The translations under genes and the position numbers were made by a program. Positions 1 to 64,000 of a DNA stretch of 64,000 nt are shown piece by piece (positions within the stretch are counted from its first letter, which is position 1; each line of letters opens with the position of its first letter). Location of the stretch: contig DYJD01000001.1 in assembly GCA_020723325.1 (NCBI GenBank), positions 248,001-312,000 on the forward strand, given 5' to 3'. The DNA comes from Desulfosudis oleivorans. Its GTDB lineage: Bacteria; Desulfobacterota; Desulfobacteria; Desulfobacterales; SURF-7. Under the pieces are notes generated by a model. The model worked only from the letters and a program-made list of their open reading frames with translations. It ran no database searches and was not told the DNA's origin.

Positions 1-2129
1 TGCCTTCGGACCGCTGGGACATCCAGGCCTATTTTGATCCGGACCTTCAGGCCAGGGGCAAGATCAACAGCAAATGGGGCGGCTTCCTACGACGGATCGA
101 TCAATTCGATCCGGCCTTGTTCAATATCTCCCCACGGGAGGCCGCGGCCATGGATCCCCAGCAGCGCCTTTTGCTGGAAGTCGCCTTTGAAGCCATGGTG
201 GACGCCGGGCAACCCCTTGCGGGAGTAAAGGGTGGCAAGACCGGTGTTTTTGTCGGCAGCAGCCAGATGGAGTACAGTTGGTATCAGTTCAGTGATCCGC
301 GGCAGGTGAACTCCTATTCGGCGGTGGGCACGGCCCTGGGCATCGCGGCCAACCGCATTTCCTATGTTTTTGACCTCAAGGGGCCCAGCCTGGCGGTGGA
401 TACCATTTGCTCCTCCTCCCTGCTGGCGGTGCATCTGGCCTGCGAAAGCCTGCGTCGCGGCGAGTGCCGCACGGCCCTGGCGGGCGGGGCCAATCTCATT
501 TTAACGCCCAATTCCAGTTTGGGCCTTTCCAAGCTTGGGTTGCTGTCCCAAAGCGGCCGCTGCCGGAGTTTTGATGCCGCGGCCGACGGCATTGTCCGGG
601 GCGAAGGCGTGGGCGTGGTCTTTCTCAAGATGCTTGCGGCGGCCCTGGCGGACAATGATCGCATTTACGCCGTGATTCGCGGGGGCGCCGTGAATCAGGA
701 CGGCCGGAGCAACGGGATCACGGCGCCCAACGGTCCGGCCCAGGAGGAATTGCTGCGCGAGGCCCTCCGGCGCTCGGGCATCCGACCGGCGGACATTCAC
801 TATATCGAGGCCCACGGCACCGGCACGGTGCTGGGTGATCCCATCGAGGCCCGCGCCGTCGGAAACGTTTTACGGGAAGGGCGGCTCGTGGATCGGCCGT
901 GTTACCTGGGCTCGGTGAAAACCAATATTGGCCATTCCGAATCCGCCGGCGGCATTGCCAGCCTGATCAAGGTGGCGCTGGCCTTGAAGCACCGCCAATT
1001 GCCGGCCAGCCTGCATTTTCACAAACCCAATCCGTATATCCCCTTTGAAGAATTGGGCCTGAAGGTCCCCACCAGTCTGCTGCCCTGGCCGGCAGAGGAA
1101 CCGGCCACGGCCGGCGTCAGCTCCCTGGCCTTTGGCGGAACCAATGTTCACGTTGTTCTGTCCGCAGCGCCGCGGCCACCCGAATGCCGACCAGGCGTCG
1201 ACCGCCCCGGCCCTCCTTTTTTGCTTTTTCTCTCAGCCCATTGCAGCCTGGCCCTGGACGAGGTGGTGGCGGGGTATCTGCGCTTCATCACAGGCCTTGA
1301 GGATGGCGGGCGTCTGTATGATTTGTGCCATGCCGCGGCCCACCGGCGCAGCCATTTCCCACGCCATCGCCTGGCCCTGGTTTTTCAAGACCGGGAAGAA
1401 GTTTGCGCGCAATTGCGTGCCTTTCTGAACCGGTGCGCCAGACCGGGGCTTGTGCTTGACAGGGAGCTGAGGGGCTCCCACGGCTATGCCGACGCCGGCC
1501 AGGATGCGATTACCGGAAGCCCGACAGGAGACCGGGCCATGGCAGAGCGGCAACAGACTGCGGCCGAGGAATATGTGGCCGGGGGAAGCGCGGCCCGGCC
1601 CGATCTTTTTGTTCATCCTGGAGCCTGGATCGACTTGCCGTCCTATCCTCTCCAGCGCGGCTCTTATTGGGTTACAAGGGCCGGCCGGCCGCTGACCTGG
1701 GCCCAGATTCAAGCCGGCTTCAGCAACGGATCGGGCCAGGCCGGCGCCGTATCTGATTCCGGAACGTGCTCCGCCACCCCGGAAGATCTGGAAAGATCCG
1801 GCCGGGATGAATCGGCTCCATTGTCGCCGGCCGCCGGAAACCATCAGCCGGCCGATGCGCAACACCGGCGCATGGCCGTGGAGGCTTTGGTCCGCCAAAA
1901 AATCGAGGTCCTGCTGGGCCACCCGGCCGGGGGGATCGATCTGCATCTTCAATTCCATCAATTGGGCCTTGATTCATTGGCCGCCATGGAACTGCGCAAT
2001 GATTTGGAACAGGTCTTTGAAAAGGAAATTCCCATGGAAATCATCCTGGAAGGCATCAGCGTCATGGGGCTGATTGAACTGATCGCGGATGCGGAACATG
2101 ATTCGTCGAGGACATGCAAGCAAACATGA
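1..2129 (+). CDS. Polyketide synthase module, 3' part (KS - linker - ACP), 5' end outside window
   Basis: The reading frame is open from base 3, so the gene begins before the window. The first ~390 residues are a beta-ketoacyl synthase: the nucleophile Cys lies in DTICSSS (Cys codon 408-410; DTACSSS is usual), followed by HGTGT near 811-825 and the NIGH His motif near 930. It catalyses decarboxylative Claisen condensation of acyl chains. After the KS C-terminus (SLAFGGTNVH) comes a poorly conserved stretch with no acyltransferase GHSxG, then the LPSYPLQRGSYW motif typical of the linker after an AT, and a C-terminal acyl carrier protein whose phosphopantetheine Ser is in GLDSLAAMEL (codon 1974-1976). 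The lack of a cis AT suggests loading in trans or a degenerate module. It overlaps the next gene by ATGA, so the two are probably cotranscribed. The product is unknown. Confidence 0.85.
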   Translation, partial: PSDRWDIQAYFDPDLQARGKINSKWGGFLRRIDQFDPALFNISPREAAAMDPQQRLLLEVAFEAMVDAGQPLAGVKGGKTGVFVGSSQMEYSWYQFSDPRQVNSYSAVGTALGIAANRISYVFDLKGPSLAVDTICSSSLLAVHLACESLRRGECRTALAGGANLILTPNSSLGLSKLGLLSQSGRCRSFDAAADGIVRGEGVGVVFLKMLAAALADNDRIYAVIRGGAVNQDGRSNGITAPNGPAQEELLREALRRSGIRPADIHYIEAHGTGTVLGDPIEARAVGNVLREGRLVDRPCYLGSVKTNIGHSESAGGIASLIKVALALKHRQLPASLHFHKPNPYIPFEELGLKVPTSLLPWPAEEPATAGVSSLAFGGTNVHVVLSAAPRPPECRPGVDRPGPPFLLFLSAHCSLALDEVVAGYLRFITGLEDGGRLYDLCHAAAHRRSHFPRHRLALVFQDREEVCAQLRAFLNRCARPGLVLDRELRGSHGYADAGQDAITGSPTGDRAMAERQQTAAEEYVAGGSAARPDLFVHPGAWIDLPSYPLQRGSYWVTRAGRPLTWAQIQAGFSNGSGQAGAVSDSGTCSATPEDLERSGRDESAPLSPAAGNHQPADAQHRRMAVEALVRQKIEVLLGHPAGGIDLHLQFHQLGLDSLAAMELRNDLEQVFEKEIPMEIILEGISVMGLIELIADAEHDSSRTCKQT

Positions 2130-3097
2130 AGAACAAGAAGAAGATCCTGGTGGAATGGCCTTCGGCAGTATTGATGGACCTGGAAGACGGGGTTTATTGC
2201 CTGGAAATCCGCACCCGCAACAATTGCCTGAACCAGGAGATCATCGCCATCCTGCAGGAATTGCCGGGACTCGTAATGCAAACGGGCCGGGCCCTTTTGA
2301 TCGGCAATGGGCAGGTCTCTTTTTCAACCGGCGCGGATCTTGAGGAAGTACATGAGGCCATGGTGGAAAAGGATTTTTCAGGACTGATCCGAAGAATCAA
2401 GGAATTCCAGCAGGGGCTGCAGGCCCTGCGCTACGCCCCTTTTCCGGTGGTATCTGTTCTATACGGTTTCGCCCTGGGCGGGGGCTGCGAAATCTGCCTG
2501 GCCAGCGATAAAATCGTGGCCCATCAGCGCGCTTACATGGGCTTTCCCGAACGCTTGCTCGGGCTCACGCCGGCCGGCGGCGGGATACTGAATTACTGGA
2601 AAAAGCAAATCCATGGAACACCCCTGGCCACTGCCCGGGACAGCATGGATTCCATCGGCATGGATATTTTTTCGGTTTTAGCCGGCGCGGTCTTTTCTAC
2701 TTCGGCCGAGGCCGCCGTTCAGATGGGCTTGCTGAACAACACGGACATCATCTTGAGTTCCCAGGCGGACCTGATTCCACGCGCCAAGGCCGAGGCACTG
2801 AATCTGCTGAAAGATGGATATGAACCGCCCCTGCCGGTCAGGATTCCGGTGATGGGACCGGCCATGGGCACCCGCATTGATGAATACATTTCACATCAAA
2901 GAGAAAAAGGGCATTTGTCAGACTATGATGCCTACATAGCCGAAAAAATCGGCTACGTGCTCAGCGGCGGCGCCGTCGCCCCAGGAACGGAGATTGAAGA
3001 AGGGGAACTGTTGGCCTTGGAACAGGAAGCGGCCCTGGAATTGTTGCAACAAGAGGAAACCTTGAGGCGCATAGTAAAAAGAATCAAACGTCAATGA
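2126..3097 (+). CDS. Stand-alone enoyl-CoA hydratase/isomerase-family protein, FadN C-terminal-half type
   Basis: A crotonase-fold protein of ~323 residues. The oxyanion-hole segments are visible as FSTGADLEEV and GFALGGGCEICLASD. The C-terminal third (KDGYEPPLP, YIAEKIGYVLSGG, LALEQEAALEL) matches the tail found in FadN-type 3-hydroxyacyl-CoA dehydrogenase/enoyl-CoA hydratase fusions, here without the NAD-binding dehydrogenase half. The start at 2126 overlaps the PKS stop (ATGA); an in-frame ATG at 2114 is possible but less natural. By position it could hydrate or dehydrate acyl-ACP or acyl-CoA made by the upstream synthase, which is inference. It converges with dnaE2 and the two coding ends overlap by 14 bases. 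Confidence 0.75.
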   Translation: MKNKKKILVEWPSAVLMDLEDGVYCLEIRTRNNCLNQEIIAILQELPGLVMQTGRALLIGNGQVSFSTGADLEEVHEAMVEKDFSGLIRRIKEFQQGLQALRYAPFPVVSVLYGFALGGGCEICLASDKIVAHQRAYMGFPERLLGLTPAGGGILNYWKKQIHGTPLATARDSMDSIGMDIFSVLAGAVFSTSAEAAVQMGLLNNTDIILSSQADLIPRAKAEALNLLKDGYEPPLPVRIPVMGPAMGTRIDEYISHQREKGHLSDYDAYIAEKIGYVLSGGAVAPGTEIEEGELLALEQEAALELLQQEETLRRIVKRIKRQ

Positions 3098-6000
3098 TTT
3101 GAAATAATTCCTTGGGCACGGCGGCCACATGGGACACGGTCAGGCTGAGGGCCCCGAAATCCTCCTCCGCCTTGCCCGTGAGGATGAAGGGCCGGCTGCG
3201 GTCCAAGAGGGCGCAGAAACGGTGGTAGGCTTCCGGGAAGAAGGTGGTTTCCACCAGGCCGGTCTCATCCTCAAAGGTGAGGAATTCCATGGGCTCGTTA
3301 TGCTTGGTGCGCACCACCTTGCCGGTGATCAGGAGCCCGGCAAAGCGGATGCGGCGGCCCACACGGCCGGCCAGGTCCGCGGCCTTGATCAGATCCCGGT
3401 CCCGCAAAACAGGGGCATACAGGGTCATGGGGTGGACACGGCACAGAAAACCGAGCACCTCGAATTCCCGGCGTAGGCGCTGGTAAGGATCATCCGGCGG
3501 CAGGGCCGGCCGGGGGATTTCCGGCGGCGGGCCGAACAGGTCCTGGGATCGTAAATCCAGGCCGGGGGCGTGCTGCCAGACAGCCAGATCCCATAGCAGG
3601 TCCCCATGGCTTTTATCCGGATGCAGGCGGTCAAAGGCACCGCAGTGGATCAGGGCCCGGGCTTCGGTATCGTCCGGCCGGACCCGTTCGAGAAAGTCCG
3701 TGAGACTTTCATAGGGCCGGTGGGTGCGTTCTTGCACCATGCGGCGCCGGGTGGCGCGACCCAGGCTTTTCACGGACAATAGCCCCACCCGCAGGAACTT
3801 GCCTTGGCCCTGCCAGCGGACAGGACTCAGATTGACCTCCGGCGGTAGGATGGTCAGGCCCATGCGCCGGGCTTCGGAAACATAGGCAAAGGTGCTGTAG
3901 AACCCGCCCTGGTTGCTGATCACGGCGGCCATGAATTCCGCCGGATAATGGGTCTTGAGAAAGGCGGACTGGAAAGAAACCCGGGCATAGCTGGCGCTGT
4001 GGGGTTTGCAAAAGGAATAGCCGCTGAAGCTCAGGATCATCTCCCAGACCGCCCGGATCTGCGCCTCCGTTACCCCGTGCCGGCGGGCGCCCTCAAAAAA
4101 ACGGCTTTGGTAGTCCCGCAGGGCATGCAATTTATCCTTTTTGGACATGATCTTGCGCAGGCCGTCGGCCTGGGCATGGGTGAACCCAGCCAGGGCCACG
4201 GCGGTTTTGGACACGTCCTCCTGGTAGACCATGATGCCGTAAGTCTCGTGGAGCACGTCGGCCAGCAAGGGATGGATGGGGTCCCAGGCCGCGCCGTGGA
4301 GGCGGCGGACATATTCGCGGATAAAGGCATTGGCCGCCGGCCGGATGATGCTGCTGTGGATGACGATATGCTCAAAATCCCCCACCTTGGCCTTTTTCTG
4401 GAGCTGGCGGGTGGCCGGGCTTTCAATATAGAAGCAGCCCATGGTGTTGCCTTTGGCCACCTGGGCCTGGGTGGCGGGATCATCCTCGGGCTCCCAGCGG
4501 GTTTCGTCAAAATCCCTGCCGTTGTTCCGCAAATCAGCGATGGCATCGCGGATGACCCCCAGGCTGCGGTTGCCCAAAAGATCGATCTTCACCAGCCCGC
4601 TTTCCTCAGTGCCGTCCTTTTCCCACTGGATGACAGGCACGCCCTTGGCCGCGGTTTCCACCGGCACATAGTCGCTGATGGGCCCGGGCGTGATGACCAC
4701 GCCGCCGGCATGCACCGAAAGATAGCGCGGGATGCCGATCAAACGCCGGGCCAGGCGGATGATTTCCGGCCAGGGCGGGGGGAATTCGGTGCGGCCCATT
4801 TCCGGCAGTTGCTGCAACTGGGGCAGGAGTTCCTCCTCCAAGTGGCGCACCCGCCAATACCAGGGCAGGCGCCGGGTGATGCGGCTGATTTCGCCATCGG
4901 TCAGGCCGTAGACCTTGGCGGTTTCCCGGATGGCCATGCGCGGCTGGAACAGGACATGGTTGCACACCATGGCCGCATGCCCTTTGTACTGGCTCAGAAC
5001 CGAGGCCAGCACCTGGTCGCGTTCATCCCAGGCAAAATCGATGTCGATATCCGGCGGGTCCTTGCGACCCGGATTCAGGAAGCGCTCAAAATAGAGGTTG
5101 TGCTTGACCGGGCAGACATTGGTGATGCCCAGCACATAGGCCACCAGGGAGGCCGCGCCGCTGCCCCGGCCGCAAATGCGCGGGCTGCGGCCCACGATAT
5201 CCCGCACCACCAGGAAATAGGAGGCAAAACCCATGTCCGTGACGATGGTAAGCTCGTGCTCCAAACGCTCCACCACGGTTTCCGGCAGGTCGGCGCCGTA
5301 GCGGCGCACAGCGCCCTGGTAGGCGGCTTCCCGCAGCACAACCCCGGCCGAACGGCCCTGGGGATCATGCCAAGGGGGCATGACCAGGCCGAAGCCGGGA
5401 CCGCTGAAGGTCAGCTCTTCGGCCAGATGCGGGCCGGCGCTGATGACTTCCGGCCAGGCCGCAAAACGGCGGCGATATTCGGCCGGCCCGGCCAGAAAAG
5501 CGTCGACCGGCGCCAGGTCCCTGCTGTCCAGGCGGCTGATGGTGGTATTGCGCTGGACAGCGCGCAGCAACCGGTGAATTTCAATATCCCCTGGCTCCAG
5601 AAAAAAAGCCCCGGGCGTGGCCACCGCCGGAACATCCAAGCGCCGCGCCGTTTCCCGCAAGCGGAAATCCGCGGCGCAGGGCCGCCGGGCCAGGGCCAGG
5701 GCCACGGATACGCCGGCATCGCGCCATTGGGTGAGTAGTTCCGGGCTGCGGGTCAACACCAGCAGGCCCTGGGCGTGGCGGCTCACGGCTTCTGCCAGAT
5801 CAAAGCCTTCCAGGCGGTGCCGGCGGGTGATCAGGCGGCAGAGATTGGCATAACCGGCCGCGTCTTTTACCAGACAAACCGCCCTGCGGCCCGTGGCCGG
5901 CTCGGTCACCTCGGCCCCCACAATGGGAGTCAGCTCGTGGCGGCGGCAGGCGGCCAGAAAAGGCCACAAGCCGTACAGGTTGTCGGTGTCCGTGAGGGCC

Positions 6001-6101
6001 AGTTGCCGGTAGCCCAGGTGCCGGGCGACCCGACAAATCTCCTCAGGTGAGGACACGCCCCACATTAGGGAGTAGTGGGAGTGGAGGGTTAGGGGGAGCA
6101 T
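3084..6101 (-). CDS. dnaE2: Error-prone DNA polymerase III alpha-type subunit DnaE2 (ImuC)
   Basis: A 1005-residue C-family polymerase, shorter than replicative DnaE (~1160), as expected for DnaE2. An N-terminal PHP domain (LHSHYSLMWGVSSPEEI) is followed by the palm with the catalytic carboxylates in PPDIDIDF (Asp351/353/355) and KIDLLG (~residue 505), then helix-hairpin-helix and a C-terminal OB fold (FAGLLITGKVVRTK). In other bacteria DnaE2 is the translesion polymerase of the SOS mutasome and works with ImuB on the beta clamp. Here it is the last gene of lexA-DUF72-imuB-dnaE2. The 68-base gap from imuB contains tandem CTAAAGTGA-type repeats. Regulation by the neighbouring LexA is likely but inferred. 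Confidence 0.93.
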   Translation of the reverse strand: MLPLTLHSHYSLMWGVSSPEEICRVARHLGYRQLALTDTDNLYGLWPFLAACRRHELTPIVGAEVTEPATGRRAVCLVKDAAGYANLCRLITRRHRLEGFDLAEAVSRHAQGLLVLTRSPELLTQWRDAGVSVALALARRPCAADFRLRETARRLDVPAVATPGAFFLEPGDIEIHRLLRAVQRNTTISRLDSRDLAPVDAFLAGPAEYRRRFAAWPEVISAGPHLAEELTFSGPGFGLVMPPWHDPQGRSAGVVLREAAYQGAVRRYGADLPETVVERLEHELTIVTDMGFASYFLVVRDIVGRSPRICGRGSGAASLVAYVLGITNVCPVKHNLYFERFLNPGRKDPPDIDIDFAWDERDQVLASVLSQYKGHAAMVCNHVLFQPRMAIRETAKVYGLTDGEISRITRRLPWYWRVRHLEEELLPQLQQLPEMGRTEFPPPWPEIIRLARRLIGIPRYLSVHAGGVVITPGPISDYVPVETAAKGVPVIQWEKDGTEESGLVKIDLLGNRSLGVIRDAIADLRNNGRDFDETRWEPEDDPATQAQVAKGNTMGCFYIESPATRQLQKKAKVGDFEHIVIHSSIIRPAANAFIREYVRRLHGAAWDPIHPLLADVLHETYGIMVYQEDVSKTAVALAGFTHAQADGLRKIMSKKDKLHALRDYQSRFFEGARRHGVTEAQIRAVWEMILSFSGYSFCKPHSASYARVSFQSAFLKTHYPAEFMAAVISNQGGFYSTFAYVSEARRMGLTILPPEVNLSPVRWQGQGKFLRVGLLSVKSLGRATRRRMVQERTHRPYESLTDFLERVRPDDTEARALIHCGAFDRLHPDKSHGDLLWDLAVWQHAPGLDLRSQDLFGPPPEIPRPALPPDDPYQRLRREFEVLGFLCRVHPMTLYAPVLRDRDLIKAADLAGRVGRRIRFAGLLITGKVVRTKHNEPMEFLTFEDETGLVETTFFPEAYHRFCALLDRSRPFILTGKAEEDFGALSLTVSHVAAVPKELFQIIDV

Positions 6102-6122
6102 GGGGGACCTTAAAAGAGTGAG

Positions 6123-6160
6123 CTAAAGTGACTAAAGTGAACTAAAGTGACTAAAGTTGA
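6123..6160. repeat. Tandem CTAAAGTGA-type repeat array between imuB and dnaE2
   Basis: Four consecutive 9-10 base units of CTAAAGTGA(A). The 12-mer AGTGACTAAAGT occurs at 6127-6138 and 6146-6157, again inside the 3' end of imuB (6207-6218, opposite orientation), and at 44872-44883 over the stop codon of the GntR gene. It looks like a small dispersed repeat family of this genome. Confidence 0.7.
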
Positions 6161-6169
6161 GGTATTCTA

Positions 6170-7420
6170 TCAATTATAATTGACCGCGCTGCAAGCGTGT
6201 TCCACGACTTTAGTCACTTCTATGTGCCTTTCCGTTCTTCCTAGCCAAAGCACCCCCTCCCCATAACGTTCCCGGATCCGGTCCAGGGCGGTCAGCAACC
6301 GGGCCTGCTTCCGGCTCTCTGCCCGTGGTTGGTCGAAAAGTTCCAGTTGGGTCTGGGCCGGGGCCGGACGGTCGCAGATCAGGCCCAGGCGGCGCACCCG
6401 CACCCGGCGCGTAAGAATACGGTCCAGGAGGACCTGGGCGGCCTGAAAGAGACGCCGGTCGTCGGCGGCCGGCGGGCGGAGGGCGGCCTTGCGCTCCGTG
6501 CGTTTGCCGTCGGAATAGTCCAGGATCAGGCCGATGCGCCGGACGGCCAGGCCTTGTTTGCGCAGCCGGGTGCCGGCCTGCTCCACCAGGCGATACAGGG
6601 CGCCGGCCAGCAGGGCCGGATTATTGCTATCTTCGGCAAAATTGTGATCCAGGCGGATGACCGGCGGCTCCTGTTCCAGGGGGCGGACCGGCGAAGGGTC
6701 GATGCCGCGCACGGCGCAAAGCAGGTCCGGGCTGGGCCGGCCGCAGAGGATTTCCAGTTGGGCCGGGCTGAGGGTCGCCACCTGACCGGCCCGGATCAGA
6801 TTGAATTCGGCCAGACGTTGGTGGGCCGTGTTTTCAATGCCTGGGAACAGATGCAGGGGCAGGGGCGCCAGGAAGGCAGCCTCCTCTCCGGGCCGCACAA
6901 TGTATTCCCCCACTGGTTTGACCAGCCGCGAGGCCACTTTAGCAACCAGCTTGTTGGCCGCCAGGGTCCAGATGGGGTCGAGGCTCAAGTCGTTCCGGAT
7001 GCTTTTGCGGAGGCGCGCAGCCACATCCTGGGGCGGCCCGAAAAGCCGGCTGGTTCCGCTGAGATCCACAAACAGATGACCCTGATGGTCCGTGATTTCG
7101 ATGCGGGGGGAATAGGGCCGGACCCGGCGGAAGAGGTCGGCCATGGCCTGCTCATAGCGCTCCGGATGGGGCGGGGTCACGGCGGCGTCCCGGCAGCGGC
7201 GCAGGGCCTGGTTGAGGAGCATGCCTTTGCGCACCCCCTGGCCGTAAGCTTCTTCACTCATGTCATACACCGCGGCCCGGCCGGCCCCCTGGGGAGCCAC
7301 GATGAGCGGCCGCCGCCGCAGGCGGGAGTCCACCACGCGCTCCACGGCCACGGCAAAATCCGCCACGTTCAGATGGACAATGGCCCGGGGCAAAGTATTG
7401 GGGGAGGAATAAGTGCACAT
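6170..7420 (-). CDS. imuB: ImuB-like Y-family polymerase, catalytically degenerate
   Basis: A 416-residue Y-family polymerase-like protein. The start is the ATG at 7418-7420 (MCTYSSPNTLP), two bases after the DUF72 stop and preceded by GGAGG-like bases. The fold is recognisable (HLNVADFAVAVE, then FVDLSG), but the metal-binding acids of active DinB/Dpo4 are replaced: the first two Asp align with Asn and Ala, and the SIDE motif aligns with HQGH. That is the hallmark of ImuB, which serves as a non-catalytic adaptor for DnaE2. A beta-clamp binding pentapeptide QLELF sits at ~358-362. The last ~15 residues (VTKVVEHACSAVNYN) are encoded by two dispersed repeats, one of which supplies the stop, so the native C-terminus may have been replaced. 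No imuA/sulA-like gene is present. Confidence 0.85.
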   Translation of the reverse strand: MCTYSSPNTLPRAIVHLNVADFAVAVERVVDSRLRRRPLIVAPQGAGRAAVYDMSEEAYGQGVRKGMLLNQALRRCRDAAVTPPHPERYEQAMADLFRRVRPYSPRIEITDHQGHLFVDLSGTSRLFGPPQDVAARLRKSIRNDLSLDPIWTLAANKLVAKVASRLVKPVGEYIVRPGEEAAFLAPLPLHLFPGIENTAHQRLAEFNLIRAGQVATLSPAQLEILCGRPSPDLLCAVRGIDPSPVRPLEQEPPVIRLDHNFAEDSNNPALLAGALYRLVEQAGTRLRKQGLAVRRIGLILDYSDGKRTERKAALRPPAADDRRLFQAAQVLLDRILTRRVRVRRLGLICDRPAPAQTQLELFDQPRAESRKQARLLTALDRIRERYGEGVLWLGRTERHIEVTKVVEHACSAVNYN

Positions 7421-7422
7421 GA

Positions 7423-8268
7423 TCAAACCTTGTTCACCATGAGGCCCTGTTGCTGGAGCAGCCGGACCATCTGCTGGGCGTTTTCCGTGGCCTGGGCGCG
7501 CACATGGTTGTTGAAGAACAGGAGACCCTGTTTGGAGCGCCGGGCCATGGCTATGATCTTGTCCCGCACCCATTCCGCAAGTTGCTCCTCGGAATAGTTG
7601 TAGTCGAACTGCAATTGCAGGTTGCCCGAACGCCAGCCCTGGGCATTGCGGCCGTGGAAGCGGATATAGCAGAGATCCGGATTGGTGACCACGTCCAGGG
7701 CTGGAAAAAGGTGCGGCAGGGCCGGAACATCCACGTTCACCAGGGTGATGCGCCGGCGTTCCAGCTCGGCGAAAACCCGGTCGTCGGCCCAGGAGCGATG
7801 GCGGAATTCCACGGCCAGGGGCAGGTCCGCAAGTTCCTCCAGCAGGGCCGCCAAGTGGGCCCGGTGGGCCGGGGTGCGGCTGAAAGACGGCGGTAGTTGC
7901 ACCAGCACGGCCGCGAGCTGCCCGCTCTGGCGCAGGGGCGCCACGCCTTCCCGGTATTCGGCGGCCTGGGCCGTCCATTTGCGGGGATCGACTTCATGGG
8001 TCAGGGTGCGGGTGAGCTTGGCAGTGAACCGAAAACCCGCCGGCACCTGCCGGCGTTGGCGTTCCACCGCCGCCGCCTTGGGCATCTGATACCAGGTGTA
8101 GTTGAGTTCGGTCACCGGAAACCTTTTGGCATACAGGGGCAGCATGTCTCTCGATGCGGTCCCGGCCGGATAAAACCCGGCCTCCACCCATTCGGTATAG
8201 GAGTAGCCGCTGGTGCCCACAAAAAGACATCCCGTTGCAGAAGTTGTTTGCTTAAAGCTATTTTCCAT
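7423..8268 (-). CDS. DUF72 (YecE-like) TIM-barrel protein
   Basis: A 281-residue member of the DUF72 family, recognised by the N-terminal FVGTSGYSYTEWV, the central LPPSFSRTP, EFRHRSW and the C-terminal YIRFHGR and LLFFNNHVRAQATENA segments. The fold resembles xylose-isomerase-type TIM barrels; biochemical function is not established. It lies two bases upstream of imuB and downstream of lexA on the same strand, so it is almost certainly part of this SOS operon, a context that suggests a link to DNA damage. The 109-base gap from lexA contains a heptameric repeat. Confidence 0.88.
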   Translation of the reverse strand: MENSFKQTTSATGCLFVGTSGYSYTEWVEAGFYPAGTASRDMLPLYAKRFPVTELNYTWYQMPKAAAVERQRRQVPAGFRFTAKLTRTLTHEVDPRKWTAQAAEYREGVAPLRQSGQLAAVLVQLPPSFSRTPAHRAHLAALLEELADLPLAVEFRHRSWADDRVFAELERRRITLVNVDVPALPHLFPALDVVTNPDLCYIRFHGRNAQGWRSGNLQLQFDYNYSEEQLAEWVRDKIIAMARRSKQGLLFFNNHVRAQATENAQQMVRLLQQQGLMVNKV

Positions 8269-8340
8269 AGTCTAATGGTTAATAATCAATTGCTAATGAA
8301 TAATTATCAACTTGGCAAATACAGCTTCGCCCCTCTATTC

Positions 8341-8391
8341 ATATTGACAGAATACCACAATTCCTAATTCGTAATTCCTAATTCATAATTG
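8341..8391. repeat. Dispersed AATTANG heptameric repeat (type copy with 5' leader)
   Basis: A leader resembling ATAATTGATAGAATACCAC is followed by 7-base units AATTCCT, AATTCGT, AATTCCT, AATTCAT and AATTG. Near-identical copies lie at 49101-49152 and 51443-51494; a leader-only copy lies at 6161-6182. Here the repeat encodes the last residues and the TAG stop of lexA. Confidence 0.85.
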
Positions 8392-9004
8392 CCCTCACCA
8401 CCCCAACGACCTTGCCCTGAACCAGCACCTCGTCAAGACCATAGTACATGGACTTGAAGCGCGGGTTTTCCGGCCGGAGTTCGATCACGCCTCCTTGCCG
8501 GAAAAACCGTTTGACCGTGGCCTCCTCCTGGTGGACCAGGGCCACGATGATTTCACCGTTTTCGGCAAACTGGCGCGGCTCGCAGATCACCAGGTCGTTG
8601 TCCAGAATGGCGGCATTTTTCATGGAATCCCCCTGGACCCGCAGGGCGAAGAGGTTGTCCTTGCGGAAAATGCTGGCGTCCACCCACACGGCCCCGGCCC
8701 ATTCCTGCTGGGCGTACAGGGGCAGACCGGCGGCAATGCTTCCCACAATGGGCACGCGCCGGCCGCGCAAGGCTTCCTCAGCCCGGGGCGAAGGATTCAG
8801 CAGGAAGATTGCCCGGCCGTAATGGCCTTCACGCCGGATAAAGCCTTTCTGCTCCAGGGTCTTGATCAGTTGCGAAACCGCGGCATGGCTCACATCCAGC
8901 ACCTCCGCGATTTTGCGCAGACTGGGCGCGCTGCCGCTGCGAATGATTTCCTGTTCCAGATAAGCCAGCAAGCGGGCTTGTTTGGGAGTCAATTCCCGGG
9001 ACAT
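8378..9004 (-). CDS. lexA: LexA repressor
   Basis: A 208-residue LexA. The N-terminal winged helix (LTPKQARLLAYLEQEI, SLRKIAEVLDVSHAAVSQLI) binds operators. The C-terminal S24 domain carries the self-cleavage bond Ala92-Gly93 (SIAAGLPL), Ser127 (GDSMKN) and Lys165 (ATVKRFF), so RecA-stimulated autocleavage should be intact. It heads the operon lexA-DUF72-imuB-dnaE2 and presumably represses it. The last codons (AIMN, stop TAG) fall within a dispersed heptameric repeat. The start is the ATG at 9004, with AGGAG-type bases (AAGGAGAAAGG) just upstream on the minus strand. Confidence 0.95.
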   Translation of the reverse strand: MSRELTPKQARLLAYLEQEIIRSGSAPSLRKIAEVLDVSHAAVSQLIKTLEQKGFIRREGHYGRAIFLLNPSPRAEEALRGRRVPIVGSIAAGLPLYAQQEWAGAVWVDASIFRKDNLFALRVQGDSMKNAAILDNDLVICEPRQFAENGEIIVALVHQEEATVKRFFRQGGVIELRPENPRFKSMYYGLDEVLVQGKVVGVVRAIMN

Positions 9005-9082
9005 GTGCCTTTCTCCTTATTAATTCTGGCTCCTGAATTCTGCCTTCTGGCTTTTGAGCAATTATAATTTCCCTTATCATGA

Positions 9083-9126
9083 ACAAAATGTAAATGTCAA
9101 TGTAAATATAAATGTAAATATTTTGT
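9083..9126 (-). promoter_or_regulatory. Candidate lexA operator region: three ATGTAAAT direct repeats with 12-bp period
   Basis: Upstream of lexA, ATGTAAAT occurs at 9088-9095, 9100-9107 and 9112-9119, exactly 12 bases apart, bracketed by the inverted pair ACAAAAT (9083-9089) and ATTTTGT (9120-9126). No classical E. coli or Bacillus SOS box is visible. The regular spacing over an AT-rich lexA promoter region suggests protein binding; the identity of the protein is inferred. Confidence 0.4.
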
Positions 9127-9157
9127 CAGGTAAAAATGCAAAAGACCAGGGGGGTAA

Positions 9158-9177
9158 GGGCGAAAAATTTTTCGCCC
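9158..9177. repeat. Perfect 20-bp palindrome GGGCGAAAAATTTTTCGCCC
   Basis: A perfect inverted repeat with no spacer, in the non-coding stretch upstream of lexA. It is of the REP/palindromic-unit kind; it could also act as a terminator-like hairpin, although no T-run follows. Confidence 0.6.
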
Positions 9178-9233
9178 CTGCGATAATCAATTATGGGGGA
9201 TAGCAGAAAAGGGATAAAAACAGCCATGATCAT

Positions 9234-9290
9234 CGTTTCGGCCGTCCTCCATCGTGTGGGGGGCTTGCAAGCCGCGATACGGCCGAAACG
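9234..9290. repeat. Inverted repeat with 12-bp arms (CGTTTCGGCCGT / ACGGCCGAAACG)
   Basis: Perfect 12-base arms at 9234-9245 and 9279-9290 enclose a 33-base loop that itself holds the palindrome GGCTTGCAAGCC (9262-9273). It sits directly beyond the 3' end of the secreted-protein remnant (9312-9527, minus), where a transcription terminator or a REP element would be expected. Confidence 0.5.
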
Positions 9291-9311
9291 GCGACCAAGG
9301 CTGATCAAGGC

Positions 9312-9527
9312 CTAATTGTTCGTCACACTCACAGTCGTGCCGATGAGCGGCAGCGCCGCGGGTTCATTGTTGGGATCTGTAACAGCCCGGACGACCACCA
9401 CGTAATTCCCTGCTGTCGGGAAATTGTATTGGCAAGTGTTGGTCGTGGAATAGTCCTCCACCATTGTCCATACCGAGGTGCCATAGGCGGAGGTTCCGTA
9501 ATTCTGATGTATAGATTCAATTTTGTT
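9312..9527 (-). pseudogene. C-terminal remnant of a large secreted/cell-surface protein
   Basis: The minus strand has an open frame ending in TAG at 9312-9314 that reads TSVWTMVEDYST, then CQYNFPTAGNYVVVRAV and ends GTTVSVTNN. The pattern (W...DYS... a Gly-Asn-Tyr strand and a Val-rich last strand) is that of C-terminal Ig-like/triple-tyrosine beta-sandwich modules of big exported proteins. The frame closes at a TAA near 9528, no start or signal peptide is available, and the upstream sequence is unrelated and AT-rich. This is best read as a deletion remnant. Confidence 0.45.
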
Positions 9528-9670
9528 TTATATATGCCCGACCGTATGCGAAGGTGGCGGGCCTGTCAAGCATATTGTGATGCAACATCTTGAAGTGGAA
9601 CGGAATTAATTATTATTTTTGTTAACGTTGCTTGAGTTCCTGAAGAATTTGGAAATGGATTCAAGGTACC

Positions 9671-9958
9671 TCAAAAAGCTATATCAAGATATCCTTGTGG
9701 TTTGTTTATGCCACCGCTGGACATGGCGATGATCTTCGCATCCGGGTTTTCTTTTTTCAAGGCCATGATGGTTTCAAGGCCTTCTTTGTCCGGCATAAGG
9801 ATATCCGTAATAATCAGATCAGCAGGATTTTCATAATAGCACTTTAGCCCCTCCATACCGTTCGATGCCTCCGTAACGATATATCCTTCAGACTCAAACA
9901 CCTTGCGAAGCATTGATCGAATCTGGTGCTCGTCATCGATTATCAGAATATGTGCCAT
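9671..9958 (-). CDS. Truncated response-regulator receiver (CheY-like)
   Basis: A 95-residue receiver domain starting at the ATG 9956-9958 (MAHILIIDDEHQ). The acidic pocket (DDE), phospho-acceptor Asp (IITDILMPDKEG, ~residue 52) and the switch Ser (AMSSGG) are present. The protein stops after YLDIAF and lacks the last strand and helix with the conserved Lys of KPF; a full receiver is ~120 residues. The truncation follows the alpha-4 region and the downstream DNA does not restore the frame, so the gene looks 3'-deleted and signalling may be impaired. It follows the PAS kinase at 9989-11131 by 30 bases and was probably its partner. Confidence 0.75.
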   Translation of the reverse strand: MAHILIIDDEHQIRSMLRKVFESEGYIVTEASNGMEGLKCYYENPADLIITDILMPDKEGLETIMALKKENPDAKIIAMSSGGINKPQGYLDIAF

Positions 9959-9988
9959 GTGGGATTTTCTTCCTCTCCTCATTTGGTA

Positions 9989-11131
9989 TTATTCATCGGC
10001 AAGAGCGGGCAAGAAAATACGGATAATCGTCCCTTTGTCCTTTTCGGATTCCGCATAGATAAAACCATTGTGGCTTTTGATAATGCCGAAAGCGGCAGCC
10101 ATCCCGAGACCACGTCCTTGGAATTTGGTTGTGAAAAACGGCTCGAACAATCGCTGTTTGGTTTCTGTATCCATGCCTTGGCCGTCATCTGCTATTGAGA
10201 GTGACGCATAATTCCCCGGCTTCAAACCAGGATATTTCAGTGCCATTTCTAGGTCGATCCTCTCCATTCCGGTGCATACTTGGATTTGACCGCCGCCTTG
10301 AAGGGCTTCAACCGCATTCGTTAAAATCGCGGAAATCGCAACGGCAAGTTGACTTGCGTCGGCTAAGATACACGCGGAATTGGGGCAAAAAATGGTGGTC
10401 AAATGGATGTTGGAACAAAGCTTTTCTTTTTGTAACCATGAAATTTCATGCTTGATAAAATTATTCAGGGCCAACGGATTGAAATTGTATTGGCCTTCCC
10501 GCGCGAATCTGAGCAATTGGTTGGAAAGATTGCACAGGCGTTTGATAGAACTATCAGTGGCGCTTTTGAATATTTTGACTCTTTCATGGTACCGCAAATC
10601 CTCCTCAAGCATTTCCACATGTCCTTTCAAGACATGCAGCGCATTGTTCAATTCATGGGCCATACCTCCTGCCAAGGTCGACAGGGACTTGAACCTTTTT
10701 GTTCTTTGCTGCAAAGATGCGTTTTTCTTGTACCCGGTGATATCGCGATGAATGCCGCTGTACCCCAAAAGGTTACCATTTGGATCAAAACTCGGCACGC
10801 CGTTTGATTCCAAAAAAACCATTCGACCGTCTCTGTGAAAGCAGATGCTTTCCATATTTGAAAAGGTTTTTTTGGAAGGCACGATATCGAAAAAACGCTT
10901 TTTCGCAGATATTGATTCCTCTTCCGGCATGAAGTCAAACGGTGTCCTTCCAATAATCTCCATGGGCTCATAGCCGAGAATATCCAGGACTCTGGGATTG
11001 GAATAAACATAGGACCCATCCGGTGATAATACCCAAACCCAATCACTGATATTGTCGGCAAAATTCTTGAACTGTAAATCATCGGCAAGGGGAATACCAA
11101 CCTGCCCTTTGGAAAGCGATTTTTTTTTCAT
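9989..11131 (-). CDS. PAS-domain sensor histidine kinase (soluble)
   Basis: A 380-residue kinase. A PAS domain (~20-130; WVLSPDGSYVYSNPRVLDILGY, with a PAC tail GIHRDITGYKK) is followed by a HisKA-type dimerisation helix with phospho-His159 (GGMAHELNN) and a HATPase_c domain (N-box TNAVEAL, DDGQGMD, GRGLGMAAAFGI). No membrane segment is visible, so it probably senses a cytoplasmic signal. It is cotranscribed with the truncated receiver downstream and follows the NarL-type regulator on the same strand. The signal is unknown. Confidence 0.88.
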   Translation of the reverse strand: MKKKSLSKGQVGIPLADDLQFKNFADNISDWVWVLSPDGSYVYSNPRVLDILGYEPMEIIGRTPFDFMPEEESISAKKRFFDIVPSKKTFSNMESICFHRDGRMVFLESNGVPSFDPNGNLLGYSGIHRDITGYKKNASLQQRTKRFKSLSTLAGGMAHELNNALHVLKGHVEMLEEDLRYHERVKIFKSATDSSIKRLCNLSNQLLRFAREGQYNFNPLALNNFIKHEISWLQKEKLCSNIHLTTIFCPNSACILADASQLAVAISAILTNAVEALQGGGQIQVCTGMERIDLEMALKYPGLKPGNYASLSIADDGQGMDTETKQRLFEPFFTTKFQGRGLGMAAAFGIIKSHNGFIYAESEKDKGTIIRIFLPALADE

Positions 11132-11154
11132 AGATAAACCAATGTATATGGTTC

Positions 11155-11799
11155 TTATTCGGTCTGCGGCAAAAAAGCAAAATTATTGCAGATGGCGTAT
11201 CTGACCAGTTCAATGGTATTCTTGATACCCAGTTTTTCCATTATGTTGGAGCGATGCTTGTTGACCGTCCATTGGGATATGTTCAGCAAACAACTTATTT
11301 CTTTACTGGTTTTTCCGTCACATAGCAGGGTGATGATCTGCCTTTCTCTCAAGGTCAAATTTTCCATCGGGTTTTTAAGTGAGCATGTCTTTTCCGGAGC
11401 AATCGGCTTTTTGAATGGACCAGGTTTTTCCTTTGCAGCCCATTCGATGGTTTGAATCAAGTTCTGCAACGAATCGCTCTTGGAAATAATCGCGAAGGCG
11501 CCTGCCTCCTCGGCTCTTTTCCGGTTTTTTTCGATGGCAAATCCGGTTAAAACAACAGTTTGAATATTCGGGTATAACCGTTTTATTTCCGATATGGTCT
11601 CGTAGCCTTTCATGCGTGGCATTTCCAGATCCACAATGGCGATATCGGTACTTTCATGTTTTAATAAATTCAGAAGCTCTATACCATCGCCGGCTTCCCC
11701 GACGATATGCCAATTGCTTTTTTTTGATGCCAATATATGCTTTAATGCTTCAATAACAATCGGGTGATCATCTGCAATGATGATTTTCAGTCCAGCCAT
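11155..11799 (-). CDS. NarL/FixJ-family response regulator (REC + LuxR HTH)
   Basis: A 214-residue DNA-binding response regulator. The receiver has DDHP at the N-terminus, phospho-Asp57 (AIVDLEMPRMKG) and Lys in AIISKSDS. The C-terminal LuxR-type helix-turn-helix is LTLRERQIITLLCDGKTSKEI...TVNKHRSNIMEKLGI. It is divergent from the hybrid kinase gene at 11990 with a 190-base AT-rich gap, and 23 bases upstream of the PAS kinase. It probably acts as the transcriptional output of one of these two kinases. Confidence 0.9.
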   Translation of the reverse strand: MAGLKIIIADDHPIVIEALKHILASKKSNWHIVGEAGDGIELLNLLKHESTDIAIVDLEMPRMKGYETISEIKRLYPNIQTVVLTGFAIEKNRKRAEEAGAFAIISKSDSLQNLIQTIEWAAKEKPGPFKKPIAPEKTCSLKNPMENLTLRERQIITLLCDGKTSKEISCLLNISQWTVNKHRSNIMEKLGIKNTIELVRYAICNNFAFLPQTE

Positions 11800-11989
11800 A
11801 TGCGCTCAAGGATTGGTTGTGAATTAAATCCGATTATGTGTTAAAAGATATTTGTCATAGCTGTAATTTTCTTACAATACTTATATCTATGTATTTTTTT
11901 AATTTGACTCGGTTCGCTCAAGCCATCGGGGCAACAGATCGGGATTCATCATTCGATAAAAACCTTGCAAATTGATCGGAGTGCTTCTG

Positions 11990-14587
11990 TTGAACACAAA
12001 AATCATCTTTAAATTATCTGCTGGATTGGTCATGGTGATTTTTCTGATCGTTGCTATACTCTTTTGGAATTATGCTGAAAATCGACAGAAAAAGATCATA
12101 TCAGAACATGGAAGAGTAATCGCCCGTGCCGTGTGGGAGTGTTATGCGGCAGAAAATTGGCAGGAATACTTTCAACTCGCCAGCCTGGCTTATCATTATA
12201 GCCGCGTCATCGTTACGCAATCAAATGGTGAAAAAATTTTGGATCTTTCACAATCAATGGATGATGCCAAAAGCAGGCTCTTGATTTCCATTGGACTTAT
12301 CCCGGCAAAAACCATGGAATCCAAAATTTTTTGGCATGAAGAACAGATCGGCACCATTACCATCACTTGGTACAATACTTCCATCTTCGGCCTTTCCTAT
12401 GGACTGCTGGTTGCCTTGTTGATCATGATGGCGCTATGGTTGTTTCTTCGAAATGTAGGCGCGAAACAGGAATTGGAAATCCGTGTTGAGGAGAGGACCA
12501 AGGATTTGCGCAAGGAAATTGCAGAACACCGGTGCACGGAGGCTGCGCTGCAAAAAAGTGAAGAGCTATTCCGGGACTTTGTGGAAGGCACGGATAACCT
12601 GATCACACGGGTTGATCTTTTGGGAACTATCTGTTACGTCAACCATGCTAGTAATATTATTTTCGGCCTTTCCCCGGAAGCATGTATCGGCCTATTTGCA
12701 TTCGATTTTATAGATACCCGTGACAGAAAGCGGACGGAAAAATGGTTTGCCGATTGCCTCGCCAATCAGGTTTCCAGCGCAAGCATTGAGAACCGTCAGG
12801 TAAGCGCTTCCGGTGTAACCCGCGATATGATCTGGACAGTGAATTTCCATTACGATGAACAAGGCAAGGGGACCCATATCAATTCCATAGCCCGGGATAT
12901 CACCGAGCAAAAGCGACATGCCCAGATTCTATCCACCCGTCTCAGATTAAGTGAATTTTCCATATCGCATTCTGCAAGCGAATTCCTTCAGAAATTTTTG
13001 GGCGAAGCGGAACTGTTAACGGCAAGTGAAGTCGCGGTTTTTGCTTTTATCGACCCCAGGGGGCAGAAAATTCTAAAGCAAATCTGGTCCGACAAAACAG
13101 TTGAGAGGCTGCAGGTCACGGGAAATAACCTTTTTCATGATAAGGTTTCGGCGGCCGGTGACTGGATCGACTGTATCCGGGAACAGCGTCCGGTGATAAG
13201 AAATTGCCATCAGAATCCGTCGTCGGGAAGAAGTCGGCCGGATGGACCCGCGTCGCAGATTCGAGAGCTGGTTGCGCCGATTTTTCATGAAAATAAAATC
13301 GTCGCCGTTATCGGTATGGGCGCTAAAAAAACCGATTACACCGACAGAGATATTCAAACATTAGGGGAAATTGCTACAACCGCCTGGGATATTTATCTGC
13401 GGAAAAAAGCAGAAGAGGAGGTCAAGCAAGGTCAAAGTCGACTGATCAAGGCCCAAAAAATGGAAGCCATCGGCACCCTCGCGGCCGGCATCGCCCATGA
13501 TTTCAACAATATCCTTTTTCCCCTGGTGGGATATGCGGAAATACTCAAAGGCGATCTTCCCGCTGATCACCACTTTCAACGCCCCGTGAATGTAATCCTC
13601 AATTCGGCCTTGCGGGCACGGGCCCTTGTACAACAAATCCTTTCCTTCAGCAGCGAAACCACATCCGAAGTCAAGCCGATAAAACTCCAGGGGATCGTAA
13701 AAGAGGCTCTGCAGTTGCTGCGGGCCTCTATTCCAACAACCATTGAAATAAGCCAGACCATTGATTCAAAATGCGGGGTGGTGAATGCAGATGCCAACAA
13801 ATTCCATCAGATCATCATGAATCTGGCGACCAACGCCTATCATGCCATGGAAGGCACATGCGGCAAGCTGACCGTCAAATTGAAGCAGGTGGCCCTTGGA
13901 CTTGATTCTTCAACCAAAATTGATTTGCTGCCCGGGCAATTTGCGCGTTTGACCGTCGCGGACACCGGGCATGGTATTGGAAAAGAAATCATCGACAAGG
14001 TTTTTGATCCATACTTCACCACCAAAGAAACCGGTAAGGGAACCGGCTTGGGATTATCCATCGTGCATGGAATTGTTAAAGAATTCGGCGGCGCTATTCA
14101 TGTTGAAAGCCGTCCTGGCAAAGGAACCAAGATGCAAGTATTCATTCCCATTTTAGAGAGCGAGGAGATGATGGGCTTTGCGGACGCAGCGGCGGTTCCC
14201 GGCGGTACGGAAAGAATCCTGCTGGTGGATGATGAGGAAACGATTGTCAGTATGGGAAAAGAATTGCTGGAGCGCCTAGGGTATCAAACAACCGTCCATA
14301 CAGAAAGCATGAAAGCATTGGATGCGTTTAGGACAGCCCCGGATATGTTCGATTTGATCATAACCGATATAGCCATGCCTAAAATTTCCGGTATTCAACT
14401 TGCCCAGGAAATAAAAAAAATAAAATCCACGGTACCGATCCTTTTATGTACCGGTTATAAAGATCAATTATCAGACGAAAAATGTCAAGCCATGGGGATT
14501 CACGGCTATCTTTTAAAACCGGTTATCCGCAAAGAACTGGCTGAAGCCATTAGAAAAGCATTGGATTCGAATCGTTTCGCAGGATAG
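11990..14587 (+). CDS. Membrane hybrid histidine kinase (TM - PAS - GAF - HisKA - HATPase - REC)
   Basis: A hybrid sensor of ~865 residues. The chosen start is TTG 11990-11992, with GGAG eight bases upstream; in-frame GTG 11981 and TTG 11972 are alternatives. Two membrane helices (~5-27 and ~134-152) bracket a ~105-residue periplasmic loop. Then come a coiled coil, a PAS domain (~190-300), a GAF domain (~310-470), the HisKA helix with His503 (GIAHDFNN), HATPase_c (DTGHGIGKE, GTGLGLSIVHGI) and a C-terminal receiver with Asp793 (LIITDIAMPK) and a KPV Lys. It is divergent from the NarL-type regulator. The ligand is unknown. Confidence 0.88.
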   Translation: MNTKIIFKLSAGLVMVIFLIVAILFWNYAENRQKKIISEHGRVIARAVWECYAAENWQEYFQLASLAYHYSRVIVTQSNGEKILDLSQSMDDAKSRLLISIGLIPAKTMESKIFWHEEQIGTITITWYNTSIFGLSYGLLVALLIMMALWLFLRNVGAKQELEIRVEERTKDLRKEIAEHRCTEAALQKSEELFRDFVEGTDNLITRVDLLGTICYVNHASNIIFGLSPEACIGLFAFDFIDTRDRKRTEKWFADCLANQVSSASIENRQVSASGVTRDMIWTVNFHYDEQGKGTHINSIARDITEQKRHAQILSTRLRLSEFSISHSASEFLQKFLGEAELLTASEVAVFAFIDPRGQKILKQIWSDKTVERLQVTGNNLFHDKVSAAGDWIDCIREQRPVIRNCHQNPSSGRSRPDGPASQIRELVAPIFHENKIVAVIGMGAKKTDYTDRDIQTLGEIATTAWDIYLRKKAEEEVKQGQSRLIKAQKMEAIGTLAAGIAHDFNNILFPLVGYAEILKGDLPADHHFQRPVNVILNSALRARALVQQILSFSSETTSEVKPIKLQGIVKEALQLLRASIPTTIEISQTIDSKCGVVNADANKFHQIIMNLATNAYHAMEGTCGKLTVKLKQVALGLDSSTKIDLLPGQFARLTVADTGHGIGKEIIDKVFDPYFTTKETGKGTGLGLSIVHGIVKEFGGAIHVESRPGKGTKMQVFIPILESEEMMGFADAAAVPGGTERILLVDDEETIVSMGKELLERLGYQTTVHTESMKALDAFRTAPDMFDLIITDIAMPKISGIQLAQEIKKIKSTVPILLCTGYKDQLSDEKCQAMGIHGYLLKPVIRKELAEAIRKALDSNRFAG

Positions 14588-14668
14588 TAAGGGATGTGGA
14601 AAAATCCAATTTACCGTATTTCGTACTCGGCTGCTTATGTGCTATTCAAACCTGTCGCTCGATTACAA

Positions 14669-16048
14669 TTACCGCTTTTTGCAGAGCCGCGCGGCAAAGA
14701 ATCCGTCGGTATGATGGCGGTGGGGATAGGTTTTCAGAAAACCGGCTGAATCGATCAGGGAACGGGCCGCGGCCGGGAACTCTTCGGCCGGCGGCTCCAG
14801 GCTGAATTCCGGATGATTGGAAAGAAAAGCTTGGATGACCGCTTCGTTTTCTTCCGGCTCGTTGCTGCAGACGGCATAGACCATCACCCCTTTGGGTTTT
14901 ACTAGAGGCGCCAGGTTTTGCAGCAGAAGTAGTTGGCGCTGTTGAAAGCGCTGCAAGTCTTTTTTCAGGGCCGACCATTTGGCATCCGGATTGCGGCGAA
15001 GAACTCCCAGGCCGGAACAGGGGGCGTCCAGGAGAATCCGGTCAAACGGGCGGTCAACCGGCATCGGCAACTCCCGGCAAAGGTCCTGGGCAAGGGTTCG
15101 GACCATGTTGATCCCCAGTCGCTGCATTTCGGTTGCAAGACATTTCAACCTGTCGGCGCTCTGGTCCACGGCCAAAATAGTTCCCTGGTCTTGCATCTGT
15201 TGGGCCATATGGGCGGTTTTCCCTCCCAGGCCGGCGCAGGCGTCCAGGTTGTTTTCCCCTGGCCGGGGGGCCAGGAGATGGGTCACTAGCTGGGCGGCTT
15301 CATCCTGAACCTGAAAGCAGCCTTCCTGAAATCCCGGCAGATCGGGAATGGCCGCAACCGGACCCTGCAGAAGCAGACCGTCCGGCGAAAAAGGCGTGGG
15401 GGTGATGCCGGCGGTTCGGGCGGCAAGAGTGACCTCAAGTTCTTCCCGGCTTGCGCGCATTGGGTTTACCCGAATGGTCAAGAGTGGAATGGTATTGACA
15501 GCCTCGCACAGCCGGATGGTTTCCTCGATTCCAAATCTTTTGAGCCAGCGGGCCGTCAGCCAGGACGGAAAGGAATGGACCACGGCCAGGGCCTGAACCG
15601 GATCGGATTTTACGGCAGGAAAGACCACGGTCTGGTGCTGCCGCGCGGCATTGCGCAGGACCCCGTTGACAAAACGGGCGATGAACTGGGGCCCATGGTC
15701 CTTGCTCATTTCCACGGCGGTATTGACCGCCGCAGACATCGGCACCCGATCCAAAAAAACGATCTGGAACAGGCCGATGCGCAGGATGTTGCGGATGCGG
15801 GGTTCGATCTTGGCAAGGGGTGTTTTTGAAAAACGGGTGATCAGATAATCCAGCCTGGCGCGCCAGCGCAGCACACCGTAAATGATGGCCGTGGCCAAGG
15901 CCCTATCCCGGCTTGAATCCAGCGCTTCGGCAGTGAAATGGGTTTCCAGCACCTGGTCCAGGGTGAGGCCGGATGCTTCCAGTTGGTCCAAAATGTGCAG
16001 GGCCATGCGCCGGGCGTCAAAAGGCTTGCAGGGCTTACTCGTCCGCAT
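14669..16048 (-). CDS. rsmB: 16S rRNA (cytosine967-C5)-methyltransferase RsmB
   Basis: A 459-residue protein from the ATG at 16046-16048 ([20 protein letters not shown]), which overlaps the fmt stop by 14 bases as is usual for the fmt-rsmB pair. The N-terminal NusB-like RNA-binding domain (RDRALATAIIYGVLRWRARL, FVNGVLRNAAR) precedes a Rossmann SAM-binding domain (LDACAGLGGKTAHMA, VDQS) with the catalytic Cys in DAPCSGLGVLRRNPD and the second Cys in VYAVCSNEPEE. The enzyme methylates C967 of 16S rRNA. A longer upstream in-frame extension lies inside fmt and is not credible. Confidence 0.93.
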   Translation of the reverse strand: MRTSKPCKPFDARRMALHILDQLEASGLTLDQVLETHFTAEALDSSRDRALATAIIYGVLRWRARLDYLITRFSKTPLAKIEPRIRNILRIGLFQIVFLDRVPMSAAVNTAVEMSKDHGPQFIARFVNGVLRNAARQHQTVVFPAVKSDPVQALAVVHSFPSWLTARWLKRFGIEETIRLCEAVNTIPLLTIRVNPMRASREELEVTLAARTAGITPTPFSPDGLLLQGPVAAIPDLPGFQEGCFQVQDEAAQLVTHLLAPRPGENNLDACAGLGGKTAHMAQQMQDQGTILAVDQSADRLKCLATEMQRLGINMVRTLAQDLCRELPMPVDRPFDRILLDAPCSGLGVLRRNPDAKWSALKKDLQRFQQRQLLLLQNLAPLVKPKGVMVYAVCSNEPEENEAVIQAFLSNHPEFSLEPPAEEFPAAARSLIDSAGFLKTYPHRHHTDGFFAARLCKKR

Positions 16049-17003
16049 GGGCAGGTGGCAGCGCATCAAAACGAGCGCCGGTGGGGAAGGTGAAGCCCCG
16101 CAAAAATTGATCAATGGGCAGGCGCCTGCCGGATGCGCTTTGAATCTCCAGGATGGAAACAGCGCCGGCGCCGGCGGCCACGCGCAACTCGTCTTGAAAT
16201 CCGGCAATGATGGTTCCAGGTGCTGCTGCTGGTGCCATGTTTATGGCCCGGACCGAGAAGATTTTCAAACGGGCGCCTTGGAAAAAGGTAAAGGCCCCTG
16301 GCCAGGGCGAAAGGCCGCGCACCAGGCTGTCGATGCGTTGGGCCGGCAGGTTCCAATCGATCAAACCATCGCTCTTTTTCAACATGGGCGCCAGGGTGGC
16401 TTGGGAATGGTCCTGGGGAACCGGCTTTAACCGGCCGTCCATGACCTGATCCATGGTGGTGATCAACAGTTCGGCACCACAGCCGGCCAGGCGATCGTGG
16501 AGGGTTGCGGCAGTGTCCTGGGGATGGATGGGCTCTTTTTCAGTCAATAGAATATCGCCGGAATCCATGCCGGCATCCAGCCGCATGATGGTCACGCCGG
16601 TTGCGCTTTCACCGTTGATGATGGCCCATTGAATAGGGGCTGGTCCGCGATATTTGGGCAACAGGGATGGGTGGATGTTCAAGGCGCCCAGCCTGGGAAT
16701 TTGCAGGAGCTTTTCCGGCAGCAGGCGGCCGTAGGCCACCACACACAGGAAATCAGGTTTCAGCTCCGCAATCATGGCGAGGAAGGCTTCAGCTTTCAGC
16801 GCTGTGGGCTGAATCACCGGATAACTCAAGGCCTCGGCAGCCTTGCGCACGGGCGGCGCCTCCAATTTGCGACCCCGGCCCTTGGGCCGGTCCGGCTGGG
16901 TGACCACCAGCTTGATGCGGTGCCGGCTGCGGTGCAATGCATTCAAGGCCGGCACGGCAAATTCCGGGGTTCCCAAAAAAATGATATCGGCTGGTTCAGG
17001 CAC
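16035..17003 (-). CDS. fmt: Methionyl-tRNA formyltransferase
   Basis: A 322-residue enzyme that formylates Met-tRNAfMet with 10-formyl-THF. The N-terminal Rossmann domain begins [14 protein letters not shown]; the catalytic region contains [19 protein letters not shown] and the [10 protein letters not shown] motif; the C-terminal OB-like tRNA-binding domain follows. Its start overlaps the end of def by eight bases, and its end overlaps rsmB, giving a def-fmt-rsmB operon. Confidence 0.96.
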
Positions 17004-17508
17004 TGTTTTTCAACTGTTTTTTGACTTTGCGTTTATAGATCTCGCGTTTCAGGGCGCTGATCCGGTCAATGAACAGGACGCCGTTCAAATGGTCGATTTC
17101 GTGCTGCAGAATAATGGCAAGCAGTCCCTCGGCTTCGATGCGGACGGGCTTGCCTTCCCGGTCCAGACCTTCCACAATGGCGCTTTCCGCCCTTTTCACA
17201 TCCGCCCGGTATTCCGGGACACTCAAGCAACCTTCATTTTCCGAAAGGACCTGCCCTTCGGCCGCGATGATTGTGGGATTCACCAGCACCTGATACGGGC
17301 GGTTTTCCTTGTCCGCCGTGGGGTCAAAGACAATGATGCTCTTGTCGCAACCGATTTGAGTGGCGGCCAGTCCCACCCCCGGAGCAGCATACATGGTATC
17401 GGCCATATCCTCAAACAGGCGCCTAAGCCCTTCGTCGATATCCATCACCGGCGTCGCCTTTTTTTTCAAGAACCCGTCCGGATATGTGAGAATTTCAAGT
17501 ATTGCCAT
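16996..17508 (-). CDS. def: Peptide deformylase
   Basis: A 170-residue metallo-deformylase with all three family motifs: [18 protein letters not shown] (metal Cys) and QHEIDHLNG (two metal His and the catalytic Glu). It removes the N-formyl group from nascent proteins. First gene of the def-fmt-rsmB operon. Confidence 0.96.
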
Positions 17509-17568
17509 ATCAATTACCTCGCATCCATCGCAATTATGATTTGAATATAATGCATGTGGATTGGAAAT

Positions 17569-18657
17569 CTATGGTTCACGATTGCAATAGAGGTCCGGGG
17601 TGACATTCACGGCCCGCAGGTTGATGCCGTAAATCAAGGCTGATATCAAGCCCATGATGATAACCGGAAACATCTGGACAGCATGGCTGGCAAGTGCAAA
17701 ACCGGCGGCATCCTTGGCCGGTACGGAAAACAGGGAGAGCGCAAAAACCCCGCCAGCTTCCCACAAGCCCCAGAATCCCGGCACCGAAGGCAGGGCAATG
17801 AAGAAACAGATGATGAGCATGACCGCGGTTATCTCAAAAGCCGAAAGACCCAGCCCCGGGCATCCCAGGGCCATGACATAATAGGAGGCGGCATTGATGA
17901 TCCAGATCACCACTGAAATCATCAGGCAGACGGACATGCGTTTAAGATCCTTGACCAGCCCGAAGCCGGCGGCAATGTTTTCAATGACGCTGATCAAGGG
18001 GGCGGCGATCAAGCGGGTGACGTTCTTCTCCGCGCCCGGTCCCAGGAAGCCAAACAAGGCCGTGCAACGCCGGATGATGCGGATGATGATTTGCTTGACA
18101 GCGTCGATACTGATGATGATGATGCCGGCGATCAGGACCAGCAACACCTTGATCATGCTACTGCCGATGGCTTCCAGGGTGTCTTTGTTCAGTTTGTAAG
18201 CGCCGAAGGGGATTTCCAGATTGGGGTCAATATGCACATGCAGAAAAACAAAGGTGAACAGCAGGATCATGATGAGCAGGTCAAAGACCCGTTCCGTGGC
18301 AACCGTGGCCAAGCCGGTGACATAGGGCACATCGTCCTTTTTCAGCAATACCGCCGGTCTGGCCAGTTCGCCGGCCCGGGCCGGCAAGATGCAGTTCAGC
18401 ATGAAGCCGATCATCATGGGATGAAAGGCATGCCAATAGCGGATGCGATAAGCAGATTGCAGGATGATCTGCCAGCGGAGGGCCCGGCATAGGAAACTCA
18501 GGATAACCAGAAGAACCGAGGGAATGATCCAGAGATAATTGATGGAACGCAAATAGTTCATGAGCTCGGCAAAGGGTACGTTGCGAAAAGCGAAATACAG
18601 GGCAACAACTGAAATAAGCGCGCCCAGAATAATGGATAGAATAACGTTTTTATTCAT
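17569..18657 (-). CDS. Lysylphosphatidylglycerol-synthase-TM-like (UPF0104/AglD-type) membrane protein
   Basis: A 362-residue integral membrane protein with about eight hydrophobic segments beginning with ILSIILGALISVVALYFAF. The arrangement (RALRWQIIL in the first third, a conserved polar stretch MLNCILPARAGELARPAVLL, then VPGFWGLWEAGGVFALSLF) matches the transmembrane domain shared by MprF flippases and AglD/YbhN-like proteins. These are thought to move or modify lipids across the inner membrane; no soluble synthase domain is attached. It is nine bases downstream of ribF on the same strand, with no evident functional link. Confidence 0.75.
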   Translation of the reverse strand: MNKNVILSIILGALISVVALYFAFRNVPFAELMNYLRSINYLWIIPSVLLVILSFLCRALRWQIILQSAYRIRYWHAFHPMMIGFMLNCILPARAGELARPAVLLKKDDVPYVTGLATVATERVFDLLIMILLFTFVFLHVHIDPNLEIPFGAYKLNKDTLEAIGSSMIKVLLVLIAGIIIISIDAVKQIIIRIIRRCTALFGFLGPGAEKNVTRLIAAPLISVIENIAAGFGLVKDLKRMSVCLMISVVIWIINAASYYVMALGCPGLGLSAFEITAVMLIICFFIALPSVPGFWGLWEAGGVFALSLFSVPAKDAAGFALASHAVQMFPVIIMGLISALIYGINLRAVNVTPDLYCNREP

Positions 18658-18666
18658 GGTGGATGG

Positions 18667-19668
18667 TTACCGGTTGATCAAATGTGATTGCTGAAGAGGA
18701 TTTTTGGTTGTTGAAACCGCATTCTTGCATCTTGAATCCAGCAGAATGCGCGCCTTGGCAATATCCCTTTTGATCTGTTCAGACAATTGGGCGATGCCTT
18801 CGAATTTTTTTTCATCCCGCAGACGGCTGATGAAATTCACCCGGATTTTTTCATTGTAGATATTTTGATTGAAATCCAGGATGTGAACTTCCACGGTAAA
18901 AACATGGTCCTCAAAGGTGGGGCTGTAGCCGATATTGGCCACGCCTTGATACAGACCGGTGGAGCATTGCACCGTGACCGCGTAAACACCGCTTTTGGGG
19001 CAGAGTTCGTCGTTCAGATGAAGATTGGCCGTGGGAAAGCCAAGGAGTTTGGCCCCCCGGTTCCTGCCGGTGACCACATCCCCGCAGATCTGATAATCGC
19101 GTCCCAAGAGGTCCCGGGCCTTTTCCATGTCGCCGGCCATGACGGTTTCCCGGATCTGGGTGCTGCTGATTCTTTCCAGGGCAGTAGCGCCGGACCACAA
19201 TTCCCAGTCAATGATGATGACTTCAAACCCCAAACGCGCGCCGGCGGCTTTTAAAAAGTCGATGTCGCCCGCACGGTTCCGGCCAAAGGCATAGTCCCGG
19301 CCAACTACGACAGCTTTCATGCCCAGGCGCTGCACCAGGATGTCTTGGACGAATTCCTCGGCGGTCAAATTGGCAAATTCCTTGGTAAAGGGAATGCAGA
19401 CGGTTACATCGATTTTGGTTTGGGCCAGGAGCTCCATTTTCAGTTCATAGGGGGTGATGTTAGCCGGCGGGGTATTGTTCTGCAGAACCTTCATGGGATG
19501 GGGCTCGAAGGTAAGGGCCACACTGGTGCCGGATATTGCTTGGGCCTTTTTGATGACCGTTGCCAAAAGGGCCTGATGCCCCTTGTGAACGCCGTCGAAA
19601 TTGCCGATGGTTACTACCGCATTTCGAAACGTTTCGGTTAGTTCATCCATGTTTGCTACGATTTTCAT
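18667..19668 (-). CDS. ribF: Bifunctional riboflavin kinase/FAD synthetase
   Basis: A 333-residue enzyme converting riboflavin to FMN and FAD. The N-terminal nucleotidyltransferase domain has GNFDGVHKGHQ and ISSTQIRE; FGRNRAGD lies between them. The C-terminal kinase domain has GRNRGAKLLGFPTANL and FTVEVHILDF. The start at 19668 is preceded on the minus strand by AAGGATC. A C-terminal tail of ~20 residues after RILLDSR is not conserved. Confidence 0.95.
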   Translation of the reverse strand: MKIVANMDELTETFRNAVVTIGNFDGVHKGHQALLATVIKKAQAISGTSVALTFEPHPMKVLQNNTPPANITPYELKMELLAQTKIDVTVCIPFTKEFANLTAEEFVQDILVQRLGMKAVVVGRDYAFGRNRAGDIDFLKAAGARLGFEVIIIDWELWSGATALERISSTQIRETVMAGDMEKARDLLGRDYQICGDVVTGRNRGAKLLGFPTANLHLNDELCPKSGVYAVTVQCSTGLYQGVANIGYSPTFEDHVFTVEVHILDFNQNIYNEKIRVNFISRLRDEKKFEGIAQLSEQIKRDIAKARILLDSRCKNAVSTTKNPLQQSHLINR

Positions 19669-19696
19669 GATCCTTCACAAATCCTCGATAATCTGC

Positions 19697-19725
19697 TTGA
19701 CAGGCATATTAAATCAGTATACATA
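19697..19725 (+). promoter_or_regulatory. Predicted sigma70-type promoter of tRNA-Leu
   Basis: TTGACA at 19697-19702 and TACATA at 19720-19725, spaced 17 bases, about 45 bases upstream of the mature tRNA 5' end. The region also lies upstream of ribF on the other strand. Confidence 0.5.
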
Positions 19726-19770
19726 GTGGATCTTAATTTTGAAAGCAAACAGTTTTTTGCTTTCATCCAC

Positions 19771-19857
19771 GCCGAAGTGGCGGAACTGGTAGACGCGCTA
19801 GGTTCAGGGTCTAGTCGGGGGTTCCCGGTGGGAGTTCGAGTCTCCCCTTCGGCACCA
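19771..19857 (+). tRNA. tRNA-Leu (anticodon CAG)
   Basis: An 87-base class II tRNA with encoded CCA. The acceptor arm pairs GCCGAAG with CTTCGGC, the D-loop contains the GGT invariant, the anticodon stem CTAGG/TCTAG flanks loop TTCAGGG (anticodon CAG), a long variable arm follows, and the T-arm loop reads TTCGAGT. A strong terminator follows eight bases downstream. Confidence 0.95.
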
Positions 19858-19864
19858 AAAATAT

Positions 19865-19899
19865 AAGGGTTTGTGGGCTTGGCTCTCACAAACCCTTTT
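19865..19899 (+). terminator. Rho-independent terminator of tRNA-Leu
   Basis: An 11-bp perfect stem AAGGGTTTGTG (19865-19875) / CACAAACCCTT (19887-19897) with an 11-base loop, followed by TTTTATTGTTTT. Confidence 0.85.
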
Positions 19900-19949
19900 A
19901 TTGTTTTCGGTCTTCAATGGGTTTCTGTATGTCAGGTCAAAATTTTTTC

Positions 19950-19998
19950 TTGACAATGACCGCAATATTCCCTAAATTTCGGACTGAACGTTCATTCC
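19950..19998 (+). promoter_or_regulatory. Promoter and operator of the TetR-family gene
   Basis: TTGACA (19950-19955) and TAAATT (19973-19978) with a 17-base spacer form a good sigma70-like promoter. Immediately downstream, over the expected start point, GGACTGAACGTTCATTCC (19981-19998) is an 18-base palindrome (8-base arms, one mismatch) that recurs almost exactly at 20639-20656. The placement predicts autorepression. Confidence 0.7.
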
Positions 19999-20011
19999 GT
20001 ATGAACAGAAA

Positions 20012-20611
20012 ATGAATGGACGATTGAAATCCGTTTTCGGGGGCAGGATCGTTTTGGACAAGCGCGAAGACATTTTGCAGGCCGCATTGGAGTTGTTCGC
20101 GGAGCGGGGCTATTATGGCACGGCGGTTTCCCTCATCGCTGAAAAGGCCAGGGTGGGGAGCGGAACCATCTACCGTTATTTCCAGGACAAGGAACAGTTG
20201 GTCAACGAACTCTATCGGTATTGGAAAACCGAAGTGGCCAATGCCGTGAAGGTGGAATATGCGGAAAACATGCCCTTGCGCACCTTGTTCCATGAGACCT
20301 GGAAACGCTGGGTGGACTTTGCCATGAACAACCGTGAAGCCTATTCGTTTCTGGTGGCCCATCACCATGGGCCTTATCTGGATAAGGTCAGTATGGAGAT
20401 CAATGAAAAAATCCATGGGGAATATCTGGCCTTTTTTGAAGTCGGCCGGCAGGCCCAGGTCATCAAAGATATCAATCCGGAATTGATCATGGCCATTGTG
20501 ACCGGGATTTTTTCGGAAATGATGCGGGAATACTGGGCCGGACATTTGCAGCTTACTCCGGAAATCATCGAACAGGCGGAAGAAGCCTGCTGGCATGCCA
20601 TCCGGCGATAG
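20012..20611 (+). CDS. TetR/AcrR-family transcriptional regulator
   Basis: A 199-residue regulator. The N-terminal TetR helix-turn-helix is EDILQAALELFAERGYYGTAV...VGSGTIYRYFQDKEQLV; the all-helical C-terminal domain would bind a ligand. The ATG at 20012 is 27 bases from the predicted transcription start; an in-frame TTG at 20054 has a better ribosome-binding site and also keeps the whole HTH. The same palindrome lies at its own promoter and before the next gene, so it likely represses both itself and the four-gene operon downstream. Confidence 0.88.
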   Translation: MNGRLKSVFGGRIVLDKREDILQAALELFAERGYYGTAVSLIAEKARVGSGTIYRYFQDKEQLVNELYRYWKTEVANAVKVEYAENMPLRTLFHETWKRWVDFAMNNREAYSFLVAHHHGPYLDKVSMEINEKIHGEYLAFFEVGRQAQVIKDINPELIMAIVTGIFSEMMREYWAGHLQLTPEIIEQAEEACWHAIRR

Positions 20612-20638
20612 TGGATGGCTTTTTTTATATCTATTAAC

Positions 20639-20656
20639 GGAATGAACATTCATTCC
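20639..20656. promoter_or_regulatory. TetR operator in front of the downstream operon
   Basis: GGAATGAACATTCATTCC has perfect 8-base inverted arms around a CA centre and matches the operator at 19981-19998 in 17 of 18 positions. It lies 18 bases before the start codon at 20674, within the leader of that gene and next to its Shine-Dalgarno GGAGG. Confidence 0.7.
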
Positions 20657-20673
20657 TAAAGCGGAGGAATATT

Positions 20674-21654
20674 ATGAATACACGCAGGAATTTTCTCAGG
20701 ATGGGCGTTTTTGCCACAGCGGCGCTGGGCCTGCCCTTTGCTTATGCTTGTCATCCAAAACAGCATTTTGAACCAAGGTCGCCCCGAACCGTGCGGCGGG
20801 CTTTGGTGTTGTGGTTCAGTCAGACCGGCAATACCCAAAGGATCGGGCGCCTGCTGGCAGCAGTGTGGCGAAAAAATGGCTTGGAAGTAACAGCGGCGGA
20901 AATCCGGCAATTCGATCCTGGGAGCGCTTTGGGCTATGATCTTATTGCCATGGGCTGTCCGGTAAATCATTACGATGCCCCCGGCTATGTTAAATCCTGG
21001 TTGCCCCGACTTCCCCATCTTCAAGGTGCTTCCGTGGCCGCCTTTGTCACCCATGGCCTGCCCCCCAGCAACCAGCATAATACCGCCTGCGCAATCCTGG
21101 AGCTCCTGGCCCAGCGTGGCGGGGTGCCGGTGGGATTGGCGACTTTCGGCAATTTCGGCACCTATCCGCCTTTATGGGCTTTTTATCCGGAAAGCGCTCT
21201 GAAAACATCGGCTTTTCCGAATGAAACAACCTATGACCAGGTGCGCCAATATGCAGGAGAATTACTGGTGCAAGCGAGTGCGGGAAACGCTTTTGAATTC
21301 AGCCGCGAGCTGAGCTTCGGTGATGTCAAAAAAAGCCTGGCGCCCATCTGGTTCAGTAAAATGATAACGGATGAGCATTCCATAGATAAGGAGCGCTGCC
21401 AACACTGCGGCACCTGTGCGGAACTTTGTCCCACCGGCGCCATTGATCCGGAAAAAGGAGTAGTTAATAAGGCGATTTGCGTGGACTGCATGGGCTGCAT
21501 CAACAATTGTCCGGCCCAGGCCGTGCGCATGGTTTACTGGGGCAAGCCGTTGGTTGGCTACCGGGATTTTTTGCGTGAGAAAGGCATTGTCATAAAGGAA
21601 CCTGAAGAAATTTCCATCATGGGAAAGGAAAAACATGAATTCAGTTACAACTAG
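20674..21654 (+). CDS. Tat-type flavodoxin-fold/2[4Fe-4S] ferredoxin protein
   Basis: A 326-residue protein. The N-terminus MNTRRNFLRMG followed by a hydrophobic stretch looks like a twin-arginine signal. Residues ~40-200 form a flavodoxin-like domain with an FMN phosphate loop (WFSQTGNTQRIG). The C-terminal ferredoxin domain has two clusters: CQHCGTCAELC and CVDCMGCINNC, each followed by a Pro. The architecture resembles EFR1-type ferredoxin/flavodoxin fusions, here apparently exported in folded form, so it may pass electrons in the periplasm. First gene of the TetR-controlled operon; it overlaps the next gene by 20 bases. Confidence 0.8.
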   Translation: MNTRRNFLRMGVFATAALGLPFAYACHPKQHFEPRSPRTVRRALVLWFSQTGNTQRIGRLLAAVWRKNGLEVTAAEIRQFDPGSALGYDLIAMGCPVNHYDAPGYVKSWLPRLPHLQGASVAAFVTHGLPPSNQHNTACAILELLAQRGGVPVGLATFGNFGTYPPLWAFYPESALKTSAFPNETTYDQVRQYAGELLVQASAGNAFEFSRELSFGDVKKSLAPIWFSKMITDEHSIDKERCQHCGTCAELCPTGAIDPEKGVVNKAICVDCMGCINNCPAQAVRMVYWGKPLVGYRDFLREKGIVIKEPEEISIMGKEKHEFSYN

Positions 21655-22147
21655 ACTATTCACCAAGGTGGGCGTGGACCAGTCAACAGTATTCAGAATT
21701 AATGTTCCCATCGATCTTGAATCGATATTTACAGGGTATGGTCCGCTGCCCGCCGTCATCGGCACAGAAAATCAGACCGGGGCATGGGATGGAGCCGGGC
21801 AATGTCGCACAGTGCTCTTGTCGGACGGCAGTTCGGCCCAAGAGACGCTTACAAAATATGAATATCCGCATTACTTCAGCTACAGAGTAAGCGATTTCAC
21901 AGGAACACTTCGATTGCTGGCCGCAGCGGCTGAAGGGGAATGGTGGTTCAGAAAGATACCTGCGGACACAACAGAAATAGAATGGCGTTACACCTTTAAG
22001 AGTCGGTCTTTCTGGGCTTTGCCGATTCTTTGGGTAATCACAAAGGTGCTTTGGCGTGGCTATATGAAAAAAGCCTTGGGGCTTTTGCAAGTCAAATTGG
22101 AGAACCATAAGAGGAGAATAGGAGATCATGGCCTGTTTTCCGGGTAA
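21635..22147 (+). CDS. SRPBCC/START-fold protein
   Basis: A 170-residue protein with the pattern of polyketide-cyclase-like SRPBCC domains: VFRINVPIDLESIFTGYGPLPAV near the start, a buried RTVLLSDGSSAQETLTKYE sheet, FSYRVSDFTG and a long C-terminal helix (MKKALGLLQVKLENHK). Such folds bind hydrophobic ligands. The ligand is unknown; the operon context (flavoproteins, hydrolase) suggests a small organic compound. Overlaps both neighbours. Confidence 0.6.
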   Translation: MNSVTTRLFTKVGVDQSTVFRINVPIDLESIFTGYGPLPAVIGTENQTGAWDGAGQCRTVLLSDGSSAQETLTKYEYPHYFSYRVSDFTGTLRLLAAAAEGEWWFRKIPADTTEIEWRYTFKSRSFWALPILWVITKVLWRGYMKKALGLLQVKLENHKRRIGDHGLFSG

Positions 22148-23309
22148 AACCGACGGGAACACTTTCCTTTTTGTCGTGATAGGCATCATAATTACGGCTG
22201 CGGCTGTATCAGCGGGCTGCGGCCGGGTCAAAAAAGAAGATATGAAAAGGAGCGAGATGACGACGCATCCGGAAAGAGTGGAAGACAGGAAAGCTTTTCA
22301 TAACCCGGTGCCCACTGCTATCAGTAAACCAGGATCACTATGGAGCGTGGCCTGGGATTTTTTTGCCGGTACCGAAATCCGTGAACCGGTGTATCCGCCT
22401 GGGCCCTTTGAGCCTGATTTGCGGATTGTCGAACCGCCTGCTCCCGAAGGACTATCAGTAACATGGATCGGCCATTCCACGGTGGTCATTGATATTGACG
22501 GCCTGCGGTTTGTAACCGATCCCATATGGAGTCGTCGCTGTTCCCCCTTTGCCATGATCGGGCCGCGCCGCTTTTTTGATCCGCCCATAGTCTTGGATCA
22601 GGTCCGGCATGTGGACGGCGTGATCATCTCCCACGATCATTACGACCATCTGGACCAGGCCACCATCCAACAACTGGGGCAAAGGGATATCATTTTTTAT
22701 GTGCCCATGGGAGTCGGCAGGTATTTGCGGGATTGGGGCATCCCGGCTAAGAAGATCCGCGAGCGCAATTGGTGGGAGGATATTCGGGTGGGTCTTCATC
22801 ATCGGCTGGTGGCCACGCCGACCCGGCATTTTTCCGGTCGCGGCCTGTTTGACCGCAATAAGACCCTGTGGGCTTCCTGGGTCATTCAGGGTAAAAACCA
22901 CCGTGTATATTTCGGCGGCGACGGCGGCTTTTTCCCCGGAATGAAAATGATCGGAGAATTGTACGGCCCTTTTGATCTTACCTTGCTGGAGATCGGCGCT
23001 TATCATCCGAGTTGGGGCCAGATCCACCTGGGTCCGCAGAATGCCGTGAGCGCTCATCTGTCTTTAAAGGGCAAGGTGCTGATGCCCATTCATTGGGGCA
23101 CTTTCAAACTGGCGCTGCATGCCTGGACGGCCCCGGCCGAGGAAGTGATTCAAATTTCCAAGAACGGTGATGTTCAATTGCTGATGCCCAGACCGGGAAG
23201 GATGACAGCCTTGACCGGTGCGCCTTTGATATGCAAGTGGTGGGAGGAATCAGAGGGCATTCGACGAGTGGCCACGGCGGAATTGGATCGGTTGACTTTT
23301 GCAGAGTAA
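22128..23309 (+). CDS. Metallo-beta-lactamase-fold hydrolase (NAPE-PLD/UlaG-like), exported
   Basis: A 393-residue protein. The N-terminus has one hydrophobic segment ending AAAVSAGCG, compatible with a lipoprotein signal. The hydrolase core has WIGHSTVVIDIDG, the metal motif SHDHYDHLD, TPTRHFSGRG and GGDGGFFPGMKMIG, then MPIHWGTFKLALH, which together identify the NAPE-hydrolysing phospholipase D-like branch of the family. The substrate could be a lipid or an organophosphate; not determinable here. Overlaps the SRPBCC gene by 20 bases. Confidence 0.85.
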   Translation: MACFPGKTDGNTFLFVVIGIIITAAAVSAGCGRVKKEDMKRSEMTTHPERVEDRKAFHNPVPTAISKPGSLWSVAWDFFAGTEIREPVYPPGPFEPDLRIVEPPAPEGLSVTWIGHSTVVIDIDGLRFVTDPIWSRRCSPFAMIGPRRFFDPPIVLDQVRHVDGVIISHDHYDHLDQATIQQLGQRDIIFYVPMGVGRYLRDWGIPAKKIRERNWWEDIRVGLHHRLVATPTRHFSGRGLFDRNKTLWASWVIQGKNHRVYFGGDGGFFPGMKMIGELYGPFDLTLLEIGAYHPSWGQIHLGPQNAVSAHLSLKGKVLMPIHWGTFKLALHAWTAPAEEVIQISKNGDVQLLMPRPGRMTALTGAPLICKWWEESEGIRRVATAELDRLTFAE

Positions 23310-23339
23310 GGTGATCAGTCTTCCAGAAAGGGGTAGCAA

Positions 23340-24533
23340 ATGCGTCTGACATTTCAGTCTATTAGCATTGGAGGTATGGTAGTAAAAAACCGCTTTGTCC
23401 ATTCCGCCACCCATGAGGCCATGGCTGCGCCGGACGGGCAAATAACTGATGCCATCATAAAGCGTTATGCAACCCTGGCCAAGGGCGAAATCGGCTTGAT
23501 AATTCCCGGCCATCTTTTTGTCCATCTTTTTGGTCAGGCCCATACGGGCCAGGGTGGAATCCATTCCGACGCCATGATTCCGGGTCTTGCAAAATTGGCT
23601 GCGGCCGTGCACGACCACGGCGGCAAGGTGGCTTTTCAGTTGGCCCACGGCGGTCGGCAGTCCCCCAAGGCTTTGATAAAGAGGCGGCCCCTGGCGCCTT
23701 CCGGTCACGGTCTGGACCCGGTTTCCCTGGACCGGCCGCGACAGATGAGCAATGAAATGATTAAGGAAACGGTGCAGGCCTTTGTCAGTGCAGCCCAGCG
23801 GGCGGTTGAGGCCGGCGCCGATGCCGTCCAGTTGCACGGGGCCCATGGCTATCTGATCAATGAATTCCTTTCACCCTTTTTCAACCGCCGCAAGGATGCA
23901 TATGGCGGGTCGGATGAAAACCGTTTCCGGTTCTTGGGAGAAGTGGTGGCGGGTGTTCAAAAAGTGCTACCCAAAGGCATGCCGATGTTGGTGAAGCTCA
24001 ACACCAATGACTTTACCCCAGGCAAGGGAGTAACTCCGGATCTCGCGGCTGTGTATGCGCGCTGGCTTGTTGAAATGGGTGTGGCAGCAGTGGAAGTGAG
24101 TTGCGGATCCTATTACGGTTTCCAGACCATCCGGGGAGATATTCCGGTTGCTGAGCTTGCCGCCGGTCTGCCCTTTTGGATGCGGCCGGTGGCCAGAATC
24201 AAGATGAAACTGCAAGCTCCGGCTAATCGCTTCCAGGAGGCCTATAATTTGGAAGCGGCCAAAGTCGTGAAAGCGGCCATGAAAGCCGCGCCGTTGATGC
24301 TGGTGGGTGGCATGCGCCGTCTGGGGCATATGGAAGAAATTCTGGCCGCGGGACATGCGGATATGCTGGCCATGTCCAGGCCGTTTATCCGGGAGCCTTT
24401 TCTGGTGAAGCGCTTCAAAGATGGCAAGAGTACTGCCGCGGCCTGCATTTCCTGCAACCAATGCTTTGCCGCCATGTTCAACCACCAGCCGGTGCGGTGT
24501 CGTTATAACTCCGGTGGAGTGAAGAACGATTAA
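23340..24533 (+). CDS. Old-yellow-enzyme family NADH:flavin oxidoreductase (single domain)
   Basis: A 397-residue FMN TIM barrel. FVHSATHEAMA and QLAHGGRQ lie near the N-terminus; the catalytic HGAHGYLINEFLSPFFNRRKD motif is near residue 165. The Cys-rich tail CISCNQCFAAMF...C is of the kind that binds a 4Fe-4S cluster in the 2,4-dienoyl-CoA reductase subgroup, although the spacing (CxxCxxC) is tighter than usual. The C-terminal FAD/NAD domains of that subgroup are absent. It probably reduces activated C=C bonds and is the last gene of the TetR operon. Confidence 0.85.
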   Translation: MRLTFQSISIGGMVVKNRFVHSATHEAMAAPDGQITDAIIKRYATLAKGEIGLIIPGHLFVHLFGQAHTGQGGIHSDAMIPGLAKLAAAVHDHGGKVAFQLAHGGRQSPKALIKRRPLAPSGHGLDPVSLDRPRQMSNEMIKETVQAFVSAAQRAVEAGADAVQLHGAHGYLINEFLSPFFNRRKDAYGGSDENRFRFLGEVVAGVQKVLPKGMPMLVKLNTNDFTPGKGVTPDLAAVYARWLVEMGVAAVEVSCGSYYGFQTIRGDIPVAELAAGLPFWMRPVARIKMKLQAPANRFQEAYNLEAAKVVKAAMKAAPLMLVGGMRRLGHMEEILAAGHADMLAMSRPFIREPFLVKRFKDGKSTAAACISCNQCFAAMFNHQPVRCRYNSGGVKND

Positions 24534-24590
24534 CCCGGCGCTGATGAAAGTGGGGCGTTCAATAATATGCTCATGATATACACAACCGTT

Positions 24591-25496
24591 TCAATTATCT
24601 TTTAACTCACGCGGATCCAACCAGAGACTTTTATCCTGCAGGAGCGCCTGGGTTTCCAGTGTAAGGTTCGGATTAACCATGTCGAAAATCAACCTTTCAT
24701 TTATACCTGCCTTGCTGAAAATAGCTTTGTTATTAGGATGATTGAAGAAAAGCCGGTTGAACGACCCATCTGAAATCGCCATGCGTAGACCTTCTTCGAT
24801 CCGTGCCGCCAATGGCAGGTTTTTCCTATTCACGAAATAAAAAATTGGTGCCGGATAACGCAGCAATAGGTGTTTTTCTACAGTCAACCCCATCTCCTTG
24901 CGTGCTTCGATTTCCGGAAAGATCTCGCCGACGCCACGTGGATAGTAGTCAAACCGCCGCGCTTTCAGCATTTTAAAGGATCCTTCATAATTCGAGAAGG
25001 AAACAACATTCAGGTTGTTTGCTTGTAGGATATCCACGTCAGGCCAATCATGTCCCTGCCCGGCAGTCAGTTTCTTCAAGTCGCCTATAGTATTTATTCT
25101 ATCGAATTTTTCCTGATCGTCTTTGTTTATGATAAAAATCCGGTAGCCAAGCAGTCCTTTCATTAAAGGTATACGGACCGGCAGCAATTTTGTTTCACGA
25201 TTCTTATCAGTCATCGACCAATAGAGGTCGATAATCTTTTCCTGCTCTATCCAGTTCAGAGCACGATCTTGCTGCATCTTTAAATCAGCCATCACAAGCC
25301 TATATGGTCCGTATTTCGTGATGGTCTTATCAAGAGCCAGTTTCAATAGATCGATAAAATACAACGAACGGGTATCCACATTGCCTTCATTTTGGGGAAC
25401 CCTGACTATCAGATCGTCACCGACTGCAATGTCGATTAAGAAAAAAGCAGCACAAATCAAACTCGCAATAGCTATCGTTTTGGTATTCATGCTCAT
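24591..25496 (-). CDS. Periplasmic solute-binding-like protein
   Basis: A 301-residue exported protein: signal sequence (IAIASLICAAFFLIDIAVG), then an alternating alpha/beta pattern with RVPQNEG, DLYWSMTDKN and YYPRGVGEIFPEIEAR, as in distant type II solute-binding proteins. No permease or ATPase is adjacent. It lies 17 bases downstream of another solute-binding gene (25514-26260), so they are probably cotranscribed. The ligand is unknown; a role as a sensor input is possible. Confidence 0.65.
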   Translation of the reverse strand: MSMNTKTIAIASLICAAFFLIDIAVGDDLIVRVPQNEGNVDTRSLYFIDLLKLALDKTITKYGPYRLVMADLKMQQDRALNWIEQEKIIDLYWSMTDKNRETKLLPVRIPLMKGLLGYRIFIINKDDQEKFDRINTIGDLKKLTAGQGHDWPDVDILQANNLNVVSFSNYEGSFKMLKARRFDYYPRGVGEIFPEIEARKEMGLTVEKHLLLRYPAPIFYFVNRKNLPLAARIEEGLRMAISDGSFNRLFFNHPNNKAIFSKAGINERLIFDMVNPNLTLETQALLQDKSLWLDPRELKDN

Positions 25497-25513
25497 ATTA
25501 TCGGTTATGTGTT

Positions 25514-26260
25514 TTATTCTAATTTGTTAAAATAGTTGGTTAGGATACTATCATATGTCCCATTGCTTTTAATTTTATCAAGGGCTGTTTTAAGTTTATC
25601 GACCAATTCGTCAGAAGTTGTTCGGCTGAAGGCCATGTAAAAATCTCCCTTAGAGAATTCTTCCAGCAGAAATGCTTTTTCAAAATCATCGATTTTAAAA
25701 TTAATTGACTTAACAAGATAAGCAAACGAAAATTCGTTGCAAATCATCAATTCAATCCGCCCGGCATAGAGTTTTCGGATATTTAATTCATCCCTTGTTA
25801 CTGTCTCTATGACATTAAAGCCATTATTTTTCAAGTAGTTAACTCGGGCATCTTCTATTACACCGCCAACAATATAATGCCTGGCATTTTCGAGCGCATT
25901 AATCATGATATCTTTTCGTGTCTTCAATTTATAAAAATAGGATTTTCGCGGCGCTATTGTCCCCACCCATTTAAACAGATTCTCCCTGTCGGGAGTCCTG
26001 AGAATAGAATAAATCAATATCGTTTTATTTTCTAAAGCCATTTTATAGGCCCGCGCCCATGGATACAATTTAATATTAAAACCGATTCCCGCCTCCCTAA
26101 AAACGGCCTGTACGACTTCTGTGGAAACGCCGGTCAGTCGTCCATTTAGTTCGTAATTATAAGGGGGGAATTCCTCAGTTACAGTAAAGATGTCATCTGA
26201 ATGGGCAGCAATACTGCTGAAAAATAAAATGAGGTTGATATATAAAAAAAATCGTTTCAT
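25514..26260 (-). CDS. Family 3 extracellular solute-binding protein
   Basis: A 248-residue protein from the ATG at 26258-26260 (MKRFFLYINLILFF), with GGAGATCAAC upstream on the minus strand. After a signal peptide it shows the family 3 pattern FTVTEEFPPYNYELNGRLTGVSTEVV, LYPWARAYKMA, and the C-terminal LKTALDKIKSNGTYDSIL. It resembles the proteins at 58905-59645 and 60049-60795 and, like them, has no transporter partner nearby. Confidence 0.8.
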   Translation of the reverse strand: MKRFFLYINLILFFSSIAAHSDDIFTVTEEFPPYNYELNGRLTGVSTEVVQAVFREAGIGFNIKLYPWARAYKMALENKTILIYSILRTPDRENLFKWVGTIAPRKSYFYKLKTRKDIMINALENARHYIVGGVIEDARVNYLKNNGFNVIETVTRDELNIRKLYAGRIELMICNEFSFAYLVKSINFKIDDFEKAFLLEEFSKGDFYMAFSRTTSDELVDKLKTALDKIKSNGTYDSILTNYFNKLE

Positions 26261-26272
26261 GTTGATCTCCAA

Positions 26273-26540
26273 AGCATTTGATAAAAGTAAAGACCAAGAT
26301 GCTGTGGATCGACAACTTGAACGGGTAGTGCAATTAATGGCCGGATTTTTCGTGTGATATTGATATTACAAACAATAGCTCATGTGATCGGTGAATGTCA
26401 AAACATTTCACAAATCCCACTCTTTACAATTGTCAGCATTCAATAATTGCAGCCGCACCGTCTTTTGAAAAAGCGTTGGTATTGACAAAAACACGGCGAT
26501 ATCAGAATATTTCAGTCCACAATCGGAGGGAAATAAGTAC
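26273..26540. promoter_or_regulatory. Divergent intergenic region with a promoter for the aminotransferase gene
   Basis: Between the minus-strand binding proteins and the aminotransferase. TTGACA (26482-26487) and GAATAT (26505-26510), 17 bases apart, form a plausible promoter ~30 bases before the start at 26541, which has the ribosome-binding site GGAGGG. Nothing else is recognisable. Confidence 0.45.
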
Positions 26541-27659
26541 ATGAAACTGGAACCGTTTCAATTGGAGCGCTATCTCGCGCAGCATGAATTTGTTGCACCG
26601 CATTTGTTGTGTTGTTCCGACTGTGAAAGTTTTTCCGTGACGGATATTTTGGCCCTGGCGCCCGGGCTGCGGGAACGTTTCGGCAATTTGAAGCTGGGTT
26701 ATACGGAATCCGTGGGAAGTCCGGAACTACGGGAAGCGGTTGCCGGTCTTTATGCGTATATCCGTCCGGCTGAGGTGCTGGTGCATGCCGGTGCCGAGGA
26801 AGCCATCTTCATTTTCATGAATGTGTGCTTGTCTCGGGGGGATCATGTTATCGCGCATTATCCCTGCTACCAGTCCCTGTTTGAAATCGCCAGAGCCATC
26901 GGTTGTGATCTGACCCTTTGGCATACCCGTGAAGAGGAGCAATGGGAACTGGATCTGGAATTTCTGAAAGGCCATATCCGTAAAGAGACCAAAGCGGTGA
27001 TTGTCAACTGCCCCCACAATCCTACCGGTTACCTCATGTCCCATGCAAAGCAGCGGGAATTGGTGGCGCTGTCTCAAAAATACGGGTTTGTGATTTTTTC
27101 CGACGAAGTTTATCGCCTGCTGGAATACGACCCCGCCCACCGGCTGCCGGCCATGTGTGATCTAGATGAACGGGCGGTTTCCCTGGGCGTGATGTCCAAA
27201 AGCTACGGTCTGGCCGGTCTGCGCATCGGCTGGGCAGCCACCCGCAATCAAGAATTGCTGGAACGCATGGCGGCCTTCAAGGACTACACCAGCATCTGCA
27301 ACAGCGCGCCCAGCGAGTTCCTAGCAACGGCAGCTTTGCAGCATCAAGATCGGCTGGTGGAAAGAAATCGAGGGATCATCCATAAAAATCGGCAGGAGCT
27401 TGCGGCTTTCATGGAACGCTACCGGAGTCTCATGGGCTGGACAGAGCCGAAAGCCGGTCCCATTGCCTTTCCCTATCTAAAACAGGCACAGGATGTGAAC
27501 CATTTTTGCGATGAGCTGAGGAATACCACCGGCGTATTGCTGTTGCCGGGAACGGTCTATGAGCAAAGCTCTCGTCATTTCCGCATCGGATTCGGCCGCA
27601 GCAATTTTTCCAAAGGCCTGGCGGTTTTGGAATCCTATCTGAATCACCAATATCCTTAA
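26541..27659 (+). CDS. PLP-dependent class I/II aminotransferase
   Basis: A 372-residue fold-type I enzyme. The cofactor motifs are VNCPHNPTGYL (Asn), FSDEVYRLLEYD (Asp/Tyr) and the Schiff-base Lys in VMSKSYGLAGLRIGW; a C-terminal FRIGFGR Arg would bind the substrate carboxylate. The N-terminus (FQLERYLAQHEFVAPHLLCCSDCES) is characteristic of a subgroup of aminotransferases of unclear amino-acid specificity. It is 16 bases upstream of a crotonase-family gene, so the two are likely one operon. Confidence 0.88.
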   Translation: MKLEPFQLERYLAQHEFVAPHLLCCSDCESFSVTDILALAPGLRERFGNLKLGYTESVGSPELREAVAGLYAYIRPAEVLVHAGAEEAIFIFMNVCLSRGDHVIAHYPCYQSLFEIARAIGCDLTLWHTREEEQWELDLEFLKGHIRKETKAVIVNCPHNPTGYLMSHAKQRELVALSQKYGFVIFSDEVYRLLEYDPAHRLPAMCDLDERAVSLGVMSKSYGLAGLRIGWAATRNQELLERMAAFKDYTSICNSAPSEFLATAALQHQDRLVERNRGIIHKNRQELAAFMERYRSLMGWTEPKAGPIAFPYLKQAQDVNHFCDELRNTTGVLLLPGTVYEQSSRHFRIGFGRSNFSKGLAVLESYLNHQYP

Positions 27660-27675
27660 AAACAAGGAGTCGACT

Positions 27676-28434
27676 ATGGACTATCAAACAATGCTATATG
27701 AAGAATCGGAAAATATCGGCCGTCTCACCCTGAATCGACCGTCGGCTGTGAATGCCATCAACCGGATCATGATCGATGAACTGGAAGACTTTTTCCATCG
27801 CATTGAAAAAATCAACACTTGCCGGGTGCTCATTTTTTCCGGGGCCGGCGAGAAAGGTTTCTGTGCCGGGCTGGACATGAAGGAGGCCTTGACGGAGATG
27901 CTGGCGGCCACACCGGAGGAGATTTATCAGATGCAATACCGTCTGTCCCAGGTGATCTACCGTATGCGCAAGATTCCCCAGCCCATTATCGCGGCTGTGC
28001 ATGGGGCGGCCACCGGCGGCGGTTTCAGTTTTGCCATGGCGTCCGATGTGCGCATTATCACCCCCAAGACCCGTTTCAGTGCCGCCTACATCAATATCGG
28101 CCTGGGGGGGGCCGATCTGCTGAGCAGTTATTTCCTGCCGCGCCTCATCGGCGCCGGCCGGGCCAATGAATTCCTGCTCACCGGCGAATTCATGAACGCC
28201 GAAACTGCCATGTCCCTGGGTTTTGCCAGCCGGATGGTGGAAAACGATCAGCTCATGGACACGGCCTTGAAAATAGCCACGCAAATGGTTTCAAAAAATC
28301 CCATGGGTTTGCGCATGACCAAAGAGGCCATCAATCAGAACCTGGCTTTGCCGTCCCTGGAGCAGGCCCTGCACCTGGAAAACCGCAATCAGGCTTTTTT
28401 GATCGCGGCCATGAAAATCAACAGTCGGCCATGA
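27676..28434 (+). CDS. Enoyl-CoA hydratase/isomerase family protein
   Basis: A 252-residue crotonase. LTLNRPSAVNAIN, GFCAGLDMKEAL and VHGAATGGGFSFAMASDVRI form the active-site and oxyanion-hole region; a Glu of the hydratase pair is not obvious in the second position (NIGLGGADLLSSYFLPRLIG), so an isomerase or hydrolase activity is as likely as hydration. Follows the aminotransferase by 16 bases with a good ribosome-binding site (AAGGAG). Confidence 0.85.
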   Translation: MDYQTMLYEESENIGRLTLNRPSAVNAINRIMIDELEDFFHRIEKINTCRVLIFSGAGEKGFCAGLDMKEALTEMLAATPEEIYQMQYRLSQVIYRMRKIPQPIIAAVHGAATGGGFSFAMASDVRIITPKTRFSAAYINIGLGGADLLSSYFLPRLIGAGRANEFLLTGEFMNAETAMSLGFASRMVENDQLMDTALKIATQMVSKNPMGLRMTKEAINQNLALPSLEQALHLENRNQAFLIAAMKINSRP

Positions 28435-28490
28435 TAAGCGTGATGGCATGCCCCCTGTAAAGATACCGTCTTGAATGATTGCCGGCAGTT

Positions 28491-28973
28491 TTATTTTATG
28501 AACAGCTTCATCGCTTCGGACGCTGATGTAAATCCCAGCTTCAGATAGATCGGCCTGCCGGCATCGCTGGTATTCAGAATGACCCGTTTGATTTCATTTT
28601 CCTTGCAATAGTGAAGCGCTTTTTGGACGATCCCCTGGGCGAATTGCCTGCCGCGGAATTCTTTTTCCGTGTAAATACTGTGCAAGTAGGCGACCTGATG
28701 ATTGAGATCCATGGGCACCGGCACAAAGCTAGCAATTGAAACCGCTCCGCTGGCGACGATATGATCGCCTGCTTCAACCACCCAGGCTTTGCAGTTTCTT
28801 GCCGGGATTTGTTCTTCCAGTTTTTTAGAATAGGCGTTTTCCATTTCGCGGATGCAATCAGCCGTAATTGTCTCACCTTTTTGTTCCCAGATTTCCGCGA
28901 ACATTTTTCCGTGATGAACGGCCAGCTCTGGAATATCCTGAACAGTTGCCTCCCGGATCAGTATTGAACTCAT
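28491..28973 (-). CDS. GNAT-family N-acetyltransferase
   Basis: A 160-residue GNAT domain: IREATVQDIPELAVHHGKMF at the N-terminus, the acetyl-CoA-binding loop RGRQFAQGIVQKAL and the C-terminal SDAGRPIYLKLGF. Substrate unknown. Its start overlaps the end of the tautomerase gene (28970-29179) by ATGA, so the pair is cotranscribed. Confidence 0.85.
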   Translation of the reverse strand: MSSILIREATVQDIPELAVHHGKMFAEIWEQKGETITADCIREMENAYSKKLEEQIPARNCKAWVVEAGDHIVASGAVSIASFVPVPMDLNHQVAYLHSIYTEKEFRGRQFAQGIVQKALHYCKENEIKRVILNTSDAGRPIYLKLGFTSASEAMKLFIK

Positions 28974-29179
28974 TTTTCGCCATAGCCTTTCCCGAATTTA
29001 TCAGAATGCAGCAGGCCGCCGGTGGCCCAATTTTCCCTGTCCAATTCTTCAATCAATACAGTGATGATTTCCGGGCTCAGTTTTAATGAAGAAGCCACGG
29101 CCTGAGTGACTGCGGCTACAAGTTCCCTTTTTATTTCCACCGGCCGCCCCTTGGCGAGCTTAATCGTGACAATCGGCAT
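28970..29179 (-). CDS. 4-oxalocrotonate tautomerase-family protein
   Basis: A 69-residue protein starting MPIVTIKLAKGR; Pro2 becomes the N-terminal catalytic Pro after Met removal, and VTQAVASSLKLSPEIITVLIEEL follows the family pattern. Such small enzymes tautomerise enol/keto acids. The actual substrate is unknown. Confidence 0.85.
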   Translation of the reverse strand: MPIVTIKLAKGRPVEIKRELVAAVTQAVASSLKLSPEIITVLIEELDRENWATGGLLHSDKFGKGYGEK

Positions 29180-29243
29180 TGGTTTTGGCTCCTGGCAATA
29201 TGGATAGTGAATGCTATGATGGTTTTAAAAAAAGTCTAAACCA

Positions 29244-29316
29244 CCGTCACTCCCGCGTAGGCGGGAGTCCAGAACTACTCGAAAAAACTGGATTCTCGCC
29301 TGCGCGGGAATAACGG
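29244..29316. repeat. Inverted dispersed repeat (CCCGCGTAGGCGGGAGTCCAG type)
   Basis: Two imperfect inverted arms of ~29 bases, 29244-29272 and 29288-29316, each containing an internal CCCGC...GCGGG hairpin and ending in CCAG / CTGG. This is the layout of a widespread class of palindromic intergenic repeats in bacterial genomes. Confidence 0.75.
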
Positions 29317-29337
29317 AAAAAGGTGTTTTTCGATTTT

Positions 29338-29763
29338 TTACGAATGCGCTAAACTTATCTGTTTGCTTTTATTTTTGCATACAGTGGCTTTCAGCGGCTC
29401 AGGTGCAAGATCCCTGCTGATCTTGCGGAATCCAAGTTTCTTAAAAAAGCCTTCTGCCGTCACAGTCAGCAAATTAAGTTCATGAATGCCATTTATATGG
29501 GCATGGGCTCGCAATCGCAGGTAGAGATCCTTGCCGATTCCTTTTCGGCGGGCTTCCGGAACTACTGCCAATGATCGGAGCAGACCAATGCCATCGTAAG
29601 CTTCCAGTCCGATTACCCCAACAGTGCGATGTTTGGATCCGGCCAAAATAAAGTGTTTCAAATGGGGAGATATCCCTTCCGTGGGCAAGCCGCATTGTTT
29701 CAACAATTGTTGTATTTCTTCCATATCTTTCGCTTCTGCGAATTTATAGGAAAGCTTTTCCAT
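29338..29763 (-). CDS. GNAT acetyltransferase, ArsN2-like
   Basis: A 141-residue GNAT protein. KQCGLPTEGISPHLKHFILA, VGVIGLEAYDGIGLLRSLAVVPEARRKGIG, LNLLTVTAEGFFKKLGF and the C-terminal RDLAPEPLKAT segment match the group often annotated as arsenic-resistance N-acetyltransferase ArsN2. No ars genes are in the window, so the role in arsenic handling is unproven. Confidence 0.75.
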   Translation of the reverse strand: MEKLSYKFAEAKDMEEIQQLLKQCGLPTEGISPHLKHFILAGSKHRTVGVIGLEAYDGIGLLRSLAVVPEARRKGIGKDLYLRLRAHAHINGIHELNLLTVTAEGFFKKLGFRKISRDLAPEPLKATVCKNKSKQISLAHS

Positions 29764-29788
29764 GTGTACCTGCTATTATCAATATCCC

Positions 29789-30271
29789 TTATGGCATGAT
29801 TGGTTTTCCAATCGGACTCTCTTTTGCTTTTACACAAAAAGCAAAAGACTTGTTACCGGTGCTGTTTTTCCATATGCCTTTAATAACCCCGTTTTCCATT
29901 CGGCCTTTGAATCGATAGTCGGCCGGTATCTCAATCAGTTCAATATTTCCATCAAAGTCCGTCCTGGCGTGAATGTTCACTTTAACCTCCGGCTTGTTTG
30001 GAAACCAGTAGGCTCCACGGCGATCGTTGCCGGCAAAGGTAATGGTCATGGCAATAGGGTCCTTCAGGTTGAAGCAAGCCGGGTTTCCGCTCCAGCCAGT
30101 GTATTCCACCGTATGCAAAACCTTGTAGGCCACAGCCTTTCTGATTTTTCGAAATTGTTTTGAAGCCGCGGCACATTGCCGGGTGAGGAGATCCAAATCG
30201 ATATGCTCTTCTGCAAAAACTGTCGTGCTTGCAAAAAACAAGGCTATGAGGATTATTGTGTACCGGGCCAT
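29789..30271 (-). CDS. Exported hypothetical protein
   Basis: A 160-residue protein from the ATG at 30269-30271 (MARYTIILIALFFASTTVFAEEH), with a clear signal peptide. The mature part has two central Cys (QCAAAS, NPACFNL) and one near the end (FAFCVKA), and a beta-rich pattern (AMTITFAGNDRRGAYWF). An in-frame ATG nine codons upstream is possible. No family is recognised. Confidence 0.6.
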   Translation of the reverse strand: MARYTIILIALFFASTTVFAEEHIDLDLLTRQCAAASKQFRKIRKAVAYKVLHTVEYTGWSGNPACFNLKDPIAMTITFAGNDRRGAYWFPNKPEVKVNIHARTDFDGNIELIEIPADYRFKGRMENGVIKGIWKNSTGNKSFAFCVKAKESPIGKPIMP

Positions 30272-30744
30272 GGCTGATTCATCAAATTTTACATTCATAT
30301 TCGCCCATAGCATCAACATCAATTGGTTTCAAGTGGTCAGAAATACTATCCCACGATAAATTTTTTCTATCGCGCTAAGTTGCGTCCACAGCTGTTTTTA
30401 GTCATTTGAAGATTTTTTTTTGAGACACGGATTTCACGGATTAACACGGATTACAGACAGGGTGATGTGAGCAACTCTGCTGCCTGATGGATAGCGGATT
30501 TGCGAGTTAAAAAGTAAAAGCCTCTGAATGAATGACGGAAAAATGATATAAGCTGTGCTATGCTTTTCATCCGTGTAATCCGCGCAATCCGTGTCGAAAA
30601 AATCTGTCACTATGTAGTTTGCATTTTGTAAACTTTTTAAGTTCCATACCCATTCTATATCAATAAGGTGTCGGACTTTATTAGAACGAAATCACCGTGA
30701 ATACTATCCAGGGGAATCGCTTGTAAAAGGGGCCTTTCAGCATT
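30272..30744. repeat. Intergenic region holding an inverted GACACGGATT-type repeat
   Basis: No gene is seen in these 473 bases. At 30424-30455 and 30569-30595 lie two inverted arms of about 30 bases (GACACGGATTTCACGGATTA... and ...GTAATCCGCGCAATCCGTGTC) around a ~115-base centre, the layout of a small non-autonomous mobile or REP-like element. Confidence 0.65.
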
Positions 30745-31179
30745 TCAACCCTCGTTTCCGATCACCGCGGTTGCCCTGATTTCCACCAGAAGACCCGGCA
30801 ACACCAGTTCCGTAACACCCACCGCGGTCCATGCCGGATAATCCCTGGGAATGAACTCGGCCTTCACCTTGGCGAACCCCGGCATGTCCTTCATGCTGGT
30901 GTGATAGGTGACCAGTTCGACGATATCCGCAAAAGAAGCCCCGGCTTCTTGGAGCACCTGCTGCAGGTTCTGGAAAGCCTGCCGGGTCTGGGCCTGGATC
31001 CCCTCCGCCATTTGGAGATGTTCGTTCATGCCCACTTGGCCGGAAATCCAGATGGTATTGTCCATGCGCACTGCCTGGGAAAACTGCATGGCGGCATACA
31101 CCCCCTCCGTTCCTTTGGGATTGATGAGTTGCTTTGAACGCTTTTGACTGACATTTTTTTCATGTTCGTTGGTGTTCAT
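30745..31179 (-). CDS. RidA/YjgF-family enamine/imine deaminase
   Basis: A 144-residue protein from the ATG at 31177-31179 (MNTNEHEKN), preceded by AAAGGA at good spacing; an upstream in-frame ATG at 31185 is too close to that site. The Rid pattern is present: FSQAVRMDNTIWISGQVG, IQAQTRQAFQNLQQVLQEAGASFADIV, and the Arg of IRATAVIG that binds the substrate carboxylate. Divergent from a GlxA-type regulator that probably controls it. Confidence 0.88.
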   Translation of the reverse strand: MNTNEHEKNVSQKRSKQLINPKGTEGVYAAMQFSQAVRMDNTIWISGQVGMNEHLQMAEGIQAQTRQAFQNLQQVLQEAGASFADIVELVTYHTSMKDMPGFAKVKAEFIPRDYPAWTAVGVTELVLPGLLVEIRATAVIGNEG

Positions 31180-31238
31180 GGACATATTCCTTTGCTCGGG
31201 TTTGTGAAAGAAATCCTGTTTTATGGAGATTATACTTC

Positions 31239-31297
31239 TTGACAAAGACGATTATCAATTGGCATAAATGACAAAAATATTGGTAAAAATGTCATTT
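31239..31297 (+). promoter_or_regulatory. Candidate promoter/operator between ridA-like and glxA-like genes
   Basis: TTGACA at 31239-31244 and CATAAA at 31263-31268 form a weak promoter toward the regulator. A perfect inverted pair AAATGACA (31266-31273) / TGTCATTT (31290-31297), centre to centre 24 bases, overlaps it and is a good candidate operator for the AraC-type regulator. Confidence 0.45.
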
Positions 31298-31307
31298 GGA
31301 GGGAGAA

Positions 31308-32318
31308 ATGAAACAAATTTTTCTGATCGCCCATGATGATTCATCTGTTTCCGGTCTTACCGGCGCCCTGGAGATATTTACCATCGCCAACATTATCAAT
31401 GGCTTTCTAAATCCGGGAGCTGATCCGCTGTTTGCCTGCAAGATTATCGCGGCAAAGCCACACACCCATCAGATCTGTGCCGGTTTGCGGATTGAATTCG
31501 AAGGCGGAATGGTGCCCTATGAGCAGGCTGATGCCGTGGTCATGACCGGCTTTCTGTACCGCAGCATCGACGAGTTGATCAGCAGGATTGAACAGTCAAA
31601 AAAGGCGGCGGAATGGGTTCGCCGGCAATACCGTCAGGGGGCTGTGATCGCAGCCAGTTGCAGTGGTACGATGTTGCTGGCGGAGACTGGACTGCTGGAC
31701 GGCAAGAGCGCCACCACTAGCTGGTGGCTGAAAAATCTGTTCAAAAGGCGTTATCCGAAAATATCCCTCCGGATCGACCGGTTGCTGGTGGAGCATGGAC
31801 GGCTCCTCAGCGCCGGCGCGGTGACTTCCTACACCAATCTGGTGTTACGCCTCATTGAAATTTTCGCCGGCAAAACCATCGCCCTGGCCTGCGCCAAAAT
31901 GATGCTTGTGGACATCAATAGATTTTCCCAGGCGCCCTACATGATGCTGCAGTCAATCCTGGATCATTCCGACAACCTGGTGGCCAAAGCCCAGTACTGG
32001 ATCAGCCAGCATCTTCAAGCCAAAATCGATTTGATGGATCTGTCTAGTCACCTGGCGGTCAGCTACCGGACCCTGATCCGCCGCTTTAAAACCGCCACCG
32101 GCGAAACCCCCATTCAATATATCCAGAAAAGCCGCATCGAATCCGCCAAGCATCTCCTGGAAACCACCGACCTGAACCTGGAAGCGGTCATGGAGCGCGT
32201 GGGCTACGCAGACGCCAGCGCCTTCAGCCTGCTCTTCAAACGCCTGACCCGTCTGACGCCGCGGGAATATCGCCGGCAGTTTTCCCCCCAATATAGTATG
32301 GCGAACGAATCCATATAA
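31308..32318 (+). CDS. GlxA-family transcriptional regulator (DJ-1/PfpI + AraC HTH)
   Basis: A 336-residue regulator from the ATG at 31308 with GGAGGGAG upstream. The N-terminal DJ-1/PfpI-like domain (IFLIAHDDSSVSGLTGALEIF ... AASCSGTMLLAETGLLDGKSATTSWW) probably binds a metabolite. The C-terminal AraC-type double HTH contains DLSSHLAVSYRTLIRRFKTATGETPIQYI and GYADASAFSLLFKRLTRLTPREYR. Its placement opposite RidA suggests control of that gene. Confidence 0.9.
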   Translation: MKQIFLIAHDDSSVSGLTGALEIFTIANIINGFLNPGADPLFACKIIAAKPHTHQICAGLRIEFEGGMVPYEQADAVVMTGFLYRSIDELISRIEQSKKAAEWVRRQYRQGAVIAASCSGTMLLAETGLLDGKSATTSWWLKNLFKRRYPKISLRIDRLLVEHGRLLSAGAVTSYTNLVLRLIEIFAGKTIALACAKMMLVDINRFSQAPYMMLQSILDHSDNLVAKAQYWISQHLQAKIDLMDLSSHLAVSYRTLIRRFKTATGETPIQYIQKSRIESAKHLLETTDLNLEAVMERVGYADASAFSLLFKRLTRLTPREYRRQFSPQYSMANESI

Positions 32319-32410
32319 TTAGTTGATTTCAGTGAATGATTGATGGACAATTTCTTGCAATTAGTCATCGGGAAAGATATATTCGCAGAAATAACTGACT
32401 GAATATCGAC

Positions 32411-33373
32411 ATGAAAGCAATTGTCTATTACAACTATGGTTCGCCCGATGTTTTGAGACTGGAAGATATCCAAAGCCCGATCCCAGGCGATGATGAAGTC
32501 TTGGTCAAAGTTTGTGCAGTATCAATAAACTCGTGGGACTGGGATATGTTAACCGGTAAGCCCTTTGAGTATCGCTTTTTCGGTGGTCTTTTAAAACCAA
32601 AAAGCAAAACTATACATGGCTGTGACATTGCCGGACAAGTCCAAGCAGTCGGGAAAAATGTAAAACATTTTCATGTGGGTGATGAAGTGTTCGGCGACCT
32701 ATCAGAGGCTGGTTGGGGCGCTTTTGCTGAGTATACTTGTGCTTGTGAAAATCAATTAACCATTAAACCTTCGAGTATGACATTTGAGGAAGCGGCATGC
32801 CTGCCTCATGGGGGCAACCTTGCTGTACAGGGTCTGATTGATTTTGGAAAGATTGAATCAGGGCAAAAGGTTTTAATTAATGGCGGGGGAGGTAGTACAG
32901 GTACATTGGCTATTCAGATAGCAACATTGTTCGATGTTGAAATAACAGGTGTTGACCGCCCAGAGAAATTAGGCATGATGCATACCCTTGGGGCAGACCA
33001 TGTGATTGATTACACAAAAGAAGATTTTACACAAAATGGGCGGCAATATGATCTTATCTTCGATGTGAAAACAACTCGTTCTATTTTTGACTATAAACGG
33101 GCATTATCTCCAAATGGAACTTATGTAACGGTGGGAGGTAAAACCTCTCGAATCCTTCAGCTTCTGCTATTAAGGAAGCTTTTCAAAAAAAATAGAATGC
33201 ATCTGGTAGGCTATAAAGCAAATAAGGATCTGAATTATCTAGTAGAGCTTTTTGAGGACGGCAAACTGAAACCTGTTATAGATATGTGTTTCCCTATAGC
33301 AAAAACTGCTGATGCTTTCCGATATTTTGGAGAAGGACGTTTCAAAGGGAAGATAGTCATAACAGTTTTTTGA
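32411..33373 (+). CDS. Zinc-independent MDR-family NAD(P)-dependent alcohol dehydrogenase/quinone reductase-like
   Basis: A 320-residue medium-chain dehydrogenase/reductase. The catalytic domain has SWDWDMLTGKPF and HGCDIAGQVQAVGKNV; the Rossmann domain has KVLINGGGGSTGTLAIQIATL, and GVDRPEKLGMMHTLGADHVIDYTKEDF. The structural-zinc Cys cluster is missing, as in quinone oxidoreductase-like members. The gene and its downstream flank are visibly more AT-rich than most neighbours, suggesting acquisition by transfer. Confidence 0.85.
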   Translation: MKAIVYYNYGSPDVLRLEDIQSPIPGDDEVLVKVCAVSINSWDWDMLTGKPFEYRFFGGLLKPKSKTIHGCDIAGQVQAVGKNVKHFHVGDEVFGDLSEAGWGAFAEYTCACENQLTIKPSSMTFEEAACLPHGGNLAVQGLIDFGKIESGQKVLINGGGGSTGTLAIQIATLFDVEITGVDRPEKLGMMHTLGADHVIDYTKEDFTQNGRQYDLIFDVKTTRSIFDYKRALSPNGTYVTVGGKTSRILQLLLLRKLFKKNRMHLVGYKANKDLNYLVELFEDGKLKPVIDMCFPIAKTADAFRYFGEGRFKGKIVITVF

Positions 33374-33718
33374 TAATTTTGAACGGACAAGGTTGAGCTG
33401 GCAATTTAAAAGAGGAGATCTTAGGATCCACGTCAGTAACTTTTTGAGTGTAATTATGCTTTGTTAATAGATTTTCAATATCGCAGCAGACCAAAGATGC
33501 ATGAGAATTAATACATGTCATAGCAATGAAATCACGATTTTTTAAATAATGTCTGGCATTGTCTTTTTTTGCATCGAACATGTATTATGGTGTAATTTTG
33601 CTTTGTATCAAAATACCGCCTATTCCATAACACAATAATATTACAATTGAAAACAATTAATTTGGTTTCATATTGAAGGCAAATTTGAGTAAAATCGTTC
33701 AACAACACAAAATCATTG
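33374..33718. other. AT-rich intergenic region, nothing recognised
   Basis: 345 bases of AT-rich DNA between the dehydrogenase and the LysR gene. Short open frames on the minus strand (up to 74 codons) have no ribosome-binding site or recognisable protein features. Confidence 0.5.
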
Positions 33719-34639
33719 TCACCCAATATCGGCTTTGGAACCGCGGGCCAGCATCAGGCGGGCGGATTCGCAGATGGCCATGACGGCCGGATGTTTGATG
33801 CGGCGATCCACTGTGATGGCAAAATAGGATTCATGCACTTGGGCGGCCCGTCCCACCAGATGAACATTATGCTGGCGTTTGACCTCATCCAGGATCATGT
33901 CCGGCACCGGGAAAATACCGAGACCTTCCTGGCCAAAGGCGCTGAGCAGGGCGCTGTCCTCAAATTCGCCCACGATATTTGGGCGCACGCCGCAGGCTTC
34001 GAAATACTGCTCCAGGGAGCGGCGCAAAATGGTATTTTCCGTGGGCAGGAGCAGGGGGGCATTGTTCAGGGATCGGGGAAAACCTTTGCGATATTGATCG
34101 GCCAGGACCTTGCTCGCAAGGAAAACAATTCCGCATTGCCCCAGTTGGTGATTGAAGACCTTGACCTTGACCTGGGGATTGGCCGGCCCGTCGGTGAGGA
34201 TCATATCCACCTGATGCTGGGACAGGGCTGAAAGGAGTTGATCCGGCTTGTTCTCCCGGCAGATCAATTGCAGCGGTTCCGGAATTTCCAAGGCGGCCTG
34301 GATCAGCCGCCAGGCCACCAGTTTGGGCACCACATCGGCCACGCCGATGGTGAGCCGCAACGGCCGGCCGGTGGGGCGGTTGTTGAGGGTATCCACCAAT
34401 TCCCGGCCAAGGGAAAAAATCTCTTCCGCGTACCGGAAGACCATGCGGCCTTCTTCGGACAAGACCAGATTCCGGCCGCTTTTGGTGAACAGTTTGCGGC
34501 CGGTGGTTTCTTCCAGGTTGCGGATCTGGCCGCTCACCGTGGAAGGCGAAAGACGCAGTTTTTCGCAGGCCCGGTTGAGGCTGCCTTCCCGGGCCACCAG
34601 CCAGAAATAATAGAGATGATGGTAATTCAGCCAATCCAT
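33719..34639 (-). CDS. LysR-family regulator, NhaR-like
   Basis: A 306-residue LysR regulator from the ATG at 34637-34639 (MDWLNYHHLYYFWLVAREGSL), the classical N-terminus of NhaR. The winged HTH is LNRACEKLRLSPSTVSGQI; the effector domain follows from ~residue 90 (RLTIGVADVVPK, GIFPVPDMI). NhaR activates Na+/H+ antiporter genes in enterobacteria. Here the nearest antiporter is far (42375-44060), and the divergent gene codes for a Tim44-like protein, so the target is open. Confidence 0.85.
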   Translation of the reverse strand: MDWLNYHHLYYFWLVAREGSLNRACEKLRLSPSTVSGQIRNLEETTGRKLFTKSGRNLVLSEEGRMVFRYAEEIFSLGRELVDTLNNRPTGRPLRLTIGVADVVPKLVAWRLIQAALEIPEPLQLICRENKPDQLLSALSQHQVDMILTDGPANPQVKVKVFNHQLGQCGIVFLASKVLADQYRKGFPRSLNNAPLLLPTENTILRRSLEQYFEACGVRPNIVGEFEDSALLSAFGQEGLGIFPVPDMILDEVKRQHNVHLVGRAAQVHESYFAITVDRRIKHPAVMAICESARLMLARGSKADIG

Positions 34640-34771
34640 GGGGCGGGATATATTTCGGAAAAAACGAATTGTCAATGTCATATTTCCTTATTGTCAAACT
34701 ATCATGGACTGATTATATTCTGCTCACGTAAAATTTGTTTGAAGATGAATTTGGAAAGGAGATAAGCAGAT

Positions 34772-35743
34772 ATGATGAAGCATGTGGATAATCGTAAAAA
34801 GATGGCCGTTATGGCTGTAAGCCTGGTGTTGGTGTTTTTGATTGCCGGCTTTGTGGAATTGGCTGAGGCGCGTTCCCGCAGCGGCGGGCGGTCCTTCAGC
34901 AGCAGCCGTTCTTCCAGCAGTCGTTCTTATTCCGCGCCGACTTCCCAGCCCCGTCAGTTCAGCACGGACCGCAATTATCGTCCTTCCGGACCTTTGGGCG
35001 GGGCCGGCGCCTTTACCCGCGGACTGGCAGGCGGAGTATTGGGGGGCTTTCTGGGCAGCATGCTCTTCGGCGGCACGGCCCACGGCATGGGCGCAGGCGG
35101 ATTCGGCGGCAGCGGCATCGGTTTGTTTGAAATCCTGCTGCTGGCCGGCCTGGGGTATTTTCTTTATAAACGGTTTTCCAAGCGCCGGGCTTTTTCACCC
35201 AATGTGGACACGGGTGCAAGCCCCTTCGGCAAAGTAGCCGAGCTTTTCAATACAGACAGCCAAAGAGGGTATAGCCCCAACGTTGATCCGAACGAAGATC
35301 CGCTGGTGGCCGGAGTCAAGGAAATCTGGGCAGTGGACGACAGCTTTCATCCTGACGCTTTCAAGGAAACAGCCCAAGATCTGTTTTTTAAAGTCCAAGC
35401 CGGCTGGACCCGCAGGGAAACCGAGGCATTAAAAGAATTCGTGGGTGACACGCTATTAAACGAGTATGCCGGCCATTTCACGGAAATGCGGCAGCAGGGG
35501 CAGATCAATCGCCTGGAAAACATTGCAGTGCGCAATGTGGAATTGCTGAACGCCGGTGTGGACGGCAACGAAATGTTTGTAACCGTGCGCTTCACTGCCA
35601 ATCTTTTGGATTATACCGTGAACGATCGCACCGGCGACGTGGTGAGCGGCGATCCCCACAATCCGGTCAAGTTCCAGGAGAGCTGGACCTTTGCCCGGCC
35701 CGTCAGCGGCGGCCGCTGGAAGTTGGAAGGGATCGAGGCGTAG
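34772..35743 (+). CDS. Tim44/TimA-like domain membrane protein
   Basis: A 323-residue protein. An N-terminal signal/anchor (VMAVSLVLVFLIAGFVELAEA) is followed by a Ser/Arg-rich stretch, a Gly-rich GGVLGGFLGSMLFGG segment and a second membrane helix (IGLFEILLLAGLGYFLYKRF). The C-terminal ~170 residues form a Tim44-like domain (AFKETAQDLFFKVQAGWTRRE, TGDVVSGDPHNPVKFQESWTF). Bacterial members are of uncertain function. RBS AAAGGAG; 14 bases upstream of the TerC gene. Confidence 0.85.
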   Translation: MMKHVDNRKKMAVMAVSLVLVFLIAGFVELAEARSRSGGRSFSSSRSSSSRSYSAPTSQPRQFSTDRNYRPSGPLGGAGAFTRGLAGGVLGGFLGSMLFGGTAHGMGAGGFGGSGIGLFEILLLAGLGYFLYKRFSKRRAFSPNVDTGASPFGKVAELFNTDSQRGYSPNVDPNEDPLVAGVKEIWAVDDSFHPDAFKETAQDLFFKVQAGWTRRETEALKEFVGDTLLNEYAGHFTEMRQQGQINRLENIAVRNVELLNAGVDGNEMFVTVRFTANLLDYTVNDRTGDVVSGDPHNPVKFQESWTFARPVSGGRWKLEGIEA

Positions 35744-35757
35744 GGGAAATATAAGGG

Positions 35758-36747
35758 ATGATGATCGCAGGCATTGGAGCCCCATATTTATGGGCGGGTT
35801 TTATTGTGTTCGTCCTGCTCATGCTGGCCTTGGATATGGGCCTCTTTCACAAAAAAGCCCATGTGGTTCAGTTCCGGGAAGCCTTGATGTGGTCCACTTG
35901 CTGGATCAGCCTGGCCCTTTTATTCGGGCTGGGGGTTTTTCACTGGATGGGTTCCGAACGGGGGCTTGAGTTCCTCACCGCCTATTTTGTCGAGGAAGCT
36001 CTGTCCGTGGACAACCTCTTTGTGTTCCTGGTGATTTTCTCCTATTTCCAGGTGCCCCGGGAATTGGAGCACCGGGTGCTTTTTTGGGGCATCATCGGCG
36101 CTTTGGTCATGCGGGCGATTTTCATTCTGATCGGCGGCGCCCTGCTGAAGCATTTTCACTGGACCATTTATCTGTTCGGCGGCCTGTTGCTGTGTACAGG
36201 CATCAAACTGCTGCTGGAGCGCGGCGCGGCCCCCCATCCTGAAAACAATCCCCTGGTGCGCTTCATTGCACGCCGGCTGCCGGTGACCACCTCCTATCAC
36301 GGGAACAAATTCGTCATTACCAGCAACGGTCGCCGGATGTTCACTCCGCTTTTCATGGCTCTTGTAACCATTGAAATCTCGGATGTGATCTTTGCGGTGG
36401 ATTCCATCCCGGCGGTGCTTGCAGTGAGCCGCGAACCATTCATTGTTTTCACTTCCAATATCTTTGCCATCCTTGGTTTGCGTTCCCTTTATTTTGTTCT
36501 GGCCGGCATCATGCACCGGTTCCAATACCTGAAACTGGGCCTGTCCGCTGTGCTGATCTTCATTGGAGGAAAAATGCTTTTATCCAATATTATAATTGTT
36601 CCAGTGGGAATTTCCCTTTGTGTTGTGGCCTCTTTGATCGGTTTATCCATAGCCGCCTCCATTCTGGTCGGAAAACCAAGCACTGCAACGGTTCCGGCAG
36701 ACAGCAAAGCCGTAAGCAAGGGAAATAGAAGCGGTAGGAACTTATAA
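35758..36747 (+). CDS. TerC/Alx-family membrane protein
   Basis: A 329-residue integral membrane protein. The signature acidic and metal-site segments are present: VFVLLMLALDMGLFHKK, YFVEEALSVDNLFVFLVIF and TIEISDVIFAVDSIPAVLAVS. TerC/Alx proteins export Mn2+, which protects against metal overload and helps load exported metalloenzymes. With MntP at 37832-38413 this gives two putative Mn exporters within 3 kb. Confidence 0.9.
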   Translation: MMIAGIGAPYLWAGFIVFVLLMLALDMGLFHKKAHVVQFREALMWSTCWISLALLFGLGVFHWMGSERGLEFLTAYFVEEALSVDNLFVFLVIFSYFQVPRELEHRVLFWGIIGALVMRAIFILIGGALLKHFHWTIYLFGGLLLCTGIKLLLERGAAPHPENNPLVRFIARRLPVTTSYHGNKFVITSNGRRMFTPLFMALVTIEISDVIFAVDSIPAVLAVSREPFIVFTSNIFAILGLRSLYFVLAGIMHRFQYLKLGLSAVLIFIGGKMLLSNIIIVPVGISLCVVASLIGLSIAASILVGKPSTATVPADSKAVSKGNRSGRNL

Positions 36748-36772
36748 TTAACTATAGACTCCAAATAAATGC

Positions 36773-36895
36773 AATGCCGATTCGTATTCAAACTGCATCC
36801 GTGTCGGAGGGGCCGTCACCCCCAACCGACTAGCGGTATTTCGCGCCGCCTCCTCCTTGCCCTCCACGGGTGCAGTTTGAATGTGAATCGGCATT
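36773..36895. repeat. 123-bp inverted-repeat element between terC-like and htpX
   Basis: Arms of 31 bases (36773-36803 and 36865-36895; three mismatches) starting AATGCCGATTC and ending GAATCGGCATT. The ~61-base centre holds a smaller GGGG...CCCC hairpin and a GC-rich stretch. It could be a non-autonomous mobile element or a structured leader of htpX, since the right arm ends 14 bases before the htpX start. Confidence 0.65.
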
Positions 36896-36908
36896 AAGGA
36901 GGAATAAA

Positions 36909-37781
36909 ATGAAAAGAATTATTTTGTTCTTAATAACCAATATTGCAGTAATGCTTGTGCTGTCGATCAGTGCCCGCATTCTTGGTGTTGACCGATTCCT
37001 TACCCAGAATGGCTTAAATATGGGGATGCTTCTTGTTTTTGCGGCCCTGATTGGTTTTGGCGGCTCTTTCATTTCTCTATTGATGTCCAAAACCATGGCC
37101 AAGTGGGGTACCGGTGCCCAGGTTATCGAAAAGCCCGCCAATCAGGAGGAATTCTGGCTTATGAACACGGTTTCCAACCTTGCCTCAAAAGCCGGACTGC
37201 CAATCCCGGAAGTTGCCATTTATGAAGGCGCCCCCAACGCTTTTGCTACCGGCCCCAGTAAATCCAATTCCCTGGTAGCCGTATCGACCGGACTGCTGCA
37301 AACCATGAACCGACGAGAAGTTGAAGCTGTGTTGGCACACGAGGTGGCACATATTGCCAATGGGGATATGGTAACTTTGACGCTGATCCAAGGTGTGGTC
37401 AATACTTTTGTTATTTTCATTTCCCGTGCGGCTGCGTATGTAGTGGATGGATTTTTGCGAAACGATGAAGAATCAAGTGGCCCAGGCATCGGTTATATGA
37501 TTTTCAGTATTATTTTTGAAATACTCTTCGGCGTTTTAGCAAGCATGGTGGTAATGTTTTTCTCACGGCAGCGGGAATATCGAGCGGATTCCGGCGCAGC
37601 GCAATTATTGGGAAACCGACAACCCATGATAGATGCCTTGGGAGTACTTGGAAATCTGCAAACCGGGAATTTGCCGAAAGATATGGCGGCGAGCGGAATA
37701 GCGGGCGGTCGCATGATTGCACTGTTCAGCAGCCATCCACCGATTGAGGCACGAATTGCGGCTTTACAATCTGTAAATTGA
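36909..37781 (+). CDS. htpX: Membrane zinc metalloprotease HtpX
   Basis: A 290-residue inner-membrane protease of the M48 family, start ATG 36909 with AAGGAGG upstream. Two N-terminal membrane helices ([36 protein letters not shown]), the zinc motif [10 protein letters not shown], two further helices and the third zinc ligand in [12 protein letters not shown] identify HtpX, which degrades damaged membrane proteins. Confidence 0.95.
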
Positions 37782-37831
37782 GCAATGCAACTTAAAATGC
37801 AGTTGGTTGCAATGATAGAAAGTGTGGGCTA

Positions 37832-38413
37832 ATGCCTATTATCAAAATCACCGCCATTGCGATTGCATTGGCCATGGATGCTTTTGCCGTCTCCATCGCC
37901 ACGGGCGCGGCGCTCAAAACAATCAGTTTTCGCCAGAATTTCCGACTGGCCTGGCACTTCGCCCTTTTTCAGGCCATAATGCCCATCCTCGGCTGGAGTG
38001 CCGGAGTATCGGTTCTTAAATGGGTTGAAAAGTTCGACCATTGGATTGCGTTCGGGCTTCTGATCTTTGTGGCCCAGGGCATGCTGCGCTCCTCTTTTAA
38101 TAAGGAAAGGCAGGAAAATAGCCCAAGCGACCCCACGCGCGGGATGACCCTGGTGATTTTATCCATCGCCACCAGCATCGACGCCCTTGCCGTGGGATTC
38201 AGCCTATCCATGTTGAATATTTCCATCTGGATTCCCGCGTTCATCATCGGTGTCGTTGCCGGCGGCTTCACCACTGCCGGGCTTCACATCGGCAGAAAAA
38301 TGGGATCGATCGACTATCTGAGCCGGTACGCGGAAGCCGGCGGCGGCGCTGTGCTGATTGGAATCGGGCTTAAGATATTGCACGAGCATGGCGTGTTTTC
38401 CTTTTTTCTTTGA
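37832..38413 (+). CDS. mntP: Manganese efflux pump MntP
   Basis: A 193-residue, six-TM protein. The two symmetric Asp motifs AMDAFAVSIATG and SIDALAVGFS, each in a membrane helix, are diagnostic of MntP (YebN). It exports Mn2+. No mntS or yybP-ykoY-type riboswitch is evident in the 50-base leader. Confidence 0.9.
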   Translation: MPIIKITAIAIALAMDAFAVSIATGAALKTISFRQNFRLAWHFALFQAIMPILGWSAGVSVLKWVEKFDHWIAFGLLIFVAQGMLRSSFNKERQENSPSDPTRGMTLVILSIATSIDALAVGFSLSMLNISIWIPAFIIGVVAGGFTTAGLHIGRKMGSIDYLSRYAEAGGGAVLIGIGLKILHEHGVFSFFL

Positions 38414-38442
38414 CTTGCGCGATTTGTGTACAGGGAATAAAA

Positions 38443-39393
38443 ATGGAAAACCATAAACCGAATAACATCAACCGGAATATTATCCGCATCGATACCGTAT
38501 TCAGGAGCAAGGGAACCCAATGCGCCGCATGGCTTTATCTGCCGGAAGGGATCCGCAGGCCGCCAGTAGTCATTCTCGCTCATGGGTTCGGCGGTGAACG
38601 AACCTTCCGTCTTCCCGCGTATGCTGAACATTTTACGACAAATGGAATGGCATGTTTCGTTTTTGATTACCGTACCTTTGGCGACAGTGATGGTGAACCG
38701 CGAAATTACATCAATCCAGCCCGGCATCTTGAGGACTGGCAGGCGGCTATCAATTATATCCGCTGCCTTGATTCAGTTGATGGAACTCGTATCGCCTTGT
38801 GGGGAACCTCTTTCAGTGGTGGACACGTGATCGTAACGGCTGCTAGGACGCAGGGGATTTCAGCCATTGTCGCCCAGATTCCCTTTGTTGACGGTCGATC
38901 GTCCTCACGGAGCTTAAGATATAAGATTCAAGCGGTCTACCACGGATTGTGGGATCTTCTATCTTCCATTATTTTAAAACATAGGCATTATGTACCGATG
39001 GTATCCGATCCTGATACTTTTGCCATGCTGAATACATCGGATGCCCTTGAGGGCGCTAAAAAGCTCCTGCCGCCAGGAATGGCGCCGGGCAGGAGGAAAT
39101 GTCCGGCCGTGATCGGTCTCATTTCATCCTTTTATCGGCCAATAAAAGTTGCGCATAATGTCAAATGCCCCAGTCTCATTATATATGCGGAAAAAGACAC
39201 CTTGATATCTCAAGATGTAATCAAGAAGACCGCACAAGGGATGAAACAGGTAACGCTTATCGGGTTGCCCATTAAGCATTTCGATATTTACGAAGGTGAG
39301 GCATTTGATAAAGTGGTAGCTTTGGAAGCCGATTTTTTAAAAAAATATCTTGCTGTCAATCCAGCCGAAATTAAGGCAAATGAAATAGTATAG
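38443..39393 (+). CDS. Alpha/beta hydrolase
   Basis: A 316-residue hydrolase from the ATG at 38443. VVILAHGFGGERTFRLPAYAEHF carries the oxyanion region, the nucleophile elbow is LWGTSFSGGHV, the acid is likely in IIYAEKDTLIS and the His in LPIKHFDIYEG. Similar proteins act on small esters or peptides; the substrate is unknown. It begins 30 bases after mntP. Confidence 0.85.
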   Translation: MENHKPNNINRNIIRIDTVFRSKGTQCAAWLYLPEGIRRPPVVILAHGFGGERTFRLPAYAEHFTTNGMACFVFDYRTFGDSDGEPRNYINPARHLEDWQAAINYIRCLDSVDGTRIALWGTSFSGGHVIVTAARTQGISAIVAQIPFVDGRSSSRSLRYKIQAVYHGLWDLLSSIILKHRHYVPMVSDPDTFAMLNTSDALEGAKKLLPPGMAPGRRKCPAVIGLISSFYRPIKVAHNVKCPSLIIYAEKDTLISQDVIKKTAQGMKQVTLIGLPIKHFDIYEGEAFDKVVALEADFLKKYLAVNPAEIKANEIV

Positions 39394-39498
39394 CATAGTA
39401 AAGGTATTGTAACTGCAATTTAAAATTGGCGACACGAGAATCGATAGCAACCTTGTTCAATGAAACGAAATGGATTGCCCAGAGGGATCTTTTTTTTA

Positions 39499-39529
39499 TT
39501 GACATTTATGCCACGCTGTGGCATATGTA
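39499..39529 (+). promoter_or_regulatory. MerR-type promoter: 19-bp spacer filled by a palindrome
   Basis: TTGACA (39499-39504) and TATGTA (39524-39529) are 19 bases apart, too long for free sigma70 activity. The spacer holds the perfect palindrome TATGCCACGCTGTGGCATA (39507-39525; 8-base arms, 3-base centre). Over-long spacers with a central dyad are the hallmark of MerR-family activated promoters, which often respond to metals. No merR gene lies in the window. Confidence 0.55.
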
Positions 39530-39555
39530 CTACCCGTAAAGCAGGGTAATGGATA

Positions 39556-40029
39556 ATGAAGCATTTTTGTAACCGATACATCCAAATCATCAGAGTGTTC
39601 CTTACTGTCTGGATGGTAATTGTCTTTGTCTGCGGCAGCAGGTATGCTCAGGAATGCTGTTGCGACAAAAAGATGGGTGCACATCCTTCTTCAATATGCC
39701 GCCAGCCCGAACAATCTATTGAGGCCGCCGGTTGTCAGGAGGCCCCGTTCAAATTTTCCGGCAAGAAATCGAACAGGCTCGTTTGCAATGAAAAAATGCC
39801 AGGAGTCCTTGGTGAAAATGAGGTTTGCTGCCAGGCGAAGGGTTTGGAGACGAGTCCCCATTCCCATTTTTTATTCCAACAAACCTCGCAAAACAGCTAT
39901 CTGCTGATAAGCAATCTGCATACCGATACTCATGAAAACCACAGACAATCCCCCACTGTTTTAAACAGCCCTTTGTCGCAACTCCCGTCCGTCCCGATCT
40001 ATCTACTGGTCCAAGCTTTTATCTGTTGA
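39556..40029 (+). CDS. Cys-rich exported hypothetical protein
   Basis: A 157-residue protein. A signal/anchor segment (IIRVFLTVWMVIVFVCG) is followed by clusters of Cys: QECCCDKKMG, SSICRQPE, AAGCQEAP, RLVCNEK, NEVCCQAKG, plus an HSHF. The composition suggests metal binding outside the cytoplasm. It is the first gene after a MerR-style promoter and precedes an OB-fold lipoprotein and an ABC exporter. No family is recognised. Confidence 0.6.
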   Translation: MKHFCNRYIQIIRVFLTVWMVIVFVCGSRYAQECCCDKKMGAHPSSICRQPEQSIEAAGCQEAPFKFSGKKSNRLVCNEKMPGVLGENEVCCQAKGLETSPHSHFLFQQTSQNSYLLISNLHTDTHENHRQSPTVLNSPLSQLPSVPIYLLVQAFIC

Positions 40030-40137
40030 ATCGTTCGTTTTTAAACTCCCATATCTTCTATATTTGAAATAGTAATCAGGTGGATACCCAAAAGGGTTCC
40101 CCATGTCTAGAATTTTACAATCAGAAGGAAGCCATTC

Positions 40138-40500
40138 ATGAAATCTTTTATTTTTCTGTTGACCGTTTTTTGTCTGACAACAACCGCCGCCTGCTCCGGT
40201 GAAAAATACGGTGCCGGCATTGATTCGAACGCCCCCAAGGTTTCGGTGAAAGATGTGCATCTAAACAAAAACTTGAAGGATCAATTGATCAATCTGGAAG
40301 GCACCATTATCAGCCAGTGTCAATCCCCTGATAAATGCTGGTTCTTCATGGAGGATCAAACCGGACGGATTTTTGTCAATTTAAAGCCAGCCCAATTCAC
40401 CATTCCCGGTGGTATGGGTAAAAAAGTCCAAGTGACCGGCAAGATTCAGCCCATGAACAACGAATTTCAAATCATGGCCCAGGGGGTAAAGATATTCTAA
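40138..40500 (+). CDS. OB-fold lipoprotein
   Basis: A 120-residue protein with a lipobox-like signal (LTTTAACS). The mature domain reads as an OB fold (LINLEGTIISQCQSPDKCWFFMEDQTGRIFVNL, GKKVQVTGKIQPMNNEFQIMAQGVKIF), with a Cys pair that could form a disulphide or bind metal. Its stop overlaps the start of the ABC permease (TAATG), so it is probably an accessory part of that exporter. Confidence 0.7.
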   Translation: MKSFIFLLTVFCLTTTAACSGEKYGAGIDSNAPKVSVKDVHLNKNLKDQLINLEGTIISQCQSPDKCWFFMEDQTGRIFVNLKPAQFTIPGGMGKKVQVTGKIQPMNNEFQIMAQGVKIF

Positions 40501-41657
40501 TGGAATTCATCAAACTAGCTTTTCATAATCTGTTGCGGCACAAGCTGCGAAGCATGCTGACCCTGGTGGGAATCGCCGCTGCGGTGACGGCGCTGTTTTC
40601 CATCATTTCTTTTAACCGCGGTTTTGAAAGGGGCCTGGCTGAGGAGATCGAAAAGACCGGGCTGCACTTCATGGTCGTGCCGGCCGGTTGCCCCCATGAG
40701 GTCGCCTCACTGGTGCTGCACGGCGCAGTCACCCCCAAATACATCCAGGCGGGCGTCATGGAGGAAATGCAGGGGATTGCCGGCCTGGAGCTGATTTCCC
40801 CCATGCTGATCACCCAGCTTCCCAATCCGGCCAGGGACCGGCTGGATATGGTATACGGTCTTGAAATGGCCCACATCACCGCCATCAAGACAACCTGGAC
40901 CATCAACGGCGCTGTTCCCGCCGGCTCGGACGGGATTCTGCTGGGCGCGGAAGTGGCGGCCCATGACAACCTCAACCCCGGCGATCAGATCCGGTACGGC
41001 GATCGTCTCTTCACGGTTACCGGCATTATCCGGAAGACCGGCAGCCAGGACGATGCTTTTGTGTACATGCCTATTCAGGCTCTTCAGGAAATCCTGTCGG
41101 AACCCGGCCGGCTCACCGCCGTGGGTGTGAAAGTAGCTCAGCCGGAACAGTTGGAAGAGATTACCGCGGATCTTACCGGCCGAGTGCCCGGCATCCAGAT
41201 CGTGACCATGAACGATGTGTTGCGCAGCCTCGGGACCCTGGCCAATTCAGCCAAGGTCCTGAGCCTTTCCATTGCCGCCATTGCCATGTTGATCGGCGCG
41301 GTGGGCGTGATGAATTCCATTTTAATGGCCATTTTTGAGAGAACCCAGGAGATCGGCATGATGCGGGCTATCGGCGCGAACCGGCAGGACATATTCCGGA
41401 TCATCATCAAGGAAACCGTCATTCTGACAGTTGCCGGCGGGATGACCGGAATTCTTTTTTCCCTGATCGGGGCCGGGGCCATTGAAGGTTTTGTAAGAGG
41501 GATCATGCCCTATGTGCCGTCCGGCAGGCTGATCCGTTTCGAGCCTTGGCTGGCGGCAAGCTGTATATTGTTTTCCGTGATCCTCGGAATGGCGGCCGGT
41601 GTTTATCCTTCCTACAAGGCATCCAAAATAAACCCCATTGAGGCGATCCGCGGATGA
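40500..41657 (+). CDS. MacB/FtsX-type ABC transporter permease
   Basis: A 385-residue permease: an N-terminal helix (FHNLLRHKLRSMLTLVGIAAAVTALFSII), a ~220-residue periplasmic MacB-core domain and three C-terminal helices (SIAAIAMLIGAVGVMNSILMAIFERTQEIGMMRAIGA ...). Type VII ABC systems of this kind extract or push substrates from the membrane or periplasm and do not move them across the inner membrane. Overlaps its ATPase by ATGA. Confidence 0.9.
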   Translation: MEFIKLAFHNLLRHKLRSMLTLVGIAAAVTALFSIISFNRGFERGLAEEIEKTGLHFMVVPAGCPHEVASLVLHGAVTPKYIQAGVMEEMQGIAGLELISPMLITQLPNPARDRLDMVYGLEMAHITAIKTTWTINGAVPAGSDGILLGAEVAAHDNLNPGDQIRYGDRLFTVTGIIRKTGSQDDAFVYMPIQALQEILSEPGRLTAVGVKVAQPEQLEEITADLTGRVPGIQIVTMNDVLRSLGTLANSAKVLSLSIAAIAMLIGAVGVMNSILMAIFERTQEIGMMRAIGANRQDIFRIIIKETVILTVAGGMTGILFSLIGAGAIEGFVRGIMPYVPSGRLIRFEPWLAASCILFSVILGMAAGVYPSYKASKINPIEAIRG

Positions 41658-42307
41658 TAGAACTTACGAATATAACCAAAAACTATGTCAGAGGCGCGGA
41701 GCAGGTTCAGGCTTTGCGCGGGATCGATTTGAACATTGCCGGCGGGGAATTCATTGCCATTGTCGGCTGTTCCGGTTCTGGTAAGACCACCTTGCTGCAC
41801 ATCCTGGGTTGCCTGGACAAACCCACCAGCGGCAATATGCGCATTGACGGCGCGGATGTGGCCAAGCTGCCGGAAGCCAAACTTGTGAGGATTCGCCGGG
41901 AAAGAATCGGATTCGTGTTTCAGCAGTTTTATCTCATTCCGGGATTGACGGTTTTTGAGAACATTGCGTTGCCCCTGGTTTTCAACCGCAAACCAAAAGA
42001 CCGGGACAGAGTCATGGCGCTCATCGAGCTGGTGGGCCTGGCCCACCGGGTGAAGCACAGCCCCAGCCAGTTGAGCGGCGGTGAAATGCAGCGGGTGGCC
42101 ATTGCCAGGGCCATGGTGAACAATCCGCAAGTGATCGTTGCTGACGAACCCACCGGCAACCTGGATACTGCTACCAGCGAGAAAATTTTCGCGCTGCTGC
42201 AAGCGCTGCACGGCACTGGCTTGACCATAGTGATGGTAACCCATAATCCGGATCTGGCCGGACGGGTCGGGCGGGTCCTGGAAATGAAGGACGGCCGGAT
42301 CATGTGA
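41654..42307 (+). CDS. LolD/MacB-type ABC transporter ATP-binding protein
   Basis: A 217-residue ATPase with Walker A GCSGSGKTT, Q-loop VFQQFYLIPGLTVFEN, signature LSGGEMQRVAIARAM, Walker B VIVADEPTGNLD and H-loop MVTHNPDL. It powers the FtsX-type permease at 40500-41657. Confidence 0.95.
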   Translation: MIELTNITKNYVRGAEQVQALRGIDLNIAGGEFIAIVGCSGSGKTTLLHILGCLDKPTSGNMRIDGADVAKLPEAKLVRIRRERIGFVFQQFYLIPGLTVFENIALPLVFNRKPKDRDRVMALIELVGLAHRVKHSPSQLSGGEMQRVAIARAMVNNPQVIVADEPTGNLDTATSEKIFALLQALHGTGLTIVMVTHNPDLAGRVGRVLEMKDGRIM

Positions 42308-42323
42308 TCCGGCCAAGGAGTTC

Positions 42324-42360
42324 ACACTGAAGCCCGGTTTTTGGATTCCGGGTGCAGTGT
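42324..42360. terminator. Probable bidirectional terminator hairpin
   Basis: CACTGaaGCCCGG ... CCGGGtGCAGTG folds into an imperfect stem between the convergent ABC ATPase and antiporter genes; a short T-rich stretch follows on the plus strand. Confidence 0.45.
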
Positions 42361-42374
42361 TCTTCCCACTATTT

Positions 42375-44060
42375 CTATTTGCTGTTGCCGTAGCTCTTCA
42401 CAACGGCCAGAAACTCGGTCATGCCTTTGGCAGCCAGGGCCGCCATGCGAAAATCCCGGCGGCGGAAGGTGCGGGCAATATCAGCCAGTATTTCCACCTG
42501 GGCGCCGTTGTCCTTGCTGGGGGTCAGGATCAAGAAGATGAACTGGGCCGGTCGGCCGTCCGGGGCTTGGAAATCAATCCCGTCCCGGGAAATACCCAGG
42601 ACCACCACAGGCTGGGAGATACCCGGCAGACGCGCATGGGGGGCCGCCACTTCATTGCCGATACCGGTGGGAACCAGTTGCTCCCGCTTGCGAACCGCCT
42701 CTGCGATTTCACGGCTGGTCAACCCGTCCACTGTTCCGACCGCTTCGGCCAGCTCCGCGATGGCCCCAAGGGCATCAACGGCTTGCAACCGGACAATACT
42801 TTGGTCCGGCAGGAAGTCGTAAAAGCGGCGCGGCTTTTTCAGCCGTAAAATGCGCTGCATCATGGGGCCGCTCATGAGGGAGGTGGCAATGGCCATGATG
42901 ACCAGGGCCACGAACAGGCTTTCACTTATGATGCCGAACCTCAGCGCCAGCAGACCGAGAATGATTTCCATGGCCCCCCGGGCATTCATGCCGAAACCGA
43001 TGGCCCAGGCTTCCCGTGGGGGCATGCCGCCCATTTGTCCGCCCAGGCTGCAGCCCAGGATTTTGCCCAGACAGGCGATGACCATTACCAGCAACGTCAT
43101 CTGCAGATCAAAATGGACCGCGAAATTGAGTTTGAGACCAATGGAGGCAAAAAAAATCGGCGCAAAAAAATTGGAAACGAACTGGTCAATTAGGGCACGG
43201 ATGCGCTCGCGGAAATGGGGGGTATCGCCCATGGCCACGCCGATCATAAAGGCGCCGAAAATGGCATGCACGCCGATCCATTCGGTGAAGGCCGCGCCCA
43301 GCAAGGTCATGGATAGTGTAAACCCCAACTGGCCGCCAGGCCAGCCGGTATGGGCTTGAATCCAGGGCAGGATGCGATGAATCAGTTTGCGGATCAAGGT
43401 CAGGGTCAGCAGAGTGAAGCCGATGGTCAAAAGGATGGTCCACATGAGGGACAGATGCCGGTTTTCCTGGCCCATCATTCCCAGAATAACCGCAAAGGTG
43501 ATCCAGCCGATGAGATCATTGAAAATGGCGGCAGCGGTAATCATCATGCCCAGGTCGCTGCGATAGAGGTCCAGATCCATCAGGATCCGGGCGATAACCG
43601 GCAGGGCCGAGATGGACAAGGCCGTGGCGATAAAAATGGAAAAAAGCAACGGGTCGGCGTGGGCTCCGCGGCCCAGCAGATCAGGAAAAAACCAGGCCAC
43701 GCTAAAACCGATGATGGACGGAAAGAAAATCCCGGAAATCCCCATGGTCGCCACGGCCTTGCCTTGACGCCAGGTAATGGAAATATCCGCTTCCAATCCC
43801 GCCACCAGCAGAAACAGAACAACGGACAGGGTGATGATGCCTTCAAAGACCAGGGCGCCGGTGCCGCTGGGTGAAAATAGGGTTTTGCCGATTTCCGGGG
43901 CCATCAGGCCCAGCAGGGTGGGACCCAGCACAATGCCGGCCAGGATTTCACCAAAGACCGCGGTTAAATGAAAATGCTGGGCGATTTCACCGAACAAGCG
44001 GGCCACAGCCAGCAAGACCCCCAGGGCCGTGAGCAGCAGGACAATGTCATTGGATGTCAT
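42375..44060 (-). CDS. CPA2-family cation:proton antiporter fused to a PTS EIIA domain
   Basis: A 561-residue protein. Residues ~1-400 are a KefB/NapA-like antiporter with about twelve helices (LFSIFIATALSISALPVIARIL, FNDLIGWITFAVIL). From ~420 a fructose/mannitol-type EIIA domain follows (AIAELAEAVGTVDGLTSREIAEAVRKREQL, phospho-His in APHARLPGI). The EIIA part could couple ion exchange to the phosphorylation state of a PTS. Convergent with the ABC operon and divergent from the GntR gene. Confidence 0.9.
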   Translation of the reverse strand: MTSNDIVLLLTALGVLLAVARLFGEIAQHFHLTAVFGEILAGIVLGPTLLGLMAPEIGKTLFSPSGTGALVFEGIITLSVVLFLLVAGLEADISITWRQGKAVATMGISGIFFPSIIGFSVAWFFPDLLGRGAHADPLLFSIFIATALSISALPVIARILMDLDLYRSDLGMMITAAAIFNDLIGWITFAVILGMMGQENRHLSLMWTILLTIGFTLLTLTLIRKLIHRILPWIQAHTGWPGGQLGFTLSMTLLGAAFTEWIGVHAIFGAFMIGVAMGDTPHFRERIRALIDQFVSNFFAPIFFASIGLKLNFAVHFDLQMTLLVMVIACLGKILGCSLGGQMGGMPPREAWAIGFGMNARGAMEIILGLLALRFGIISESLFVALVIMAIATSLMSGPMMQRILRLKKPRRFYDFLPDQSIVRLQAVDALGAIAELAEAVGTVDGLTSREIAEAVRKREQLVPTGIGNEVAAPHARLPGISQPVVVLGISRDGIDFQAPDGRPAQFIFLILTPSKDNGAQVEILADIARTFRRRDFRMAALAAKGMTEFLAVVKSYGNSK

Positions 44061-44133
44061 TTATTCTCCCTTTTGCAATTCCCCCGGCAAGGTTAAGGGG
44101 ATTTTTGATGGATACTAGTGCGGAAAAAATCAG

Positions 44134-44177
44134 TTGACAAGTAAAAGATGAATTGCATATTGTCGACAATCGACAAT
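44134..44177 (+). promoter_or_regulatory. Promoter and operator of the GntR gene
   Basis: TTGACA (44134-44139) and CATATT (44156-44161) form a promoter. The perfect palindrome ATTGTCGACAAT (44159-44170), followed by a half-site CGACAAT (44171-44177), overlaps the -10 and start point. This is typical of FCD-type GntR autoregulation. Confidence 0.65.
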
Positions 44178-44205
44178 CACCATATTTCAATCAACGGAAA
44201 ACACC

Positions 44206-44880
44206 ATGGCTTTTATCGCACCTGACAATCTGCCTGAACTGCTGATGCGCGATATCAGCGAGAAGATCATCCGCAATGCACTGAAGCCCGGCGAGCGCAT
44301 TCTGGAGGCCAAGATCGCCGAGGAAATGGGCGTCAGCCGCAGTCCGGTGCGGGAGGCCCTGCGGATTCTGGAAAAAAACCGTCTGGTGGAGCTCGTGCCC
44401 CGCAAAGGCGCCCGGGTCACCGCCATTACCGCCCAGCATATTGAATGGTTTTACGATATCTACGAAGCCTTGTACGGCCTGGTGGCCAGAAAAGCGGCGG
44501 AATATGCCGATGACGATGATTTACGACAGATGGCCGTTGCTTTGGACCGAATCGAGCAGGCTGCGGAAAAGGGCGATGTCCATGAATATTACAACGGCAT
44601 TTTTGAATTCGCCGGAGTGGGTATGCGCGCGGCCCGCAACCCCTTGCTGGAACAAACCCTCAAAGAGCTGTGGCCCAGCAACCGGCGTATTCAATACGCC
44701 TCCCTGCAGTTCCGCAAGGACGATCTGAAACAAAATGTGCGCTTTTTCCAGGCCATGGCCAAATACGCTGCAGAAGGCAACGGCCCCATGGCGGAAAAAG
44801 AGATCCGGAAATATGCGCAGAATGAAAAGGCGTTTGCCTTGAGAATCGCCAATGGAAAAAAGATGGGGAAAAGTGACTAA
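44206..44880 (+). CDS. GntR-family regulator (FadR/FCD subfamily)
   Basis: A 224-residue regulator. The N-terminal winged HTH is IIRNALKPGERILEAKIAEEMGVSRSPVREALRILEKNRLVELVPRKGARV, and an all-helical FCD domain (IYEALYGLVARKAAEYA, FQAMAKYAAEGN) follows for binding a small carboxylate-type effector. It is divergent from the antiporter gene and immediately precedes the long dehydratase-like cluster on the same strand, so it is the best candidate for its regulator. The stop codon lies in an AGTGACTAAAGT repeat. Confidence 0.9.
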   Translation: MAFIAPDNLPELLMRDISEKIIRNALKPGERILEAKIAEEMGVSRSPVREALRILEKNRLVELVPRKGARVTAITAQHIEWFYDIYEALYGLVARKAAEYADDDDLRQMAVALDRIEQAAEKGDVHEYYNGIFEFAGVGMRAARNPLLEQTLKELWPSNRRIQYASLQFRKDDLKQNVRFFQAMAKYAAEGNGPMAEKEIRKYAQNEKAFALRIANGKKMGKSD

Positions 44881-44906
44881 AGTTTTAAGTGACGAAAGTG
44901 ACTAAA
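44872..44906. repeat. AGTGACTAAAGT-type repeat over the GntR stop codon
   Basis: AGTGACTAAAGT at 44872-44883 and a related AGTGACGAAAGTGACTAAA at 44888-44906. The TAA of the first unit ends the GntR gene. Same family as the array at 6123-6160 and the unit at 6207-6218. Confidence 0.7.
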
Positions 44907-44965
44907 ATGGCGGAGTCGCTGGGCTCCGTCATGGTATTTTAAAGTATTCGCAAAGGGGGAGGGAA

Positions 44966-46261
44966 ATGAAAGCGACGGACGGAATTTATGATGTCATCGT
45001 GGCCGGGTCCGGACCCGGCGGAGCCACGGTGGCCAAAGAAATGTCCCAGCAGGGCAAGAAAGTCCTGATTCTGGAATGGGGCGGGAACGCGCCCATTACC
45101 GGCACGGCCTTACAGTTCATCACCCAGGCCGGCATTCCGGGTAAAAGTCTGCTGATCACCAATCATCTTCTGGGCATGGTGCGCGGCATCACCACCGGCG
45201 GCAGTTCGGTATTCTATTATGGAACGGCTTTTGATCCACCCATGGACATGCTCAAGGCCCACGGCATGGATATTACCAAGGAAGTGGAAGAGATCAAGCA
45301 GGAGCTGCCGGTGAAACCCCTGGCGGATCATCTCATCGGGCCCATGGCTAAACGCATCATGGCCAGCGCCCGGGATCTGGGTTATGCCTGGAATCCCCTG
45401 CCCAAATTCGTTTTTCAGGAACGCTGTCAGCCCAATTGCTGGCGCTGCAATTACGGCTGTCCCTTCGGCGCCAAATGGAACGCCCGCATGTTCGTGAATC
45501 AGGCCGTGGATAACGGCGCGGTCCTGATCAACGGAGCCAAGGTTTTGCGGGTGTTGACTGAAAACAACCGGGCCGTGGGTGTGGAATATCAAAAAAAAGG
45601 CACACTCCATAAGGCCCATGCGCCTCAGGTGGTCATCAGCGCCGGGGGCATCGGGTCGCCCATGATTCTGCGGGCCAGCGGCATCCAGGCTGCCGGCTAT
45701 GACTGGTTCTTTGATCCGCTCATCACGGTGATGGGCACGGTGCCGGATATGGAAGGGGGCAGGGAATACCCCATGGCCGCCGGGTTGCACATGGAAGACG
45801 AGGGTTTTGTCATGACCGACATGACCGTGCCCCTGACCCTGAACCTGGTGTTCAATGCCGAAGTTTTTCGTTTCCATAAAATGACCGCCCATGCCCGCAC
45901 CTTGTCCATCATGATCAAAATCAAGGACAGCCTGGGGGGCCGGCTCACGGAAAAAGGCGGGGTGCGCAAGAAGCTGGCACCGGCGGACAAGGAGAAATTC
46001 AAGCGGGGTTTTGCCCGGGCCAAGGATATTCTGAAAAACGCCGGGGCCGATGATGTTTGGAAAAGCTGGTACATTGCGGCCCATCCGGGCGGCACCGTCA
46101 AGGTCGGGGACCTTTTGGACAGCAACCTCAAGACCCGCATGGAAAATCTGTATGTCTGCGACTGCTCGGTGATTCCTGAGGCCTGGGGCCTGCCACCCAC
46201 CTTTACCATTCTGGCCCTGGGCAAACGGCTGGCCAAACATCTGACCGGCACAAGCGCATAA
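44966..46261 (+). CDS. GMC-like FAD-dependent oxidoreductase with a four-Cys motif
   Basis: A 431-residue flavoprotein, start ATG 44966 after GGGGGAGGG. The FAD-binding loop is VIVAGSGPGGATVAKEM with the Glu of LILEWGG; GITTGGSSVFYYGTAF and the C-terminal PEAWGLPPTFTILALGKRLAKHL are GMC-type. Unusually it carries CQPNCWRCNYGC (Cys154, 158, 161, 165), which could bind an Fe-S cluster and allow one-electron transfer. The active-site His/Asn pair of alcohol oxidases is not clear (AHPGGT is present). First structural gene after the GntR regulator. Confidence 0.78.
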   Translation: MKATDGIYDVIVAGSGPGGATVAKEMSQQGKKVLILEWGGNAPITGTALQFITQAGIPGKSLLITNHLLGMVRGITTGGSSVFYYGTAFDPPMDMLKAHGMDITKEVEEIKQELPVKPLADHLIGPMAKRIMASARDLGYAWNPLPKFVFQERCQPNCWRCNYGCPFGAKWNARMFVNQAVDNGAVLINGAKVLRVLTENNRAVGVEYQKKGTLHKAHAPQVVISAGGIGSPMILRASGIQAAGYDWFFDPLITVMGTVPDMEGGREYPMAAGLHMEDEGFVMTDMTVPLTLNLVFNAEVFRFHKMTAHARTLSIMIKIKDSLGGRLTEKGGVRKKLAPADKEKFKRGFARAKDILKNAGADDVWKSWYIAAHPGGTVKVGDLLDSNLKTRMENLYVCDCSVIPEAWGLPPTFTILALGKRLAKHLTGTSA

Positions 46262-46283
46262 CCCCACAGGAGGAATTGATCCC

Positions 46284-47744
46284 ATGGCAGCAGCAGCCAC
46301 GGCCTTGACCCAAAACGCGGCGGCCACCAGCAACCAACGCACAGTGATCTTTTTTATCCAGGATCTGCTTCAAACCCAAGAGATCCGAAAGGCCCTTGCT
46401 TTTTTCACACCGGAATTGCTGAATCTCTGGGCCGGCGATAGTACCTTCAAGACCGCCCTGGCCCGGCCCCTGGGAAAACTGATCAGTGACAGCCTGGTTG
46501 CCGGACCTCCCGCCGCCTATCCCTCCCTGGCGGACGGAAAGTTCTGGGCCGGACGCCTGGAAGCCCTTGCCCCGGAAATCGCGGACCTGCTTTTCCAGGC
46601 CGGGGACACCCTAATAGGCGGACTGGAGGAGTTGCCGGCCCAGCGCCGGGAAAAGGTCATCACGGCCCTGATTTCAGGACTCACCGACGGCCACTCCGGC
46701 GCCCTGTTGACCCGGCTGGCAAAACTGCTGGGCCGGCTCCACGAGGACAATCCCCGTTTTCTGACCGATGCCCTCCGGCCAGGAGTGCTGGGGTGGATGG
46801 AAAACACGGACTTCGGCGAACTGCGGGAGGTCATGGACAATTCCGCGGCGGACGTGGAGGCCTTTGCCGGAATGATCAATGACGTCATTTGGCAATATCC
46901 GGCCAAGCTGGTGCTGGCCCTTTCCTTTCTGCCGGATCTGGCCAACGCCGCCGGCGTGATTCTGCGGGAATCCGTGGGGCGCTTCAATCAGGTTTCCCCG
47001 GATCTGGTGGCGGACATCGTCCTGGCCCTGTTCCGCAACCTGGACGGCCACACCCTGGGCCGTTGTTTGCAGGAGTTGAGCGAACTGATCCGCAAAATTC
47101 ATACGGGCAGCGCCCTGATCGGTGATCCGGGAACGCCGCGATTCGTTCAGGATTTGTCCAACCTGGTGGAACAGGCCGCAGCTCATTTGGACGGTGCTGT
47201 GCTGGCCAAAGCCTTTACGGCCCTGGCCGAAGACGGTGCAGTGCTCCAACGGGCGCTTACCGCAGCCCTGCAATCCAATCCGGAATTGTGGCTGGAACAG
47301 CTCCGGCGCACGGCGGACCGCAAAAATCCAAAGGTCCGGGCCCTGGGCCATCGCCTGGCGGCCCTGGAAAGCCTGGCCGGGGACGACGCTGCGGCTGCCG
47401 TTGCCGACGGCGTCGCAACCCTGGATTTACAGGCAGCGGCGGAAGTGATCAATCTCACGGCGGTATTGTTCAACCGCATTCAGGACCTGCGGCCGGAAGC
47501 CTTGAGCGTGTTGGCCGGGCAATTGGCTGAAGGCTTGGATCTGTCGGCCTGCCGAACCGCGGCAGATACCATCGCAACCGCCCTGGGCAAAAAGCTGGCG
47601 CCCGTGGGCCGGGCCCTATTACCTGGGATCATCCGGGAAGCCTGCGGCTGGCTGGCCCCGGCCGACGACGAGTATGAAGCCGACATGGCGGCGGCAAGGG
47701 AAATGCTTCGTTCTGTGCTGAAGTTAGAGGCTGCGGCTTCATGA
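46284..47744 (+). CDS. Unrecognised all-helical protein
   Basis: A 486-residue protein with ribosome-binding site AGGAGG and start ATG 46284. No signal peptide, membrane helix or Cys cluster is visible. Almost the whole chain is Ala/Leu-rich amphipathic helix, with recurring blocks such as LLTRLAKLLGRLHEDNPRFL, LADAVI-like stretches and LEQLRRTADRKNPKVRALGHRLAALESL, suggesting a HEAT/ARM-like or apolipoprotein-like helical array. It sits between the GMC-like flavoenzyme and the first HgdB-like gene, all on one strand, so it is probably a structural or scaffold part of that system. I do not recognise the family. Confidence 0.7.
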   Translation: MAAAATALTQNAAATSNQRTVIFFIQDLLQTQEIRKALAFFTPELLNLWAGDSTFKTALARPLGKLISDSLVAGPPAAYPSLADGKFWAGRLEALAPEIADLLFQAGDTLIGGLEELPAQRREKVITALISGLTDGHSGALLTRLAKLLGRLHEDNPRFLTDALRPGVLGWMENTDFGELREVMDNSAADVEAFAGMINDVIWQYPAKLVLALSFLPDLANAAGVILRESVGRFNQVSPDLVADIVLALFRNLDGHTLGRCLQELSELIRKIHTGSALIGDPGTPRFVQDLSNLVEQAAAHLDGAVLAKAFTALAEDGAVLQRALTAALQSNPELWLEQLRRTADRKNPKVRALGHRLAALESLAGDDAAAAVADGVATLDLQAAAEVINLTAVLFNRIQDLRPEALSVLAGQLAEGLDLSACRTAADTIATALGKKLAPVGRALLPGIIREACGWLAPADDEYEADMAAAREMLRSVLKLEAAAS

Positions 47745-47767
47745 TGGAGGTCATAATGTTACGGCCG

Positions 47768-47792
47768 AATCGCGGCTGGAAGCCGCTCCCAC
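47768..47792. repeat. REP-like palindrome (CGCGGCTggaAGCCGC type)
   Basis: A 25-base unit with the stem CGGCT/AGCCG that ends in CTCCCAC, the layout of a REP sequence common in proteobacterial genomes. It lies in the 57-base gap between two cluster genes. Confidence 0.6.
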
Positions 47793-47801
47793 TATGAAAG
47801 G

Positions 47802-48962
47802 ATGGACCAAACAATGAGCAAGGCCATGTTGGAAATTTTCTATGATGCGGCTGAAAAAGTTAACAGTGCCGCCATCAATGCCTGGAAAGCCCAGGGCAAA
47901 AAAATCGTGGGCAACACCTGTTCCTATGTGCCGGCGGAAATCTTCCATGCCGCCGGGATTCTGCCTGTTCGCCTGCGGGGCATTGAAACCGACAACATGG
48001 CCGTGGGTGACACCTATTTCGGGCCCTATATCTGTTCCTTTCCCAAATGCATTCTGCAACTGGCCGGGGAGGGGCGCTTCGCTTTCTTGGACGGCGCCGT
48101 CATCACCCCCGGCTGCGATGCCATGCGCCGTCTGGACGAGTGCTGGCGCAAAGCCGGTGAAGACATCCCCGGTATCGTGCCGCCTTTTTTCTATTATTTC
48201 GATGTGCCGCATAAAACCGCACCCCACGGCCTGGACTGGTTCAAGGAGGAAATCCGCCGCCTGATCCAAGCAGTTGAACAACATTTCCACCTGTCCATCA
48301 CCCATGAAGCCCTGCGCGCCTCCATCCGGCAATACAACCAGGGCCGGCGCCTGCTGAAGCAATTGGAGGACCTGCGCGCCACACCGGAAGCAGGCATCAC
48401 CGGCGCCGACGCCTTTGCCGTGGCCGTGGCCGGCACGGTCCTGCCCCGGGAGGAATACAACTCCCGTTTGGCCGAGTTGCTTCAGGTTCTTGAACAAAAT
48501 TTGCCGGCGGTGGCCGACGGCAAAAAGCGGCTTCTCACCATGGGCAGTATCAGCGACGACATGGATTTGATCCGCCTGATCGAAGGCCATCCCAAGGCCC
48601 TGGTGGTGGCGGAGAACCTGTGCTTCGGCGTACGCTATGAAGGCCCGGAACTGGAAGAAAACGGTGATCCGGTGGCGGCCATGGCCCAGGGCTATCTCGG
48701 CAAGTCCACCTGCCCGCGCATGTACGGAAAATACCAGGAACGCCTGGACATTCTGAAACAGACCATTGCCCGGGCCAAGGTGGAGGGTGTCATCCTGCAG
48801 AACATCCGCTTCTGCGACCTGCACGGCTCGGAAAACAGCCTGTTCCAGCGCGACCTGGAAGCCATGGGCATCCCCTGCCTGAAAATCGAGCGTGAATATG
48901 GACCGCTAACAGAAAAAGGCAGAATAAAAATGCGTCTCGACGCATTTTTAAGGCAATTATGA
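47802..48962 (+). CDS. 2-hydroxyacyl-CoA dehydratase-like beta component (HgdB/BcrB type), pair 1
   Basis: A 386-residue protein of the HgdB/BcrBC family (ATG 47814, four codons in, is an alternative start). The N-terminal GNTCSYVPAEIFHAAG holds the first cluster Cys (Cys40). Other family segments are TPGCDAMRRLDECW, ENLCFGVRYEG, STCPRMYG and the C-terminal IRFCDLHGSEN. In known enzymes this subunit binds a 4Fe-4S cluster and, with its partner, takes one activated electron from an HgdC-type ATPase. The partner is probably 49167-50570. The substrate is unknown. The stop codon falls in a heptameric repeat. Confidence 0.85.
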   Translation: MDQTMSKAMLEIFYDAAEKVNSAAINAWKAQGKKIVGNTCSYVPAEIFHAAGILPVRLRGIETDNMAVGDTYFGPYICSFPKCILQLAGEGRFAFLDGAVITPGCDAMRRLDECWRKAGEDIPGIVPPFFYYFDVPHKTAPHGLDWFKEEIRRLIQAVEQHFHLSITHEALRASIRQYNQGRRLLKQLEDLRATPEAGITGADAFAVAVAGTVLPREEYNSRLAELLQVLEQNLPAVADGKKRLLTMGSISDDMDLIRLIEGHPKALVVAENLCFGVRYEGPELEENGDPVAAMAQGYLGKSTCPRMYGKYQERLDILKQTIARAKVEGVILQNIRFCDLHGSENSLFQRDLEAMGIPCLKIEREYGPLTEKGRIKMRLDAFLRQL

Positions 48963-49152
48963 ATTAGGAATTACGAATTATGAATCTTGGATTTGGGAAT
49001 TCGGGGAGAAGGGAAAGGGTAGTCCTTTTTATGGGCGGCAAAGGATCGGGTAAAAAATTTATATTTATTTAGGAGATAATCATGACGCCGGTTTTTTTAT
49101 ATAATTGATAGAATTCCACAATTCCTAATTCGTAATTCCTAATTCCAAATTG
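48954..49152. repeat. Inverted heptameric-repeat element, copy 1 (199 bp)
   Basis: The left end (48954-48986) is CAATTATG followed by AATTAGG, AATTACG and AATTATG units. The right end (49101-49152) is the ATAATTGATAG leader followed by AATTCCT/AATTCGT units, i.e. the same repeat inverted. The centre (~115 bases) has no gene; it holds an orphan AGGAG plus an eight-codon frame ending in the right repeat. The left end provides the stop of the gene at 47802-48962. Confidence 0.8.
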
Positions 49153-49166
49153 TTTTTTATGGGGGA

Positions 49167-50570
49167 GTGATGAGGCCCGAATTAAAAGAATACCATTATG
49201 ACTGGATGTTGTGGCGGATCCTGGCGCCGGCTTCGCGGGTGGCCGACGGCTCGGCCAAGGAACTTACCCACATGTATCGGTACGCGCCCTATTTCAAGGG
49301 GATTCTCCAGCCGATTTTGCAGGAAGGGGCGGTGGGCAGCACTTTTTTGAAGATGATGACCCGCTATATGGAAAATTTGAATACGGCCCATCGCCGGGGC
49401 AAGAAGATCGCCATCACCACCTTCTGCTTTTCGCCGGCCATTTGTTATGCCCTGGACGTGGTACCGGTGACCCTGGAAGTGGTCACGGCCGTGGGCGGGC
49501 TCATGTGGAAACGGGGTACCTTTGACTACCTGGACTATGCCTGTGAGATCGGCTTCACCGAGACCTCCTGTTCCTCTCAGCGGGGCGCCCTGGGGGCCTA
49601 TCTGGCCGGCCTGGGAGAGGAGATCGACATGGTGCTCTGCGACACCCCCGGCATCTGCGACACCAATGCCAATGCCTTTGCCTTTGCCGCCGCCTATCTC
49701 AAGAAGCCCTTCTACCATTTGAACTATCCCCAGGGCCTTGCAGACCAGCGCACGGAAAAATACCATGTGGATGACTACAAAGCCATGATCCGGTTCATGG
49801 AAGAGCATTCCGGCAACCGTCTGGACCAGGACCGGCTGCGAGAGATCCTACGGGAGGTGGACCGCCAGGACGCCCTGCTGGCGGATCTGGAGGAGCTGCA
49901 TCGTCTGATCCCCGCACCTTTGCCGCCCATTTATAATGTGTTCAACTATGTGGGCCGCTTTTTGTTCTCCGGATCACCGGAGTACACCCGTCTGCTGGAA
50001 CAGATGGTTAAAAAAGTCCGGGAAAACGTGGTGGCCCGACGTTCGGGCCTGAATTCGGGCAAAGAAAAACTGCGGGCCTTTCTGTGTTACATCGATCATT
50101 ATTCCCTGAACTGGAATTTCTGGAACTGGATGGACACGCGCGGCATTGCCCACATGGGCGGGATCCTCTCCCGGGGCTTCCGGGACAATGCCTGTTATAC
50201 GGCGGAGCTTCCCGGCTCCAGCTATAGCCTGGATATGGGCAGTTTGGAAACCATGCTGGACAGCATCGCCCAGATGAACGCCCGCCTGCCCATGGTGCGC
50301 TCCATCCGCGGGCCCTATGACCAGCCCAACATGTGGCTGGAGGAATCCCTGGCCGTGGCCAAAATGTTCCAGGCGGATTTCATGATTTACAACGGCACCC
50401 CCGGCTGCCGCAACACCTGGGGCATGGTGAAACCCTTTGCCCGGGAAATCGAGAAACACGGGTATCCGGTTCACATCATGTATGCCGATGCCTTTGACGA
50501 CCGGGTGGAATCCTGGGCCGCCACCCAGGAACGTTTGAACGAGTTTTTACAGGTGAGGGGGTTGTTATGA
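49167..50570 (+). CDS. 2-hydroxyacyl-CoA dehydratase-like alpha component (HgdA/BcrC type), pair 1
   Basis: A 467-residue protein; start ATG 49167 or the second Met. Family features are ITTFCFSPAICYALDVVPVTLE (Cys87), FTETSCSSQRGALGAYLAG (Cys135), VLCDTPGICDTNANAF (Cys158, Cys164), and the C-terminal YNGTPGCRNTWGMVKPF. Three of these Cys would bind the subunit's Fe-S cluster. It overlaps the first activator gene by ATGA, so enzyme and activator are translationally coupled. No CoA-transferase accompanies it, unlike ordinary dehydratase operons. Confidence 0.85.
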   Translation: MMRPELKEYHYDWMLWRILAPASRVADGSAKELTHMYRYAPYFKGILQPILQEGAVGSTFLKMMTRYMENLNTAHRRGKKIAITTFCFSPAICYALDVVPVTLEVVTAVGGLMWKRGTFDYLDYACEIGFTETSCSSQRGALGAYLAGLGEEIDMVLCDTPGICDTNANAFAFAAAYLKKPFYHLNYPQGLADQRTEKYHVDDYKAMIRFMEEHSGNRLDQDRLREILREVDRQDALLADLEELHRLIPAPLPPIYNVFNYVGRFLFSGSPEYTRLLEQMVKKVRENVVARRSGLNSGKEKLRAFLCYIDHYSLNWNFWNWMDTRGIAHMGGILSRGFRDNACYTAELPGSSYSLDMGSLETMLDSIAQMNARLPMVRSIRGPYDQPNMWLEESLAVAKMFQADFMIYNGTPGCRNTWGMVKPFAREIEKHGYPVHIMYADAFDDRVESWAATQERLNEFLQVRGLL

Positions 50571-51343
50571 CGCTGACAGCCGGATGCGATGTGGGGTCCC
50601 TGACCGCCAAGGCCGTAATCATGCGGGACGGCCGCATTATCGGAGCCCAGGTGGTGAAATCTCGGGCCAAACCGGAAATATCCGCAAAGGAGGCCATGGC
50701 CGGGGCCTTGACGGCAGCCAGAGTGGCTTTGGAAGATGTGGCTGCCTGTGTGGGCACGGGTTACGGCCGGGAGAAGATTCCGTTTGTGAAGGAAGTCGTC
50801 TCGGAAATCGCCTGCCATGCCAAAGGCGCCAAATGGCTGGTGTCCTCGGCCCGCACGGTCATCGACATCGGCGGCCAGGATTGTAAGGCCATGCGCATCG
50901 ACGAGCACGGCGAGGTGATTAAATTCATCACCAACGACAAATGCGCTTCGGGCACGGGCCGTTTCCTGGATGTCATGGCCCGGGTCCTGGGGATCAGTGT
51001 GGATGAACTGGGCCGGCTTTCCGCCGGGGCCAAGCAGCCCGTGACCCTGGCCTCCACCTGCACGGTCTGGGCCCAGGCCGACGTGATCAAATATCTCAAT
51101 TCCGGAATTGCAGTGGCGGATATCGGCGCCGGCATCAACATTGCCATGGCCAACCGGGTGGCCATCCTGGCCAATTCCGTCAAAGCCGAGCATGACGTGT
51201 GCATGACCGGCGGCGTGGCCAAAAACAACGGCGTGGTTCAGACCCTGGCCCAACTCCTGGGCCGGCGCATCACGGTGCCGCGCAAGGCTGATCCGCAACT
51301 GGCCGGGGCCATCGGCGCCGCCATAATTGCAGGGCAATTATGA
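50567..51343 (+). CDS. HgdC/BcrA-type ATP-dependent activator 1
   Basis: A 258-residue actin-fold ATPase of the BadF/BadG/BcrA/BcrD family. The phosphate loops are GCDVGSLTAKAVIM and TVIDIGGQDCKAM; the cluster-bridging Cys are Cys126 (NDKCASGTGRFL) and Cys165 (ASTCTVWAQADV), at the positions known from HgdC. The helix-cluster-helix arrangement is intact and GGVAKNNGVV closes the fold. A homodimer would hold one 4Fe-4S cluster and inject an electron into the 49167-50570 enzyme on ATP hydrolysis. Its stop lies in a heptameric repeat. Confidence 0.92.
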   Translation: MTLTAGCDVGSLTAKAVIMRDGRIIGAQVVKSRAKPEISAKEAMAGALTAARVALEDVAACVGTGYGREKIPFVKEVVSEIACHAKGAKWLVSSARTVIDIGGQDCKAMRIDEHGEVIKFITNDKCASGTGRFLDVMARVLGISVDELGRLSAGAKQPVTLASTCTVWAQADVIKYLNSGIAVADIGAGINIAMANRVAILANSVKAEHDVCMTGGVAKNNGVVQTLAQLLGRRITVPRKADPQLAGAIGAAIIAGQL

Positions 51344-51494
51344 ATTATGAATTACGAATTATGAATTGAGGATTTGGGGAATCGTGGAAAGGGGCGGGCT
51401 AACCTGTTTTTCAGATCGGCAGAGAAAGGCGTAGTAGTTTTTATAATTGATAGAATACCACAATTCCTAATTCGTAATTCCTAATTCATAATTG
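51335..51494. repeat. Inverted heptameric-repeat element, copy 2 (160 bp)
   Basis: The left end (51335-51368) has CAATTATG, AATTATG, AATTACG and AATTATG units; the right end (51443-51494) has the ATAATTGATAG leader plus AATTCCT/AATTCGT units. Same design as 48954-49152 with a shorter centre; both centres begin with GGATTTGGG(G/A)A. The right end is 17 bases before the next start codon. Confidence 0.8.
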
Positions 51495-51510
51495 TTTTTA
51501 AGGAGGTTTT

Positions 51511-52305
51511 ATGTTTTTTGTAGGATGCGACGTAGGTTCCCTGACCGCCAAGGTGGTGATCATGGATGAAGAAAGGATCGTGGCCTGGGAGTTGCAACAG
51601 GTGGGCACCAGTCCCGGCGACGCGGCAGAGGCGGTTCTGGCCGCAGCCCTTTCAAAAGCCGGGCTGGCTCGGAACCAGATCGACTGCGGGGTGGGCACAG
51701 GTTACGGTAAGGCCTGGATTCCCTTTGTGCAGCGCACGGAATCGGAGATCACCTGCCATGCCAAAGGGGTGCGCTGGCAGATTCCTTTGGCCCGCACGGT
51801 GATCGACATCGGCGGGCAGGATGCCAAGGCCGTGCGCCTGGATGCCGACGGCAAGGTGGTGCGCTATATTTACAACGACAAATGCGCCTCGGGCACGGGC
51901 CGGTTTCTGGAAGTCATGGCCGAGGCCATGGAGGTGAACCTTGCCGATATGGGCACCCTGGGCTGCAAATCCACCTGCAAGATCCCCATTTCCAATCAGT
52001 GCGTGATCTTTGCCGAAACCGAGGTAGTTTCCCTGATCAACGAAGGCCGGGAGATACCTGACATCATCAACGGGTTGCATCATGCCCTGGCCGGCCGGGT
52101 GGCCTCCCTGGCCCGCAGCATCGGCGTGGAGCAAACCGTAGTAATGAGCGGCGGGGTGGCGAAAAATCAGGGGGTGTTCCAGGCCCTGGCCGAGCGCTTG
52201 GACCTGCCCATGCAAGCTGTGGAGGCCTTTGATCCCCAGCTCAGCGGGGCGGTGGGGGCGGCGCTGTTGGCAAAAAACAATTATGAATTAGGAATTACGA
52301 ATTAG
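51511..52305 (+). CDS. HgdC/BcrA-type ATP-dependent activator 2
   Basis: A 264-residue activator, RBS AAGGAGG. GCDVGSLTAKVVIM and TVIDIGGQDAKAV form the nucleotide site; bridging Cys are Cys125 (NDKCASGTGRFL) and Cys164 (SNQCVIFAETEV). It has two additional Cys just before the second ligand (LGCKSTCKIP) that activators 1 and 3 lack. The last ~8 residues (YELGITN) and the stop are encoded by a heptameric repeat, so the natural C-terminus is probably LLAKNN or shorter. Confidence 0.9.
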   Translation: MFFVGCDVGSLTAKVVIMDEERIVAWELQQVGTSPGDAAEAVLAAALSKAGLARNQIDCGVGTGYGKAWIPFVQRTESEITCHAKGVRWQIPLARTVIDIGGQDAKAVRLDADGKVVRYIYNDKCASGTGRFLEVMAEAMEVNLADMGTLGCKSTCKIPISNQCVIFAETEVVSLINEGREIPDIINGLHHALAGRVASLARSIGVEQTVVMSGGVAKNQGVFQALAERLDLPMQAVEAFDPQLSGAVGAALLAKNNYELGITN

Positions 52306-52309
52306 GAAT
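52278..52309. repeat. Solo heptameric repeat over a gene end
   Basis: CAATTATG, AATTAGG, AATTACG, AATTAGG, AAT. It extends the frame of activator 2 by several codons and provides its TAG stop. Confidence 0.8.
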
Positions 52310-52322
52310 AAAGGAAAGTGTG

Positions 52323-53636
52323 ATGGGTCATGTAGTGGGGAAGGACATTTATCGCCGGTTGGGAGCGAAAATTGACGGGCTGACCTTGCGGGCGCCCTGG
52401 AGTCCGGCTTTTCATGAACTGCTGAAAAGCCTGTACAGCGAGGAGGAGGCGGATCTGATCGTCAAGATGCCCTTTGGCATGTCCCCCATGGAACGGATCG
52501 TAAAGATCACCGGCTTGCCTGAGAAGAAATTACGGCCTGTGCTGGAGAGTCTGTGCGCCCGGGGCTTGGTGATCGATTTTTGGATGAACGAAGCATATCA
52601 TTACGGACCGTCGCCTTTGGCCATCGGTATTTTTGAATTCACCATGATGCGCACCGGGGGCGGCTTGAACCACAAGGGTTGGGCGCGCTTGTTCCATGAG
52701 TATATGCAAGGGGAAGGGGCGGTGTATGCCGCCAACTTCGGCCAGGGCGAACAGATCTCCCTCATGCGCACCTTGCCCCATGAGGAGGCTTTTCTAAACA
52801 GACCCCATGTGGAAATTTTGGATTATGAAAAAGCTTCGGCCATCATTGCTGCGGCAGACAAATTTTCCATCGGCGTCTGTTCCTGCCGGCATGAGAAGCT
52901 GCATGTGCACGCTAAAACCTGTGATGTGCCCATGGACAACTGCACGGCCCTCGGCATGTCCGCCGACTTCCTCATCCGCAATCATTTGGCCCGGGAAGTT
53001 ACCCGCACGGAAATGCTGGAGAATCTGGCCCGCTCGCGGGAACTGGGATTGGTGCTCAACGCCGACAATGTCCAAAAGAATGTCAACTTCATCTGCAATT
53101 GCTGCGGCTGTTGTTGCAATGTGCTCCAGGGCCTCAACCGGTACGGCTATGAAAATGCCGTGGTAACCTCCAGTTTCCTAGCCGAACCCCAGGCGGAAAC
53201 CTGTGTCGGTTGCGGCAAATGTGCCAAAGCCTGCCCCATCAACGCCATTGAGATGCAGCCTGTTGCAACCGGAGAAAAGCGCAAGCGCAAAAAAGCCCTG
53301 GTGGATACGGATATTTGTCTGGGCTGCGGTGTATGCGCCCTGAAATGCGAAAAAAAGGCCATGCATTTGCAGAAGCGCAAAAAACAGGTGCTCCATCCGG
53401 AAACCACTTTCCAAAGGGTGATTCTGCAATGCCTGGAGCGCGGCACCCTTCAGAACCAGATTTTCGACAATCCTGCCGGCCTCTCCCAGAATTTTCTGCG
53501 GGGTGTGGTGGGCGGATTCCTGAAGCTGCCGCCGGTGAAAAAAGCCCTGATGAGCGAGGTCCTGCGTTCCCGTTTCCTCAAGGTCATGGAAAAGGGCGTA
53601 AAATTGCAGGGCAAGGGCTGGGCTTTGGAGATTTGA
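52323..53636 (+). CDS. Multi-cluster 4Fe-4S protein with N-terminal winged-helix-like domain
   Basis: A 437-residue protein; the ATG at 52323 has AAAGGAAA upstream (GTG at 52320 is an alternative). Residues ~1-85 look like a winged helix (FHELLKSLYSEEEADLIVKM, MERIVKITGLPEKKLRPVLESLCARGLV). The centre has CSCRHEKLHVHAKTCD...NCTALG, and ICNCCGCCCNVLQG. The C-terminus is a two-cluster ferredoxin: CVGCGKCAKACP (first Cys ~294) and CLGCGVCALKC (~332). It is the obvious internal electron donor to the activators. Fourteen bases separate the previous stop from the GTG. Confidence 0.85.
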   Translation: MGHVVGKDIYRRLGAKIDGLTLRAPWSPAFHELLKSLYSEEEADLIVKMPFGMSPMERIVKITGLPEKKLRPVLESLCARGLVIDFWMNEAYHYGPSPLAIGIFEFTMMRTGGGLNHKGWARLFHEYMQGEGAVYAANFGQGEQISLMRTLPHEEAFLNRPHVEILDYEKASAIIAAADKFSIGVCSCRHEKLHVHAKTCDVPMDNCTALGMSADFLIRNHLAREVTRTEMLENLARSRELGLVLNADNVQKNVNFICNCCGCCCNVLQGLNRYGYENAVVTSSFLAEPQAETCVGCGKCAKACPINAIEMQPVATGEKRKRKKALVDTDICLGCGVCALKCEKKAMHLQKRKKQVLHPETTFQRVILQCLERGTLQNQIFDNPAGLSQNFLRGVVGGFLKLPPVKKALMSEVLRSRFLKVMEKGVKLQGKGWALEI

Positions 53637-53639
53637 TGC

Positions 53640-54371
53640 ATGGAATTGTTTTCCGCCCAATTCAGGCAAATCAGGGAGTATTTATTGCAGGACCGTGCCA
53701 TGGGGCTGGTTGAAATTCCGGCGCCTTCGAACCTGGAGTGGCCGGCCGGTCTGGGCCGTAATCTGATTTTATCCCAGGACACGGCCGTGGAGTTGGGCAA
53801 TCCCAGGGAGGGCTCCGCCTCCTTTTTGATGTGGACCGAGCAGGCCCAGGAGGTCCGGGACGGCCGCATCCGGCTCATGGGCCCGGATCTTCCGGAAAGC
53901 CGGGGACGAAGTCTGCCCTTTGGCAAGGTGGTGATGATCAGGGTCCGGGGATTTACGCCGGACAACACCTACCCGCGTTACCGGGAAATGGAAGCCCTGC
54001 GCTACGAGCTGGATCTCAAGGGCTATATGCTGCGGGCCGTTTCCCAATATCAGCGGGAATGGAGCCGGGTGTCCCGGGAAGCCCTGGACCAGGGGTTTTC
54101 CTTTGCGGTCCTGGGCCGGGCCGTGATCAACGGCTTTCATGGATTGGAATACGTCATCGGCGTGGAAGTTCTGTTCGTAACCCAAGCCCGGGAACAGGTG
54201 GCGACCCTTGCCGCCATCGGGGACCAGGCCGGCCGGATCATCGCCGCTATGAACAAGATGAGCGTGGAAATCTCCTTTGATTGCACTGCTTGTGAATATA
54301 ACGATGTCTGCGGCGACGTGGCGGATCTGCGCTCCATGCGCAAAACCATGCAAACGGCGGTGGGCGTATGA
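53640..54371 (+). CDS. Acetyl-CoA synthase/CdhC-like (CODH beta family) small protein
   Basis: A 243-residue protein aligning by eye with the central part of acetyl-CoA synthase/CdhC: LSQDTAVELGNP, VRDGRIRLMGPDL, LPFGKVVMIRVRGF, LKGYMLRAVSQYQREWSRVSREALDQGFSFAVLG and VEVLFVTQ. The C-terminus carries CTACEYNDVC (Cys215, 218, 224), a possible metal site. The remaining ACS domains, including the full A-cluster domain, are missing. It overlaps the CooC-like ATPase by ATGA, so the two proteins probably act together. Whether it binds nickel, an Fe-S cluster or a partner protein is inference. Confidence 0.7.
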   Translation: MELFSAQFRQIREYLLQDRAMGLVEIPAPSNLEWPAGLGRNLILSQDTAVELGNPREGSASFLMWTEQAQEVRDGRIRLMGPDLPESRGRSLPFGKVVMIRVRGFTPDNTYPRYREMEALRYELDLKGYMLRAVSQYQREWSRVSREALDQGFSFAVLGRAVINGFHGLEYVIGVEVLFVTQAREQVATLAAIGDQAGRIIAAMNKMSVEISFDCTACEYNDVCGDVADLRSMRKTMQTAVGV

Positions 54372-55144
54372 CGGCAGGCTCAACCGGGAAAACCACCAGG
54401 GTGATCGCCGTGTGCGGCAAGGGCGGGGTGGGCAAAACTTCCGTCAGCGCCGTATTGACAAGGCTGCTTTCCAACCTGCCGGACAAGAAAGTCCTGGCCG
54501 TGGATGCGGACCCGGCCTTTGGACTGGCAGGCGCTCTGGGGATTGCCGTCAGCCGCACCGTGGATCAGATCCGCAACCGATTGATCGAGCGCATTCAGCA
54601 GGGCCGGGCCGGGGACCGCAGGGAGATCATCGCCGGCCTGGACTATGAAGTGCTGGAAGCTTTGGAAGAGCGGCGCAATATTGCTTTCCTGGCCATCGGC
54701 CGGCCGGAACTGGAAGGCTGCTATTGCCAAGTGAACCAGTTTCTGAAGGAGATCATCGCCTCGGTTCATAAGGCCTTTGACTATGTAGTCATCGACGGCG
54801 AAGCCGGAATCGAACAGGTCAATCGCCGGGTGATGGAAAAGGTTACGCATTTGTTATTGGTGTCCGATGCATCGGCCAAGGGGCTGCGGGTGGCGGAGAC
54901 CATTCAAATCGTGGCGGCCCGGGCGGTGGGGTATGAGCACAGCGGTTTGATCCTCAACCGCCTCCGCGGCCGGGATGAGCAGGCGCGGCTCCGCCTTCCC
55001 GAGACGCTGAAGGTGCTGGGCTGGATTTCGGAAGACGACATGGTGCGGGATTTTGATATTGCCGGCAGCAGTTTTTTGAATATGCCCGACGGTCCCATGA
55101 TTCAAAGCCTGGGGGTGTGTCTTTCCAGGTTCGGACTACTGTAA
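54368..55144 (+). CDS. CooC/AcsF-like MinD-family ATPase
   Basis: A 258-residue deviant-Walker ATPase: P-loop VCGKGGVGKTSVSAVL, VLAVDADPAFGLAGALG, VVIDGEAGIEQVNRRVMEKV. The diagnostic feature is GRPELEGCYCQVNQFLKEI with the CxC pair Cys118/Cys120, which in CooC binds Zn or Ni at the dimer interface. CooC inserts nickel into CO dehydrogenase and AcsF into acetyl-CoA synthase. Its coupling to the ACS-like gene suggests a metal-cofactor maturation role here. No CODH gene is in the window. Confidence 0.85.
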   Translation: MTAGSTGKTTRVIAVCGKGGVGKTSVSAVLTRLLSNLPDKKVLAVDADPAFGLAGALGIAVSRTVDQIRNRLIERIQQGRAGDRREIIAGLDYEVLEALEERRNIAFLAIGRPELEGCYCQVNQFLKEIIASVHKAFDYVVIDGEAGIEQVNRRVMEKVTHLLLVSDASAKGLRVAETIQIVAARAVGYEHSGLILNRLRGRDEQARLRLPETLKVLGWISEDDMVRDFDIAGSSFLNMPDGPMIQSLGVCLSRFGLL

Positions 55145-55160
55145 AGGTAGGAAACCAGAA

Positions 55161-56291
55161 ATGAATTTTGATGCCTGGCAGGCGCAGTTGCAACTGGTGC
55201 TCGACCAACCCGAAAATGTCTTCATAGAGCGGGCCACGGCCGCCGGAAAAATCCCCCTGGGGTATACATGCAGCTACGTGCCCCGGGCGCTGCTTTCCCT
55301 GGACGGACTTGTACCTGTGCGCCTGCGCGCCCCCGGTGTTGCCGGAACTGAGATCGCCGACATCTACCTGTCCAATGTGATCTGCTCCTATACCCGCAGT
55401 TTGTTGGAATATGCCCTGGACGGCCGCTACGGATTTTTGGGGGGCTGGGTGTTTGCCGCCGGCTGTGATCACATCCGGCGCCTGCTGGACAATCTCGCCT
55501 ATTTGGTAAAACCGGCTTTCGTACACATGCTGGATGTGCCCCACCGCCAGGGGCAGGCGGCTTTGGACTGGTATGTGGAGGAACTCGCCGTTTTATGCCG
55601 CAAATTGAATGCGACCTTTGGGGTGGATACCGGTAACGCGGCTTTGTCCAAGGCCATTGCGCGGCAAAACCGGTTCAACCAAAAACTCCAAGCCATTGCC
55701 GAACGCAGAAAGGAAAAACAGCCGCCTCTGAGCGGGGTGGAGTTCCAGCGGATTATGATCGCCGCCCTTTGCGGCGGGCAGGAGGAGATGCTGGACGACC
55801 TTGAGAAAATGGCTGCGGCCCTGAAGGAACGTAAGATACGCAAACCCTATCGGGCCCGTTTGCTATTGGTGGGCGGCAATATCGACGACATTGCTTTTAT
55901 CCAGGTGTTGGAGTCCTGCGGCGGGATGGTGGTTGCCGACCGCTTTTGCACAGGTTCAATTCCAGGTATGGCTCTCATGGACGAGGAGGGCGATCCCTTG
56001 CAGGCTATTGCCCGGCACACCCTTTCCCGCATTGCCTGCCCGCGCATGATGGAGGAGTTGGATGTCCGCCTCCAGGCCATTCTGCAGCTCAAGGCGGAAT
56101 ATACCGCCGACGGGGTGATCATCGAGAATCTGAAATTCTGCGACATCTGGGGCATCGAATCCGCCCTGCTGGTCCAGGGGCTGCGGGATGCCGGGGTGCC
56201 GGTCCTGCGCCTGGAGCGGGATTACCGTCTTTCCGGTGAAGGGCAGTTGCGCACCCGGGTTCAGGCTTTTTTGGAAAGCATGGGAAAATGA
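55161..56291 (+). CDS. 2-hydroxyacyl-CoA dehydratase-like beta component (HgdB/BcrB type), pair 2
   Basis: A 376-residue HgdB-family protein, RBS AAGGTAGG. GYTCSYVPRALLSLDGLVPVRLR (Cys37), NVICSYTRSLLEYA, AGCDHIRRLLDN, ADRFCTGSIPG, IACPRMMEE and LKFCDIWGIES follow the family pattern and parallel those of 47802-48962, although overall similarity is modest. It overlaps the next gene by ATGA and forms pair 2 with it. Confidence 0.85.
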   Translation: MNFDAWQAQLQLVLDQPENVFIERATAAGKIPLGYTCSYVPRALLSLDGLVPVRLRAPGVAGTEIADIYLSNVICSYTRSLLEYALDGRYGFLGGWVFAAGCDHIRRLLDNLAYLVKPAFVHMLDVPHRQGQAALDWYVEELAVLCRKLNATFGVDTGNAALSKAIARQNRFNQKLQAIAERRKEKQPPLSGVEFQRIMIAALCGGQEEMLDDLEKMAAALKERKIRKPYRARLLLVGGNIDDIAFIQVLESCGGMVVADRFCTGSIPGMALMDEEGDPLQAIARHTLSRIACPRMMEELDVRLQAILQLKAEYTADGVIIENLKFCDIWGIESALLVQGLRDAGVPVLRLERDYRLSGEGQLRTRVQAFLESMGK

Positions 56292-57733
56292 GGGAAAGTT
56301 CAGCTATAATGGAGCTGCCGAAAAAGGATTACTGGAGCAGTCTGCTTGGCGATGCCGCGGTCTACGCCCGCTATTCACTGGTCAACTGGTTCAAGATCAT
56401 CCTGCTGGTGATCAAACACGGGCCTTGGGACACCATCCGGGATCTCCGCCGCTATCCGTGGATTCTGGTCCTGCTCCAGGTCAACCGTCTGTTATGGCGC
56501 TTCATCCGGGGCCGCAAGGGCCGCTATCGCAAGGCCTCGGCCATGGTCATGGCCGACATCGTGGCAGCCGTGATCCGCATGATGGACGATGTTTTTTTTA
56601 AGGGCGACCGCCTGGTGATCCATGAGGACATGATACCGCCGGAGATCCTGCGGGCCATGGGTCTTGTGCCCTTCATGGCCGAACTCCTGGGCATCCTCAT
56701 GCCCATGATCCGGCCCCATGCCGTAGAAGCCTATATCGATGCCTGCGAAAACGCCGGCATTCCGCCGGACATCTGCAGTCTGCCCAAGAGTACCATGGGC
56801 CTGACCCTCAAAGGCCATCTGCCGCCGGCCCTGGCCATCGTCACCTCCAATCTGCCCTGTGACGGCGGCATGTCCTCCTATGCCCTGATTGAGCGCGAAC
56901 TGAGTCTCCCCACCATCCGCCTGGACATCCCGTATCGATTCAACAACGAAAAAGCCGTGGCGTATTTCAGCCGGGAATTGCAACGCCTGATCGCCTGGCT
57001 GGAGGAGCATACACCCGGACGCATGGACTGGGAACGGTTGCGGGAGATCTGCGAGGAGCGCAACCGCATGGCCGCTCATGAGCTGGAATTGTGGGATCTG
57101 GTCCGGCTGCGACCCTCCCCCTTGGCCGGCGAAGCGGTCTGGCTGAGCCATATGTGGAATTTCAACGTCACCCCCGGGGCCAGGGAAGGGACGCACATTT
57201 TCCGCGACATGGTGGCCATGGGAAAACAGAATCTGGAAGAGGGGATCGCCTCCATTCCAAACGAGCGCTTCCGCGCCTTGGTGTGGAATCCCCCCACCAT
57301 TCACTTCATCGACATTTACAACTGGGCGGAAAAAGCCTACGGGATTTCCCTGATCATGGACAGCATGACCTTCAACCGTCTCGGGCCCATCGACACCGGC
57401 AGCAACGAGGCCATGCTGCGGGGCCTGTCACAGATCATCATGGCCGGCCCCATGGCCCGCCACACCCGCGGCCCGGCCGAGAACTATCTCAACGACATCT
57501 TCCACATCACCAAACATTTCAACATCGACATGGTCTGGGTGGCCGGCCACATCGGCTGCAAGAACACCCAGGCCCTAAACGGCATGCTGCGGGAACTCTG
57601 CCGGGAGCAAGGCCTTCCGCTCCTGATCATCAATTACGACCTGTCTGACCCGCGCATCGTGTCCCGGGAAGGCATTATCGAGCAGATCGATCATTTCATG
57701 GAGAACATTATGAAAGCCAAGAGGTTGAAATGA
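56288..57733 (+). CDS. Divergent 2-hydroxyacyl-CoA dehydratase-like alpha component, pair 2
   Basis: A 481-residue protein. An N-terminal ~95-residue extension rich in Arg and aromatic residues (ARYSLVNWFKIILLVIKHGP, LVLLQVNRLLWRFIRGRKGR) precedes an HgdA-like core. Candidate cluster ligands are Cys153 (DACENAG), Cys163 (PDICSLPKS) and Cys191 (NLPCDGG). The C-terminus has AGHIGCKNTQALNGML and LLIINYDLSDPRI, close to the family. It is diverged from the pair 1 alpha component, so a different substrate or a non-dehydratase role is likely. It overlaps both neighbours. Confidence 0.78.
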   Translation: MRESSAIMELPKKDYWSSLLGDAAVYARYSLVNWFKIILLVIKHGPWDTIRDLRRYPWILVLLQVNRLLWRFIRGRKGRYRKASAMVMADIVAAVIRMMDDVFFKGDRLVIHEDMIPPEILRAMGLVPFMAELLGILMPMIRPHAVEAYIDACENAGIPPDICSLPKSTMGLTLKGHLPPALAIVTSNLPCDGGMSSYALIERELSLPTIRLDIPYRFNNEKAVAYFSRELQRLIAWLEEHTPGRMDWERLREICEERNRMAAHELELWDLVRLRPSPLAGEAVWLSHMWNFNVTPGAREGTHIFRDMVAMGKQNLEEGIASIPNERFRALVWNPPTIHFIDIYNWAEKAYGISLIMDSMTFNRLGPIDTGSNEAMLRGLSQIIMAGPMARHTRGPAENYLNDIFHITKHFNIDMVWVAGHIGCKNTQALNGMLRELCREQGLPLLIINYDLSDPRIVSREGIIEQIDHFMENIMKAKRLK

Positions 57734-58536
57734 ACGGAAAGTCGGACAAGCAATACTACGGCGGATGCGACGTGGGCTCCACCACGGGAAAGGCCGTGAT
57801 TTTAAACGGCGCCGGCATTGTGGCGTCGGCCGTTGTGCCCAGTGAAATCGATCCGGCCCAGACCGCTGAAATCGTCCTTCGAGAGGCCTGCCGTCAGATT
57901 GAGGGGTTGCGGGACATCCGGGACTTGTCCTGCCTCATCGGCACAGGCTACGGCCGCAACGAGGTGCCCTTTGCCCATGAAAACATCTCCGAGATCAGTT
58001 GCCATGCCATGGGAGTGCATTTTTGCGATCCTTCTATCCGCACCATCATCGACATCGGCGGCCAGGACGTCAAAGGCATTGCCCTGGATGAAGGAGGCGG
58101 CGTGCTGGAATTCGCCATGAACGACAAATGCGCGGCCGGCACCGGACGTTTCCTGGAAATGATGAGCCGCATCTTCCGCATGGAACTCGACCAGTTCTCC
58201 GAACTCTCCCTCAAGGCTGAGCGGGTGATCCCGGTGACTTCCCAGTGCAGCGTCTTTGCCGAAACCGAAGTCATCAGCCTGCTCAGCAAACGCAAACCCG
58301 CGGCGGACATCGCCGCCGGCATCCAGGCCGCGGTGGCCAAACGCAGCTTCAGCCTGCTCAAAAAGATCGGCATCCGTCCCCGGGTGACCATCACCGGCGG
58401 CTGCGCCAAAAACAAGGGGCTGGTGACCGCCCTGGCCGGCTTTCTGCGCCAGGAAATCCGTCCGTTGCCTGTTGATCCCCAATTGATGGGCGCCCTGGGC
58501 GCGGCCGTGACGGCGCGACTGCGTGCGGGTAAATAG
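57730..58536 (+). CDS. HgdC/BcrA-type ATP-dependent activator 3
   Basis: A 268-residue activator: GCDVGSTTGKAVIL, TIIDIGGQDVKGI, bridging Cys134 (NDKCAAGTGRFLE) and Cys173 (TSQCSVFAETEV), GGCAKNKGLV. It overlaps the pair 2 alpha gene by ATGA, so it should serve pair 2. Last gene of the cluster. Confidence 0.92.
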   Translation: MNGKSDKQYYGGCDVGSTTGKAVILNGAGIVASAVVPSEIDPAQTAEIVLREACRQIEGLRDIRDLSCLIGTGYGRNEVPFAHENISEISCHAMGVHFCDPSIRTIIDIGGQDVKGIALDEGGGVLEFAMNDKCAAGTGRFLEMMSRIFRMELDQFSELSLKAERVIPVTSQCSVFAETEVISLLSKRKPAADIAAGIQAAVAKRSFSLLKKIGIRPRVTITGGCAKNKGLVTALAGFLRQEIRPLPVDPQLMGALGAAVTARLRAGK

Positions 58537-58904
58537 TAGTTATAAAAAAGGAATAATTGCTATTACGTTTTATAATATTTCTGAATTTCGCCGAAATACA
58601 AGGTATGATAGTCCTTTTGAGGGTAAAGCTTTTCATGGGTTGGTGCTAAATGCTGCTGGTTCATAGGGGTTTTAAACGATCCGGCATTCGAAATGAATGC
58701 CTGGAATTTTTATAATGGGGGAAGCAATCAGAGCTATCGATATCAACCATAACGCACATAGCGCTCATATAATGTCCCCTTCTTTCTTTTCCTTCTTTTA
58801 CATCGGTGATTCTTAACAGGCCTTTCCTTGACGGAAATCGAGCCAACCTGAAAACTAAAACCTTCTATTCAGATACTTTTTTACTTTTTACTTCTTGGAA
58901 TGGA
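58537..58904. other. Intergenic region with one copy of a 41-bp repeat
   Basis: 368 bases without a convincing gene. Bases 58731-58771 match 62251-62291 in 37 of 41 positions. Read on the minus strand, both code for a peptide ending MVDIDSS, but no family is recognised and the 61-codon minus-strand frame here has no other support. Confidence 0.55.
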
Positions 58905-59645
58905 TTATTTTAATTTTGCAACAATTTTATCATAAGTGCCATTTTGCTTAATTTTTGCAAGCCCCGCATTGAATGTATTACGATACTTGTCCATATCAGG
59001 AAATTTTTTTGAAAACAGCAGATGCAGCGGTTTATCTTGGAAAGCCGTCTTTGACATACCAAATTCCGATTCCCGACCTGGAAATAGCTCTCTAATTAAT
59101 CCAGCCATGACTGCTTCATTTTCACACATTAAATCGCCACGGCCTTTTTCCAGTTTTCTTAGTGCGGTTTCAGCGTCCCTTGTTGAATCTGTATTCAATC
59201 CAGCCTCTTGAAACATTTTTTCATGTGAATACCCGGCCAGGGACATCAACTTGTATTTTTTTAAATCCTCTAAATTTGTATAATCAAAATTAGGAAGATT
59301 TTTTTTCATAAAGATAAAAACTTCTCTTGAAGATACCATTGGATCGGATACGACCGCAAAAGATCTTCGTTCGGGTGCATCCGACCAGCATGAACTACCT
59401 AATGCCGTACCGCTCTCAATCATGAATTCGGCCCTTTTCCAGGGATAATATTTATAATCAACGTCAATTCCTTCTACTTTATAAGCTTCTGTAATAATAT
59501 TATTTACAGGACCACCACCCGGAAGATTTTCAGACAAAAAAGGAGCCCATTCACCCGTAACGATCGTGATCGTTTCTGCACTAACAGAAGTAATCGATAA
59601 AAATGCAATAAAAAAAATGGCAATAGTGGATTGAATGAGACGCAT
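58905..59645 (-). CDS. Family 3 extracellular solute-binding protein
   Basis: A 246-residue protein with signal peptide (IQSTIAIFFIAFLSITSVSA), then ITIVTGEWAPFLSENLPGGGPVNNIITEAY, YYPWKRAEFMIESG and the terminal LAKIKQNGTYDKIVAKLK. Same subfamily as 25514-26260 and 60049-60795. No permease or ATPase genes are adjacent. Confidence 0.82.
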   Translation of the reverse strand: MRLIQSTIAIFFIAFLSITSVSAETITIVTGEWAPFLSENLPGGGPVNNIITEAYKVEGIDVDYKYYPWKRAEFMIESGTALGSSCWSDAPERRSFAVVSDPMVSSREVFIFMKKNLPNFDYTNLEDLKKYKLMSLAGYSHEKMFQEAGLNTDSTRDAETALRKLEKGRGDLMCENEAVMAGLIRELFPGRESEFGMSKTAFQDKPLHLLFSKKFPDMDKYRNTFNAGLAKIKQNGTYDKIVAKLK

Positions 59646-60048
59646 GTATCAGCCTCCATAATTTAAGGATAGTATAAAAGCAGCTAATTGGAACCTATTC
59701 TTCAAAATAACTCTGTACATAATTGAATAAAGGAAAGTATAATTTGGTATTGTGGTATCGGTTTTTATGCGAGAAAGAAGAAATTTTAGTCTTAATGATA
59801 AAGGAAAGACGACGGCATATCAAGAAAAAAGTTAATATCGGATGTAATCAAAAATGTCAGAGAGGGTCGTTCGATGGTCAAGGCGGATTTTGATAGATTC
59901 TTTCATTTATGTATCTATTTGACAGGCTCATCGAAGAAATGTTTTTCATAGATCCGGCATATGAAATGCAAATCCAATAAGCGTATATTATAAAATTAAG
60001 GGGCTTACCTTTACTTGCTGTGAACAAATGAAAACAGGATGGACAAGT
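59646..60048. other. Intergenic region, no gene seen
   Basis: About 400 AT-rich bases between two divergent solute-binding genes. A TATAAA-like box near 59990 could belong to the plus-strand gene; nothing else can be supported. Confidence 0.4.
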
Positions 60049-60795
60049 ATGAAGAAGGTATTGCTTGTGGGATGTTTGATCCTTTTAGTCACAGTTTCAG
60101 TGAACGCTGGACAGAAAGTAACGCTTGTTACAGATGAGTGGGAACCGTACACATCAAACAAAATGGAAGGCTATGGCTTTTTCACGGAAATTGTTACGGC
60201 TATTTTTAAAGAGGCAGGACTTGAGGTTGAGTATCAATTCTTTCCCTGGAAGCGATGTGAACTGAACTTAAGAAACGGTACAGTATTTGCCGCATTTCCA
60301 TATAAAATGACGGAAGGGAGAAAAGCAACTTATGATTTCAGCGACGCAATTGCGAATTCTACCGGCCGATTCTTCTATTTGAAAAGCAGAATCAAATCGG
60401 AAGTCACCTGGGAGAAATTGGAAGACCTCAAGTCTTATAAAATCGGTGGAACACGAGGATATTGGTATGAGAAAGAGTTCAATACGGCTGGATTGATCAT
60501 CGATTATGGGACCAGTGACAAACTCGGTTTCAAGAAATTAAAAGGAGGCAGGTTTGATCTTCTTGCAACTGAAGAATTGGTTGGTTGGGAATTGATTAAA
60601 AAGCTTTATCCAAACGAAATAGATGATTTTGGGATCATGAAACAACCGCTGAATAAAGACGAACTTCGTCTTATGATCTCCCGTGTGTATCCTGATTCCG
60701 CCGCCATTACTGAGAAAGTGAATACGGCTCTCCAAAGAATAAAAGATAATGGTGTATATTCGGCCATATTAAAAAAATATAAAATTGCTGAATGA
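60049..60795 (+). CDS. Family 3 extracellular solute-binding protein
   Basis: A 248-residue protein from the ATG at 60049 (MKKVLLVGCLILLVTVSVNAG), with GGA upstream; an ATG at 60028 lacks a binding site. Mature part: VTLVTDEWEPYTSNKMEGYGFFTEIV, QFFPWKRCELNLRNG, and ALQRIKDNGVYSAILKKY. Orphan, as are its paralogues in the window. Confidence 0.82.
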   Translation: MKKVLLVGCLILLVTVSVNAGQKVTLVTDEWEPYTSNKMEGYGFFTEIVTAIFKEAGLEVEYQFFPWKRCELNLRNGTVFAAFPYKMTEGRKATYDFSDAIANSTGRFFYLKSRIKSEVTWEKLEDLKSYKIGGTRGYWYEKEFNTAGLIIDYGTSDKLGFKKLKGGRFDLLATEELVGWELIKKLYPNEIDDFGIMKQPLNKDELRLMISRVYPDSAAITEKVNTALQRIKDNGVYSAILKKYKIAE

Positions 60796-60863
60796 CAACT
60801 TTTCTGTTGAGCTAAAATCTTTTTTCAATAAGTTCTTCGGATTGCTTTTTAGGTAGTACGAGA

Positions 60864-60991
60864 GAGTAAAGGGACAGGTTCAATACGCTTGCAATTCAAT
60901 TTAAAATGGTTTATGAAAGATTTAAAGGAGTAAAGGGACAGGTTCAATACGCTTGCAATTCAATTTAAAATGGTTTATGAAAGATTTAAAA
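60864..60991 (+). repeat. Perfect 64-bp tandem duplication upstream of the RAYT gene
   Basis: A unit starting GAGTAAAGGGACAGGTTC and ending GAAAGATTTAAA occurs at 60864-60926 and 60928-60990 without mismatch, period 64. GTAAAGGGACAGG-type motifs are often found beside REP-associated transposase genes. Confidence 0.85.
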
Positions 60992-61076
60992 ATACTCGAA
61001 GGGGCTTATGAACCATTAAGACAAGAAGTATCGATCAGGATATAATTAAATTGGTTAATTGAACAGGAGGTGGGAT

Positions 61077-62018
61077 ATGCCTCGAAGCGCGCGTATCGTG
61101 ATTCCGGATGAACCGGCGGTTTATCATATCATGTCCAGAACGGCCTTGGACGGATTCCCGCTGGGGGATGTGGAAAAGGATTTTCTGGTGGATCTGATTC
61201 GGCGGCTCAGCCGGATTTATTTTGTGGAAATTTTTGGTTATACAATAATGTCTAATCATTTCCATTTGCTACTTAGAATGCTGCCGGAAAAATCCATTTC
61301 GGACGAGGATGTCAAAAAGCATTATGAGAGATTGTACGGCAAGGACAAGATCTTTCTGGACGGACAGATTCCCTTTCTGAAACACAAATGGACCAGCCTC
61401 TCCGAATTCGGCAAAGAACTGAAGCAGACTTTCTCGCGCTATTACAACAAACGCCATGGCCGGCGTGGCTTTTTCTGGGGTGACCGCTTCAAAAGCCTGA
61501 TTGTGGAGAAGGGCGAGACCCTGATCAACTGTCTGGCCTATATCGACCTCAACCCGGTGCGGGCCGGGCTGGTGGCCAAACCCGAGGATTACCGCTGGAA
61601 TTCCATCGGCTACCATGCTCAACAGAAAAACAAGGGGGATTTTCTTTCCCTGGATTTCGGCCTGAAAGAATTCGGTGTGCTGGACGCCAAGGAGCGTTTG
61701 CGCCTTTACCGAAAATTCTTGTACGAAGCCGGCGCCATTAAGAATGGTGAAGGGAGAAGTGTGAAGGGGAAAAAGGGAAAAGGCATAGAGCAGAAAACCG
61801 TGGAAAAGGAGCGGAAAAAAGGCTACCGCTTCACCCGCACGGACCGGTTTCTTCATCGCACACGTTATTTCACCGATTCCGGCATCATCGGCTCCAAGGA
61901 TTTTGTGCGGCAGCAATACATGCGCGTCAAGGGTCTATTCCAATCCGCCAAGGAGAAAAAACCCAAACCCATCTCGGGTTTGAAAGGGCTTTACTCTTTA
62001 AAGCGCCTTACAGAATGA
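61077..62018 (+). CDS. REP-associated tyrosine transposase (RAYT, Y1_Tnp family)
   Basis: A 313-residue protein, start ATG 61077 with AGGAGG at 61065-61070. The HUH metal motif is in IMSNHFHLLLRM; the catalytic Tyr is probably in INCLAYIDLNPVRAGLV; FFWGDRFKSLIVEKGE is typical of the family. A basic C-terminal extension (~100 residues; KKGKGIEQKTVEKERKKGYRF) is longer than in minimal IS200 transposases. RAYTs are single-copy domesticated transposases thought to mobilise REP hairpins. The tandem repeat upstream and the 41-bp repeats on both sides are candidate substrates. Confidence 0.9.
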   Translation: MPRSARIVIPDEPAVYHIMSRTALDGFPLGDVEKDFLVDLIRRLSRIYFVEIFGYTIMSNHFHLLLRMLPEKSISDEDVKKHYERLYGKDKIFLDGQIPFLKHKWTSLSEFGKELKQTFSRYYNKRHGRRGFFWGDRFKSLIVEKGETLINCLAYIDLNPVRAGLVAKPEDYRWNSIGYHAQQKNKGDFLSLDFGLKEFGVLDAKERLRLYRKFLYEAGAIKNGEGRSVKGKKGKGIEQKTVEKERKKGYRFTRTDRFLHRTRYFTDSGIIGSKDFVRQQYMRVKGLFQSAKEKKPKPISGLKGLYSLKRLTE

Positions 62019-62056
62019 ATAGTTTTACCAACGACCCAAATTATTCACTAATGGTT

Positions 62057-62221
62057 TCAACTGAAACCAATCGAGGTTGATGATTTCGATTCAATTGTTC
62101 CATGCTTATTGAAGGGCAGCATTTCGTGAACCTCTACTCTCACCCCCTGTTTTTCAACCGGCAATGCGCGATGTCCGATTAACGTTAGCAATCCTTTTTC
62201 TAAGAACGCAGTTTTGATCAA
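62057..62221 (-). other. Short unidentified coding-like frame
   Basis: A minus-strand frame of 54 codons from a TTG, reading AFLEKGLLTLIGHRALPVEKQGVRVEVHEMLPFN..., with protein-like composition. It lies just 3' of the 62232-62483 frame but in another phase, so the two may be pieces of one broken gene. No family is recognised. Confidence 0.25.
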
Positions 62222-62231
62222 TCAAATTTCT

Positions 62232-62483
62232 TCAATTGGCTAAATGGATTGAGCTATCGATATCAACCATAGCGCCCATGGCGCGCATATAGAACCTGTT
62301 TCCATGCGTCCAGTTTTGCCACCTATTGGGGTTATAGCCCGCATCGCCTTCCATGGCATAATCGTACAGGTCCAAGGCGCCGTTTGTTCCGCCTTGATTC
62401 CAACGGGAGATATCCCTGGGCAGTTGCAGGCCAATCCCGCCGTTGTTGGCAAATTCCAGATAAACGTACGGATGATCCGACAT
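62232..62483 (-). pseudogene. Unidentified coding remnant or small gene
   Basis: An 83-codon minus-strand frame (MSDHPYVYLEFANNGGIGLQ ... EGDAGYNPNRWQNWTHGNRFY ... MVDIDSS) with strongly protein-like composition rich in Asn, Gly and aromatic residues. The only Shine-Dalgarno (AGGAG, 62508-62512) serves an ATG at 62500 in a different phase, so a frameshift near the start or a lost 5' portion is likely. The 3' part overlaps the 41-bp repeat. Function unknown. Confidence 0.35.
62251..62291. repeat. 41-bp repeat, second copy
   Basis: Matches 58731-58771 with four mismatches, in the same orientation. It contains the small hairpin GCGCCcatGGCGC, absent from the other copy. The two copies flank the RAYT gene. 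Confidence 0.65.
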
Positions 62484-62795
62484 GTGAAGTTGGTGTTCAT
62501 GGGCGGACTCCTAGCTGATTGTAAAAGTATTTATTTTCTATCCCCCGTTGAAAACGGGAGAATTGTAGTACAGTGGGCAAGGGCTTGCCAAGAAAGGAAA
62601 CATCGATTCTTCCCTGCTGCTAAGATACTATTATCGCAGCAAATAGTCGAAACGAACGACTTTTTCCATGTTTTTTCATCACAACCGATTGATTTGGCGG
62701 CGTAAATGAGCTAAATAGTATTTTTACCATACGGCGTCCTCTAACTATTACCAACCCCCACCTTAGCATGTCTATTTCAACAAGTAGGAGTGATC
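62484..62795. other. Intergenic region upstream of the chemotaxis gene
   Basis: About 310 bases with no gene that I can support. A small hairpin CCCGTTgaAAACGGG lies at 62543-62558. The ribosome-binding site AGGAG of the next gene is at 62786-62790. Confidence 0.4.
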
Positions 62796-64000
62796 ATGTT
62801 TTCAATAATTCCCAGAGATGACAGAAAACAGGCATTTCGCGTGAAACGCCTGCTTATGGCCAATGCTTTTTTTTGCGTTTGCGCCATTGTAATCGTCGTT
62901 GCCATGCAGGCAGGCTTGGTGGCCATGTCAACCCGTCAACGTGTTTTTTTCTTTGGGCTTCTTATTTCTGTTCAGTCCCTGTTTTTTATCATTATCCGGA
63001 GCGGTATAAACAGAGGATTTAAGGATCCCAGCCTTACAGCCTATCAAATTTCTGCGGGCCTTTTGTATATCAGTTATTTCATGTATTTTATTCAGGAAAT
63101 CCGTGGAGCTGTAATGGCCTTATACTTGTTGACGATTCTGTTTGGCGCTTTTCAACTCAACATGTCCGGCTTTATTTTTGTATCCCTGAATGCGGTAATC
63201 GGCTATGGGGTTGTGATTGTGCTGAACATCCTGTCGCCTCCCCCGAATTTCAATCTTAACCAGAATATTGTCCAATGGGTTATATGCACCCTGGGATTGG
63301 CGTGGCTTACTTATATCGGCACCTACATGAATGGGATTCAAAAAAAACTGAAGGGAAGGGAAACCGAGCTGACAGAGAGCAAATCCCAGTTGCAGGAGGC
63401 CATTCTGGAGATCCAAAAAAACGCCGAGATTTTAAATCAATTTGCTATTGGGTTATCCGATCTATCCGAGCAGATGACCGATGGAGCAGGTGAGATGTCA
63501 AGCATTTCCGAGAATGTTGTAGGATCTTACGAACAATTCAGCGGCAATACAAAAACCATCGCGACCTCCATGGAGCAGCTATCCGATAATGCGAACATGG
63601 TGGCCTCGTCAGTGGAACAGATGACCAGCGCGTTTAATGAAATAGCCGAAAATACGAATAGTACGCAGGAAGTGGCCTTAGATACCGTTTCCCAATCCAA
63701 GGCAATCTCCAAACTGGTTCGCAAGCTGGGTGCGACGGCTCAAGAGGTCGGCAAGATAACCGAAACCATCAAGGACATTTCCGAACAAACGAATCTGCTG
63801 GCTCTCAACGCAACAATTGAGGCTGCCCGGGCAGGGGAGGCGGGGAAGGGATTCTCTGTTGTTGCTAATGAAATAAAAGAGTTAGCAAGGCAGACCTCGA
63901 ATTCAACCCAGCAGATAAAACAGCAGATTGAAGACATGCAAAATGTCACCTCAGAAACCGTGGATAAAATTTCCAAAATATCTGAAGTGATCGATGAGTT
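62796..64000 (+). CDS. Methyl-accepting chemotaxis protein with six-TM sensor, 3' end outside window
   Basis: Start ATG 62796 after GTAGGAGTGATC; the frame stays open to the window end (>400 residues). [21 protein letters not shown] is followed by six hydrophobic segments (e.g. [58 protein letters not shown]), then a coiled coil and the MCP signalling domain with the highly conserved hairpin tip [20 protein letters not shown] and [15 protein letters not shown]. There is no periplasmic ligand domain and no clear HAMP, so it probably senses a membrane-linked signal such as redox state. It should couple to CheA/CheW. Confidence 0.9.

Follow-up and report, generated by a model that had tools for sequence, protein, structure and literature searches.

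The methyl and CO ligands of acetyl-CoA synthase (ACS; AcsB/CdhC) bind to a nickel that is coordinated by a CGC motif in the C-terminal domain. AcsF reportedly inserts nickel into ACS, and the nickel site of CooC is a CxC pair. According to the accessible part of PMC6006190, CooC has been described either as the source of nickel for CODH or as an ATP-dependent chaperone; its reported effect on CODH concerned the nickel and not the iron content, an observation that speaks against involvement in plain Fe-S assembly. The available text of PMC12289521 places CoA in contact with the ACS middle domain and describes a contact of the same domain with CoFeSP, the latter from a model that fits a map; the accessible portion of PMC11474084 holds nothing on the role of this domain. 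For BzdNO, the six [8Fe-9S] ligand cysteines of BzdN are named in the available passages of PMC11971306, and the word 'maturation' is absent from the main text of that paper in its accessible form. Nickel-chaperone-type genes outside the known nickel enzymes are also found in the putative isoprene reductase operon of Acetobacterium wieringae, which has its own (PMC10134865, as far as its accessible text goes).

The window, which is the whole stretch of 64,000 nucleotides analysed here, carries a locus that resembles each of these systems in part. A small ACS-like protein is encoded in an HGD-D operon; it has the fold of the ACS middle domain but lacks the N-terminal domain, the A-cluster domain past the first Cys residues and the CGC motif, and, in contrast to ACS, it lies in HGD-D operons and is present also in genomes without detected ACS. 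The adjoining ATPase shares with CooC and AcsF the P-loop KGGVGKT, the CxC pair and a clade against MinD/ParA-type proteins, whereas it differs from them in belonging to a group of its own, located beside HGD-D operons instead of CODH/ACS. With BzdNO and the double-cubane cluster protein the locus has in common six [8Fe-9S] cysteines (BzdN-like), three [4Fe-4S] cysteines (BzdO-like) and BcrAD-type activases, but it has Asn or another non-His residue at the position of His131, its scores lie far below the BCR and double-cubane cut-offs, and its HGD-D pair travels with an ACS-like protein and a CxC ATPase. The A. wieringae operon differs in carrying HypA/HypB, and no CooC-type ATPase or ACS-like protein is mentioned in the accessible text of PMC10134865. 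Among the papers listed by searches of the open PMC library, judged by title and abstract, we recognised no description of this gene combination, which is weak evidence of absence since most subscription journals lie outside that library; nor is the gene set described in the available parts of PMC7000372 or PMC13056359. All parts except a helical protein belong to known families, and their combination, together with its presence without detected CODH/ACS, appears to be new. Here an ACS domain and a nickel-insertase-type ATPase are found away from CO chemistry and form a dedicated set with reductases that are ATP-driven and work at low potential.

Gene row and its recurrence

The features of the locus are as follows.

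44206-44880, + strand: GntR/FCD regulator (Pfam FCD and GntR, each E 1.5e-15), a possible regulator of the operon
44966-46261, + strand: GMC-type flavoprotein oxidoreductase, head of the gene row (Pfam GMC_oxred_N E 1.8e-20)
46284-47744, + strand: all-helical protein (AlphaFold2 pLDDT 79.6; 20 relatives in fetched loci)
47802-48962, + strand: HGD-D subunit 1 (D1), BzdN-like (Pfam HGD-D E 1.8e-85; predicted [8Fe-9S] site)
49167-50570, + strand: HGD-D subunit 2 (D2), BzdO-like (Pfam HGD-D E 7.4e-49; three Cys, predicted [4Fe-4S] site)
50567-51343, + strand: BcrAD/BadFG-type activase 1 (Pfam E 1.3e-54; CoA_E_activ 245 bits, cut-off 125)
51511-52305, + strand: BcrAD/BadFG-type activase 2 (Pfam E 2.1e-54; CoA_E_activ 226 bits)
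52320-53636, + strand: ferredoxin-like protein with 4Fe-4S motifs (Pfam Fer4_7 E 2.4e-10), a possible electron donor
53640-54371, + strand: small ACS-middle-domain protein (243 aa, ATG start; Pfam CdhC E 5.2e-11)
54282-54311, + strand: CxxCx5C motif of the small protein (C215, C218, C224; present in 47/48 family members)
54368-55144, + strand: CooC/AcsF-type P-loop ATPase (258 aa, ATG start; assigned by PDB match and tree)
54719-54727, + strand: CxC motif of the ATPase (Cys118/Cys120, CYC; aligned to CYC of CooC 3kje)
55161-56291, + strand: HGD-D subunit 3 (D3), BzdN-like (Pfam E 1.4e-87; predicted [8Fe-9S] site)
56288-57733, + strand: HGD-D subunit 4 (D4), BzdO-like (Pfam E 2.4e-58)
57730-58536, + strand: BcrAD/BadFG-type activase 3 (Pfam E 9.9e-55)

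The stop of the small-protein ORF overlaps the start of the ATPase ORF in ATGA (54368-54371), as the first-pass annotation had read it. The helical protein matches no Pfam or NCBIfam family and no PDB fold at E <= 0.001, and its DFGE and YPxK motifs are invariant. Relatives of the GMC oxidoreductase are present in several small-protein loci, and relatives of the ferredoxin-like protein adjoin a minority of the 48 small-protein genes. Elsewhere in the window, at 61059-62018, an ORF resembles by eye a REP-associated tyrosine transposase.

The small protein belongs to a family of which 48 members were collected: that of the window, another copy encoded by this genome, 12 found in related genomes, 33 in a wider phylum sample and one on a Dehalococcoidia contig; sampling reached the window's own phylum, this Dehalococcoidia contig and one gut contig. 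A further copy at G142:C21 stands outside the 48-member set, and a copy in G262 outside all neighbourhood counts. Within the phylum sample, a match at E <= 1e-13 was found in 28 of 395 genomes, this genome (G000) included. When the window proteins were compared by tblastn with the 48 small-protein loci, HGD-D genes were found near the small protein in 41/48 loci, activases in 40/48 and a CooC-type ATPase in 35/48, and the link to HgdAB-like enzymes that the first-pass annotation had drawn thereby recurs well beyond this genome. Among the 29 loci flanked by 5 kb or more of sequence in both directions, the counts were 26/29, 26/29 and 24/29, respectively, and a single one (L036) had neither HGD-D nor ATPase. 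One frequent arrangement is D1-D2-ACT1-ACT2-small protein-ATPase, after which D3-D4-ACT3 often comes next. The second gene row of this genome (L004; G000:C11:14000-33000, positions 1381-10108) contains the GMC and helical proteins, D1, D2, two activases, the small protein and the ATPase, with neither the ferredoxin-like gene nor D3-D4-ACT3; upstream of it lies a gene that by eye resembles a sigma54-type regulator. A different order, ATPase-D3-D4-ACT3-small protein, is found in the human-gut contig MT837370.1 (L126, 86-5256), an unverified record labelled 'Bacteriophage sp.' and the sole small-protein match in the phage collection. It looks like a mislabelled bacterial contig, and the gene set would thus be present in the gut; a LysR-like gene (by eye) is also encoded there. 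We rejected a mobile or plasmid origin, as there was no plasmid match at E 1e-5 and two pattern scans gave none in viral contigs, and likewise a defence system, for which the small protein had no match and the ATPase weak ones (E 1.6e-4 or worse).

A stand-alone ACS middle domain

The first-pass annotation had likened the 243-residue protein to central ACS/CdhC segments, and had named in advance an HMM search against CdhC/ACS models and a structure prediction locating the retained domain as ways to check this. Both agree with it. Pfam CdhC matches residues 43-183 at E 5.2e-11 (43.1 bits, cut-off 24), and four NCBIfam ACS models match at E 1.2e-11 to 1.5e-7, with scores far under their full-length cut-offs and the middle part alone covered; the best PDB sequence matches are solved ACS structures (E 2e-6). 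An AlphaFold2 model built from an alignment of 47 sequences, the window's own included, reached pLDDT 92.2 and pTM 0.89, and all 23 Foldseek matches of this model at E <= 0.001 were ACS chains. VIA-align superposed it, from residue 29 to about 210, on 1mjg_M 316-554 and 1oao_C 316-505 (Z 18.8; 182-184 residues aligned, rmsd 3.4), so that the fold of the middle (A2) domain is present, and the first non-ACS row in the list had Z 3.4. The protein is a genuine ACS relative, consisting of the ACS middle domain and a short CxxCx5C tail.

When aligned jointly with 18 ACS proteins from relatives, the small proteins stop short of the C-terminal domain, and the rest of the A-cluster domain and the CGC motif are absent from them; CGC is present in the six ACS sequences of this alignment that were inspected. 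A methyl- or CO-binding role, one of those put forward in the first-pass annotation, appears unlikely, because the CGC nickel motif and its domain are missing, while the proposed metal chaperone or cofactor carrier is retained as a candidate. The tail cysteines that it had pointed out are kept in all family members but one (L035), which is cut by a contig end. The tail CxxC falls on the first Cys pair of the A-cluster, so that the small protein keeps the start of this site; the third tail Cys is likewise placed at a Cys column of ACS, though across a large gap, and this placement is uncertain. The complete cubane set of ACS (Cys residues 506, 509, 518 and 528) is not matched: 30/48 small proteins have the three Cys alone, 17/48 have a fourth, located just upstream of CxxC, and the remaining one is the truncated member.

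Family members are 195-278 aa long (n=48), the shortest being a contig-end truncation. Seven residues are common to the small protein and ACS (Gly81, Pro82, Asp83, Gly128, Met130, Trp141 and Arg143), and eight columns are invariant among 47 small proteins (E51, L52, G53, P55, G81, G128, M130 and R143). A FastTree of the middle domain sets the 48 small proteins apart from the 18 ACS proteins (support 0.73) and, among the small proteins, places the 17 four-Cys members together with weak support (0.51). On the evidence of these sequences, the stand-alone ACS middle-domain proteins are a separate family with invariant residues of their own and not a recent ACS remnant; the wording of a 'reduced' ACS module, used at first, was misleading. 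The small protein does retain only about one third of the ACS length, as would a chance-kept remnant of a decayed ACS gene, yet the clade apart from ACS, the eight invariant columns and the conserved operon make such decay extremely improbable, and we rejected it. The small proteins also bear on how ACS domains came together. Two deviant genes were seen: the divergent small protein of L106 (9758-10489), in which the nearly invariant Trp141 is replaced by Arg, and the small-protein gene of L047 (3-812), which lies at the end of a contig and contains an in-frame TGA.

The genomes that carry the small protein differ in their ACS and CODH content. This genome encodes a full-length ACS (contig C18, a 745-aa open frame) and three CODH genes over cut-off, and the earlier description of the pair as being 'without CODH' holds for the locus and fails for the genome. 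Of the 39 genomes that carry the small protein, ACS exceeds the cut-off in 18, four have partial matches (G001, G099, G126 and G140) and 17 have no ACS-model match besides the small protein (G345: none at all), two of these 17, G008 and G173, being less than 90% complete. CODH was over cut-off in G000 and G004 only, of 17 genomes tested (G000, G001, G004 and 14 genomes of families f83 and f85). These 14, which are 94-100% complete, have no ACS or CODH over the curated cut-offs, which argues against acetyl-CoA synthesis with CODH and a corrinoid protein; weak CODH matches in eight of them (25-31 bits, in 543-712-aa frames) may be hybrid-cluster proteins. Surroundings were fetched for 13 of the 14, and in every one (13/13) at least one copy lies beside an ATPase; G215 has one copy with an adjacent ATPase and one without.

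The linked ATPase and reductases

The best PDB match of the 258-aa ATPase is CooC 3kje (E 5.5e-15), to whose CYC the Cys118/120 pair, already recognised in the first-pass annotation, is aligned. The deviant Walker A motif KGGVGKT and the CxC pair are both present, and CxC is kept in 32/32 neighbouring ATPase ORFs examined, a count outside which stand the ATPases of L077, L079 and L106, known from tblastn alone. A phylogeny against CooC, AcsF and MinD, likewise proposed at the outset, was built from 69 proteins, with CooC orthologues retrieved by the 3kje sequence and six MinD/ParA-type proteins of this genome as outgroup. The AcsF reference came from Acetoanaerobium, where an operon contains two CxC ATPases, one beside CODH and the other beside ACS-operon genes; the latter was taken as AcsF-like. 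Loci L113, L123, L141, L154 and L160 yielded no usable P-loop frame and are not part of the trees; duplicates (L125, L152 and L159) were removed, and the ATPases of L077, L079 and L106 also lie outside them. The 63 CxC ATPases group together against the six MinD/ParA-type proteins (support 96.7/99). The 33 that are linked to small proteins group together with weak support (80.3/53); 32 of the 33 do so at 99.9/100, and the branching of this group relative to CooC and AcsF is poorly supported (62.7/46). In an earlier FastTree the supports were 0.935 (linked group) and 0.807 (all CxC ATPases); L125, counted there under the MinD label, is the C11 ATPase, the same as that of L004. The window ATPase is 25-30% identical to CooC and the AcsF-like examples, and by this phylogeny it belongs to the CooC/AcsF group, within a group of its own.

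The HGD-D enzymes beside the pair were compared with BzdN and BzdO. All six [8Fe-9S] cysteines of BzdN have aligned counterparts in D1 and D3, and this set is kept in 50/50 BzdN-like subunits picked from linked loci; HadC and MbdN are without the full set. In D2-type subunits the three BzdO cluster cysteines are kept in 30/30 cases and BzdO His131 is replaced by Asn in 30/30, while in D4-type subunits the first two cluster cysteines are kept in 33/33, the third in 28/33, and the His131 position is Gly in 22/33 and never His (n=33). Scores against the NCBIfam models fall below their cut-offs, with D1 at 148.7 of 421 bits (BcrC), 134.4 of 453.8 (BzdN) and 170.1 of 350 (double_cubane), and D3 at 173.1 of 350. 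Since His131 is replaced in all D2 and D4 subunits, the linked enzymes are assigned as BCR-I/HgdAB-like with a predicted active site that differs from that of BzdO.

This genome has 17 HGD-D matches, six of which lie in its two small-protein loci, and the small protein therefore serves a subset. Five of the seven BzdN-model matches that lack a neighbouring small protein in this genome also have the six cysteines, and the [8Fe-9S] cluster therefore does not require the pair in general; with only two small copies in this genome, we ruled such a requirement out.

Possible roles of the pair

Beside the computed family, fold, cysteines, operon link and occurrence without detected ACS or CODH, we infer the identity of the metal, the direction of its transfer and the docking of the small protein. 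Our main reading, to which we assign a probability of about 0.42, is that the ATPase would load a metal or cluster onto the Cys site of the small protein, and that the charged protein would then serve the BCR-like pair. The ATPase would play for the small protein the part that AcsF plays for ACS: via its CxC site it would deliver a metal, nickel being first in line, or finish a cluster at the small protein's Cys site, after which the charged protein may act on the BCR-like catalytic pair as an accessory subunit or cofactor carrier. The docking face would be the middle domain, the part of ACS that touches CoA and partner proteins.

The distribution of the two Cys forms bears on this proposal. 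The ATPase adjoins 27/30 loci of the three-Cys form and 8/17 of the four-Cys form (Fisher p 0.004; p 0.006 to 0.022 when short-flank loci are left out), although the Fisher test is blind to relatedness and the two forms are largely two clades, so that one event may have been counted repeatedly. The greater frequency of the ATPase beside the three-Cys form fits the loading of an open site. Several observations count against the main reading: an adjacent ATPase is absent from 6/13 four-Cys loci with flanks of at least 3 kb, a few small proteins occur apart from HGD-D genes (L036 and L046 among them), and the six-Cys site is present in the unlinked matches.

In the chief rival proposal, which we consider somewhat less probable than the main reading, the reductase has the small protein as a permanent third subunit. 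Its ACS-type domain would help to bind CoA or a CoA thioester, its Cys site would carry a [4Fe-4S] cluster that passes electrons among ferredoxin, activase and catalytic pair, and the ATPase would be a maturation factor or an ATP-dependent conformational chaperone only. The small gene stays with the D genes in loci that have no adjacent ATPase (L104, L084, L078 and L083) and follows directly 3' of an activase or D gene in many loci; the fourth Cys of 17/48 members suffices for a normal [4Fe-4S] cluster; and Gly128, Met130, Trp141 and Arg143 are common to ACS, whose middle domain contacts CoA. However, 30/48 members have only three Cys, the HGD-D subunits bind CoA themselves, and neither BzdNO nor the double-cubane protein is known to need a third subunit of this kind. 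None is mentioned for BzdNO in the accessible passages of PMC11971306.

The frequent position of the small gene next to activase genes, together with the middle-domain residues common to ACS, would also suit a sensor of CoA thioesters or of redox state, in which a CoA-type pocket and a cluster gate the ATP-consuming activases and the ATPase is a nucleotide switch instead of a metal inserter. We regard this as quite improbable, since a plain switch would not need the nickel site that is conserved in the ATPases examined. A further reading, in which the pair supplies nickel or another heterometal to a BCR/HgdAB-type reductase or an attached cluster, would add an ATP-driven radical reductase that depends on nickel to the nickel enzymes known so far, and seems unlikely. 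Should the pair handle nickel, a hitherto unrecognised nickel enzyme is indicated; should it handle Fe-S clusters instead, some of the double-cubane enzymes would have an accessory system dedicated to them.

The enzymes encoded around the small protein vary: GMC oxidoreductases, acyl-CoA dehydrogenases, an alcohol dehydrogenase and others lie beside different copies, so a single substrate for all copies was rejected and the substrate may differ between them. The acyl-CoA dehydrogenases beside some copies are distantly like cyclohexanecarbonyl-CoA dehydrogenase. In L036 (9613-10332), the small protein is 53% identical to that of the window and has no operon partner, its neighbours being recBCD-like by eye, and in L046 (2173-5453), a 5.6-kb contig on which the small protein has no HGD-D genes beside it, the neighbours by eye are a methyltransferase-like gene and a fused uroporphyrinogen methyltransferase/synthase-like gene.
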